Assembly: GCF_000787575.1 (NCBI RefSeq)
Contig: NW_012236528.1
Span: 435,552-499,551 of the forward strand
Source of the DNA: Acytostelium subglobosum LB1
Taxonomy: Eukaryota; Evosea; Eumycetozoa; Acytosteliales; Acytosteliaceae
Direction: 5' to 3'
DNA length: 64,000 nucleotides
Below the pieces are notes generated by a model. The model worked only from the letters and a program-made list of their open reading frames with translations. It made no database searches and was not told the origin of the DNA. This document shows, piece by piece, positions 1 to 64,000 of the stretch (positions are counted from its first letter, which is position 1; each line of letters begins with the position of its first letter). Made by a program: the position numbers and the translations under genes.

Positions 1-3000
1 CAAGTTTGTGGTGGCTTCCAATGCACCGAAATGGTTGAAGCATGATGAGTTGGCCGCCACCCTTAGGAAGGCCAATTACAAGGTCCTGTTCATCACAATA
101 CGATCAAAGTTTGCCTATGTAGAGTTGGACAAGGAATCACACGCCAAGCTATTGGCACAGAAGACGCTGACTATTCAGCAAGGCAAGATAGTATGTATCA
201 CATATTATTGACCGATCGATCAAATGATTTATTGGTTGATGTTCATTGAGTGCCTAACACAAACCATCAATCAATCAAACAACAGGTTGAGTTTACAGAC
301 TACACTAAGGAGATACCATATTATTATGTGTATCTCTATCCTGACCCTAGCAGACATCACAACTGGGTCGTGCTCAATCTCTTGAGGAAGGTTTCTCCAA
401 TGATTGGAGTGCTCCAGGGTGCCCCGCATGATCATTTGCAGGTGCCCGTGCCCACGGATGATGAGAGGAAGCTGCTTCTCGACCGCAAGTTGATGACTGC
501 TAAGGACAAGACCTTTGTGGAGGACAAGTCCAAGAATCATCGTGGCAAGATCATCTCTAGCTTTTGGCTATTCGATGCCGCGCAGCCCAGGAAGATGGAG
601 CACCGTGTCACTCATATCTCCGACACGACCAACATGTACTTGGAGAAGGTGAACGTTCTACACTTCATCATCAAGGAGCATAGTGTCATGGCTGTGTTGG
701 TGAAGGATGGCGCGTCCACCTCGGTCAAGTTGAGCAGTCCCCTCAAGAGTCTGGAGCCAGCCAACACATACCTGAACAACAAGATCAAAGAAGTGAAGGA
801 GACGACTCTCCACTTGTCCTTCGAATCGTTGCTCATCAGAGGAATGGTGCATCACTTCTTAACTGCGTCCCTAAAGAGCAAGCCAAACATAGTCTATTCG
901 ATCAAGGAGTCGAGCAATAAGGACAAGCATATGATACAGCCGGTTCTATGTGGCCCTGATTCCGAAGTCAAAGAGGTCTTGGCCGCTCTCCATGATATTG
1001 AACATCGAGTGCGCCCGCTGCCCCAGGTCTCCTTAATACCCGATGCGGTCGAGAATGAGTTTTCTATCAAGGCCGCCATCGAAGGCTCCAACATCATATT
1101 CTGTGGCCCCAAAGCAAAGGTCAAGAACTTTGAGAACCACTTAGAGTCTAGCGGTGACAAGCGTATGGAGATACCCATGTCCAAGGGCGTGCAGTTCTTC
1201 TTTAAGAAGTTTGTCAAGCAGGACATTGAACACCGTATCAAGATCACCGAGTCCAAGAACGGTTTGTTCTTGGTGGGCGACGACAAGGATTTACAGGAGG
1301 CCAAGCGCATGCTAGACCATCTTACCAAGTCGGTGGAGATGATCAGCTTCACCAAGACATTCTCGGAGGTCGTGAAGATGGAGCTGACCAACTGGTATCA
1401 GGCCTACTTCAAGGACGAGCCAATCTTTTGCCACTTCATGAGGTCCAAGTCCAACCCCACCAAGCGCCAGACCAAGTCATCGTGGAGTGGAAGCGAGGAC
1501 GAGGAGTCGAGCGTGGATGAAAGCGAGTTAGACTCATCATCTGATGATGAGTTCATACCAGCATTTGATGAGAAGCTCGTCATACTAGACTTGGAGTTCT
1601 ACATTCATCGTGAGCGCAGCTATCAAGCACTCAAGGACAAGGTGGAGAAGTTGGAGAGACAAAAGGAAGGCAGGGCAGTGGAAATCAAGGACCTGTCACA
1701 AGACGAGATACGCTACATCATGACCAGCTTTGAGAAGCAACGCGCTCGTCTGTTTAAGACCAAGAACTCCATCTATGTTCAAGGACTGTGGGAGCAGGAC
1801 GTCAAGAAGCTGCTCAGCGACATCCAAATCAAGAGGGAGTCGTTCGTCACGATGGACCAGACGGCGACTCTCCAGGAGTGGCAGCACATGTACCTGGCAG
1901 TCGAAGCGAGGAAGGATGAGATGCAGACTAGGTTCGGCGTCAAGCTAAGCTCGGATAACCTCAAACCATGCTTCATCATCAAGGGCAAGCCAAAGGATGT
2001 GATGACGGCCAAGAAGCATATCAACGAGCTTATCAAGGATCTCAAGGGCCAGGAATTCGAGTTGCCCTTGCGCATGGCCAAGAACCTTGATGAGACCATC
2101 GAGCTGAGGAGGAAGCTGACTGAAGCCTTTGAGGTTATGATGTATCACGTGCCCAATCAGTCACGAATCAATGTGATAGGTTCGTCGAAGCTCAACTGGA
2201 ACGACGTGGCCAACTTTATCAACAAGCTCAAACATGTTGAAGCCTTGTGGCCACCAGAAGACAAACCCGCTCTCAAGGAAGACTTCAAGCCGCATTCAAG
2301 CTTCGTGGTGGACATGAACCTGCTCTCATTCAAACATGATAGCAACAGCTCCCGTTTCCGACTGACTGCCAAGACACAGGAGGACATTGACGGCGCAATC
2401 AAAGCACTGGATGAGCTTGTCAAGGATGCTGAGATGACATCAATCAAGATCGAGCTCAAGCCTGAGTTCATCTCAATCCTTGTCAAGTACGATCCAGATG
2501 GAGAGCTGAAAGAACTGTTTGGCAAACATCAAGACGTCAAGTTTGAGAAGTATGAGTCAGCGCTCTACGTCCAACTCATGGGCAAGAAGAAGGCGGTCGA
2601 TGCCGCCCACAAGGATACAGTGGCGTGGGTCAAGGCCAAGACTTCCGCGTTGGCAACTCGCCAACACCCACTACCAAGGGTCATTGCCAATGAGGTGCTC
2701 AAGTCTGGCTTCGTCAAGTCATTCTTTGGTGCCAACAAGGTGCTACTGCAGCCTGACGTCCGCACCAACAAGACCATGCTCTCGGTTACTTACGGAGGCG
2801 TGACCATCGAGGTCAACAAGGGCGACATACTCTTGGAGCACTCTGAAGCCATCGTCAACGCTGCCAACAATGAGCTTCAACATCACGGTGGCATTGCGAG
2901 GCATATTGCCGACGCCGCTGGCTTGGACTTTGAAGTTAAATGTCGCGATCTAGTCCACAGCAAGGGCAAGGTCAAGACTGGCAGCGCTATGTCCACCCCC

Positions 3001-4923
3001 TCCGGCAAGCTGTACTTCAAGGCCATTATCCATGCAGTGGCTCCCATTTGGAGCTCATCTAACCAGGCTCACTGCAAGCTTCTTCTTAGGTCTGCTGTGA
3101 TAGCGTCACTCTGGGAGGCAGTCGACATTGGGTGCACGAGTGTCTCGTTGCCAGCCATTGGTTCCGGAATCTTTGGCATACCCTATGAGGTATGTGCCAC
3201 CATCACCATTCAGGCCATCTATGACTTTATCGACAAGAACAACAAGACACCCTTGAAGTCAATCAAAGTATGTGACAACAATGATGACAAGGTTCTGCTC
3301 TTCAGCAATGAGCTTCAGTCCAAGTCGTCCCCACTTGGTCGGTCTCTATTCACTGGTCCACAGTCCACTGCGACCACTCTGCTGCGCGAGTTGGCCAACA
3401 ACAACTTCGACGACAGCAATGAGCCTTTCAAAGTGGCATACCAGTGGAAGTGGCAAGAGAATGATGGATCGTACGTCAAGTTTGATGTGGACCAGAACTA
3501 TCAGATTGAGTACGCCTACTTGAAGGGTGACAAGAAGCTGGAGGTGCAGGGCGACTTGGAGATGCAGAAGAATGGCCAACGCTATGAGATCGACTTGGTC
3601 AACAAGACCGAGCTCAACACCCACTTTAAGAAGAATGCTCGTTCAATCATTCGAGAGAGGATGCTGTTGGAGTCTGCTGCAGGCGCCAAGCAGTCGACGT
3701 GGTACTACCGCGACGAACGATCAGGTCGTACAGTCTCCATCCCCGACCCCACCAACCAGATAGACCTTGCACAGCAGCGACAGCAACATCTCAAGATCGG
3801 CAACTACAAGGTGATGTTCCCAACCTCCACTGTGGAGGTCTACACCGGTGTGCTCAGGACTGGTACATACCCTTTGATCAACAGCTATCAAGAGCAGTTT
3901 GATCGACATCTCGAGTCTGTGAACAAGCCCAAGCACTCGGACATCTCGGCTGACGACCTCGAGCAGGACCAGCCAGAGGAGGAGAGTCAGAAGGTCAACA
4001 TCAGAATCACCGCACTCACCCAGGAGAGGCTACAAACAGCCATCATCACACTTGAGAAGACCATCAAGGACACCCTGTACGAGGACCGACTGGTCCAGAT
4101 CACGGTCGAGGAGTACAAGAAACGTGACCTCAAGACTGTGTTGGACAAGGTGGCCAAGCAGCATGGCTGTGAGATCAAGGCTACAAAGGATGCGATCAGA
4201 TTGATCGGACCAAAGGAGAGCGCATCTGCCGCCGAGATCAAGATGATGAGACTGCTCCTCATCTCGTCCAAAGACACCATCAGCTATCCTTGGGAGAAGT
4301 ACCTTCAACAGGAGCAAACGGCCAACTGTGTGATAACACAACTCGATCCACAGTCGGCCGAGTACCAAGCCATCTTGCAGAGGGTGCACCAGTCCATACC
4401 AACGATCGTCATGGTCAAGATTGAGAGGATACAGAACAAACATTTGTGGGAAAGGTACGCCACACGCAAGCAGCAGATCCTCAAGAAGATGAACGTCAAT
4501 GTCAACAACAGCAACAACTCATCGACCGATCTGGCATCAACGGAGATGATGCTGTTCCACGGTACCAGAGCCAACAGCCCAACTTTGATTTACAATGACG
4601 AGGATGGCTTCGATACCAGGTTCAGCAACCAAGGCATGTGGGGTGTGGCCACCTACTTTGCCGACAAGGCGTCATACTCCCTCACCTACAGCTCAGTATT
4701 GCCAAGTCGACATCGCCAGATGTTCTATGCCCGCACGATGCTTGGTGACTGCACACACATCATGCCCAATCGTGCATTCACGAAGCCGCCACAAAAGCCA
4801 GACAACCAAAAAGGCTACACTGAGTACTATGACAGCATCAGTGGCGAGACCGGAGGTAGCAAAGTGTACATGGTCTACGAGAACAACAGGGCGTATCCAG
4901 AGTATCTCCTCACCTACAACTAA
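1..4923 (+). CDS. PARP14-like macro/WWE/PARP mono-ADP-ribosyltransferase (5' end outside window)
   Basis: A large ADP-ribosyltransferase-like protein whose start lies left of the window. The first exon fragment runs to 190 and an intron spans 191-285 (GTATGT...ACAG). Joining ATA to GTT at 286 keeps the frame, giving about 1,545 residues after the intron. Seen in order: an RRM-like start; a long region of KH-like repeats; an acidic Ser/Asp/Glu stretch near 1480-1560; a macro domain (about 2800-3290, with VNKGDI and IVNAANN); a WWE domain (about 3430-3650, YQWKWQENDGSYV); a second WWE-like domain (about 3690-3880); and a C-terminal PARP fold (about 4280-4920). The PARP triad reads H (codon 4558, LFHGT), Y (codon 4687) and V (codon 4864, KVYMVY) in place of the Glu of poly-ADP-ribosylating PARPs. 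This order matches vertebrate PARP14, where the same site is not Glu and activity is mono-ADP-ribosylation. Mono-transfer or an inactive enzyme is inferred. Confidence 0.88.
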
Positions 4924-5041
4924 ATAAATGTTTACATTTAGCTTGGGTAACGTTTTGATCGACTGATCAAACTTGTTGCCTCATTTGGTATTCATCAACT
5001 CAAACATTGTTGCTTTCATTCAATCAATCAAACATAAAACG

Positions 5042-8000
5042 ATGTCAAGAGATAATAATAGATGTATAAATAAAGTGTTCCACAATAGACTGTTGTGCCG
5101 AGTGATCTTTGGACATGTGAGTGAGATGCACAGTCGGTGGTCCACGTTGCCGCCACCATCCAACACGATGGCACGAGAGGATCATGATCCAAGATTGATG
5201 ATAAAGTCAACGATCAAAGGTGCCAAACTCCATTCCAGTGGTGACCTCAACTTGATGTTGCGGTACAACGCCACTCAAATGTTCATTCAATCATTCAACA
5301 ACATTATCGAAGTATCTGACATACACTTTACCATCAACTCCGAGTTGTTGTGGAAGGCAATGCAATACAACAACACAACCGCGTTCAAACACTTATGCTT
5401 CAATACTACGCGCATGGTACTTGACCAACCCCCAATTGACTTTGACCTGTCATCAGCCTTAATCAAACATGGAAACATCGAAATCTTCAATTTGTACATG
5501 ATGGCAACGAACATTGGACAGAGACCTGATCAACATACCCATGCTCATGGACACTGGCAACGAAGAGTTTGTGCGTCTGGTACTCAGACATGTACCTGAA
5601 TCATACAAAAAATTTTAGGAGGGCAGTTGTAAATGTTGTTATATCACCATCCCAACTGGGTCAGCAGTCGTGGCTTCAGTATCGGCATTCTCAGATTGAT
5701 ACACCAGTATGCTGAGTGGTATGAAAATCGCACTTTTTGGGAGACTGCATTGCTTCACTCAATCAGTTGTGGACAGTGTTCATTACCTCATTGACAGCCT
5801 ATACGAGATGGATAGAAACTGGTGCCTAAACTGCTCTGTATTGCTCATCAAGTGTATGAAGCGGTGCGCCAAAGCAGGCAACATCATAATGTTCCAACGG
5901 CTCATCAATATATTCGTTGGTTTTGAGGAATGTCTCGGCAAGGCAGACCTGAGTGAGTTGGTCAAGGTAGCATGCGATCACAGACAGATGGACTCCCTAC
6001 AATACCTCATCAACAATCATTACCCTCAAAACATCTCGATACGCTCCCCAATCTCCAAGATATTCCGACCATTGTTGATCAAGGATTCATCGTCATCAGA
6101 GCCAACATTTTTGGCAATTGAAGAACTGGATGTAGCCAAGATACCGATGTCATTGTTGGCAGGCATTCGAAGTGATGACTTGGAGATCGTGAGGTCATTC
6201 ATTCTATCAGGTGATGATGAGGGCCCTATAGGTGTGGATGTCTTCGAGTTGGACGCCAAACTCTGTCGCAGGATGTCCGCATCGATGGCTGCACTCATCG
6301 TGAGTCCTCGAATCTATCGATTCAAGTTTGGCATCCAATCATTGGTCAGCATGGTGGAGGTCGCCAGCAAGGGCAAGCATGCCAGCAACATCACAGTGGA
6401 CATCGTCTGCAGCTTCATACTTAACTGTGACTTTGATCCCCACACAGATGTGATCAAGAGTGCATTGGTCCTTGCAGCAGGCTTCTCTGTCCAAGTGTTG
6501 GAACTCATACACAAACGATTCAACATCAACATTACCCAAAAATCAGATATACTTCGCAATGCCATCCAGATGCAATGTTGTGAGACCATGTCATATCTAT
6601 TCAAACATCTCGATCAAAAAGCCATTTCCAATATCATCTTCTTTAATCACGTCGATATATTCCAACATGGAACATTGGAGTGCGTCACTCTACTAATGGA
6701 TCAATATGCCGACTTCAAAGAGTCCCTCTTAGCAATAAGTAGTTCGTTACAGAATGACAACATTGAGGTGTTGGAGTATGTCATCAATCAGACCTCACTC
6801 AAAGCCAAGGACAAACAAGTCGAGGGCTATAGCCTGAACGACATCATTCAATCAGCACCTTACAACTACAGACCAAAAGTTATTCAGTTGCTTGAGCAGC
6901 GATTTGGACCGGTGACCAAATCATCCTTGGAAATACCATCTACTACGACCCTAAACCAATGGCATAGAAGTGGCAATGCCCATCATATCATAGGGTGCCT
7001 TTTCAACAACTCATTCACAAAAGAGTCAAGGACTGATATCTTACGGTTTCTGTACACTACCTTAAAACAATGGACTCACTACACTCATGTGGTCATGTTG
7101 TGCACTGATCATATCAAGGCAATCACATCATTGGATAGTGTTGGCACATTGTATGTCATGTTCTCTAATGTCTTCTCATTCCATCATTCAAACAAACACT
7201 AACTCCAACTCATTCCCTCACTAATAGACAACATGATGTGGAGGTCACACCACCAACTCATCTGGCATCATCAAGGCTTCAGACAGCACTCCATTCTGTG
7301 TTCAAGGATCACAAGCTTGGGGTGCTCATCATGTCGCATGTTGGACATGTTCACAGATCACTTAGCATCCCACTTGACAACGTGATCAAAGGTTCAAAGT
7401 TGTTGGACAATCATTCATTGAGTGATTACCTCAGATATGGTGCAACGGAATGGTTCCTCCAATCATACTCAAACTCAATATTCATGTCCAAGACACATCA
7501 TCAATTTGTAGTCAACTCATCACTTCTTGGACAGGCATTTCTTAAGTATGACTCTAAGGTAATTGATGCACTCCTGACCAACCCCCAAATTGATGATGAA
7601 GGCGGGGAGAGACAACACATTGAGTTTGTGACCAACTTGTCTTCATGCACATCCAGATTGGGAGCAATTGTTTGATCAATATCTGTTGATCAATGGTCGA
7701 GAGATAGTTCTCGAGAGCACTGACAACCATCATGCACATGTCCAACACCCATCATTCATTCGCAAGCTCGTCATGTGCGGTTGCATAATCCATTTCAATA
7801 CGTTGGGCTTTAATGATTCTCTTCCCTGGATCAACAAACCTTATGCAATGGAGATGATCCATACCCTGATGGACCTACACGCACTCAATATACACACCCA
7901 TAGAACTATCATTTTGGAAGTGTTTAAACACAATGTCATGACGATCGTGCGATATTATATCGATACATGTCCGTCAAAGCTGGATGGCTACGTGGCGATC

Positions 8001-9453
8001 AGCCACCATGAAGGACGAGCTTTACATGATTTACTAGTCGAGTCATGTAGTAGATATGGACGAGTCGAGTGTCTGGCAGCCATACTTTCAATCATCCTGG
8101 CACAATCATTCAAGTGGACTGCACACATGTATGAGCCTACCTTCTTTATGCTTAATGTCAACCTACACAATGGTTTCAAAGTCGCTGTGGAGACTGGCCA
8201 TTTGGAGATCGTCGAGGTGCTTCACTCGCTCATTATGTCCAATGGACTCTATTGCTTTGGAGTCATATATTCATCTTGACTGATGCCATCAAGAATGGTC
8301 ACGTGGACATGGTGGACTACCTCTTCAACCTCATCTCTTCATCGTCATCAGATGAAGCTGAACATCAATCCCAGGTCTTTATAGAGCATGAACCTAATGT
8401 TCATTCTAACTTCATGTCTGTGCAGTTTGTTGAACGATTGATGACAGTTACACCTCGACTATTCGAAAAGTACTATGAACATCTCCTATGTTGTTCCATC
8501 AAAGTTGGAAATAGAGATGTAATCGATATGTTGGACATGTGCACCAACAACAACATCATCATCAAGGACATTGATTATAATCATGTTGTTAGAGAAGCTT
8601 TGGAAGTATGGATCTTGAGTCATTCAAGAGATTCATGGTCAAGGATAACGTGGACATTCGAACTAAAATGGGACACCACCTGAGCAAGATGATTGGACAT
8701 TCCAAGTTCCCAGACGATCACAAGATGTATGAGCAGATGATCATCGAACTTGTCAACTTTGAAGGCGGAACCTCAGCTCTCCATCTACGACGATCTTTTT
8801 GAGTTGTTGGAAACAGCGTCAACCAGGTCACTTCCAGTCCTCAAACTCGTGATCAATCATTTCACAACAAATAACATGGATATGGACCCGATACCGACAC
8901 CAACAGTATCAATGTGTTTCTTTATTTGACTTCTCAACATTACAAAATAATGATTGGACACTGCATTGGACGAGATGTCATTGAATCATTGGACTTTTTG
9001 ATCCAGTGGGCCATGAAAGTGTCTGGGAAGATAAACACACATAAGCTCATCGACATCATTGACTTGAATGATTGCAACACACCATCAACACTCGCTCACA
9101 TCATGGACAAAGGATACCTCAGCAACAATAATGGTGATGATGACAAACCATACATTCTGTCAGAGTTGGTCAATCGTGCTTGTAGAAGTGGCCGCATTGA
9201 CTTGATGCAAGTTGTCCATCAGCGATGTACCACTCCCTCTCAGTTCCAAAGGCATCTTCCAACAGTGGACAGCATGATTGCGGCCTCCAAAAGGAACAAT
9301 CATCAGATGCTCAGCTATCTGTTTGAAGGTGACGATGCACCAATCAATCGGGCAAACCTCCAACTCAACATGGCCACATTGATTAACACAATCCGCCATC
9401 ACTCAATTGACAATGGACATCTCAACATCATCAATATGTGTGATTGTCTTTGA
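5042..9453 (+). pseudogene. Broken tandem copy of a two-module degenerate-ankyrin family protein
   Basis: This region aligns throughout with the intact neighbour at 9635-13939 but is broken. Compared with that copy the frame is lost near 5522, 5610-5660, 5765, 7640 (two-base loss), 8277 (one-base loss), 8605, 8795 and 8915, so at least eight lesions. The longest open part is 5765-7150. A GTATGT intron at 7151-7227 sits at the same place and in the same phase as the intron of the intact copy. The start (MSRDNNRC) follows AAACG at 5042. Repeating helical 'G-xx-ML/ISL-Ixx' units suggest divergent ankyrin-like repeats. About 130 bp around 5172-5304 is nearly identical to the neighbour while other parts have drifted. 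The function of the family is unknown. It is a pseudogene unless the assembly carries many indels. Confidence 0.8.
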
Positions 9454-9634
9454 ATATTCAATGATTATTCAGATATTAATAAATGTATAAAATTAATTTT
9501 GATCACTTTTTTCAAACCGTTGCCTATTTGGAAGCCATCATAGCTCAATCGAAATTATATTAAATCTTCACTCATTCATTCAATCTATCAATCCAATACA
9601 ACACAATCAAACATATATAATCACTCATTCATTA

Positions 9635-12600
9635 ATGATGACAAGAGATAATAAGCGATGTATAAATGAAGTGTTCCACAATAGGATGTTGTGCCGTGTG
9701 ATCTTTGGACATGTGAGTGAGATGCACAGCCGTTGGTCAATGTTGCCACCACCATCCAACATGGCTCGAGAGGATCGTGATCCAAGATTGATGATAAAGT
9801 CAACGATCAAAGGTGCCAAACTCCATTCCAGTGGTGACCTCAACTTGATGTTGCGATACAACGCCACTCAAATGTTCATTCAATCATTCAACAACATTAT
9901 CGAAGCATCCGCCAAAGACTATTCCATCAGCTCCGAGTTGTTGTGGAAGGCAATGCAATACAACAACACAACAGCGTTCAAATACATGTACTTCAACACG
10001 ACGTGCATGATACTTGACTCTCCTCCAGAAGACTTCCCACTGTCATCGGCCTTGTGTAAACATGGCAACATCGACATCTTCAAATGGTACATCGCGACAA
10101 CAATGAGACAAGAGTTACCCAAAGATTTGATCCACATATTCATGCTGATGGACACGGGCAACGAACAGTTTGTGCGTCTGGTACTCGAGCATGCCGAATC
10201 ATTCAGAACCAGTAATGACAAGGAACACTCCAAATACAATATGTTCAAGTTCCGCAGTCGTGGCATCAGTGTTGGCATTCTCAGAATGATGCACGAGTAT
10301 GGCCAGTGTCTGTATCGATATCGCTATATTTGGCACCGGGCATTGCTTCACTCTGTAAAGTGCAACATGATGGACAGTGTGCAGTACATCATTGACAATG
10401 TACACGATATTGAGATGAACATATTCTCGCCCGAGTATGACGTGATCTACAAGTGTTTGATGCGATGTGCTAAGGCTGGGAACATCAGCATGTTCAACCT
10501 GTTGATCAACACTCAGATTGGTGGAGAATGTCTCAGCTACACCGATGTGAATGAGTTGGTCAAGGTAGCATGCGATCACAGTCAGATGGACTTCCTGCAA
10601 CACCTCGTCGACAATCACAATGGCAATGGTAGCCCTGGCAAGATGCCCGTGTCAATACTGGCATGCATTCGTAGCGATGACTTGGAGGGTATGGAGTCAC
10701 TCATTCAACGAGGTGATGTTAATGTTAATGTCTTCGAACTGGACGCCAAACTCTGTCACAGGATGTCCGCGTCCATGGCGGTGCTCATTACGAGTCCAAG
10801 GATCACTCGATTGAAGCTTGGCATCGAGTCACTGGTCAACATGGTGGAGGTCGTAAGCAAGGGCAAGCATGCCAGCAACATCACAGTGGACGTAGTCTGC
10901 AACTTCATACTCAACTGTGACTTTGATCTAAATCACGATGAAACAACTTATATGATCAACAGTGCCATGGTCACTGCGGCTGGCTTCTCTGTCCAAGTGT
11001 TGGAACACATACACACTCGATTCGATCAAGCCTATGGTTCGGATATGCTTGGGAATGCAATCAGAATGCAATGTCGAGAGACAATATTATTACTCCTCAA
11101 TCATTTGTACGAGAATACCAACATTGATCTTGTCGTACATACAAGCGGTGTATTCCGCCTTGGAACATTGGAGTATGTCACTCTCTTATTTGGTGAAGTC
11201 ACCGATTGCCACCTCTTTGTCATACAAGATAGTTTGATGAATGAGCACATTGAGGTGTTGGAGTATGTCATCAGTCATACCCCATTGGAGGCAATCAAAA
11301 ACAAGGACGAGTTGATCGGTGACATCATTCAATCAGCACTTCGCAATGATCGACCACAAGCTATCCAGTGGCTTGAGAATAAGTTTGGATACGATGCAAT
11401 TGCCAAGGCCATGCGAGCTCCAAATCTATCGGCTCTAAACACGTGGATCCATCTTGGTAACGCACCGCACACTTTGGAGCACCTCTTTAGCTCTACGCCA
11501 TTCACAAACCTTCCCAGGATTGATCGATTGCGAGCTCTATACACGATCTTGAATCAATTTACTTGCAATACTCATGTGATCAGGTTGTGCTCTGATCAGA
11601 TCAAGGCCATCACATCACAAGTGTCACTAGAGAGTGATAACTCAATGTAAGTCATGCTCAGCTCGAGGTTTGTTTGCTCGCTCAATCAATCCATCACTAA
11701 CTACAACACTAATTCACCTACTCAATCAATCGCAGACAACCCAATGTGGAGAACACACCAACTCATGTTGCATCAACAAGGCTACAGACCGTACTCCATT
11801 CAGTGTTCAATGATCACAAGCTTGGGATGCTCATCATGTCGCATGTTGGACATGTTCACAGATCACTTGGCATTCCATTCGACAAAGTGATCAAAGGTTC
11901 AAAGTTGTTGGACAATCATTCATTGAGTGATTACCTCAGATATGGTGCCACCGAATGGTTCCTCCAATCATACTCAAACTCAATATTCATGTCCAAGACA
12001 CATCATCGACCGCGAACCAACTCATCACTTCTTGAACTGGCATTTCTCAAGTGTGACTCACGAGCGATTGATGCACTCTTGAACAACCCCTGCATGACGC
12101 TCCGTCCTAAAGAGAATGGAGGACATCTTGGGTTTTTGTACATTGTGTCAACATGCAAACATCCAGATTGGGAGAGAATATTTGATCAATACCTCACGAT
12201 CAATGATCGCAAGACTGTTCTCGAGAGCATTGGCAATCGCTATGAATATATCCAACACCCATCATTCATTCGCAAGCTTGTCAAGTATGGTTGCCTCATC
12301 AATATCCCATCATTTAACATAAGAGAATCAACAGAGTGGCTCACCAAACCATATGCCATGGAGATGCTAGAGACTCTGTTTTACCAAGCGGTACTCGGCA
12401 CAGACTACCAACAACATCTCATTCTAGAAGCGATCAAACACAATATCATTACGGTTGTGGAATATTATATCGACAACCGTCCTTTATTGCTGAGTGGCAA
12501 TCATGAAATGAAGCGACAAGCGATACACGATTTACTCGTAGAATATTGTTGTAGATATGGACGAGTCGAGTGTCTGGCAGCCATACTACCAATCATCCCA

Positions 12601-13939
12601 GGACAATCATTCCAAAAGTCCGAGAATGACAATAAGCCTAAAGTCAACCTACACAATGGCTTCATGGTGGCAGCGGGGAAAGGCCACGTGGAGATCGCCG
12701 AGGTGATCCACTCGCTCATATTGTCAAATGGGCTCTATGACATTGTAGTCATATATTCATCATTGACTGAGGCCTTCAAGAATGGTCACTTGGACATGAT
12801 CAACTACCTCTTCAAACTCATCTCATCATCGTCATTTGCTGATCAAGTTGATTCTGACAGGCTACCCTTCATCCATGATATTCATGCCAATATTATGTCT
12901 GTGGAGTTTGTTGAGCGATTGATGACCGTCACACCTACATTCTTTGTGAAGAACAATTATATGCTATTGGAAATTGCAATCGAAGTTGGAAACAGAGAGG
13001 TGATCGATATTATGGACAAACACAACATCGACATGGACGAAGTACTTTGTATCCGTATTGTTCAATTGGCTATGGATGTGTGTGACCTGGAATCGATCAG
13101 TAGGTTCATGGTCAAGGTCAAGGACAAGANGGCTAAAGTTCAAGGATGAGGGCAATCTACATAGAATTGGATATACCCTGAGCACAATGATTGGACATTC
13201 CAAATTCCTTGATGATCCCAAGAAGTGTGAGGAGGTGATCATAGATATTGTCAACAATTTGGAATACGGACTCTCAACTCTTAAGAAGAACTTACTATAT
13301 ATGCTGGAAACTGCCGCCGCCAGGTCACTCTCAGTCATCAAGTTTGTGATCAATCATTTCACCACATATTACACCAACAGCAGTACAAGTGCGATACATC
13401 AAATGACATCATATCAATTCATGATAATGATTGAACAGATCATCAAACGAGACGACATTGAATCATTAGACTTTGTGGTCGAGTTGGCCATCAGTGTGTC
13501 TGGGATAATGCACATACATAAGCTCAAAGACATCATTGACCTGAATGAATGCAACACACCATCGACACTCGCTCACATCATGGACAAAGGATTCCTCATT
13601 GTCGACGATAATGATCTGCAATCACACTGCCAGCAGTTAGAGTTGTTGTTGAGTCGTGCTTGTATCAACAATAACATTGACTTGATGCAAGTTGTCCATC
13701 AGCGATGTACCACACCCACCCAGCTCCAAAGACATCTTCCATCTTTGGACAGCCTGATTGAGGCCTCCAAAAAGAACAATCATCAGATGCTCAGCTATCT
13801 GTTTGAAGGTGACGATTCACCATTCAATCGAGCCAACCCTCCAATCAACATGGCCAGTTTGATCAACACAATCCGCCATCACTCAATTGACAATGGACAT
13901 CTCAACATCATCAATATGTGTGACCGCCTTTTGAATTGA
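9635..13939 (+). CDS. Two-module degenerate-ankyrin dictyostelid family protein, apparently intact
   Basis: Exon 1 is 9635-11646 and the intron 11647-11735 (GTAAGT...CGCAG), phase 2. Exon 2 runs to 13939. A single ambiguous base at 13130 shifts the frame; ignoring it gives 4,215 coding nucleotides, 1,404 residues. The two exons encode homologous halves. Exon 1 opens with VFHNRMLCRVIFGHV, then IKGAKL and LRYNATQMFIQSF. Exon 2 opens with VFNDHKLGMLIMSHV, then IKGSKL and LRYGATEWFLQSY. Each half continues into helical repeats of the 'GHLDMINYLF' type that resemble worn ankyrin repeats. No catalytic motif, signal peptide or membrane segment is visible. Dictyostelids carry large families of such proteins with an F-box-like N-terminus; that link is from memory and uncertain. 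ATG at 9635 or 9638 fits the position of the start in the broken copy. Confidence 0.75.
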
Positions 13940-14033
13940 ATAAAGATTGAATGGAGTTTGAACTTATTTTACCTCTTGGACCATCAAACTGGACTTCACA
14001 TATTTACGAAGTTCGTATTCGATTAATCAATGC

Positions 14034-14037
14034 AAAA
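14034..14037 (-). terminator. Likely Pol III terminator (TTTT) of tRNA-Asp
   Basis: Read on the minus strand, a run of four T lies a few bases past the 3' end of the tRNA gene, where a Pol III stop is expected. A four-T run is the minimum seen in eukaryotes, so the call rests on position. Confidence 0.55.
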
Positions 14038-14041
14038 TATC

Positions 14042-14113
14042 CTCCCCTTCCGGGAATTGAACCCGGGCCTTTCGCGTGACAGGCGAAAATCCTCACCACT
14101 AGACCAAAGGGGA
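14042..14113 (-). tRNA. tRNA-Asp (GTC)
   Basis: On the minus strand the sequence folds into a complete cloverleaf without intron. The acceptor stem is TCCCCTT with AAGGGGA, followed by discriminator G. The D arm contains TAGTGGTGAGGA, the anticodon arm is TTCGC-CTGTCAC-GCGAA with anticodon GTC, and the T arm is CCGGG-TTCAATT-CCCGG. CCA is not encoded, as expected in a eukaryote. The first nine bases are also part of the target-site duplication of the neighbouring LINE, which restored the 5' end of the gene after insertion. Confidence 0.96.
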
Positions 14114-14119
14114 TTTGAG
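14105..14119. repeat. Target-site duplication, left copy (15 bp)
   Basis: CAAAGGGGATTTGAG occurs here and again at 15444-15458, directly after the poly(A) tract of the LINE. The bases outside the two copies differ. On the tRNA strand the repeat covers nucleotides 1-9 of tRNA-Asp plus six upstream bases. Confidence 0.9.
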
Positions 14120-15443
14120 CAATCACTGACATCTATGAACAACGAACACTGGCCATCATTTACAAACTGATCAACTCAAACATCACACTGGTTCAACAAT
14201 CATTCTTCTCACTCTGGAGAAAACTTCAAATCATTCACAACCCATCAATCGAGCAACCAATCCATCAAGAGAACACATTATTCATCAATCGCAAGAACAT
14301 ACATGGCACTTCTCTTAAGGGCGCACTAGAGATATGCGACAAATATCAACTCAAGTTATCAACCAACAGTACTCAAATCAGTCTAAACAACAGACTACTC
14401 GACCTAGATCTATACTATGCAGGCAAACATCGCATACCTTACACAGATACATCTATCTCCTCACTGATGCTCAATGGAAGACTTCGATCATTCAACACAA
14501 TCAACAATGATAGACAACTCAATCATATCTCACAACAAAGATACAACACAATTAGAAAGAAACTATTCTCTAACGATGACAACATCTTACAAACCATCAG
14601 AGATCTCATTAACAAGTATCCTAAATGGACAACACCAGTCACTCAACAATTGAACATACCAAATAACACCAACTCATTGGAGGTATACACTGATGGATCA
14701 CACTTTAGCACCTTACCTCCTGGACCACCTGTACAGCAGCAACAACAACAGACACACACCCTCAACAACATATATGAACGAGCAACAACTCTCAATCAGC
14801 CATACAGTATACATAAGGCTGGTTATGGCATCTACATCCCATCCCTTAACATCAGAGAATCAAGACGAACAGCTGGATGTCAAACTATCAACAACGCCGA
14901 ACTTCAAGCCATCAACACCATACTCAAAGAGACACCAAGATCACTAAATCTCACTATCAACACAGACAGCCAAACATCTATCGATGTGTATCGCAACATT
15001 GAGAAATCACCATACACGTTAAAATACATCAAACATGGATACTTTGACACAGTCAACTCACTCCGTCAACTCATTCAAGAGCGCAAAGAACACAATGCAG
15101 CAACAGAACTAATCAAAGTGCAAGCACACTCTGGCATTACTGGCAACGACATGGCAGACGATCTGGCAAAGGCAGGAGCATCTATCAACATAGAGGCTAC
15201 AACACCACCATCACTACCACTACAATTCATTCATCGAGACAACATCATCCCATCAATCGGCAAACACATTGCCAATGAACAATCAGAGACACTGTTCAAC
15301 CAATGGAGATCACTCAANTATNNNNNNNNNNNNNNNNNNNNNNNNNNNNNNNNNNNNNNNNNNNNNNNNNNNNNNNNNNNNNNNNNNNNNNNNNNNNNNN
15401 NNNNNNNNNNNNNNNNNNNNNAAAAAAAAAAAAAAAAAAAAAA
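14120..15443 (+). mobile_element. 5'-truncated LINE (non-LTR retrotransposon) with RNase H domain, inserted at tRNA-Asp
   Basis: The element starts right after the left duplication, already inside an open frame that begins at 14119 and runs to the scaffold gap at 15322-15421. Past the gap are 22 A residues and the right duplication. The frame encodes a type I RNase H domain at about 14680-15190: EVYTDGSH, NNAELQAI, NTDSQTSID and AHSGITGNDMADDLA supply the expected D, E, D, D residues. No reverse transcriptase or endonuclease part is present, so the copy is 5'-truncated as in abortive target-primed reverse transcription. A poly(A) end with a 15-bp duplication fits a LINE and not an LTR element. 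Dictyostelid LINEs are known to seek tRNA genes. The length of the part hidden in the gap is unknown. Confidence 0.85.
15322..15421. other. Scaffold gap (100 N) inside the LINE
   Basis: Exactly 100 N, the usual placeholder for a gap of unknown size, preceded by a single N at 15318. The frame of the LINE enters it and a poly(A) tract leaves it. Confidence 0.95.
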
Positions 15444-15458
15444 CAAAGGGGATTTGAG
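15444..15458. repeat. Target-site duplication, right copy (15 bp)
   Basis: CAAAGGGGATTTGAG follows the poly(A) end of the LINE. Sequence to its right should be the original upstream flank of the tRNA gene. Confidence 0.9.
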
Positions 15459-15563
15459 GTCCAAAAACAAAAATTACTCGTTTTATCGGGTAAAATTTTG
15501 GGGGTTTTTAATTTTTATTTTATTGTATTCATTCACGTATATTTATATAAACTACTACTTATT

Positions 15564-18500
15564 TTATTTACTTGTCCACTCCCATATTTTGATGGAACCA
15601 TCGTAGCTTGTGGAGATTAATTGATTATTCCTAACAAATAGTGATCGAATGCCAAGTGAAGATGCCTTTTGCTGGGTATGGACGCAGTCCAAGCTGTCCA
15701 AATCCCACACCTTGATCGAATTGTCCTCACTGCCAGAGTACATCAGACGGTCGTTGCTGATGTGACAAGTGTACACGCTGCTCCAGTGACCCTTGAGCGT
15801 CTCGACGCAATGGAAGTCGGTTAGATCCCAGATCTTGATGACGTTGTCCTTGGACGTGGAGAACAGGTGGCCGCCGTACACCTGGAGACTGAGCACCCAG
15901 TCCTCGTGGCCCTGCATTGTGAACAGACACGTGTAGGTCTCGGTGTCCCACACGTAGATCATCTGGTCGTTGCCTCCACTGAATAGGTAGCGTCCGGCCA
16001 GCGCCAGACACTTGATATACTTGGTGTGTCCTTCCAGTGACTTGATCTCGCGGAATGTAGCCAGGTCCCAAACCTTGATCGTCTTGTCGTAGCTACAGCT
16101 GAACAAGTGTCTCTGGTTAGCCCTGATGCAGCTGACCTCGCCCGAGTGTCCGTTCAGGGTCTCAACTGGTCGCGATGGGTTCTTGAGTGAGTGGACCTTG
16201 ATGGTTTGATCGGGTGACGATGTGAAAATGTACTGATCATTGGAGTGGATCGATGAGATGACCTTGCGGTGTGCATTGATCGTGTGTAGACAGCTCCAGT
16301 TGTTCTCATTGTCAAACACTCGCAGCACTCCATCGCCATAGCCCACACACAGGTACCTGTCAGTGTCGTGCATGTGTGAACTGTTGATCACCTCTCTGAA
16401 CGACTGCAACGTGTTGATACACTTGAGCTCCTTTCGCGACATGTCCAGCTTGGCCAGCTGGTTGGCGCCGATCTTGCTGTGTGACTTGTATGGCGAGGCG
16501 GCCATCAGCTCCTCGACAATGTCGGGCATGACCATCGTGCCTCGCAGTTGATTCTTGGCGCTGGACGATGTGGATCCTCCCAGCTTGACGTCCAGTCCGA
16601 GCAGCGCGCACACGGCATTGCACTTGTGCGTAGTGATGAACTTGTTGATGCCGGTCTTGCCCAGGTTGCCCAGGCCAAAGCCCTTGCCGTCACTGGTGTG
16701 TATCTGTGGGTCGGTGTAGACATCGTCCACACCCTGGATGTCGATGATGATCATCTGCTTCTCGGAGCGCTCGTAGGTGAAGTGAGAGAAGGCCTGTGGC
16801 GTGGAGCGGTTGTTGAGCACGGCGCCATAGTTGGAGTTGTTCTTCTTGAACTCACCCACCAGCAGTGGCTCGATAGAGCACAGCACTGGGCCATTGCGAT
16901 CGGTCAACTCCACCACCCATGACATGAGGAACTCGATCTTCTTGGGCGGGTTCTTCTGGTTGAATCTGTGGCCCCAGTCTCTGCACACGAGCTGCATGCG
17001 GCACTCGTCAAAGTAGAGCTCACGGCGTGTCTGTTGTTCGGCCTCCTTCTTGTAGAGCTTCAGCACGAACTTTGTGCCGGCACTTAGTTGCATGGCCGCC
17101 TCGCTCTGTGTGGACGTCGAGATCGAGTCCAACGTTGGGAATGAATGATTGGCGGCCAGAGGTGGTATATCGTTGGAGAACACTCCCATCGACATAGTAT
17201 GGTAGGCCTGGCGCAGTGCGCCCTCTGCGAAATACTTCTTCTCAACCTTTAACTGTGATTGATTGTGAGTTAGTGAGTGAGCACGTGATTGATTGTGATT
17301 GGATTGATCATTGCGCTTACCTTGATGGCCAGACGAATCCACTTCTCGGTCATCGGATCATACTCCCAGAGTACGCCTGTCTCGCTCTCACCATTGGTGA
17401 GGTCCATGGATTGAGGACGTGCGACGCTCGAGGTCGATGATGAGGAATTAGCACCAGCAACGGATGGTGACTGCTGTGGACGATCGGTTGAGACCGCTGC
17501 TGACTGCTGCAGAGGCGATTGCAGTGATGCTGACGATCGCTTGGACAGCTGTGGCGAGAACCTTGAGTTGGACGGCGATGACACACCCTCCTCGCGCAAC
17601 AATCTCTCTACTTGCTCATTGCCGTCGGCAATGTCCTTCTCCAACTTCTTCTGGCTGGCCTCGAGACGCGCCAGCATGTCCTGCATCCTCAGTCGCTCAT
17701 GCTCGCGCTCACGCTCCTTGTCCAACACCTCGCTGTGTCTCTGTACGGTGGCCTGCACTACCTGGATATGTGCAACGTCCTTCTTGATGTCGTCTTCGAG
17801 CTGCTTGAGCTTGCTGCCTAGTTGCTTGTCGAGCTGGGCCTGCTTGTCGACCAACTCGGTGTGGTGTGTCTTGAACTTGCGCTGAAGCTCGGTCAGCTCA
17901 CCCTTGGTGTCCTTCACATCGTTCTGCACGGCCGCCTCGCTCTTGGCCAGGCGATCATTGAACTGTTGCTCTATCTTCTTGATCTCGTCCAATACCTCGG
18001 TCTTGTTGAACTGGCTGACATTGTTGTTGGGCGAGGCGGATGTTATGGGCAGGGACACGGAAGAGCGGGAGGGCGTTGCCGAGAGGTTTCCACTACTGCT
18101 GCCACCCTCCAGCTTTACCTTGCGAAGGTCGGCCGTGAGCTCGCCACACTGGTGCTCGAGCGTCTTCACTCTGTCCATGACGGCGCCAATCTTGGAGTCG
18201 ACGGCCACCTGGCTATGGTCCATTCTCTTCTTCTCCTTCTCCTCGATCCTCTTAACAATGGTCGACTCAATGCCCTCGGAGCGCTGTGCCAGCGTCTCCT
18301 CGATCGTGACCATCATCACCTTGCTCTCGACCTTGGACGCCATGTCCAGCTCGACCTTGTCGACGCGGGCGCTCGCTTTCTCCACCTTGCGCTCAAGCTT
18401 TGACGCCGAATCGTCGGTCAACTCGGCCATCTCCTTCTTGATCGTCTGGTGCAGGGAGGCCAGCTGGGCCTCCATGTGCTGTCTGAGCGCGGCGTCCGTC

Positions 18501-19282
18501 GACGACGACTCATCGGACGACTGCAGTTGCTGTCTGTTGGCAATCTGGTGCGTGACCAGTCGCTTGGCCAGCTGCTGCTGCTGGCTCTCCACGCGCTTGA
18601 TGCCCTCGTCCAGCTTGACCTGCATCTGCGTGCCGAACGTGTCCATGTGGTTCTTGACGACCTTCATCGTGCGGTCCATCTGGTCCTCCATCTGCTGCGT
18701 GAAGTGGGCCATCAGCTGCGTGTGCAGGTCGAACTGGTGGTCAAACTTCTCGACCACCAGCTGCAAGTGCATCTGTGAGTCGTCGCGGATGTGGTTCTCA
18801 TACTCGTTGCGCGTGTTCAAGTAGCCTGGACAGCCAAACTTCTTGTACGGGCATTGACGGGGGGCGAACCCTGGCGAGCCTGGTGGTTGTCCCGCCACAT
18901 TGTGTTGCTGTTGTTGTTGTTGTTGTTGGGGAGTCGCAGGAGTACCCAATGTACTACTCTTTTTCTTTGTCAAGAATGACATTGAATCCTCGCCTGCAGG
19001 TAGTCTATATACACGTTGAATATAATCTGGATTATCAAGGTTGTTATACTTCTGATCAATGTGTTCTTCCTCCTCTTGTACTTCTTGTTCTTGTACTTGT
19101 GTTTGTACTTGATCGACTTCCTTCTCCTTCTCCTTCTCCTTCTCCTTCTCCTTCTCTTGTTGTTGTTGAGTTTGAGTTTGAGGTTGGGGCTGTGATTGTA
19201 GTTGACGTCTAAGTTGATAGTATTTGAATAATAGTATTACAACAATTGAAAGTAGTATAGAGTATATAATATTACTAGTCAT
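15564..19282 (-). CDS. mhkA: Myosin heavy chain kinase A (alpha-kinase with WD40 propeller)
   Basis: Phosphorylates threonines in the myosin II tail and drives filament disassembly in dictyostelids. Exon 1 is 19282-17321, the intron 17320-17253 and exon 2 17252-15564, joined in phase 0. The N-terminal block RQCPYKKFGC followed by QLMAHFTQQMEDQ closely matches my memory of D. discoideum MHCK A. A long coiled coil (about residues 160-560), the alpha-kinase domain (from LKVEKKYFAEG to the GKGFGLGNLGKTG glycine loop and HKCNAVCALLGL) and about seven WD40 repeats to the C-terminus follow. From 19282 the protein has 1,216 residues. From the internal ATG at 18982 (MSFLTKKK) it has 1,116, closer to the 1,146 of the known enzyme. 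The longer form adds a 17-residue hydrophobic stretch and a QE/KE-rich tract. A TGCAG just upstream of 18982 could be a splice acceptor, so the extension may be untranslated. Confidence 0.95.
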
Positions 19283-20389
19283 GTATGTGTAAGGTAATGA
19301 TAATGATAAAAGGAAGGACTAGTTCCCAAAGGCAAAGGTATGAGTTGGATTGATTGATTGATTGATGAGATGCGATGCGATGAGGTGCGATGCGAATACG
19401 ATTCGATGATTATTAGATGATCTGATCGAGGTTGTTGCTGCAGTTGTTTGTTAGTTTGTTCGAAGGATAAGTCAGTCTTGCTTTGTTGTTAGGTGTTGAC
19501 AACACAACCCCCTTCCTTTTCATGATGGTTACGCGCTCTTTTACAAAGGCGATCTCACGATCGATGTCCAAGACCCTGCAAAGGGGTGTCTTTTTGCACT
19601 CCTTTTCAAAAACAGAGCTGATGACGATGTTTAATTTGGGCAAGAGGGGGAAACGAAAGGTGAGTGATCACTATTATAACAAGAATGACTTGTCATAATA
19701 TAATTGGTTTAGTTTATCTTTAAGTTTGATTGGGGGAGAATGAGGAGTACCTTGGAATCTCGGAAGTAGTGCGATACCGAGCAAATACATGAAAGGAACG
19801 GTAAGGACTTGCCGTTACCATGTTGTTCCAATCCCTCTGAATAAATTAGTTTAATCAATAATGTCTTGAACGTGTCAAGACAGAAAGAGATTAAGCTTTC
19901 TAGAACAGATACTACACATGATCAAAGCAAAATGCTTTGAGAAGTGATTTGCTAGGTTGCGCAACAGTGACTTTTATCAATTACCTCTCATTCATAAATT
20001 ATGGTGAACTTACACTATTGTTGAAGTTTCAACACTCTAGAACTTTCAATCAATGGTCTCAAGAATGCTTGGATATTGGTTGGTTCATTGTTATCTAGAT
20101 ATCACTTCATTATACATATTATGTATATGAGATAGTAGTTGTTATATTATCTGTATCTGTACATGTATTGAATCCAAAGTAATAAAGGAATGAATACTTT
20201 TCAAAAGGGGTACCCTTTGTTTGACACTTGCTCATGCAAAGTTGTTCAAAGTCAACTTCAAACACACACTCATTCATTCTCTCATTCATTCACACTCATT
20301 CATACTCATTCATTCAAATACAGGTACTTGTATTACTTGTCAACAGGTAGATAGTTGTACTAGTATAGTATAGTATTGTGAAGTACTAA
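19283..20389. other. Intergenic between divergent mhkA and the ankyrin-TBC gene
   Basis: The 1.1 kb holds no convincing gene. It contains GATT-type tetranucleotides near 19350 and CATTCATT tetranucleotides near 20270, a short open stretch at 19483-19660 ending in a possible GTGAGT donor, and the hairpin-rich block at 19742-20034 listed separately. It probably includes both promoters. Confidence 0.6.
19742..20034. ncRNA. Candidate structured RNA (hairpin-rich block, strand undecided)
   Basis: Inverted repeats lie closely packed. An outer stem TTGGAA (19752) pairs with TTCCAA (19826) and encloses two hairpins: CTCGG/CCGAG (19759/19777) and AACGGTAA/TTGCCGTT (19797/19809, one G-T pair, loop GGAC), a three-way junction. 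Then come GTCTTGA/TCAAGAC (19863/19875), AGAAAG/CTTTCT (19882/19896), TCAAAGCA/TGCTTTGA (19922/19933), GTTGCGCAAC (19956) and TGTTGAA/TTCAACA (20019/20028). No long reading frame covers the block. It does not match the snRNA, 5S, SRP, RNase P or U3 sequences I can recall. It may be a novel ncRNA, an rRNA-like remnant or a leader of the next gene. Confidence 0.35.
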
Positions 20390-22573
20390 ATGGATACTAC
20401 ATCAACTACACCAACAATGACATCGACAACGACCATCTCTGAAGATAATGTGATGACAACAATCGTTGAAGGTGGCACAATGAGTGTACATGCTATACCA
20501 CCTACTACTACAACAGTTGCAGCCACTGTAATAATACAACAACATCAACAACAACAACTACAACAGCAGACGATAGATAATCATGCAACAACTGTAGTAG
20601 ACCAGTTTATAAAGTTACAATCTCAACCAGGAGGTGTCGAACAATGGTTGAGTACTCTTGATAAACAACAGTTGTCAACAACAGATGGATGTGGAAGGAC
20701 ATTGTTGTATGTGGCCACTTCAGAACAGAATTATGATGCAGTGCGTCAGCTGATCAAACAGGGAGCAGACGTCAACCAATCGGTCAGATTGTATAACATT
20801 GGAACGCAGGTGGTCTCGTCCAACACACCATTCTCATTGCTCAACTACACATATCCCGCGTCGGAGGAGACCGTGCTGCATCTCGCGTCGCGCAATGGAG
20901 ACCATCAGATGCTCACACTGCTCGTCGAGAGCGGTGCCAACAAGGAGGCGCAGGACAGTCTGCGCAGGACACCCTACGTCCTTGCCGCCGCCAATGGAAG
21001 AACAGAGTGTTCAAGTATGTTGTCGCACACATAGACCATGTCATTCATGTCTAACACATCCTTCGATCGATAAATATAGGACTGCTGATACTGTCTGGCG
21101 TAAACGTCAATGCTGTGGACTGCTATAACAAGACTGCACTACACTTGGCCATCGATCAGAATCACGAGGATATCTCGACGACGATCACGAGGAATGGAGG
21201 TGATCTCTCTGTGCGCTATCATTACAACCCGCATGCCAAGGCAAACATGCTGAGCAACGACATTGAGACAGGACAGGGAAAAGAGCACGAGATTGAGATC
21301 ATCGAGAAGCTGGACCGCTACGGCCACATCACCGACCAGAACCAGGTACAGACCAAGAAGGACAGTGAGCGCGAGGCTCGGCTCATCGAGCTGGAGCTAT
21401 CCCGCGCGCAGAAATGGTGGAAGATGATGCGTTCGTGGACGCCCGGCAAGAAGCGTCCGTCCAAGGTGGCGGAGCGCTCAATCAAGGGCATCCCAGACAG
21501 AGTGCGTGGACAGGCCTGGCGACTGCTATCCAATTCAGACATCAACAAACTGGCGCAGCCCAATCTGTACGGCCAACTGCTCGACCAGCCTTCCGCATCA
21601 GAGCTGGTCATTGACCTGGATGTCAACCGTGCAAGCAGGAACTACATCTACTTCCGCGAGCGATATGGTCACGGACAAGTGGCCCTCTTCAACGTCCTCA
21701 AAGTCTATTCCAACTTTGATCAAGAGATTGGATACACACAGGGCATGAGCTCAATCGCTGCTCTTCTTGTTATGTACATGCCAGAGACTGTAAGTTGGCA
21801 ATGGTCCACGGTGTTGATTGCCCTGGCATGGTAGTGTCGCACTCAATAACTGACCCTCAACCAATCATTAGGATGCATTCTGGACATTTGAACGATTGAT
21901 GAATGGTGAGAGATACAACATGAGACATCTGTTTGTCACTGGTTTGATCAAGTTACATCAGATGATATATGTGTTCGACAAGCTGCTAGCCAAGAAGATG
22001 CCATCTCTTTCCAAACACTTTGTAAGGGCGTCAATCAATCAATCAATCATGGTGATCACTTGTACTGACTGACTGTTGTACTCTCATCATCACTCAGACT
22101 CGTATTAATCTAGGATCAGTACTATTCGCGACCAAATGGTTCATAATTGGATACCTGGATACATTGCCGTTCTATCTGATATTGCGTACATGGGACCTGA
22201 TATTTAGCGAAGGTTATAATATAGTCTATGCAGTGGCCATCACTCTACTTAGACACTTTGAAGGTATGACCAAATATCCACGCTCAATCAATCAATCACT
22301 CAACTAACTAATCAATCAAACTTAGGTCAACTGGTTGGCAAACCATTTGAAGAATGTTTCCAGGTGTTCCAGCAACTCGAGAGACTGGAAATGGATCAGG
22401 ATGAATTTGTAGCATCAGTGATGAAGAATGTAATAAGCAACAAGAAGATTGAGAAGTTGGAGAGGGAGTATCAGGCAAGCCAGAACGTTCCACCACCATC
22501 ATCGCGCATCGCCGCTGGCGGCGCTGGAGACAAAAAGTCAAGGAGGTCAATGAGGTTCGCGAGTAGGAAGTAG
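20390..22573 (+). CDS. Ankyrin-repeat TBC-domain Rab GTPase-activating protein
   Basis: Five exons: 20390-21014, 21080-21789, 21872-22021, 22098-22263 and 22326-22573, all with GT/AG borders that keep the frame. A Ser/Thr- and Gln-rich N-terminus leads to ankyrin repeats in exons 1-2 (GRTLLYVATSEQNYDAV, ETVLHLASRNGDHQM, KTALHLAIDQNHED). A TBC domain follows from GIPDRVRGQAWRLL to about 22300. Both fingers known to drive Rab-GAP catalysis are present: the arginine in VIDLDVNR and the glutamine in IGYTQGMSS. The gene therefore probably encodes an active Rab-GAP placed on a membrane by its ankyrin part. The target Rab cannot be read from the sequence. The C-terminus is a short charged helix. Confidence 0.9.
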
Positions 22574-22678
22574 CCCTCCACGTAACAATAACTAAAGAGC
22601 GATAGAAGAGAGCGATAATCACTTATATATTATATATACATATATGTACTTTATTCTATCTATATATCAATCAATCGA

Positions 22679-24588
22679 TCAGTACCTTGATGACGATGAT
22701 GATGATGACGGTGCCTGGCTCTCACAGGCATCGTATCTCCTCTTTAGCACATCGGCAAATGACCTTGTGTTCTTTGGGCCCGCCAGGAACTTTAGCACTG
22801 GTGAGCTGGTCTCGGCGTAGCAGAATGATGGCTCGTCCTTGTAGTCGCGAATATCTGGCTTTGGCTCAACATCCTCGGCCTCTACATCATCATCACTCTT
22901 GTTCTTTGCAGGGAATATGATGTCCTTGAGCTGATGATAGTCATCGACCAACTTTTGATCATTGTGCACTGAACACAGGAAGCTGTTGTAGCTGCCCTGA
23001 CCACAGACGATGCATTGCCTCTCCTGGATGCATTGGGCGAGCGTGCGATCGATGTGGATCTCGCGAGCCTTGAGCACACTGCTTGCACCAAACATCTTGT
23101 TCTGTCCCTGCTTGTGACGCAGCTGGTTCAGGAAGTTAACCTTGCGATTCAAGTCGTCCTTGTTGTCCTCAGTATGCAGGCTTTTGATCTTGATGGCTTC
23201 ATTGACGTTGGGATCGACTGCTGTCGATCTGTGCTTGATAAAGTGCTTGGGCACGAGGTCCACCATTGTCATGTAGAAGTTAAAAGTGTTGTCCAACAGT
23301 CCAAACGCTGGCTGCTCATCAATGAACTTCTGGGCAGCAGACTTGGCCAATGTTATAAAGTGTTGTGGTGGCAGTTTGAACATGTTATGGTGATTGTACT
23401 CTTCCTCTGTCATACTATATGATTGTTAGTTAGTGATTGGAATTATTCCAGTTTGATTGATTGAGTGGGATACATACCCAAAGAGATGTGGAGTCCACTT
23501 CCTGATCATGTAAAAGTTCTTGGGAACTATCCTGTAATGGCCAGAGGCAAGGGACAGTGGGTCGTGGTAGGTCTGACCCTCCTCCCAACTGTTTGAAACG
23601 GTGTAGTGCTCTGGTGGACTTGATACATAGGTCTGGGGAACGATCTCCACAAGGGAGTACTGAGTGAATCCAAACTTTGCACGTATGGTTGTTGACACCT
23701 GATCGAGTTGGTCCATTCCAATCAGATCAGATTGGAACAAGAACTCCTTTGTCCTATAATACAATACAACTCCATCGATTTGACCTTTATACATCACGTA
23801 CGAGTCTCTGACCTTGTGTGGATATGTGATCTCCTTCTTCTCGGCACTCTTTCCAGTCAACTTGTCCTGAATCACCTTTGATGTTGTCGATGGCTTGACA
23901 GTTGTTGTAGATGGAGTCCTAACAGGTGGGATGTATGTATCATCATAATCATCATCCGCTACAACAGCGGTTGTATAAGTAGTGGCCACCACCTGGTCAT
24001 GGTTGTAATTGTATGAAGTGATTGGTTGTTGCTCAACCTGGACATCTGGCACCACGGCAAAGGTATATTGATCCTTTTCCACTGGGACCTCATGACTGGT
24101 ATAGTTATAATTATAATTGTACTCTTGTGTTGTTGGTTGTGGTGGTTGGTAATAACTTATATCTGGTACATCTTGTGTTTGATTGTATTGGTATGATGAT
24201 GTGCTGTCAGTGTTGTACGAGTTGTTGTAAGTGTTGTATGAGTTGTTGTAAGTGCTGTTGGAGTTGTAATCATATGATGATGAGGATGATGTGTTATAAG
24301 AGTTGTTGTCATAGTTATATTGATTGAGTGTATTGTCATCTTTGGTTGATATAGTCTCTTGTGAGTTTGTTGGAACAAAACTATCGAATCGATCACCTAA
24401 TAGTTCACGCTTCCTACTAATAAACTCATACTCTGTAATGAATCCAGAGCTATAAATATCTTTCAATTTGTTATATTGCTCAGTCAATTCTATCAAATAT
24501 ATTATAATAATTATTAGTATTATTATCAATCAAACTTGTGAATATAAATATTATTATTATATTACATACCAGTATCGTCTGTCATCAT
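22679..24588 (-). CDS. Uncharacterised protein with SHOCT-like N-terminus and a CxxC-x9-CxxH cluster
   Basis: Three exons on the minus strand: 24588-24570, 24489-23478 and 23414-22679, joined in frame to 588 residues from MMTDDTELTEQYNKLKDIY. The first 40 residues (ELTEQYNKLKDIYSSGFITE then EFISRKRELL) look like a SHOCT motif, a small oligomerisation helix pair. A low-complexity Asn/Tyr/Ser tract follows. A conserved-looking globular part then runs from YPHKVRDSYVMYKG to LFGMTEEEY, and a cysteine cluster CIVCGQGSYNSFLCSVH (CxxC-x9-CxxH) could bind zinc. The end is acidic and Ser-rich. I do not recognise the family. It converges with the TBC gene at a distance of about 105 bp. Confidence 0.8.
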
Positions 24589-25602
24589 TGTATCTGTTTC
24601 TATATATCTATATCTTTAGCTATCTATAATTTTATCTTTATGTATCTGTATGAATGTAATATATATATATATATGTTTGATTATGAATAATATATATATT
24701 AATGTTTGTTGAAGTTATGCTTATGCAGAAATGACATGGAAGGTTTGTTAATGACTCACTCCATAAATAGAAATAATTTGATTGATCTCAGAATCAATCG
24801 GTACAAGCCCAGGGTTGTTTGTCAAAAATAATCAGGAAACACTGCTGAATTTGATCATGAACCCAAACCAACCAACACCAAAAATCATGAGGGACTGGGT
24901 GAATTGGACGAAACTGTGTTGAAACTGATTCAACGAACTCACTTGGAGATGAGACACTCAATGTTCACTCAGTTGTAAACATTATCTCAATACAATAACT
25001 TCCGTACCCACTTGATTTATCATATGTATCCATTACGAAGTCTCCAACCAATTAGAGCTATATTTCACAACATAACATTCTCCTACAAATAATATACTGA
25101 TGAAGGTCTTCTTAAACCTAAGGCTTGGTCGGTAAGCATAACGACCTAGGTCGTTCATTTATACTTTTGTCGGTAGATAAATGTTACAATGTTTGTAGAC
25201 GCAATGATAACCGAACCGGAACTTTTCGGGAGTTAATGATCACAGCGTGAGTGTGTGGGATGTTTGATTGTTCGACCGATCGTGTGTGTGTGAGCTGGCA
25301 TTGGCAAAAGGGGGCAGGTGACTAATCTTCCGATCTCAATGGCACCTCCACGAATAAATATCTATTTACATCAATCGCGAAGGGGGCAATAACTTATGTT
25401 GTTGTTAACAACAAGGTAGAAGAAATCAAGACAATGAGTGTGTATGTTTAAAACAACTTAAACTGCCCAATCAGCAAACAACACTGAGTCCATGGTCGAT
25501 GGTCCAAGGTCCACATCCATCAATCCGTCATCCTCTCATTCATTCAACCAATCAATCAACTTTTCACATCCATTCTACAAATAACTTAAACAATAAATAA
25601 AT
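24589..25602. other. Intergenic between divergent genes
   Basis: About 1.0 kb with no gene that I can support. It contains TA-rich tracts near 24660-24700, a perfect 16-bp palindrome AACGACCTAGGTCGTT at 25140-25155, a nearby CCGAA...TTCGG inverted repeat at about 25210-25229, and CATT/CAAT repeats just before the receptor start. It is probably a two-way promoter region. Confidence 0.6.
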
Positions 25603-28600
25603 ATGTATAAACTATTTACAAGTAGGACACTCTTGGTCATGGTGATGGTGATCATGACATCATCGATGATAGAAATTGGAGTTGGCGAGGTAGTGGTAAC
25701 CAAAGACAACCCTGACAATGGTCACACCTATGTGCTATACAATGCCAACGAGTCATGGCATACTGCCTACAACGATGCAATATTACAAGGATAGTATGTA
25801 TCTCTCTCACTTCTTCAATCGTAATTGGAATGATTCACTAACCATCATAAATATAGTTATCTCACTACTATTACAACATTCAGTGAGTATAACTTCATTA
25901 TTACGGAGTTATTCAACTTGCAACCAGGATACTATGCATGGATTGGTGGTAACACAACATCCATAAGTGGTCAGGATGTAAGGACAGTGTATCAATGGGC
26001 CAATGGACCAGAGTTTGGTATACCCATCTACGACTTTGACAAGTCACGTTGTCTTGGATTCTGTAACTTTAACATTGATCAGCCTGATCACAACAAACAA
26101 AACAATCTCTATTTCTGGAACAACCTGGCATGGGATGATCACGCCGATGGTGCATCAGTGAATGGATACATAATGGAGAAGGGTGGTGAAGATGATCCTG
26201 TAATTTATCCATTCGATATGCAACCAAGTGTTCTGACCATTGGCAATCTGGACAAAACGCTATGGAACACATCCAATGTCAGTGTAACCTTTACCAACAG
26301 TTTGGCCGAGCGTCCCTCCTTTGACTGTCCTATTCTCTCCTGGTCTCCATCACAAATTACTTGCCAAACTCAATTCACCGTCGGGGAGTATGACATCACA
26401 GTCACAGATGGCACTCAATCATTCATCCATAAGAAGTTTCATCCAAATTGTAAGACATCCTCGATCAACAACCAATCCATCATTTAACTAACAATGACAT
26501 CAAAAATATAGTACCATTTATAACAACTATTTATCCTGGATTCGATGTCAACTCTACGATGACAATCAATGGACAGAACTTTGGTGATAACATTACACTT
26601 ATAGAGGCTGTCATAGTTTCTGAGTTCAACATTGAGTGTATCCCAATTCAATATCTTGTCATTGACCGATCATTCACATGTCGTATGACTGATTCCTTTG
26701 ACAAACAATCATCATACAGATATGCCCAAATCTCCATCACAGTCGGTGGAGTACCAATGAACAATATTGGTAGATTTGGAGTTTGTAAGTATCTTCTGTC
26801 CATCCAATCTAATCAATCACTAACATATCAATCTCCACCAGATGATAGCTCTACCAATGGAATGTTAGTATTCACGGGCTCAACATATCCCAACGTATTC
26901 AACTTTAGTGTTGAGGGTTATGAGACTTACCTTTATGCTCCTTTGATCAAGGAATCAATCGATCTCATTCACATCATGGTCAAGAATAGTATTTACTATC
27001 CTACAATCCAATTGAATAGTAAGTTAACTATTTATAAATAACTCCAGGTTGGTAACAACTATATTCTAACTTGAGTTCCTATCGATCCAGGTGCCTATTA
27101 TTTCCGTGATGGTCCACTCAAAGGTCAAAAAATCATCGATAGTAATGGACCCAACAATGCTATATTCAGCAACACCTCTATCATATTTGACTCCTCAGTA
27201 TCATTCTATATGTCAGATGGTAAATATAATCAATCAATCAATCAACCAACAAAATACTAACATATTATAACTTTAGAGAATATGACCATTTACCTTGATA
27301 CAAGCACTGGAACATTGAGATCTGGATATGATGTAGCTGAATATAGTGTTGGATTCATCAACTTGACAAAACCAGATCCAGTATTCCTCAACTCATCACA
27401 TACTCAATTACCAACATCAGGTGGTCAGCTTGTTCTCCAAGTGGATAACATACAACTGTTGAGTAGTAGTTATATGTTGATGAAGGAGGGCGGCATCCAG
27501 GTGGACTGCTCAATCATACCAATCATAGAGAACTCATCATTGGTGATCAATGTACACAGTGGATATGGATCATCAAAGCCACTCATTCTGGCAATCAATG
27601 GACAGACGACCACACAATCAACCACAACCAACAACGCCAACTACTTGTCATTCAAACCTCCAACCTTGAGTTCCGTCAACATCACTTCGACAACATTGTT
27701 CACTGATGGTGTCGGAATGATTACATTGTTTGGTGATCAATTCGGTCGAGTGCCAGAGATAATCAAACTCAACATTGTTAATGATCAAGGTGTCATTGTG
27801 AAGACGATATCATCACCATCACAGTTGTCATTCATCCAAGATCATCGTATTATCCAGTTGCAATATCCCTCCCAATCTGGTCACGGATCAAACAATATCT
27901 CCATAACAGTTGATGATCAGACTTCCAACATTATCAAGTTCACTCCACCACCAACCATCACAATCCAATCATCAACATCATATGAATATCAAACACCCGG
28001 TACCATCACCATCAAGGGTACACTACTATATCAGCCATTGAGGGTGGTGACCATTGGTGGTGCGTCATGTGCCAATGCCACTCTTCTGGATTCAGAGAGA
28101 ATCACATGTCAGTATGATGGATCCGCGCCGCCACAGTCCAACAGTCTGGGTTTGCCCATCACAGTCCAATGTGGTCAATCAATAACAACTGCCTACAAAT
28201 ATGTATATGTCAACAACTCACAATGTGGACCACAACCTTATTGCTCTGGCAATGGACATTGTGAAGATGGATCATGTTTCTGTTCGGATGGATTCAGTGG
28301 TAGTCTGTGCGAGCATGATAACACAGTACCAAGCAATCATACACCATCTATCAACACTGGCAATAGTACAATTGATAACTTCTCAGTCTTCTTTACACAT
28401 ATCAGAGAGATTGATGGTGCGTCTGGCAACCCAGAGATCACATACCCCGTGTCCAGTGTCATTTGGAACGTCACCCGAAACACATCATCAACCTTGGAGA
28501 CTATTGGAATGATTCCAGATGTGTCTGGATTCAAGATCAATGTCACTTCAATCATCTTTGAGGCGGACACCAACTATACATTCGCCGGCCAGGTGTTGTT

Positions 28601-29168
28601 CATGCAGAGGAACAGCTTCAAGTACCAGATTGAGATGGAGGGTTGGCCTTTCAGGAGCAAGAACAACTACCTTCAGTTGGTGTATGAGCTCCAGAATCCC
28701 AAGGACACCAAGTGCTCTCAATCTCAGAGCACATACAATGATGCCAACAATCTACTTTGGATCCAGATCAAGTTTGCAAATCAATTATTCCTGGTCAAGT
28801 TCTCGAGCAGGATGTTGGTGGACAATCGAATCACAGCCAGCCAAGCAAAGATACTTGGAAATGATGATACTATATTCCAACAACCATACTACAAGGATTT
28901 GGGTGACTCATCCAGGTTGTTGGTGGCGATGGTGATGCCATACTTTGGACAGACGACAATCGATCCAAACTTCTCTTTACTTATTGATAAGTCGGCTCAA
29001 GGTGATTCAGACTCTTGTGGATCATCATTTAAATGGTGGTGGATAGTCGTGGCGGCAGGATGCACAATAGTACTTGCGGCCATTGTTTGTGGTATCATAT
29101 ATCATAACAAGAAGAAACGCGACTTCAGGAAGAGGACAAGTATGTCACTATCTAAACTCAATAATTAA
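25603..29168 (+). CDS. Single-pass receptor: C-type lectin-like, TIG, EGF and ComC modules
   Basis: Six exons: 25603-25793, 25857-26449, 26512-26784, 26842-27018, 27091-27219 and 27277-29168, giving 1,084 residues. The hydrophobic N-terminus (LLVMVMVIMTSSMI) is a signal peptide. A C-type-lectin-like fold follows (YAWIGGNTTS, NNLAWDDHADGASVNGYIME). Several TIG/IPT-type beta domains come next, then an EGF module with CSGNGHCEDGSCFCSDGFSG and a ComC-type beta domain. A C-terminal membrane helix (WWWIVVAAGCTIVLAAIVCG) leads to a short basic tail. It should sit in the plasma membrane and bind glycans or partner cells. D. discoideum has many related TIG and ComC proteins, some acting in cell recognition and spore or stalk development. 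The exact role here is unknown. The last four introns are all phase 1. Confidence 0.85.
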
Positions 29169-29250
29169 TTGTTTCAATATTATAATTGTTGTTATTAATT
29201 TGTTTGATTTGATTGATTAATTAATTCTTATTTTTGTTTGTTTACCATGG

Positions 29251-32200
29251 TTATGTATTCGCGGGGAGATAGACAATGTCTAGGGTGGGACTCATTTATT
29301 TGAAGGCTGGGGCAGGTAAGGGCAAGGGTATGGTTAGTTAGAATGAGCTCTGAGTGATATTGAGGTGTCTTTGTGTACTTACCACAATGAGCTCCAGTTT
29401 GAGATGGTGGAAGAGTGGTGCAGTATTTTCCATTCTCATACTTGTTATCAACTCTCTTTGGTGCTGGTGTCATTCCAGACTTGCTGGCGGTCACACAATA
29501 TTCGCCTGGAAGTAGGTTATCAAACTTATAACCTCCACCTGAGTTACTATCGATAGTCTTGACGACTTCTCCGGTTGCCACGTTTGTCAACTCAAACTTG
29601 GCACCATTGACTGGCTTGTTAGTATCAAGCTTTCCATTGTTTGCACTGTCGTTCCATACGTATCCTTGGATAACGTAGGTCTTGGGCTTCATCAAACCTG
29701 TTTTAAAGAAAATTAATGAATGAGTTAGAGGGTTGTCTAGTCTTTAGTTCGCTAGCTGGACAGATTAAACTTACCCAAATGTAATGCAGTATTGGAGGGT
29801 GGGACAGTTACACAGAGGTCACCATTAGAGTCGAACTTGTTGTCTGCCTTCTTGCCCGCTGGGACCCAGGTGTTGCCTGGATATGATCCATGAAGGCAAT
29901 AATCTCCTGCGGGAATATCTGGGAAGGAATAGGATCCTTGAGTGTTTTCAAGAGTCTTGATAACTCCTCCTTTCGAGTCACGCAATTCCATCGTTGCACC
30001 ATTGACCACCTTCTTTGAGTCCAAAACTCCAGTCTGAGAACTGTCATCAAAGATGTATCCCTGCAGTTTGTACAACTCTGGTGGAGGGGTTGGTGCAGTA
30101 GTTGGTGGAGTTGTTGGTGGAGTAGTTGGTGGAGTAGTTGGTGGACTAGATGGTGGAGTAGTTGGTGGGGCCTTGGTTCCCTTGACCATTCCAAGGTGAG
30201 CTCCAGTGTTGCTGGGACCAACTGTGATGCAGAGCTTGTCATCCTCATACTTGTTATCCTTCTGCTTAACTCCTGAGGTCCATCCTTCCTTGGAAGCAAC
30301 TACACAGTAATCACCGGCATCAAGTCCCTTGAATGAGTAGGCTCCATTGGCGGGGTCAATGCTTCTGATCTCATTGCCGGCGCTGTCCTGGAGGGACATC
30401 TTGACTCCGTTGAGCTTCTTGTTGGTGTCAAGGACACCTGATTTGGCTGAGTTGTCATCCCAAATGTATCCTTGGATTACAAACGTTGGTTTCTTGATCA
30501 TACCAAAGTGGGCACCAGTCTGGCTTGGACCAACTGTCACACAGTATCTGCCCTTGTCGTTGAACTTGTTGTCGTTTCCTGGCTTTCCTGGAACGTATCC
30601 CTCTCCTGGATAATATCCGACGACACAGTAGTCACCGGCATCGAGGTTTGTAAAGGCATAACCTCCCTTGGTGTCAGTCTTGCGGCTAAGTAAGTTTCCA
30701 GTGCTGTCGTATAGCTCCATGGTGGCGCCGTTCAACTTCTTGTTGGTGTCCAGCTTGCCCTGGTTCTGGGCCGAGTCGTCCCAGATGTAGCCCTGAATCC
30801 TGAACGATGGTTTCTTGATCATTGCATAGTGAGCACCGGTCTGGCTTGGTCCAAGAGTTGTGCAGAACTTGCCCTTGTCAAACTTGTTGTCATTAGCCTT
30901 CTTGCCTGGCACGTAATCACCTGATGGGTATGATCCGTACACGCAATAGTATCCTGCTGGGAGACCCTTGAATGAGTAGCTACCCTGGGCATTGGTAGTG
31001 GTCCTAATCACAGTGCCATTCTCATCTTGAAGTTCCATAGATACACCGTTGAGTCTCTTGTTGGTGTCAAGCTTGCCCTGGTTCTGTGCAGTGTCATCCC
31101 ATATATATCCCTGGATGGTGTAGGTTGGAGCCTTGTACATTCCAAGGTGTGCTCCGGTTTGGCTTGGACCAAGGGTGAAACAATATCTTCCATCCTTGTA
31201 TCTGTTGTCATTCTGGGGTACGGTGGTGGTCCACTCGTCAGAGTTGGAGGTTGCTGAAGCATCGATGCAGTAGTCACCAGCCTTGAGTCCAGTGAAGGCA
31301 TAGCCGCCATTGGCCGAGTTGATCACTCTGAGCTCATTGCCATCGGAATCGAACAACACCAACTTGGCGCCGTTGAACTTTTTGTTGGTGTCCAGCTTGC
31401 CTTGGTGTCCTGCCGAGTCGTCCCAGATGTAACCTTGGACTCGGAAGGTGGGTTCCTTGACCATTGCATAGTGGGCACCAGTGTTGCTTGGACCAACAGT
31501 AAAGCACTGCTTGCCATTCTCATACTTGTTATCGCCAGCAAACTTGCCTGGGATGTAGTCATCCCTGAATCCAACTATACAATATCTGCCCTCGGCAAGA
31601 CCACTGAATGAGTAACTACCTTGAGCGTCGGAGATGCTCCTGATCACATTTCCATCGGTGTCCATCAATTGCATAGTGACGCCATTGAGCCTCTTTTCAG
31701 TGTCAAGCTTGCCCTGGTTCTGTGCAGTGTCGTCCCAGATGTAGCCCTGGATCCTGAATGATGGCTTCTTAACCATGGCAGCATGGAGACCGGTCTGGGA
31801 TGGACCAACAGTCTTGCAAACACGTCCATTGGAGTCGAACTTGTTGTCATTGCCCTTGGTGCTGGGGGTGTAGACATCGTTGGTGTCGTATGTTACAACA
31901 CAGTAGTCACCCTTTGGAAGTCCACGGAATGAGTAGCTGCCTTGTGCGTTCTCGATGGTTCTAATCCTTGTGCCATTGGAGTCGTACAACTCAAGATTCA
32001 TGCCATTGAGGGCCTTGTTGGTGTCCAGAGTACCTTGGTTCTGTGCAGTGTCGTCCCAGATGTAGCCCTGTAGTGTGAATGATGGCTCTTTGACCATTGC
32101 AGCATGGAGGCCGGTCTGAGATGGACCCACCGTCTTGCAGACGCGTCCATTGGAGTCGAACTTGTTGTCATTGCCCTTGGTGCTTGGTGAGTAGATGTCC

Positions 32201-35200
32201 TTAGGGTCGTAGATTACGACGCAGTAGTCACCCTCTGGTAGACCTCTAAATGAGTATGAGCCTTGGGCATTCTCGATAGTTCTGATAATAGTGCCATTGG
32301 CATCATATAGCTCCAAATTCATGCCATTGAGGGTCTTCTTGGTGTCCAGAGTACCTTGGTTCTGAGCGGTGTCGTCCCAGATGTAGCCCTGTAGTCTGAA
32401 TGTTGGCTTCTTAACCATGGCGGCGTGAAGTCCCGTGTCATTTGGACCCACCTTTCTGCAAACGCGACCGTTCACATACTTGTTGTCCTTCGACTTTGTG
32501 CTTGGTGAGTAGGTGTCCTCTGGGTCGTAGATGACCACACAGTAGTCACCCTTTGGAAGTCCACCGAAGGAGTAGCTGCCTTGTGCGTTCTCGATCGACC
32601 TAATGCGAGTGTTGTTGGCGTCGTACAACTCAAGATTCATTCCATTGAGGGCCTTGTTGGTGTCAAGAGTACCTTGGTTCTGAGCGGTGTCGTCCCAGAT
32701 GTAGCCCTGCAGTCTGAATGAGGGCTCCTTGACCATGGCAACATGAAGGCCGGTCTGGGATGGACCAACAGTCTTGCAAACTCGTCCATTTACGAACTTG
32801 TTATCATTGCCCTTGGTGCTTGGTGAGTAGATGTCCTTGGGGTCGTAGGCTACGACGCAGTAGTCACCCTTTGGAAGTCCACGGAATGAGTAGCTGCCTT
32901 GTGCGTTCTCGATCGTTCTTATCCTTGTGCCATTGGCATCGTAGAGCTCCATTGTCATGCCGTTCAAACGTTTGTTGGTGTCAAGAGTACCTTGGTTCTG
33001 TGCAGTGTCGTCCCAGATGTAGCCCTGTAGTGTGAATGATGGCTCCTTGACCATTGCAACGTGGAGTCCGGTATCACTTGGACCAACTTTCCTGCAGACA
33101 CGTCCATTCACGAACTTGTTGTCATTACCCTTGGTGCTTGGGGAGTAAGTGTCCTTGGGGTCGTAGGCAACGACGCAGTAGTCACCGGCATCGAGTCCTG
33201 GGAATGAGTAGGAACCCTGGGCATTGGGGATGGTCCTGATCAATGTGCCATTGGCGTCGTAGAGCTCCATGGTCATTCCGTTCAACTTCTTATTGGTGTC
33301 AAGCTTGCCTTGGTTCAAAGCGGTGTCGTCCCAGATGTAACCTTGGAGTTTGAAAGATGGCTTCTTCAACAGGGCATAGTGGAGGTTGGTTTTGGATGGT
33401 CCAATATCCACACAGACACGACCGTTGTGGAATTTGTTGTCAACTTGTTTGGGACCTGGAACGTAGGTGTCGCCAGGGTGGTATCCAACGACACAGTAGT
33501 GACCGGCCTCCAGCTTCTTGAAAGCGTAGCCTCCATTGGTGGAGTTCATAGTTCTAACCAATGTGCCATTGGTATCGTACAACTCCATGGTGACACCATC
33601 AAGCAACTTTGATGTGTCAAGGTTACCCTTGTTTTGAGCGGTATCATCCCAAGTGTAACCCTGGATGTCGAACAAGGGATTGGGGTTGGAGACCAAACCT
33701 AGAAACATTGTGTTCAAATGTACATTGAGTAAGTATGAATACTAACACATATCAGCCACTCATTCAATCAATCGATGAACTTACCAAAGTGGGCATTTGT
33801 CAGACTTGGACCAACAGTGACGCAGTACTTTCCATTGTTAAACTTGTTGTCTTGCATGTGTGGACCTGGGAGGTAGGAGGCATCTGGAGCTTTGCCGACG
33901 ATACAGTACTTTCCCTCGGTAAGACCATTGAAAAGATAGGTACGGTTGGCATTGTCTAAGGTCTTCAGGACATTTCCATGCTCATCTTGGAGCTCCATGA
34001 TGGCGCCGTTGAACAACTTGGATGTGTCAAGCTTTCCATTTTTGTTGACGTCTTCAAAGATGTAACCTATATAATAAAGTTGAGGGAGTATGAGTAAATA
34101 TTATGGTCAGAGTTTGATTAAGCGACCGAGTAATGGAGTATTAAGGTGATTGTGATTAGTCATACCTTGGATGTAGTAGGTGTTGTTCTTAATCAGACCA
34201 AGGTCAATGTTGGATTGGCTCTGATTAAGATGGGTACATGTCTTGTAGTTGCTTAGGAATTGATTGTCACCAGAGTGTGGTCCAATCTTGTAGGATGAGT
34301 CAGGATGTTCGGCAGTGATACAGTAGTCACCCTTGGGCAAGTTCTTGAAATTATAGCTTCCATCACTGGATACTACTGTCTCCAATACTTTGCCATTGGA
34401 ATCTAGCAAGGTCATTTTGGTCTTGAGCAACTTCTTGCTTGGGTCGAACTTCATGGAAGAAGAGTTGGTGGCATCCCAGATGTTTCCGCTCAAGGTCAAG
34501 ACACCAGGCGTAGGGGTAACACTGGTAGTGGTAGCAACCGTGGAGGCTGTTGTCGTGGTAGTTGGAACGGCCGTGGTTGAAGCAGATGTTGTCACTGTGG
34601 TCGTGGCAGGGGTAGGAGTTGGTTTTCCAGTAGTTGTGACGGTTGTAGTGGCAGTTATGGTGCTGGTTGGAGTGGCAGTGGTAGATGCTGTCGTGGAAAC
34701 AGTTGTCGTTGCTGGAGTAGGGGTAGGCACACCAGTGGTGGTAACTGTTGTCGTGGCAGTGATGGTGCTAGTAGGAGTGGCAGTGGTAGATGCGCTAGTG
34801 GAAACAGTTGTCGTAGGTGTACTTGTCGTGGACGTAGTGGGCCTGACAGTTGTCGAAGTGGTTGTGACAGGTGGTCTACTAGTGGTGCTGACAGTCGTGG
34901 TGGCAGTAATGGTACTGGTAGGCGAGACTGTAGTTGAAGCAGTAGTGGACATGGTAGTTGTTACGACCGGTGGAATTGCAGTAGTGCTCACAGTGGTGGT
35001 GACAGTAGTAGTGGCTGTGATGGATGAAATTGGCCCGGTGGTTGTTGCCGTTGTCGTTACCGTAGTAGACACTATTGAAGAAGATACTTGAGCAATGGTG
35101 CTAGCGACAGTACTGGCTACCGAGGATGCTGTGGACACCGTGGTAGTGGCAACAGTTGACACGGTGGTCATTGAGGTGGTGGTAACGGTGGCTCCAGTGC

Positions 35201-35509
35201 TTATGGAGACACATGTAGGTTGGCCATTGATCACTTGACAAGTTGTGTACTGCTGGCATTTCTTAAAGAAACACTTGTCAAAACAAGTGGGTGGCAATCC
35301 AAGATGTTGTCCACAACAAAGTTGGGTGTCTGGACAAACACGTGGTCCACATTGTTCTAATAATATTGAAATTGAAAAAAAAACTTATGTTAATAATTAT
35401 ATTTTTAATTTATACTTTGGACAAACAAATACATACCTAACGAGGAAATCTCCAAACAAAAACAACTTAAAATAAGTAAGAGTATTACTTGTACATGAAT
35501 ACTCCCCAT
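29251..35509 (-). CDS. Colossin-like secreted protein with 15 SdrD/Cna-B repeats
   Basis: Exons on the minus strand: 35509-35437 (signal peptide MGSIHVQVILLLILSCFC), 35356-34166, 34066-33785, 33698-29775, 29697-29383 and a tiny last exon. If the last exon is 29279-29251 the protein has 1,937 residues; an acceptor that ends it at 29296 is also possible. After a cysteine-rich segment (CGPRVCPDTQLCC...CFFKKC) comes a Thr/Ser/Val mucin-like tract (about 34500-35200). Fifteen copies of a beta-sandwich repeat follow, of the form GYIWDDTAQNQGKLDTNK...GDYCVV...DNKF...C...GPSQTGLH, twelve of them in the 3.9-kb exon. A Pro/Thr linker near 30070-30165 precedes the twelfth. This layout matches D. discoideum colossins, secreted proteins with bacterial-adhesin-type repeats; ColA is far longer. 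An extracellular matrix or signalling role is inferred. Confidence 0.88.
34500..35200 (-). repeat. Thr/Ser/Val-rich mucin-like tract of the colossin gene
   Basis: Degenerate tandem units reading TTTVSTTAS, TSTITATTTVTTTG and the like on the minus strand. Similar runs in dictyostelid surface proteins are heavily O-glycosylated; that is inference here. The high repeat content explains a long antisense open stretch at 34390-35091. Confidence 0.8.
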
Positions 35510-36121
35510 TTTTGTTGTTGTTGTATTATTATTATTTGTAGGTGTTGTGGTTGTTGTAAATGAATTGAATATTTGTTGTTTCTAGCATGTATATATCATG
35601 ATTACTTTTCTACTACGTTGTTAACAGTATGAGAAGAATACTTCCAAATTCTTACATAGATGAATCCTACTCGTAGGTAACCCCCCCATTTTCTCATATG
35701 ATAGCTCTTCTTCTTTATTAAACCCAAAACTGATAATACATATGAAATGTGTGGCCCTTCATCTCTACTATGTTCACACTGTTCATTCATCTTATTAACA
35801 GAGTTACCATACAGTGGAGCCACTGTTTACAAAATAAAATGATGAGGAATTCAGTTCAGTGTCAGTGAGGTTTATTGAGTTCCATCTCGACCACCATCTG
35901 TGAGCCAAATTGATTGAAAGGTGTTGATGATGTAGATTACAACAATCATATTTGAACACCCACTCAATTCAATGTGGAATGTTACCACACTTCTTAAATG
36001 ATCAATACAGCTGGAGGAGTATATGAATGTTGATAACCATTATATCGATTACCTAGATATGTTTGATGTGTAGAAGAAACAAGATACCTGTGGTTGATGA
36101 TAATCTTACCAATGTATGATA

Positions 36122-36418
36122 GATCAAGTTTGCCAATGAACTATTGCTGGTCAAGTTCTCGAGCAGGATGTTGGTGAACATCGTATAACAGCCAGCCAAT
36201 CCAAGATTCTTGGAAAGGATTATACAATACTCCAACAACAATACTACAAGGATTTGGATGATGACTCGTCCAGGCTCTTGGTGGCGATGGTGATGCTATA
36301 CTTTGGCGAGACGACAATCGATCCAAACTTCTCTTTATTGATAAGTCATCACAAGGAGATTCTGACACTTGTGGATCATCATTTAAATGGTGGCGGATAG
36401 TAGTGGCAGTTGGATGTG
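36122..36418 (+). pseudogene. Fragment copy of the lectin/ComC receptor 3' end
   Basis: About 300 bp are clearly similar to 28766-29063, the end of the receptor gene: GATCAAGTTTGC, TCAAGTTCTCGAGCAGGATG and GATCATCATTTAAATGGTGG are shared word for word. It covers the last part of the ectodomain and the start of the membrane helix, carries small indels that break the frame, and has no upstream exons. It lies 7 kb from its parent, on the far side of the colossin gene and in the same orientation. A broken partial duplication or the remains of a tandem paralogue are both possible. Confidence 0.85.
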
Positions 36419-37457
36419 GAGTGGAGGAGGAGTAGGAAGGAATGATCATTGAACATTATGTGGAGGCCGTTGGACCAACATTCCTCAAAGTATGTCGTTG
36501 TCTTTGAATGATTGAATGATCGAGGGATCGAGTGGAAACTGGAACATTTTAGTTGGTGATCACTTTTTCAAAAATACTCAACACTACTTTGTTTTGCACC
36601 CACCACAACCTTTTGCAAATAATGCATTATTTTTTTGATCAAACTTCCAACGGTCACGAGTTGTGGGAGGCAAAAACATGAAAAATAAAGAATTGTTTTG
36701 GTTTTTTCAAATATCTTAAAGAAAATTGAGGCGCTGTGATAGCGACCTTGGTTGCCTGTCTCTATCCGTCACAACATACATGTTGTTTTGGCTTGTGTTA
36801 TAATTAATTCTATGTTAGTTAGGTTGTGTTTGTTTGTTGTTGCGAAAGATAGATAGAGAGAGATAGATAGATAAAGGAAGTTGTATCACTAAGACAATAT
36901 CATTATACGCGAGAGACAGTGTTTTTTAAAACGACAGGACATATATATATTATTAATACCTGTATTAGTACAATAACAACTTATATTATTATATATATAT
37001 TATAACATTACAAACAAACGGACTTGGACCAGTTGGATCAGATCAAGGACATAGACATCACTTGAATCAATCAATCAATCAATTCACATAAAAGGTATTG
37101 TCGACAACAATTAATTAATCAACATATAATATTGTGTCGTGGACAGGATGGATGGATAGGATAGGATAGGATAGAATATGACAGGTCCAAAAGATGTCAG
37201 AATGGACCATTCGGTTGCCGATGGACATCACCATCGTAATCCTTTCAATCAATCACATCATGAACAGCCATCAATCATTCGCCCATAACAGATCTTATCA
37301 ATAGATAGCACTTTCATTCATTCATTCACTCATTCAATCAGTAGTAGTAGCAGCAGTGTAAAGATCAAGATTGCACAGTAGCAACGATATATATCACTAG
37401 TTTGTGTGGTTATATAATTTTATAATGATTGTCAGTTATAACTACTTATATTTATAT

Positions 37458-37460
<3 letters not shown>

Positions 37461-37490
<30 letters not shown>
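37461..37490. repeat. (AC)15 microsatellite
   Basis: Fifteen perfect AC units, followed by TGTG and more GT alternation at about 37519-37529. It lies in the gene-free region upstream of the phosphatase. Confidence 0.97.
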
Positions 37491-37492
<2 letters not shown>

Positions 37493-38276
37493 TGATTGAT
37501 TATCTGTATCTTTTATATGTGTGTGTGTGAATTGGAGTTGGTCACTCCCACTCATCCATCAATCACTCCCCACACTCACACACATGATCAAAACACATAC
37601 ACAACAGATGGACCATCATCTTAAAACACAACTACCGCTGGTACTCCATTCCCCAATACCAAGCCTGCATTGCACATCACCATCGTACGAGTATACATAC
37701 ACACTCGCCCGTGTCTATCTCTTGTGATTATGCCTATGTGTGATCACGCATAGTATAAATGTATATATGGCTCTGGCTGGATTGATGGCGGTCCATCAGC
37801 CAACCAACCGACCTCTCCATCAACCGCGCATTTGTGGCAGGCACAGACCTACACTGCTTCATCATTCAAATTCATGTCTGTCTGTCTTTCCATTCAATTC
37901 TTGTGCTTGTGCTGTTGTTGCTGCTGCTGCTGCTGTTTTTGTTGCTGTTGTTGATTGTTTGATCGTGGTCGTTATAACGGACATACATCCAAGATAGATA
38001 AGGAGGTTGCATTGCTTTATTATTCATTGTTATTGTTGGAAACTAACTCATTTACATTTGTAAATATATATATAATTATAAACTTTAGAAAGGACAACTA
38101 TTTAGCATATTTCCAGTTAGCTAGTAATCAGTCAATCGATCAACCTGACATTACTACTAGACTCCGGTGTCATCATTCTCCAGTAACATCCACCCCAATC
38201 CAATCCAGATTCTGTACTTTATTTATTTGTATCATACTCGATCGATCAATCAATCATCAATACATACATACATACA

Positions 38277-39218
38277 ATGTCATCACCAATCACTCAAGTC
38301 CACAACCCATCGGATAATTACTCAAAGTCCAAAAGTAAGTTTGAATTTCCCGCAATTGGGCTGGGATGGTCCCTGGACCTGGCCCCTCCTCGCCCCAAAC
38401 TCACACAAACACTCACACTCTTACTTAATTCCAAATCACAGACAGCAATGGGAAATCAAAGAGGAAGAAGCTGTTCAAGACACTGTTCTGTTGTTTCAGC
38501 GAACAGAACAACAACACCAACCACAATAACAATAGAGTGACAACTTCCAAGCAGGAGCTGACGAATGTACAATCATCCGACACATTGATGAAGCCAATGG
38601 CACCAAATCACGTAGGAAAGAAGACACTGGTGCTCGATCTAGACGAGACGCTGGTGCACTCTAGCTTCAAGCCAGTGGCCAACGCCGACTTTATCGTGCC
38701 GGTCGAGATCGAGGGCCAGATGCACCAGGTCTACGTCCTGAAGCGTCCTGCCGTCGACCACTTCCTGCAGGCCATCTCGCAGAAGTTTGAGATCGTCGTC
38801 TTTACAGCCAGTCTGGCCAAGTACGCCGACCCCGTGCTCGACCTGCTGGACCCCAACCGCGTCGTCCACTACAGACTGTTCCGCGAGGCTTGCAACCACC
38901 ACAAGGGCAACTTTGTCAAGGATCTGTCGCGTCTGGGCCGCGACCTCAAGTCCACCATCATCATTGACAACTCGCCCACCTCCTACCTATTCCATCCAGA
39001 AAACGCCATCCCCATCGAAAGCTGGTTCGACAGCGACTCTGACCGCCAACTGATGGAGGTGCTGCCCCTGTTAGATAGTTTAACAAAGGTCGACGATGTC
39101 CGAACATGTTTAGATCAGAATAAGTATGTTGCTGCTTGCTAATCTCGACTTGTCATGCATGGTAACTAACATACCTCCCTCCTCTAGGAATTGGAACGCT
39201 GGTGCAAGGTCACGATAA
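38277..39218 (+). CDS. SCP-type CTD phosphatase (HAD family)
   Basis: Three exons: 38277-38334, 38442-39123 and 39188-39218. The first intron carries GTAAGT, and the joined frame reads [20 protein letters not shown] into the catalytic part. The HAD motif [14 protein letters not shown] supplies the nucleophile and general-acid aspartates (DLDET). The later blocks [18 protein letters not shown] and [18 protein letters not shown], then VDDVRTCL, match small C-terminal-domain phosphatases that dephosphorylate RNA polymerase II and other phosphoproteins. The N-terminal FCCF pair of cysteines beside a basic patch could be lipid-modified, which is inference. The length of about 256 residues is normal for the family. 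Confidence 0.92.
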
Positions 39219-40006
39219 ATGTTGCGACAACATGGTCCAAGTTATAACAACCTTTAGTAATATACTTTAGAGATTTCTATTATATTTATACAGTACAAGT
39301 ACACTCCTCCCTCCCCTCCTCACATTATAACATACAAACAAACTCAATTGGTTGTTGTTGTTTAATTACAACAGCACAGCGCAGCACACGCAGCAGTACC
39401 AGCCAGCCCATCACTAACACTGGCGGTAGCGTCAACAGCACAGCAGCAGCAGCAACAGCAGCACCATCCATCTCAAACAAGTGACACACCACTACGCACA
39501 AAATGGGATGTCTAGTCTGTCCAGCCAGCCAGCAATCCATCCATCCACCACTCATCACCTCATCACCAGTGTTTTTTCCCCATTCTTAGCCACCATCCAT
39601 CCATCAATCGATCCTTCGTTATCCTCCCCACACATACCCGCCACACGCTACATCCCATCCGGGGGAGTTGTCGACAACTCTGACTGTCTTTCTCGACAAC
39701 TCGCACCCCATCATCACTCCAGTCGCTGGTTGTATTCGCTGAAATAAACAACATATCCATTATCCGCAACCCGCCTTCTCTTCTCTACTCTTCTCTCTGT
39801 GTCGCAACCGTCGTCCAATCACTTGTTTAAATAAGTGAGCGGCGGCAATGTTGGCTGTCATCGGTAACTTATAAATATGTGCTCTAGCAATCCCCATTCG
39901 ATTGGATGGATGTAAGTACCACCATTACCAACAAACTCGTTTACTAACAAACCAACTAACATTATCCAGGAAGAATAGAAACATGGAGTGTGAGGGGAAG
40001 TGATGG
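39219..40006. other. Intergenic between convergent genes
   Basis: About 790 bp. I see CAG/CCATC-type simple repeats (39370-39620) and no supported gene. It should hold the 3' ends of the phosphatase and ELM2-SANT transcripts. Confidence 0.55.
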
Positions 40007-42066
40007 CTACGTACTCCAATTGAGCATTAGTGGCCTTTTCCGCAGGTATTTAATACGTAGTTGCTCTTCATTCTCACCAGGGTCGATTGGTATAATGATC
40101 GATTCAACATGGTAGGGCACTGGTGGTTTGTCTGTATCAAACGTCATCTTATATACGCCTTTGTTCACCTCTTCCTCATCCTCCTCATCACGCAATCGAT
40201 TGAGTTTGACCTGCTTTCGCAATCGCTTGTATGACTTGGTGCCCTTCCAATAGAAGAAGTATTCGATTGTCTCTTGAAGTGTCTTGGTCCCCAGCTGGAA
40301 ATCAATGAATGAATGGATGGGAGTGTCAGTGCGCTGCTGCGAATGTGCTGTTGCCAAGGTAGGCATAGTTAGGATAGAGTACCAGTGATTGTATCTTTGG
40401 TAAGTTTGGCCTCTGGTATATCTTATAATAGTATTGGAACTCTGCCTTCTCCTTGGTTGTCCATGTAGCTGGATTGGGTGCTTTGTCAGTCAATCACAAT
40501 CAATCAATCAGTCAGTCAGTCAATCGTTACCTTGGATATGATCGTGGAGACATGGTGTTGTCGTTGTGAATGTGGAGTAGTCGATGGATTTCAGTGCATC
40601 ATCAACAGAGTAGTTGTAGTCGCGAAGAATGCCAAGATAGACGTCGTCGGTGATGTGGTCCACGTTGATGGTGACAGCAATGCCCATTGATTCCAGCGTG
40701 GATTGAATGCGTTTGAAACACTGTCGTGCGCTATTAATGTATTTATCGACCGTCTTTGGACTCAAGACGAACGGATCGAACAGTTGTTCAAATATCTCTG
40801 AGTCGTCTGGATGCATGGTATCGGTTAGTTAGATACTGGCATGGTATGATGACGATGATGATACCTACATGAAGTATGTACAGTGGGGTTGAATTCGCCT
40901 TTATATCGAGGCACTTCTGCCTTTGCCTCTTCGTAGTATTGCTCGTCACTCATAGCGTTGTGGTCGTCATCATCGTCTTTGTTGTTGTTGTCGCCCATGT
41001 TGGTATCTATGTATATATTGTTGTTGTTGGTGTTGTTGGTGTAGTTGGTGTAAGTGTTGTTGTTGTTGTGATGGATTGTATTTCTTTGAGGCGGAAGAAT
41101 TGGAGGAGGAGGACCAGGAGGAGTAGCAACTTTCTTTGTTGTTGTTGGAGGTGTAGCCAAGGTGTTATCGCCTTTCTTTATACTATTGTTCTTGTTCTTG
41201 CCATTGCTAATGGTTTTGTTTTTGCTACTGTTACTGCTACTGCTTCTGGTGCTGATGCCACTGCCCTTGATGCTACTGACGCCGTTGTTGTTCACAGCTC
41301 CATTGTTGTCGATATTGCGGAAGCTTGCTTGACGCACATCAGACTCCAGACTCTTGAACACTTTTGAAAGGGATGGAGATGGAGTGGCGTCTGGCAACTG
41401 GGTGAGGGGATTGGTTTTGTTCCTTCGAAGTACCCTTCGCAAGTCGACGTTGCCATTGTTTGGAGTGGACTTGCCATTCTGCTCAACTTTGATGTTGTTC
41501 TTGTTGTTGTTGTTGTTGTTTTGCTTCTCCATGCTCTTGTTTGGCGTTGTCATTGGAGTTGTGTTGTTGAATGAGTGGTGGTCGTCGTCGTCATAGTCCT
41601 TCAATACTATGACAGGGTCATAGTCTATGTTGCCATTGATCATGGTATTGCAATTACCATTGATATTGCCATTGTCTGTGTCATTGTCGTTGCCATTCAC
41701 AACAACCGTTGGGAGAGTATCCATCATGTCGTCTTCGTCGTCTTCTTCATTCTCTTCTTCTTCTTCCTCTTCTACTACCCCTTCTTCTACTTCTTCATTT
41801 TCCCTGATGGGAACTACCCTGACATTGCTTCTGGTTGGTGTAGACTTTGGTGATTCTGATAGAGCAGAGTGATATGAATCTGATGAGCTTGAATCCTCGT
41901 TGACTTGGTCATCATCTTCGCTTTCGACTACATCATCTTCACTCTCCTCACTCTCTATATATCCTTTTGTGATGATTTTGCCTGGAGAGAACCTGCCATA
42001 TCTTGTATAAGTGTTGGCCATGATCTTGCCCCTTCTGACCCGCCTGCCTACTTGCCTGCCTGACAT
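40007..42066 (-). CDS. ELM2-SANT domain chromatin corepressor
   Basis: Four exons on the minus strand: 42066-40869, 40806-40531, 40480-40383 and 40294-40007. The first intron uses a GTAGGT donor. Exon 1 encodes a basic start (MSGRQVGRRVRRGK), acidic runs and Asn-rich tracts, then VPRYKGEFNP, the opening of an ELM2 domain. Exon 2 completes ELM2 (VYLGILRDYNYSVDDALKSI). Exons 3-4 encode a SANT domain (ATWTTKEKAEFQYYYKIYQR, then GTKTLQETIEYFFYWKGTK). ELM2-SANT proteins such as MIER, RCOR and MTA dock histone deacetylases, so a nuclear repressor-complex role is likely. The long Asn-rich and DE-rich parts are typical of dictyostelid proteins. Which metazoan branch it is closest to cannot be settled by eye. 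Confidence 0.85.
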
Positions 42067-43132
42067 GACGTATGCAACTGTCTAGTAGGTAGTGATGACT
42101 GTTAATGTTGTCGGCTGTACCTTGTTGTTGTTATTGACAACAAAAGTGTTGAGATGAATAATTATTCGTCTGATCTTTGTGTTTGGCTTGAAAAACACTC
42201 AGTCTTTGACTTGGACCAACCAGCCTAATGTTATCCAATACTAGTATGTAAAGTTATGTTTGGTCTAGTCCAACCAGCTAACCATCCAGCCAAACAAACA
42301 AAGAAACAAACTCACACTGTGAGCGAACAGGTCAACAAACATACACATACCAGTTTAGTATAGTAAAGCCAAGCCCATCATTGATCATTGGTAATTTTAT
42401 TTACAAATTCAATCATTTGATTGATTGACCTAATGTAGTATTAATTAAGGTCGACCATAATGAAAGTTATTATCTTTAGTTTAAACAACACACAATCATT
42501 TTCATTCAAAGTCTTCAACACCTCTTGGATGTTAGATTATTAGATTGATTGATTGATTGACTATTGTTAGAACTGGAAGGGTTGCGGTTGTTGGGAGTTT
42601 TGACAGGCCAGACGCGATCTTTATCGTAAAAATTTTGTGTTGCAAAAAACAAACACACAAATATTCAAAACTGTTGTTGTTGTCATCTCTGTTGATGTGT
42701 ATGTGTGTGTGTCTGTTTGTGCGTTGGCACCTGCTTTGTTTGTGACACCTTGACAATCTCCCTCTTCTTCTTCTCTATCTTGTTGGACAATAGACTTGTG
42801 AATTTCCAGAAACTGAGGACCTTGTCCCCTCACTCATTCATTCACCTCACATCACAATACTTTATACATTTGTTAATTATATATCTTAAATCTTTTATCT
42901 ATTCATTCATTCACTTTCATTCATTTAATAATCACACGCAAATACGCACCATTCCATACACGTACATTAATCAACTCAACTATTATAGCATTACAAAGAC
43001 AGACAAACAAACAGAGTTGTAGGCAGTAGTAGTAGTAGTAGCAAGTAGTAATAGGTTCTCTCGAGTCTGACACACATACACAACAAACAGTCACTTCACC
43101 ATCAAAGTTATAATCACAGAGATAATCCAAAT
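42067..43132. other. Divergent promoter region between ELM2-SANT and exportin-6 genes
   Basis: 1.07 kb with AT-rich sequence, ATTG repeats at about 42545-42560, CATT repeats near 42900 and AGT repeats near 43026. Open stretches at 42532-43022 are low-complexity or shadow each other, and none looks like a gene. It probably drives both flanking genes. Confidence 0.55.
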
Positions 43133-46100
43133 ATGGCCACGATGGAGCAGCGTACCAAACAGCTAGAATCTATGTTGAATGAGTTCTTTGCTCTAGATGG
43201 CAACAACCCAAAGAGAAAAGAGATAGGTATGTTTGGTTTGAATGTACTCACCTCAGTGTCAATAACAACATCAACTTACTAACTTGTTTGATTGATTGAT
43301 TGATTGATTGATCACACATACTACACATAGATATGCACCTGACCAACTACAAGGCGCAAAAGGACTCTTATGAACATGTAAAATACTACTTAACGCATAC
43401 CTCTAGTCAATACGTCTATTGGTTCTCATTGTCGATTTTGGAGGACAAGATAACCAAGTCATGGTCGACCCTGTCCAATCAGGAGCAGAACGACACAAAG
43501 ATATTCATCTTTGATCTCTATCTCAACAACAAGGTGTGTAGCTACAGGATGCAGGATTAAGGATGCAGGGTGGAGTGCGAGCGTGAGTGGATGAGCAGCA
43601 GGAGGAAGGTGAAGAGTGATGAAGGAGCAAGGGAGCAGGAATGATTCAGATGAGCAGTACGACGACATGTCACGTGACTTCAACTTTGTGGATTACTAAC
43701 ATCAACTTCATCATTCGACTAGACTCTACCACAATACATTACAAAGAAGCTTGGACAGGTCATTGCAGACATTGGTCGAATTGACTTTTATCAAAGCTCT
43801 CATGAGTACATCATCAACATATCAAACTTGGTCAGGGTATGTATTCGATTGCCAACTGATCGATCGATCGATTTGATCACGCCTCTAACCCATCCACTCA
43901 CGACGATCAATGAACTACAGAACCCACAGACTAGCGTCAAGGGTATCAATCTGTTACAATATATATCTGAGGAGTTCATGACCACTAAGGAGGTCTTGTC
44001 ACAGCAGTCAAAGGATCAACTCAAGAAGCTGTTGCTCGAGCAGGTGCCGACGATCATCGATGTGCTCACCAAGTACCTCGATCAACTCTTTGTCCAGAAC
44101 GCCCACAAGAAGCTCAAGCAGGAGAACTCTCTACCATTCCAAGTCGGCTCGCCCGACACCAACACATACACAGGCAGCTTCAGCGTTGAGACCAAGAACC
44201 AGACCAAGGCAGTGTTTGGTATGTATCCATCCCCATGATCATGTGGCGACCATCACTCACTCACTCACTCATACTCAATCAATCAATCATACACATTAGA
44301 TGCATTGCTAAGTTACTTCTCATGGATACCATTGAATGAATTGTTGACTCCATCATTGTTGGATACATTGTTCAAGTATCTGAGACTGGAGAAGAGTAGC
44401 ATCCCAGCACTCACATGTCTGAACGAGATACTGTCAAAGAATTGTGTGCCAAAGGAGTTTGAAGAGTTCCTCGTGCGCATCTTCCGTCAGATATACTCGC
44501 TGATGACAGATATCACGACGGCCAACAACATCTCGCAGCAGTACACGCCCGAGTTCATCGAGAAGTTCACGCAGTTCATCCAGTTGTTTGTGTCCAATCA
44601 CCTGAGACGCGTGGAGTCCAACCCCAACTTCCCCATCACAGACTTCCTCGGTCTTTTCTTCCAATACACATTCATGCAGCAGTCGGTCGAGGCGTTCAAG
44701 GTGTGCATGGACATATGGATGACGTTCCTCGAGTATTTGCACTCGCAGACGATCGAGCAGGGACTGCCCGGCCCCACCAAGTACACCGATGGCATGATCC
44801 TGCTTCAGTTGGAGTTGGTCAAGCGTATCCTCAACGCCTATAACAACCAGTTGTCGCAGTTGGACGACAATGAGGACATTGACAACGACATGGAGACCAT
44901 CCTCTCGCCACGCGCCCAGTTCATCAAAGACTGCATTGAGACCATCACCAAGATCACTGAGATCTATCCAAACAAAGGATTGGAGAGTCTGGTAAGCATC
45001 AAATCAAGCATTCAATCAATCATTCAATCAATATTACTCACATACTAACAATACCAACATCACTCTAGTATCCTTTGTTCTCTCAGAATGTAACAGCATT
45101 CTTTGGAAAGGCTGAGGAGATGATCTCACAGGGTATGATCGATCAGAATGATACCAAGCTCAACCAGATGGTACAGGACGTCACAACCATTCTACAACTG
45201 TTTGCTGGTTTTTCGCATCAGTTTGTAGCACTCTTTGTACAGACCTTTACCGCTGGCAACTTCATCTTCCAAAAGATGATCGACATGTGTAGATTCCTCA
45301 CCATCAACACTACTCATCGATATGGCGAGGATTGGGAGATGCTGTAAGTCCCTCAATCACTCGCTCACTCAATCAATCAACTTATCTAACCAACTCACTT
45401 CGCGCCACACACATCCAACAGTCAAGTACAGATACTGAGTACACTGCGATCGTTTAGTTATTGGTTGTCAGAGTATGGATCTCAGGTGCGAACATCCCCT
45501 AACCAACAGCCAGACTTTGACACCCTCATTCTGAGACTGATCAACATTATCGTGCCATTGTTTGATCGCACTGTGCCCGAGAAGGTATCCATTGAGGCTG
45601 GACACCTGTTGACCTCCATCGTCTCCATTGCCAAGCCACTCAACCTCCTCAACCAGATGGATGCCGTCATTGGCAACATCCACAACATCTGCACACCTCT
45701 ACCGCCTGCCGTCCAAAGCATTATTTATTCAGCCATCTCCAACACCATACTCATACCACCATCGAATGTAAATTTAAGCCATCAAGTAAGTATCTCAATC
45801 ACCCAATCGCACGACCATGATCACTTACACTCAATCAATTATTCATCATCAGTTTGATATTAGGAGACCAAAGTACTCCCCATTCATCAAAGGAATCACA
45901 TGTCAATATCTGGAGATCCCTCAGATACAGGGATTCATTGATAACAAGCTGTTCAACAAGGAGGAGGTCATTCAGAGAGTGCAGCGCGTGCTCAAGATAC
46001 TGGCCGCCATCATAAGGTCAGTTCCNGACTCTAACCAGGCCAAGGGCATCCTGCATGATGCCATCCAGGACACATTGCCCGTCACCCTCGTCATGTTCAG

Positions 46101-47222
46101 GATCTACGTTAGCAACGCGGACATCCTAGAGTCGATCCTTGACTTCTTCTTCACATTGTTCGAGTCGCTAAAGTCCAAGGTTGGTGTGACATTCACTCAA
46201 CAAACCATAACGTAAGTGACTAGCCCTGCCCTCACTATCCAAGCTCACTCACTCACTCAATCACTCACTCACTTACAGAACATTCTTGGAGATATTGGGT
46301 GGCGACAACATCAAGCAACTGCTGGTTGGTTCAAATGAGACGGGCAAGGTCATCATTCGCAAGTTGATCGAGATTCTTACATTTGTGATTCAGACTTATG
46401 GCCACTCATTCGAAACATTGCTCTCATCGATCATCAACTTTGCCATGGAGAAGATCTACCCAGTGATCATTGAGTCAGACTCGCAGCTGAGGCCACTGTT
46501 CTTCACATTGCTCTTCTCGATTCTCGACAATCATTGGCGACAGTTCTTCCCATCGACCACCACCAACTCAGCGGCCAATGCGCTGATGCTCGGTAACACT
46601 AGTATCAGTAATAGCATGGTTAGCAACAACAACAATAATAATAATACAAACAACAACAACACCAACAACAATAACGCCAACAACAATAATAACAACAACA
46701 ACACAAACACAACATCACAACAACAACTTAATGCCATCATGGGTGCATTCCAGACGACCTTCCAACAGAACGATGTAAATTTATTCAAGCAGAACCTGGA
46801 CTACTTTGAGAAGCTCAATCACAAGCACAAGCTCTACGAGAGGATCGCGATGCAGGAACCAATCTTTGGATGCTCCTTTGTTGGTGTCTTCTTTGACGTG
46901 CTCATCTCCAAAGTCCAAAGTGTCCAGGCTGAGGACATCATCAACACCATCTACCACTTTGCCTCTGTCAACTTTAACAAGTTCTTCAATGAGGTAGGTC
47001 CAGCAATAAGTTACAAGGTCAGACAGGACAGGCAACTAACCAATACACATCAAACAATAACAGTTCTTTACAGCATATTTGTCACAAAAGGCCAACTTGA
47101 CGAATGAGCAAAAGATGTCGATTAGGACTCAGTTCAAGGAGGACAAGGATCATCCAACGTTCAACAGACATATGGCACAGTTTGTCAATGACTTTGCTTA
47201 TTATACATACATCAACAATTAG
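43133..47222 (+). CDS. xpo6: Exportin-6 (importin-beta family nuclear export receptor)
   Basis: Ten exons: 43133-43226, 43331-43533, 43723-43836, 43921-44218, 44300-44991, 45069-45343, 45422-45785, 45853-46211, 46279-46993 and 47064-47222. Together they give 1,090 residues, close to the usual 1,100 or so. The start QLESMLNEFFALDGNNPKRK and the block TLPQYITKKLGQVIADIGR closely match animal exportin-6 (LESLMTEFF..., TLPYFIRNKLCKVIVDIGR). Exportin-6 carries actin-profilin out of the nucleus with Ran-GTP. The rest is helical HEAT-type repeat. An Asn-rich insertion at 46620-46720 is a dictyostelid habit. One ambiguous base at 46025 does not break the frame. Exportin-1 was considered and does not fit the N-terminus. 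Confidence 0.9.
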
Positions 47223-48002
47223 ATGTGTCCCGTGTCGCGTCAAGGTACCATCACCTCTAGTTTTTAGACATTCATACATACGTGCATACATTATTTATTC
47301 AAAACATCATCAACAACCAACAATCAACAACAACCAACAACTGTCCAACAACAACAACAACATACACAATCATCCCATCAATATATATAAATACATATCC
47401 AACCTTATTTATTTATAACAAAGACTCGACTGGTCAATAATAACAATAATTTCCATCCATCGTCCAACAACAGAATAACATCAACCAACAACGTCATCAA
47501 CAATCATCAACAACATCGATAATAACAGAAAATAGTAACATAATTAGGCCAACAACATCTCAGTAATACTGGTGTTGTTGTTGCCAAAGTAATAATAATA
47601 AATTGGACAACTCAAACCATCAGCATAACTAATGACTCATCTTTGCATAATGGAAATATTGAATTGAATAATTATTAATTAATTTAAATTGTTCTATTAT
47701 TCAACAACAATAATATTAAATCTCAATCAATTAATCTATCAATCATACAACCAATCTATCTATTATTCGATCAAGATGGATAACTTTTTTAAACATCTCC
47801 TCTTACTATTTCTTGTCATCTACTTCATTATGAAGATGACATGGTTTGGAGTTATAATAATTGGAATGATATTGGCTTCAATTAATAAAATTAATAATCA
47901 AACAATAGAAAATAATTATGACAATAATAGGATTATTGAGGATACCAAGCTTTCATAGGAGTAGTAGTAATAATATTCGGTTCTTCACTCTTAGAGTACC
48001 AT
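47223..48002. other. Intergenic between exportin-6 and the methyltransferase
   Basis: 780 bp of AT-rich sequence with CAACAA runs (47320-47600), probably including the 3' untranslated region of exportin-6, plus the small open frame listed at 47776-47958. Confidence 0.5.
47776..47958 (+). CDS. Possible small single-pass membrane protein
   Basis: A 60-residue frame starting MDNFFKHLLLLFLVIYFIMK with a second hydrophobic run MTWFGVIIIGMILASI and a polar Asn-rich tail. The hydrophobic part could be one bent or two membrane helices. It has no recognisable family. The surrounding DNA is AT-rich, which makes hydrophobic codons likely by chance, so support is weak. Confidence 0.35.
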   Translation: MDNFFKHLLLLFLVIYFIMKMTWFGVIIIGMILASINKINNQTIENNYDNNRIIEDTKLS

Positions 48003-49133
48003 TTATTCCATTAGTACACGGTTGCTGGATGCAGCTGCCATACCACCGTTAAGCATGAATGTATAGAATTTGTAGGTCTCCTCTCTTTGTTTCGTGCCAT
48101 AATTACCAAGATACTGATTGTCCACTGGAACAATGTGTGACTTGTACTGTCTCTCTTTCATTTTCTCCAAGAAATAGCTTACGCCCTAGGGTCGTACATT
48201 ATGACACATTAGTTCCAATATCCTTCCACTCTCCATTCACGTCAATAAACTTACATCTCTATCATCGGACAATATCTCATAAAATACACCATCTGGCTTT
48301 AAGTACTTCTCGATCACTTTGATCAAGTTGTCCACGCTCAGCAAGCTGTAAGTGAGCTCACTTCCAAATATAATGTCATATCGCTCATCATCTGCCACTT
48401 GTATCTTTGTGTGAGGTCGGCATGGGTACCATGGTGTGAGTCTAAAGCATGTCCTGTCCATCCCATCATGATGTTGAATGGTACCTACATTATCAATTTC
48501 ATCCCAGTTCAAATACTTTATCTCTGTCTTTGACTTGATGTCCATCATTCTAGCATTGACCCTAGCGGCCTCCTCATCATCAGCATCATCGCCATCCAAT
48601 GTCTCTTTCTTTGAGTTCATATCAACGTTGTATTGGAGGTTCTCAAGCAGCTATCAATGGTATGTATGTTAGTCGACGGAACTATTCCCAGGGTAGGGTA
48701 TCATACTCACAGGTGGTAGATAATCAGTCAATGTGATACGATCACAGTAGTGTGCGGCGAGAATACCAGGCAATCCTACGCCACTGCCTAGCTCGAGTAC
48801 CCTCTGTCCCTCGAAAGCTTGTGTATGTTTGTAAATCCATCTAGACATGATGATGGCTGCATCCCAAATTGCACATCCAATTCCTCCTTGTATGATTGAC
48901 ATCTCTCTTATGAAGCTATTGATGGGACAGAGCATGAGGTCAGTGGCTGACTGGCTAGTTGACCACAACACTGAACGAATGATTGTATACACCTACATCT
49001 CCTTCTCATACTCCTTCTCTCTCTTGTCATATTTGCCAAAGCCAACTGTCTTTCTCTTGTAATGGTTCGCACCCAATGCGTACTCCTTCCAGTTGATGTT
49101 CAAATCACCATTCTTTTCTCTTCCGTTCAACAT
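48003..49133 (-). CDS. METTL21-like class I SAM-dependent methyltransferase
   Basis: Four exons on the minus strand: 49133-48997, 48915-48711, 48650-48255 and 48185-48003. The frame is kept throughout and the first intron uses a GTAGGT donor. The SAM motif I is VLELGSGVGLPGILAA, motif II is TLTDY, and a DIIFGSELTYS block follows, where the METTL21 group usually has a DxxY. The strand order of a seven-strand Rossmann fold is visible, ending in KPDGVFYEILSDDRD. An insertion rich in Asp/Glu/Lys lies around 48540-48620. The N-terminus MLNGREKNGDLNINWKEYAL precedes the fold. Relatives methylate lysines of chaperones and translation factors in the cytoplasm; the substrate here is unknown. Confidence 0.85.
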
Positions 49134-49297
49134 CTTTATCTGTATCTATCTTTATCTGTTTGAATAAACTAAAGTGAGATTGAGTGGAGAATGAATCGTT
49201 TTTCGTCTTTTTTGATGGATTCTTCGTTTTTTTTTGCACAAACACTCAAACAGAAATTGATTGGCGCCACAAACATTGATGATGAAGGGCAAACAAC

Positions 49298-50718
49298 ATG
49301 ATGAAGTGCATAAGATTGTTTACAACATCATTCTTCCCCTCTCGAACAACATATACTATTACATCAATTAGAAGATACACAAGCATGAGTGTAGCGACTA
49401 CGACCTCGACCACGACTATAACTACAAACACAACATCTATCAATGATGACTTTGTGACAATGGACACTTGGGAGTCAATAGAGTTGAATGGCAATCTATT
49501 GGACTTGAGAAAGACACTGCTTTCAGGTCAATGCTTCAGATGGAGACGATTGAATATTGATGGTCAACAACAACAACAACAACAATATGGTCCAGATGAT
49601 TGCTGGGCAGGTCCACTCGACCATCATTTGGTCATATTGCGTAAAGTCAATGACCAACTACAATACAAGTTCATCGATGAGTTGAGACGAATCAACAATG
49701 ATAATGGCCAATTCAATCAACAATCACGTAGTCAACGCATCTCTGACTACTTTAACCTTGGACACAATCTTACATCACTGTGTAAGCAGTGGGCGACGGG
49801 CGATCACTCATTGAACAAACAGTTTGCTACTGTGTGCACTGGCTTTGAAGGACTACGTTTGTTGCGCCAAAGCCCACTCGAGTGTCTGTTCAGCTTCATA
49901 TGCTCACAGAACAATCACATCAGTAGGATCACAAACATGGTCCAGTCACTGTCCAAGTTTGGTCCGATCATCACTAGCCACGCGGGAGTGGACTTCCATC
50001 GATTCCCATCACTCGATCAACTTGTCCAGATACAACAAAAACAACTCGATGATCTTGGCTTTGGTTATCGATCAAAGTTCATCGTCAAGGCTGCTCAGCA
50101 AGTACAAGAGAAGGGTGGTGATCAATGGTTACTCTCACTTCGCACTCAATCACATGAGGTCGCACAACAACAGTTGACCTCACTCATGGGCGTAGGACAG
50201 AAGGGTATGTCCGTTGATTGTTTGATTGGCGATTGCCGAAACAATCAAATGTACTAACTTAATCAATCAATTTAGTTGCTGACTGTGTATGTCTGTTCTC
50301 ATTGGACAAGCTGGACATTGTACCAATCGACACACATATATTCACTATATCAAAGAAACACATGCCTTCGTTGGCCAAGAAGACATTGACTCCAAAGATA
50401 TACCAGGATATAAGGATGTTCTGGAAGGAGCGATTCGGTGATCATGCAGGCTGGGGACACACTATCCTCTTTGCCAATGAGATTGCAGAGTTCAAACAAT
50501 CAAATGGTGTCCAGGGTGCTGCCAAGGGTGGCAAGCGAGGCAAGAGTGCCAAGAGTAACAAGGCTAGCAACAAGAAAAGATCACAGGATGATGATGATGA
50601 GGAGGATGATGAGGAGGAAGAGGAAGAGGCAGAAGATGCACCAGACGAGGCACCAAAGTCAAGTATTAGTAGCATTACAGGTCGAACAAGAAGAGCAACA
50701 AAGAAGGCAAGATCATAA
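49298..50718 (+). CDS. ogg1: 8-oxoguanine DNA glycosylase/AP lyase
   Basis: Two exons, 49298-50204 and 50276-50718 (phase 1). It removes 8-oxoguanine from DNA in base excision repair. The N-terminal OGG fold (DLRKTLLSGQCFRWRR, FICSQNNHISRI) is followed by a helix-hairpin-helix with GVGQKVADCVC, whose lysine is the Schiff-base nucleophile. PIDTH supplies the catalytic aspartate. The intron falls between the Lys and the Val. The C-terminal tail is basic then acidic (GKRGKSAKSNKASNKKRS, poly-D/E) and looks like a nuclear signal. The frame opens at 49298 with an Arg/Ser/Thr-rich, acid-free stretch (RLFTTSFFPSRTTYTITSIR) before a second ATG at 49385. A mitochondrial form from the first ATG and a nuclear form from the second are plausible. 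Confidence 0.93.
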
Positions 50719-50756
50719 ACCCGCCCATCAAAGGTCGATCACGATGTATTATATAT

Positions 50757-53700
50757 CTATCCAAGTTGTTGTAGCTTATTGACGATGTGACGATTCTGTC
50801 GCTTGGTCGCTGCCTTTTGACGTGCAAAGATGAAGATGGCTAGCACAACTGCAACGACCACGGCACATGCTACAACAGCCACCACTATAATCTTCCATGT
50901 GGCCCATGTTGGTCCACCTTGATCACCGCACTCGGCAACACTATCGGCATCTATAAGTACTGTCACATCTGGATCAAATATGCACTGAGAGCATTGAGCC
51001 ACTGTCAGACCGATGAGTGTGGAGGTGTCAGTTGCTTTGATGATCTCATTTCTTGTATGTGTTGGACGGCCATCCGCCATGGCTACTGGGAGGAATCTGC
51101 CAGAGTATACCAAGCCATCATTCGTCATGGTGGTGAAGAGAATGTCATCTCCATTGGGCTCATTGTAGTTCGTTGTCTTGCCTCCACACTTGGTATCAGG
51201 CGAGCGTCCTCCTGATTGGCCGCCTTTCAGCTGGGTGCTGAACACTACACGAAGTGAGTTGAGGTTAGACTTGTATCGCCAGCCATTGATATACACAGTC
51301 ATCTTGAGTGAGTTTGGCGGGTAGTAGTATGATTGCCCAGCGAATTGGATTGTTCTGGCAACTGATGAGCTCTGGTATAGGACTGACACTGACACCTCAT
51401 CATCAACACTAGTACCATTTGAGTATCGATATTGGTGGGAGATCACTGAATCATTGATCCAGGTTGAGTAGTACCATTGATCAAAGATGTCTATGCTCTT
51501 GATGATTGAACGGTCAATTGATATCTCATGGATTGATTCAAGGTTCAATTCGAAATGTGTCGTTTGTGATACGACTACTGCCACTGATGGAGAGTCATTG
51601 TTGGCATATACTGTTGAATTTGAAACAACTTGTGATTGACAGTATGATCCTCCAAATCCATTGTTGCAAACACATCCGCCATCAACACAGGTTGCACCAT
51701 TTTGACAGTTGATTGATGAACATGGATCGATTGAATCATCTGTTTGAGCAGGTGAGGTGAATGTAAGTAAGTATAATAGTTTGATAACATTGTTACGTAC
51801 AGAAGGAGACAATGTTGTCCGAGATGAAGGAGACACCATTTATCTGTATGAATAGTCTTGCTGGGCCTTGAGGGTTTGGTCCAACTTTGCATTTGATCGA
51901 AGTAGGAGTAGCAATAATGTCTTGACAAGAATGATCATTGATCAACAATGTGATATTGCCAACCTTTCCAAAGTAACCTTTGATCTCAATATCACCACCA
52001 TCAACTGTCACTCTTGATGCAGACAATGCCAAAGACTTGTCTTGAATATTGAAATAAGATCCACTTTTTGAGTAGCCCATGATTGTGAGTAACCTTTGTG
52101 TTGCCATGATTGATGGAGTCAAGATGTAATTATCAATTTCACAAATGTAGCTTGTGTTTGTACGCTCCAATCTATCACAAGTAATGTTATCAACTAGTAC
52201 ATCATCCAATCCAGTACCAATTGAGTAGTCTCCAAATGATTCAACATGTAATGTTCCAAATCTATAACTTGCATCCACAATCTTATCAATTCTATCTATT
52301 GTTATCCATGATATTGTGACATTATAACCATAATACTTTGATAATACCAAAGTGTCCTCACCGTTTGGCTTCGATGGGACATAATGGAAACGAGTGTTTG
52401 GGATGTCCATAAAGAAGTTACTCGGTGCACTCTCTGACTTATCACCATAACCAAGGTTGGTGCCTGTAATTGTAATGTTCTCTCCGGGGAACCTTATATA
52501 GAATAACTTGTCCAAAGTGTAGTCTGATAATGATGTGATCGAGATATGTTAATAGTATATGACCATCAAGAGAGATATTGTAATCCACTACTTACTGCAT
52601 TTGAAATTCATTGGTGCTGGAAGGTTGTTGGATACATCGCCAACATAGTAGAAGTAGCAATAGAAGCATTGTGGGATGTAGGTGATATCAGTACCTTGAA
52701 ACTTGACTTCATAGATCTCACAAGCAGCCTCAGGCAATGGACCCGTGATAAAAGGATTCTCTTGTATATGAAGTACTCTTGGATGTAGAGATGTGTAGTC
52801 TGGAAGTATACCAGATATATTGTTTGTCTCAATATGGCTGAGTGGAAATATATTGTGTAAATATGTGATTGAATGATTGATTGATTGATTGATTGGAGCT
52901 TGTAACATACATTTCTCCATAAGGCTTCATCCATTTGGTTGAAGGGAACTTGGTAAGGAATCCATTATTAATTGCACTTTGTTATTGAACGGTTAATAAT
53001 TGATTGATGGATCGACAAAGGTGTACTTACAGGTAGCCTAGAGGAGGGAGGTCGGTAATAAGATTAATGAAACTTCCAAAGCTATAGTCGGATGTAAGGT
53101 TAGGTGGAGAGTTGGGGGATGATGAGGATGGATTGTGACCCAACTTACAAACTTGATAGACTAGTCAAATGTGCCAGATTGGTTGGTGAGATTATGAATC
53201 CAACCAAAGTCATATCACCTAGCAGTGGTGCCTGGATAATATTGATTTTGTTTGGTCTTGCAGATGCATCCAGGCTAGTTAACTCACTAATTTAATCATT
53301 GTTGTTAATATTTTATCATGATGGTTGATGATTGAATGAGTAGCTTACAGTCTATTGATTGAGATTGAGTCGAGAATATAATTAAAAGGTTGATTGGTGG
53401 ACATTATGCTTAAATGAATGAAAGGTTAGTATTGATTGGTCAAGTTGATTGACTGATTACTTACAGGTACTCAAGTTTGGGGAATATTGTTGAAGTAATG
53501 TTGAACTGTGAGAATGGAGTATTTGATGGGTATTCCATATACATAAACTCAGTGCTGTAGTTCTTAGTGGATTGGAATATAACAGAGTGACTAATGTTTA
53601 CAAATGTTAAATTCCTCAGTGTAACATATGTTGCATTTGGAAACATTAACAAGTCTGACATCATCTTGATATTGTACAGTTCACTAAATTATTGATTGGT

Positions 53701-54423
53701 TGGTTGATTAAGTTAGTGAGTATGTATGATTGATATGATGAAGGAGGTTTAATTTCATACAATCTACCCAAAGGTCTAAGGAACTTTGGAAAATCTGTTT
53801 GGAATCGGAGAGAAAGCCCATCAAGACTGGATAATTGATTGATTGAACGACGAGGTTAGTTAATGAATAAATTGATTGATAGGGATGGACATACCCAAGA
53901 GTGTACATATTAACATTGTTGATGTTGTCCAAAAGATCAATCAAATTGGCTGTTTGGTTGGCAACAACTCCCTTGTCAAGAGTGATTGATAGTTCATCTA
54001 ATCTAGGGAAATAAAGATATGGTATGCCACCTGGGGATCCATTATTTGTTCCTGTAGATGTAATAGTTCTAGAGAGGCATATTGTATTATGTTAAGGATG
54101 AATAATTCTTGATAAGTTGTAGTTTATATATACATACATTGTTATAATATCCGATCCGTCACACTTTAGAGTGTTGACAGAGGTGGTGGCAAAGGAGGCA
54201 CATTCAGTTGCAGCCAAGTTCCAATTGTTCACCTTGTATTGTTTAGCCAACCATATTAATGAAGTCACTAAAATAAATATGTTAGGAAAGTTATGAATGA
54301 TTGAGGATCAAACATACATTGTGATGGTTCAATAGCTTGTGCTTTAGAAACTCCTACGACTATACTTAGCAAGTATACTATTGATATCACCAATACAGGA
54401 ATATTGATTGATTGACGTGCCAT
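50757..54423 (-). CDS. Single-pass receptor: LRR, TIG-like, EGF and ComC modules
   Basis: A multi-exon gene, about eleven exons. The first exon 54423-54318 encodes a signal peptide (INIPVLVISIVYLLSIVVGV). Exon 2 (54267-54138) has the leucine-rich-repeat cap LAKQYKVNNWN. Short exons down to 52596 encode further LRRs (VLHIQENPFITGPLPEAAC). Exon 52523-51801 holds TIG-type beta domains (ITITGTNLGYG). The last exon 51739-50757 holds an EGF module (CSSINCQNGATCVDGGCVCN), a ComC-type domain, a membrane helix (IIVVAVVACAVVVAVVLAIF) and a short basic tail. The C-terminal part is a paralogue of the end of the lectin receptor at 25603-29168. A cell-surface recognition role is inferred. Some small LRR exon borders are approximate. 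Confidence 0.8.
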
Positions 54424-55183
54424 TGAAGTGGATCTTATCTTATTCGATTATTATTATTATTTGTCTTTTTGAAATGTCAGGACTTCCTCAAAGAGACAGA
54501 CAGTACATAGGTGAGGTATCTTTGATTCTTCAAGTTCACAGTCATCCGAAGACTGAATCTAGGATTTAATATCTTGTGCTTACTCACTCAGGGATCAACG
54601 TGAAGTACCCGAGATATTTGTTCCGTTTCAAACAGTTGAAATATCTTTTTGATGGTTCATCTTTATCTTTGCGCCCCCTCTTTGTACCAACTTCCCAACA
54701 AGGTCCTTCCCAGAACCAAAGTTGACCGATGATTCCGAAGGGTGTCAAAGTGGTGTCATTAGTCAAAGTTTGTGATCTACATACTATCTTTGTTGATCAT
54801 CAAATAGTTAGTCTATATTATTTGATGATCTATTATCTGTTTATAATACAAAATATATATATCTGTTTGTTAAAAAAAGTATGAATTGTTTTTTATTTTA
54901 AAGTTGCCTTGGTGTAGTGACTTACTCCACGATCTTCATCTTGTTAGTAGAATCCCACACACTACCATAAAAGGTAATGTTTAGGACACAACGTTTGTTT
55001 TACACACCACAATAGATAGAGTGTGTGTTTAGATGGAGAGAGTTGTGGTATCACCCATACTCTTGGGGTTCTCTCGCTCATATTCAAAAATAAGGTTGTT
55101 GCAAGTAGGCTAAGGATACCTGATTCATTCATTGATATAGAAGTAATACCTATAAAGATAAAGAATAAGGAATATTAATAACA
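54424..55183. other. Intergenic between divergent receptor and stress-protein genes
   Basis: 760 bp, AT-rich, with no gene that I can support. A small inverted repeat TGGTGTAGTGACTTACTCCA lies near 54910. It is likely promoter DNA for both neighbours. Confidence 0.5.
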
Positions 55184-56030
55184 ATGGTTTATAAGTACAT
55201 GGTTTGTGTGGATGGATCAGATGTGAATGATAGAGCATTCAAATGGTATGTATTATTCATTCATTTACAAAAGATGATGAAGATCAATTATTCATTCAAC
55301 GCAATATATATATATAAAGGGCAATGGCACAGGCTATACTTGATGAAAGAAGGACAACACAATTATTTATTGTACATATCGTTGACAAGATGAGAGTAGG
55401 AGTGTGCGATAAATACCTAGAACAGAGGAAGGAGTTGGGTATTAAAGGAATGGAGGCCTATACCAAAGAGATGGAATCAATGAGGGTATGTAATTTGAAC
55501 AATGGATTGTCACGCCGTGCAGATTGATCTATGATAGCCCAGCTCTAACAATCCATTGTCCATCTTATCATCCATACATCCATACATCCACATTCATACA
55601 TACATATTATACAAACATACATTCATTCAATATAGATACCATTTGATGTGGAAGTGATCGAGACGACCAGGTCTACAAATCAAGTGATATGCGAGTTTGC
55701 CGAGAAACACAAGGTGGATATGGTATGTATGGGGGCATTAGTCATGGATCTGATTCAACACCGACAATGATCGAAGAATAACATGGGGCTGTTACTAACT
55801 CATTGCTCTCTACTGGGTGGATAAACCGAATCATAGTTGATCGTTGGACATGATATTGAGAACAAGCCAATCTTACATAGATTGCTTGATGGACATCATG
55901 ATACATACGAATATGCTGTAAAGTGAGTGATGATGATTACTGCAAAGGGGGTCGTGCAGTTAGAACTAATCAATCAACATCTCATCCACACCATAGACAC
56001 GCCAACTGTCCAGTACTAGTCTTTAAGTAA
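55184..56030 (+). CDS. Universal stress protein (UspA) family
   Basis: Five small exons: 55184-55245, 55320-55485, 55636-55732, 55837-55922 and 55997-56030. They give a single UspA domain of about 147 residues, the normal size. The first strand is YKYMVCVDGSDVNDRAFKWA, the typical nucleotide-contact start. The end LIVGHDIENKPILHRLLDGH then YAVKHANCPVLVFK matches the family's C-terminal block, although the usual G-S/T-V-S of the ATP loop is changed to G-H-H-D, so nucleotide binding is uncertain. The fold is cytosolic and usually dimeric, and the role in amoebae is not defined. The second acceptor (AAAG) sits in a TATA run. Confidence 0.85.
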
Positions 56031-56770
56031 TGCAGTCTACATGCATGAATGAATGTTCTTGTTGTTGTTTGTTGGATGCTCTATAATGTCAATCAAATCA
56101 TCTTTGGCGGCGCATCACTGGTGTGATCACAATACTGTTGGATATTCAAGCTGGATCGCTTACCTGGACATGGCACCAATGAACACGCCAGCTATGCGAG
56201 AGACTTTGACTCGCGGGCATTTTGCACTATATACCAACCTTGCTGCTTTCGTGAGCCTTTATTGAGTGATGAGAAAGTGATGAAGAGAGCTGGGGTGGAG
56301 AGATTGTTGGGAGTGATGATGATGTGATGGACGTGACGCGGATTGATGAAGTGTAGTGATGTGATATGTGAACGTGATGATAATGATGATGGGATGGGTA
56401 GGGAAAGGAGTTTGGGATACCAACCGGATAGCAGTCTCTGCTATGTGTGTGTGGAGCACAACAGGAGGGGAAAGGATGATGATCATTAATATAACGTTTC
56501 AACGATACCTACAAAGCCTACCTTTAGAGGATATCCTTGTGTATGTTTGAAGCAACCTTGTGAGGCGTGCATTGTACAATGAATGTACATATAGTGTAAC
56601 CTTACCTTATTCATTACCGATGAGTTATGTTTGTTGATTGATTGGTTGATTGATCCATCCATCGTTCCTTCCTTGGCTTGTCCATGTCAATGATGTTGTT
56701 GTTGGTTCACACATTACGCGAGGATGATCGCTCACCACTTGCTCTCTTGATCAGCTGGCCAGTCGATTGA
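56031..56770. other. Intergenic between convergent genes
   Basis: 740 bp. Open stretches (56053-56265 and overlapping frames) show no family, splice or codon support. GATG/TGAT repeats lie at 56275-56400 and GATTGATTG near 56635. Confidence 0.5.
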
Positions 56771-58223
56771 TCAATATTCTCTGTCGCGTTCTCTCTCCCT
56801 TCCGCCACTGCTTCCACCGCCACGATGTCCACCATCGTGATCGTGTCTTCTGTAGTCTCCTCCACTTGACGATCTGCCTCCTCTGTCATCTCGGCTGCCA
56901 CGATCATCGCGATATCCACCTCCGCCTCCTCTGTCGTCTCTGCTGCTGCTGTGTCCTCCTCTGTCGCGATCGTCTCTGCTGCCGCGGTCTTCTCTTCCAC
57001 GGTCATCTCTGCCGCCGCGATCACCGCCACCATCTCTGCTGCTGCTGTTGTAACCTCCGCCGCTGCTGCTGTCTCTGCGGTCGTAGCCGCCTCCTCCACT
57101 GCTGCCATTGTCTCTGTTGCTACTATATCCTCCTCTTTCACTTCTGTCTCCTCTGTCTCCGCCACCGCCGTACGAGCCTCTTGACTCGTGGCCACCTCTG
57201 TCATCTCTGCGTTCATAGCCGCCGCCACCACCGCCACCACCTCTGTCGCCGCCACTGTATCCTCCACGGCCACCTCCCGACGGTCTGTCATAGGGACGTC
57301 TATCACGGAATCCAGAACTGTTATCTCTGCGCTCTGGGCCACCACCTCGCGATTGGAAAGATGGTCGACCGCCACCACCACCACCACTGCCTCTCTCTTT
57401 CTCCATTTCCTCACGACGCTTATCCATCTCGCGCTTCTCATTAAGCTCACGGCCTGAGAATGTCTGATTGACATCTGGACCACCCAGTCTTGTGTTACCG
57501 AGTCCACCTCCAAACTTCCTTGGCTTCCAATTCTTAATAACTCTTCCTCTCTCAATGTCGACCAACATTCTCCTGTCCTCCAACTTCTCACCATCAGCTA
57601 ACTTGTATGCGTCTACAATTGAGTGAGTAAGTTAGGTTAGTATGTTGATTGATTGATTGTGATTGATTGATTGAGTTGATGTGCATACTCTTCATATCTC
57701 TCTCCTTCTCAAACTCGATGAAGGCGTAGCCCTTGGACTTGCCCTCCTGGTCAGTCACCAGTCTTATCTTCTTTATGGGTCCAAACTGTTCAAAGTACTC
57801 GGTAAGTTGTTGTTCAGAGGTTTTGTAGCTGATCCTCGAGACGAACAATGTCTTGTAAGGGTCACCTGTCGACTTGGTATTTGAATGAGGGTCCCCTATT
57901 CATATTAAAATTGATTGATTGTTAGTTAATGGTTAATGCTTGATCAACATCGATGTCAACAACATACATTGCTTCAAAAGTTTCTGATTCTTCTCATTAT
58001 TCTGTAGTTGTATCTTCTCTCTCTTCTCTCTGTCTACTTTATCACGACTGATTAGGGGTGCAGGTGGCACTGCATCTGTTGAACCAGCATTCTTGAACTC
58101 CTGTAGGAATGATGATAGACCAGAGTAGTTCTGTAGCTTTGGTATTTCAGGTGGTGGCATAAATGGCAGAGGAGGCCTAGCCGCAAACATCATCAACAAG
58201 TTTGATGGTAAGAATGATGCCAT
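56771..58223 (-). CDS. snrnp70: U1 small nuclear ribonucleoprotein 70 kDa (U1-70K)
   Basis: Three exons on the minus strand: 58223-57968, 57895-57689 and 57612-56771. U1-70K binds stem-loop I of U1 snRNA and helps the spliceosome pick 5' splice sites. The N-terminus [20 protein letters not shown] and the segment around the first intron (W-DPHSN) match the human protein (FLPPNLLALFAPR, MWDPHND). The RRM has RNP2 [10 protein letters not shown] and RNP1 KGYAFIEF. The next block [20 protein letters not shown] then GGGLGNTR is the family's C-terminal RRM extension. The tail is Arg/Gly/Asp/Ser-rich and replaces the human RS/RE/RD tail. Antisense open stretches across that tail are shadows. Confidence 0.95.
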
Positions 58224-59548
58224 GGCTTGTCTATATTATCCTGTATCCTCCTACTCTAATATTATATATATTATATATGTATGTATCGTGAAGTGAATGA
58301 ATGAAGTTGAATGAAACATCACTTTTTTTGAAGTGTGAGAAGTCATGTGCTCTTTGATGAAAAAACTTCAAGTCAAGACGCTCAATCAGCAAGTCAAACT
58401 AGTTCCTCTTACTTGTCTTTACAACTGGAAAGAGTTATCCACCCATCTACTATCCAATATGGAAATTTCCATTATTATTAATTGGACTCAGTTTATCCTA
58501 TTATTAATCAAACGTTATCATCATCAAACTAACATTGGAGTACCCATGGATGATATTTATACGTGTAGAAAAATAAAAAAAGAGAGATGGAGGAGATATA
58601 ATTCGAAAGAGAGAATAAGATCTAATAAAGATACTTCACGCCAATCTGTAAATATAAATATATATTTCTAATTTTGATGGTGGAATGCTGGCGATTGGCA
58701 TAACGTGATCATTGATTTATGTTGGGCAGTTGGAAAACAAACAAAACAATTCAATCTCACAGTGGCTCAACTGACAATCAATCAAAGAGAATCAAAAAAA
58801 CAATCAAACACACACAAAAACAAACAAAGACTTGCATCGGATTCTTCTTCTCTTTCTTTCTGTTCGATGACGATGCCAGCCTAAAAGTTTGAATGAATTG
58901 TATGAATGAATGGATGGATTCCTTTCACAATGATCTTGCACCCCAATTGGCCCAGGAGTGTGTGTCGGACAATGACAAACCTTCTCCTGCCCCTCTCCCT
59001 GTGTATTCATCATACTCACAAGAAAGTGGTGACAAATGGCAGGCCATCCATTCATCAACTCCTGTTGTGTACTTACTGCATAGGTTTGGCAGGTAGGCCT
59101 TCATCAACAGCATCTATACTTCTCCTCCTCCTCTGTCTCTATCTATCCAATGTGCACACCCACTCCAATCACTAACACCTCTCTCATCCACAAACATAGA
59201 GTGAGCGCACCCCTTGCCATTAACAACTTACTTACTTTTAAGTGTAGTCACCTTGTACTACTATTTATTTATTATTATTCTTAAATACCTTTCTTCTTCA
59301 ACAACATCCAATCACACTCTTCTAAGCCCAATCGACAACGAACCTATACACAGACACAACAACAACAAGGTCTATAGACATCATTGACCTTAGAAACAGA
59401 GAGATAGAGGGTGAGGTGGAGAGACAACATAGAGAGGTCGTTGTTGATCTTGAGAACTAGCAAGTAGTAGTATAGTATATCATACTTTGTATAAATAATT
59501 TAATATTAATAATTATAATTATAAATAATAATAAGGAAGAAGGAAAGT
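58224..59548. other. Intergenic between divergent U1-70K and MFS genes
   Basis: 1.3 kb. An open stretch at 58893-59096 ends in a possible GTAGGC donor but has no family match. CCTC/TCTC-rich runs and CAAC repeats lie at 59120-59360. Otherwise I see nothing. Confidence 0.5.
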
Positions 59549-61194
59549 ATGAATAATGATGATCCACCTGTCCAAGAATGGATAGATGAATGTAGTAATA
59601 ATATTAATAATAATAGTAATAATGTAATTGTACCAATATATAATAATGGATATGATTATGGTGATAAGGACAAACTTCCATTGGACCGTGTTGTCGATGA
59701 CAACTACAATGACAAACTATCCTCGGAGCATGATCCTTTGATCAAAAAAGGGAATAGTGATGCATTGGACGCCGGACCGATCTGGCGCCAGGCATTCTTC
59801 AAGGACAAGGTGATGATCAATGTGTTCTTTGCACTTGGCATGTGCACCGTGGTCATGTCCGGACTGATGCTGCCACTGGTCTTTACCGAGTATGTCAAGT
59901 ATCACCATCCAACTTATACCAGCCAGCAGGTCGAGAGTGAGGCTGCCCATCTAAAGTCCATCGCCGACTCCCTACCCTACGTCGCCAACTTCCTGCTCTC
60001 ACCCCTGCTCGGCATGATGTCTGATCGCATTGGACGCAAGTGGATCATGGCACTCATCCAACTACTGCAGATCATTGACATGCTGATGATTGGCCTGGCC
60101 AGCTGGAAGAAGGTGATCATCCCGCTGTATATCAGTCACTCGCTGGCCGGTGTCTCCAACGGAATGATCTCCATCGTGTTCTCCTACCTGGCAGACATCA
60201 CGACCAAGGCCGAGCGCGCCACCTGGTTCATCATCGTCGGCACAGGCATGGGCATATCACTGGCGGGCAGTCCTCTTATTGAGATCCTCTTCCTCAAGTT
60301 CTCATTCAATGTGGCCGTGTTTGGAAACATTGGCTTCTTGATTGCGGGCATGTTCTGTCTGCTGCCCATCGTCAACTCACTTCACTACTCTGAGGGTCGA
60401 CTCAAGCCGGCCAGCGCCAACCTTGTAAAGGCCAACACCAACCCATTCAGCGCCATCCTCATGCTGTTCCGCTCGTCCAAGTACATCATCTTTTACGCCC
60501 TACTCAATCTATCATTCAACTTCACGCTTCAAGATACCCTCACCACATCATTCTACTACACCCAACTACGCTATGGCTGGATTCCCTGGCAGTGTGCCGT
60601 TAGCACCAGTCTCATTGGAGTGGCCGTGTTTGTGTGGAGTGGCATTGCCATACCCTTGCTTCTTAGGTGGTTCTGTAAGTATATGCTCTGGATGATCATC
60701 CATTGGCCTCACCGCACCAGCTAACTAACCCTTGACCCTCGACCCAACTTGTAGCCGAGCGACTATTGGTAGTTGTGTGCTTCTTCTGTAGTGCGACATT
60801 CCACATTGCATACACGTTTGCATTCGATCAGTACATGTGGCAGGTGTCTATATGCCTTGGATCATTCAGTTTGGTTATCATCAATCTTATTCAATCAATC
60901 ATATCAAAAGCCACCCCACCCGATATCCAGGGCACGGTGCTCTCGGGTGTGTCATCACTGGCGTCGCTGGGCGCTGCGGCTGGATCCTACTCTTCAGCCA
61001 ACATATTCGCCTACTTTATCAGTTCAAGCGCACCATTCTACATGCCTGGCATGCAGTTCCTTGTCAATGCAGTCCTGATCTACATCACATGCATACTCTC
61101 ACTGATTGTGTACAAACGAGTACCTGAGCCCAGACCACGAAGCTCGATCATCGATGCCGAGGAGAAGGTTCCAGTCCTATCCATAAATGCATAA
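59549..61194 (+). CDS. Major facilitator superfamily transporter (TetA/MFSD14-like)
   Basis: Two exons, 59549-60674 and 60755-61194 (phase 1), giving 521 residues. A polar Asn-rich cytosolic N-terminus of about 80 residues precedes roughly twelve membrane helices. MFS motif A is seen after helix 2-3 as GMMSDRIGRKW. The segment LYISHSLAGVSNGMISIVFSYLADITT matches the helix 4-5 region of drug/proton antiporters and of eukaryotic MFSD14-type proteins. The C-terminal half carries PPDIQGTVLSGVSSLASLGAA, another typical block. The substrate is unknown. The gene converges on the minus-strand gene at 61252 with only about 57 bp between stops. Confidence 0.88.
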
Positions 61195-61251
61195 TCACTT
61201 CCATCCTTCATTAGCTTGGGATGAGGATAGTTTATTCGATCAATCGATCAT

Positions 61252-63258
61252 TCATTCATTGTTCCAATAATCTATGTATGAACTGTTGGTTTGGAGAGTG
61301 TATGCATCGATCATTCCTTTCTGATACTTGTAGATGTGCTTGGCCAAGTCATGCTCGTTGAACACTATTGCTATGTTGAACATGATTGAAAGGTCGTTGA
61401 TTGAGTTCTCCAATAGATGATCAAACTTGAACAATCTGAACATTCTAACAACTCCTTCTATGCCAATCTTTGCTGTGAGCTCCTCTGATGGTGCCAAGTG
61501 GAGCTGGTCCAATATAAAATGAACTGCTTCCATGTTCATCCTGCCATGAGACGTGAAGTAATGAATAGTAGGCTCCAACGCCTTTGTTCTCCATCCAACA
61601 TAGTACAGTAACGTACTGAAGATGTCCTTTCCACGTTGATTGTTATTCAGTATTGCATAGTGAGTGTAGACTATAAAGTCCAACTCATTGAGACATACAC
61701 CAGCGTAGCGATTGAAGAATGATGGCATGTTATTGAGAACAAAGTCAATCTGTTGTGGCTCCATCAATACAAGCTTCTCACGAAGCAATTCTTTTGGGAA
61801 TATATTGTTGTCGGTGGACATGAGGAAAGCCAACACAAACATTGGAGGCGTCCTCAACAGTGTGATTTGTTTCCTCTCGATCTGTGGAACAATGCCCTGG
61901 ACAACATCGTGTTGATTGAGATACTTGATGCACTCAAGACTCTTGGTCATGTTATCCGCGTCGACGAATGCATTGTACATGTTGCCAAAGTATGCCAAGC
62001 GTTCTAATGGAGCATCTCGGCGTTTGTGCTTGGGTATGAGCTCATTGTCCAACAGACCAATGGCTACAATGAGTTGAGTGAGGTTGCCATGTTTGATTAT
62101 CTCGTTGACAATGTTCTGCACCTCATGTTTGTGGTAACTCCTCTTTGGATGAATGATCAAGTATGGTAAGAGCATGCAGTCTCCAGTGACAATGTACTCA
62201 TGTACCATGTATCTATCCAACGGTCTGGTCCTCGATGCGACCATCGACTTCTCCAGCTCACCAAGCTTGACAAAGATCATCCTTTGTTCATCACCAATGT
62301 CTGTGTCTTGACGAGTGTAATGCAGCTCATCAGTTAACTTCAAGGCTATACTCTTGGACATTGAGATACGACTGATTGCTTGGTCATTGAGTGTGTCATC
62401 AAGTGGAAGCAATCGTTCAAAGCGTTCCAGCTGTTGTGTTGGTGAAGCTGTGATCGGAAGCATCAAGCGGTCTGTGATTGGTCCATTGAATAGTTTTACT
62501 CCATCCTTGAACAGAAGTTGATCAATGAGTTGTTGGTCACCCTTAGCCAGTATCTCGGTGACGTACTGACTCGAGCTCCGTTTGATTCGATCGGTCAATG
62601 ACTGAGGGAAGTTGTTGTCAGGGTTGAGGAGGTATTGAATAGACGATGCTGATATCTTCTTAAATAGTTTCTCCATGTTGATTTGTGACCATTTCCATTG
62701 AACATGATAGTAGTGACCAGAGTCCAACAGATACTTGAGCAACTCGTATGATCCACTCTCGCACAGATCTATCAGCCGGGATACATCACGATAAAATATC
62801 ATCGGTCTTGTTTGTTCCAACAAGATGCCAATCACTTGTTTGTCCTGGACCTCAGATTTGATGGCATTATTGAGTATGTTCTTATGATTGAAGAATGATT
62901 GATACTTGTTGTAGACTGCTTTGAAAGTGTCCACATCTATATGTCCATAATCAAACATTGATAGTGCCGTGTACGTTGTGAACTTGATATCATCATTCTG
63001 TTTGATTCTATATCGTAATAGACCATGTTGACGATGCTCCAACATTGCCTTTGCATCAGTCCAATCACTATACTTTGAACGATAAGCAGGACAAGGACCC
63101 TTCTCATCCTTTGGTCTAGGATTCTCCATCCAATGTATTATTGTACTCTTGTTCACATGACTTAATGTGTGAGATTGGAATATTGTCTTTACCAAAGTAC
63201 GATTGGTTAGAACTTGAAGGATGACCAAACTATTATTATTATTATTACTATTACTCAT
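61252..63258 (-). CDS. Lineage-expanded dictyostelid repeat protein, first of a tandem pair
   Basis: A single-exon frame of 668 residues from ATG at 63258 (MSNSNNNNNSLVILQVLTNR). After the Asn-rich start comes VLTNRTLVKTIFQSHTLSHV, which resembles the opening of the families at 5042-13939 (VFxNRxLxxxIFxHV). The remainder is all-helical with repeated 'LIDLCESGSYELLKYLLDSG' units that look like worn ankyrin repeats. No signal peptide, membrane helix or enzyme motif is seen. The C-terminal third is clearly related to the partial frame at 63397-63993, for example MEPQQIDFVLNNMPSFF against MEPQQIDYVLNNMPSFF. Function unknown. Confidence 0.8.
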   Translation of the reverse strand: MSNSNNNNNSLVILQVLTNRTLVKTIFQSHTLSHVNKSTIIHWMENPRPKDEKGPCPAYRSKYSDWTDAKAMLEHRQHGLLRYRIKQNDDIKFTTYTALSMFDYGHIDVDTFKAVYNKYQSFFNHKNILNNAIKSEVQDKQVIGILLEQTRPMIFYRDVSRLIDLCESGSYELLKYLLDSGHYYHVQWKWSQINMEKLFKKISASSIQYLLNPDNNFPQSLTDRIKRSSSQYVTEILAKGDQQLIDQLLFKDGVKLFNGPITDRLMLPITASPTQQLERFERLLPLDDTLNDQAISRISMSKSIALKLTDELHYTRQDTDIGDEQRMIFVKLGELEKSMVASRTRPLDRYMVHEYIVTGDCMLLPYLIIHPKRSYHKHEVQNIVNEIIKHGNLTQLIVAIGLLDNELIPKHKRRDAPLERLAYFGNMYNAFVDADNMTKSLECIKYLNQHDVVQGIVPQIERKQITLLRTPPMFVLAFLMSTDNNIFPKELLREKLVLMEPQQIDFVLNNMPSFFNRYAGVCLNELDFIVYTHYAILNNNQRGKDIFSTLLYYVGWRTKALEPTIHYFTSHGRMNMEAVHFILDQLHLAPSEELTAKIGIEGVVRMFRLFKFDHLLENSINDLSIMFNIAIVFNEHDLAKHIYKYQKGMIDAYTLQTNSSYIDYWNNE

Positions 63259-63396
63259 TCACTCAATTGACCAATTGGTCATCAATGATTGATCATGTCC
63301 CGGCTACGCTGTATTTAATGACTTGTTATTACAAAAGTTATCCAAACAAATTCTTGAAACATTCGCTGAATCAGGTCCATCAGCTCGTAAAAGTGA

Positions 63397-64000
63397 TCAA
63401 TCAATGTTCCATTTGCTCCAAGTTGACGAGGTCATGTTGAGAGCGCTTGGCTGGACAAGTCCTTTCTGATATTTGAAGATGTGCTTGGCCAAGTCTGTCA
63501 CGTAGCAGTCAACGGCCAGTCTGAATACCATTGTGAGATCATTGGACTTGTACTCCAAATGATAATCATACTTGTATATTAACAACATTTTGACAACACC
63601 TTGTATACCAATCTTTGATAAGAGTACTTGAGCCGGTGCCAAATGAAGTACATGTTCCATTATCACCTTGACAGCATCCAAGTTCATCCTGCCATAAGAT
63701 ATAAAGTAATGTATAGTTGACTCTACAAACTTTGTAAAGTGTTTCCGTGGCAGGTTGTCCAGTATCGATCTGAAGATGTCAATGCCACGGTTGTTGTTGT
63801 TGTCATCGTTGTTTAGATTGAGTGATACATAATGTGTGTAGACTATAAGGTCCAACTCATTGAGTCCAACACCTTTGTAGTGATCAAAGAATGAAGGCAT
63901 GTTGTTGAGAACATAGTCGATCTGTTGCGGCTCCATCAATACAACCTTCTCACGAAGCAACTCTAATGGGAATATCTTGTTGTCACTGGACATGAGGAAT
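63397..64000 (-). CDS. Second member of the tandem pair (5' part outside window)
   Basis: A frame open to the right edge, 198 residues visible from 63993. It aligns along its length with the C-terminal third of the neighbour at 61252-63258 (DNKIFPLELLREKVVLMEPQ against DNNIFPKELLREKLVLMEPQ). An Asn-rich insertion (NLNNDDNNNNRG) is the main difference. The two genes run head to tail with about 140 bp between them. ATG at 63993 is internal and not the true start. Confidence 0.75.
   Translation of the reverse strand, partial: FLMSSDNKIFPLELLREKVVLMEPQQIDYVLNNMPSFFDHYKGVGLNELDLIVYTHYVSLNLNNDDNNNNRGIDIFRSILDNLPRKHFTKFVESTIHYFISYGRMNLDAVKVIMEHVLHLAPAQVLLSKIGIQGVVKMLLIYKYDYHLEYKSNDLTMVFRLAVDCYVTDLAKHIFKYQKGLVQPSALNMTSSTWSKWNID

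Follow-up and report, generated by a model that had tools for sequence, protein, structure and literature searches.

An RNase H-bearing LINE fragment six bases upstream of an intact tRNA-Asp gene in Acytostelium subglobosum, probably of an NLTR-A-like kind

Introduction

What kind of mobile element settles at the very start of a tRNA gene, and how does that gene come through whole? This question is raised by a locus within a 64-kb stretch of A. subglobosum DNA (the window), in which a truncated LINE adjoins a tRNA-Asp gene. A preliminary description had seen in it a new target choice, with the element landing inside the acceptor stem and a duplication rebuilding the tRNA gene. In the literature on Acytostelium retrotransposons, nothing was found on tRNA-adjacent insertion. 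The element is compared here with tRNA-associated elements of other hosts, and an insertion mechanism is proposed and weighed against its alternatives.

Genomic context

Two convergent frames have their 3' ends on either side of the insertion site, one ankyrin-like (ending at 13939) and one with alpha-kinase/WD40 domains (ending at 15564). Among PDB entries, the latter frame best matches myosin heavy chain kinase A of D. discoideum (E 5.6e-121). Several weak ankyrin frames are found on the plus strand at 5700-13939, one of three being above the Pfam cut-off. The end of the ankyrin-like frame next to the site (13116-13939) recurs in slightly altered form at about 9030-9443. As many as 59 consecutive bp are identical between the two, pointing to tandem copying or conversion in the recent past. 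A single N at 13130, where this frame passes from 11713-13149 to 13004-13939, is perhaps a doubtful base and not a real frameshift.

Elsewhere in the window, a 1557-codon frame on the plus strand (250-4920) carries Macro, WWE and PARP catalytic domains in that order. A U2 spliceosomal RNA gene, recognised by Rfam RF00004 with 102.8 bits, is located on the minus strand at 19740-19948, some 5.6 kb away from tRNA-Asp; the match covers the full model, 1-192, and spans 209 bases. A 1329-codon frame on the minus strand (29755-33741) contains twelve SdrD_B-like stretches (Pfam E 1.8e-106); at 34110-35384 there is a weaker match below the cut-off. The SdrD_B domain is best known from bacterial surface proteins. 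Two further frames, at 27261-29165 (plus) and 50760-52548 (minus), combine EGF/ComC supersandwich and IPT/TIG domains and presumably resemble dictyostelid cell-surface proteins. The window has 56% A+T; for A. subglobosum 55% is tabulated, and the same table gives 66 to 78% for the three further dictyostelids that have an entry for A+T (PMC4334915).

An intact tRNA-Asp gene with a new upstream neighbour

The tRNA-Asp(GTC) gene occupies 72 bp on the minus strand (14042-14113), with nucleotide 1 at 14113. It is called by ARAGORN and reaches 64.2 bits with the Rfam tRNA model (RF00005), against a gathering score of 29, in agreement with the intact gene of the preliminary description. Both internal promoter parts were located on the minus strand by pattern matching, the A box TGGTCTAGTGG at 14096-14106 (tRNA nucleotides 8-18) and the B box GGTTCAATTCC at 14053-14063 (nucleotides 51-61). 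A T4 run at 14034-14037 on the same strand, four bases beyond the tRNA 3' end, is likely the Pol III terminator. No external B box with at most two mismatches to GGTTCGANNCC was found within about 200 bp downstream. When folded as single-stranded RNA, the tRNA did not outperform shuffled sequences (z -1.19, with 26 of 200 shuffles equally good), and a clean cloverleaf was absent from the lowest-energy fold; the identity of the gene therefore rests on the Rfam and ARAGORN matches.

The present leader consists of CTCAAA, the six bases between the tRNA and the element. That these bases hold the transcription start site is only an idea; in plants, a CAA triplet at most 10 bases upstream has been discussed as a start-site feature (PMC11700998). 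Judging from the duplication described below, the former upstream flank of the gene is the stretch at 15459-15563, which now lies past the element, and in this respect the earlier reading of a displaced flank holds. Directly above the leader, the 50 bp of former DNA were 68% A+T and the 50 bp of element DNA now in that place are 60% A+T.

Target duplication

The element is bounded by two copies of the 15-bp sequence CAAAGGGGATTTGAG, at 14105-14119 on the left and 15444-15458 on the right. Read on the plus strand, bases 1-9 of the repeat correspond to tRNA nucleotides 9 to 1 and the last six to leader positions -1 to -6. The left copy belongs to the intact gene and its leader; in the right copy, the first nine bases are a tRNA 5' end cut off from its gene. 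The left copy ends at the first base of the element and the right copy adjoins a run of 22 A. The repeat is exact and identity ends immediately on both sides (C vs A on the left, C vs G on the right). Within the window, CAAAGGGGATTTGAG occurs twice on the plus strand and never on the minus strand. A duplication over tRNA nucleotides 1-9 and six upstream bases had been described before, and both its extent and its coordinates are correct.

As a control, 61,300 plus-strand anchors, taken from 1-13000 and 15601-63900, were compared by exact prefix match with the target 13940-15317. The longest match was 14 bases and none of the 61,300 anchors reached 15; the 15-bp repeat is therefore not a chance match. 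For one given site, a match of this length has P ~8e-10. A looser control with the target 13116-15321 was dropped because this target took in the ankyrin-like gene, which has a paralogous copy; there, 120 of the 61,300 anchors matched over at least 15 bases, and the 93 that reached at least 20 all fell within 9088-9424, the long matches thus reflecting the paralogous gene copy.

Features of the retrotransposon fragment

The fragment at 14120-15443 is a 5'-truncated copy of a non-LTR retrotransposon on the plus strand. It lies 6 bp upstream of the mature tRNA, reads away from it, and has an assembly gap inside. It is A-rich (39% A and 13% G in 14120-15317). Its frame begins at 14119 and continues up to the gap, with no stop in 399 codons; it runs into the left junction without a start. 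The 3' end is formed by the A22 run (15422-15443, plus), the only run of A or T of at least 14 bases in the window. With this tail, the 15-bp target duplication and the 5' truncation, the fragment is of the LINE type, as had been supposed.

An RNase H domain is located at about 14680-15180 on the plus strand, its start being approximate and the part aligned by Pfam covering 14815-15180. The frame, one of three proteins submitted, matches RNase_H (PF00075) with E 1.4e-16. Five conserved RNase H residues are present, namely D192, E261, D283, H337 and D347 (numbered from 14119), corresponding to the conserved D-E-D-H-D set given in PMC4640811. Four of the five align to HIV-1 RNase H in two PDB matches (E 0.0042 and 0.0077), and D192 is supported by the VYTDGS motif alone. 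Between D192 and the Pfam-aligned part, an insert with six glutamines begins at residue 206. Pfam gave no reverse transcriptase match, either for the 400 residues of the element or for the first 177 alone, and the reverse transcriptase region seems to have been truncated away. A structure predicted for the 399 residues with no relatives used was uninformative (mean pLDDT 33.6).

The gap at 15322-15421 consists of exactly 100 N, and one further N stands ahead of it at 15318. A run of 100 N is the customary placeholder for gaps in assemblies; the N count therefore does not give the real length. The remainder of the element's 3' part is missing here, and the gap may conceal more than just the terminal part of a single element.

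Relationship to known tRNA-associated elements

The closest counterpart is NLTR-A of D. purpureum. According to Spaller et al. (2016), this element has 28 copies, and those measured (16 of 28) lie 2-6 bp upstream of tRNA genes; it carries an RNase H downstream of the reverse transcriptase, and its target specificity was termed as yet unobserved by its authors (PMC5006619). The habit is restated in a 2018 review (PMC5911963). The A. subglobosum fragment shares the RNase H with NLTR-A, and its distance of 6 bp falls within the 2-6 bp window; on these two grounds it is most likely NLTR-A-like. It differs in its host, and, as its reverse transcriptase and endonuclease are absent, the likeness is one of position and RNase H only. 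The A22 tail is perhaps no NLTR-A trait, since the legend of PMC5911963 states an oligo(A) tail solely for TRE5-A and TRE3-A. In the main text of PMC5006619, the exact wording 'target site duplication' does not occur. Since NLTR-A was published in 2016, the target choice seen here is not new; the preliminary description had drawn its comparison with TRE5 and TRE3 elements only.

A consideration that counts against an NLTR-A-like reading comes from NLTR-B of Polysphondylium pallidum. This element also has an RNase H downstream of the reverse transcriptase, and it lies 39-64 bp upstream of tRNA genes in three of three copies (PMC5006619). P. pallidum and Acytostelium both belong to dictyostelid group 2 (PMC4334915). 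The element described here is thus on the same side of the tRNA as NLTR-B, bears an RNase H and lives in a group 2 host, but its distance is 6 bp and not 39-64 bp.

Other elements near tRNA genes are more distant in kind. TRE3 elements insert about 100 bp downstream of the tRNA, whereas this one is upstream. Ty3 of yeast and DGLT-A also insert near the tRNA 5' end, in most hosts some 15 bp ahead of the mature tRNA (PMC5006619), but they are LTR elements with an integrase. Dada DNA transposons insert into conserved tRNA sequence, some families in the A box, but have a DDE transposase, make 6-7 bp duplications and sit inside tRNA genes (PMC3706591). Utopia, a LINE that targets U2, was considered and rejected, as its oomycete RNase H lies upstream of the reverse transcriptase and has R in place of H (PMC4640811), while H337 is kept here.

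Alternative explanations

Of the known dictyostelid LINEs, TRE5-A has several traits in common with the element. Like D. discoideum TRE5-A, it lies upstream of the tRNA and in the opposite orientation, which is the transcriptional orientation of TRE5 elements (PMC5911963), and its 15-bp duplication falls within the 10-16 bp of TRE5-A-bsr, a tagged D. discoideum element (PMC9012585). The locus might then hold a TRE5-type LINE placed by contact with TFIIIB at an unusually short distance. Most TRE5-A insertions lie 47 +/- 3 bp upstream, immediately beyond the DNA that TFIIIB covers (PMC5391098), and TRE5 distances range from 31 to 98 bp across species (PMC5006619, Table 1) and from 23 to 181 bp in an assay (PMC5391098); the element is only 6 bp away and not about 50 bp. 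In addition, the reverse transcriptase of TRE ORF2 is followed by a zinc-finger domain and not by an RNase H (legend of Fig. 1, PMC5006619), whereas an RNase H is found here, although the gap may cover a zinc finger. A TRE5-type origin is accordingly scarcely to be expected.

A LINE with no preference for tRNA genes may also have landed here by chance and been kept by selection, the tRNA being whole and the site lying between two gene ends. A single copy is seen, and with the element taken out, only 285 bp (180 + 105) would separate the stop codons on its two sides, making tRNA proximity likelier once coding hits have been purged. In a model with figures from PMC4334915, in which the 57 non-LTR copies that it gives for A. 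subglobosum are placed at random against 167 tRNA 5' ends, the probability that one or more copies hit a tRNA start within a window of 15 bp is 0.5%, or 1.3% if 35% of the genome is assumed to be open; for a 30-bp window the values are 0.9% and 2.6%. These figures lean towards targeting, but are no clean test of it because the finding was picked for its tRNA. A dictyostelid LINE with an RNase H and a 2-6 bp habit is, moreover, already known (PMC5006619), and a chance landing is considered unlikely. It is more improbable still that the two sides of the gap were misjoined, the right contig coming from another tRNA-Asp locus with the same element. The 100-N placeholder does lie within a probable repeat, and nine of the fifteen bases, being tRNA sequence shared between such loci, could match for free; the six leader bases, however, would still need a chance match (about 3e-4 for unrelated leaders), and both loci would still carry an insertion at the 5' end of tRNA-Asp.

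The search for other copies bears on the question of targeting. No second copy of the element was found in the window; among the blastn matches listed, the longest besides the self match covered 35 bp (86% identity) and 55 bp (78%), the two other tblastn matches had E 0.51 and 0.84, and none of these was counted as a copy. Searches of viral contigs (25 pattern stretches) and of prokaryote genome contigs (58 stretches), in which amoeba DNA is not expected, gave no confirmed copy. With a single copy, a preference for tRNA genes cannot be shown; from this one copy, with its gap, we infer that tRNA targeting may hold for the family as a whole.

Proposed insertion mechanism

The locus is probably best explained by an RNase H-bearing, NLTR-A-like non-LTR element that was steered to Pol III genes and entered the start of tRNA-Asp through target-primed reverse transcription. 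The length of the duplication, within the 10-16 bp of tagged TRE5-A (PMC9012585), and the TRE5-like opposite orientation to the tRNA (PMC5911963) also speak for it. This reading builds on the tRNA gene, the duplication, the RNase H frame, the tail and the orientation as observed, and adds to them putative nicks, the endonuclease that would make them, the steering and the membership in a family. The hallmarks of target-primed reverse transcription are a nick, priming from the free 3' end, 5' deletions and variable target duplications (PMC5391098). Since the A tail stands at the far end, the primed strand should be the tRNA-sense strand, nicked between nucleotides 9 and 10. This first nick would lie inside the A box, and its free 3' end would serve as the primer on the poly(A) RNA of the element. 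The second cut would fall on the other strand, 15 bp off and six bases above the mature tRNA, so that the two cuts (+9/+10 and -7/-6) would straddle the tRNA 5' end. An early stop of copying would have cost the element its reverse transcriptase part, with only the downstream sequence kept. Fill-in of the 15-base stagger would then yield the duplication, giving a whole tRNA gene with a six-base leader, the element 6 bp upstream of it and, past the A tail, a stump made of the first nine tRNA bases.

The cuts so placed would flank the 5' acceptor strand, which does not agree with a landing inside the acceptor stem. The idea that the duplication rebuilt the tRNA gene stands in so far as the gene is whole; a special rescue, on the other hand, need not be invoked, as the outcome would follow from the cut geometry. 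An element that lies 2-6 bp upstream and makes a duplication of more than 6 bp should always duplicate the tRNA 5' end, and the 10-16 bp measured for tagged TRE5-A (PMC9012585) would be long enough. The 'rebuilt' tRNA may therefore be a by-product, to be expected for the whole 2-6 bp class.

A more specific and rather doubtful proposal is that the element's endonuclease recognises the A box itself and nicks the sense strand at 9/10, a second cut 11-15 bp away then giving the 2-6 bp spacing. The nick would then fall in the T8-R9-G10 stretch, which is conserved among tRNAs. The A box has a constant position, +8 in the mature tRNA (PMC5391098), and the single copy found here is compatible with such cutting.

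Significance

Two points are modestly new. A. subglobosum is a probable second host for the NLTR-A-like 2-6 bp habit, and the first nick is placed, by inference, at tRNA nucleotides 9/10 inside the A box, a detail not found in the text consulted on NLTR-A. If the A box is indeed what the endonuclease recognises, the element would be a tRNA parasite guided by DNA sequence, in contrast to TRE5-A, which makes contact with TFIIIB. Every targeted tRNA gene would then survive, the mature 5' end being covered by the duplication in all cases. Should the family hold up, the 2-6 bp habit would reach beyond D. purpureum to a distant group 2 dictyostelid. The extension of the duplication into the A box points to the probable cut sites, and thereby provides a testable rule for how an element may aim at an essential promoter without breaking the gene.
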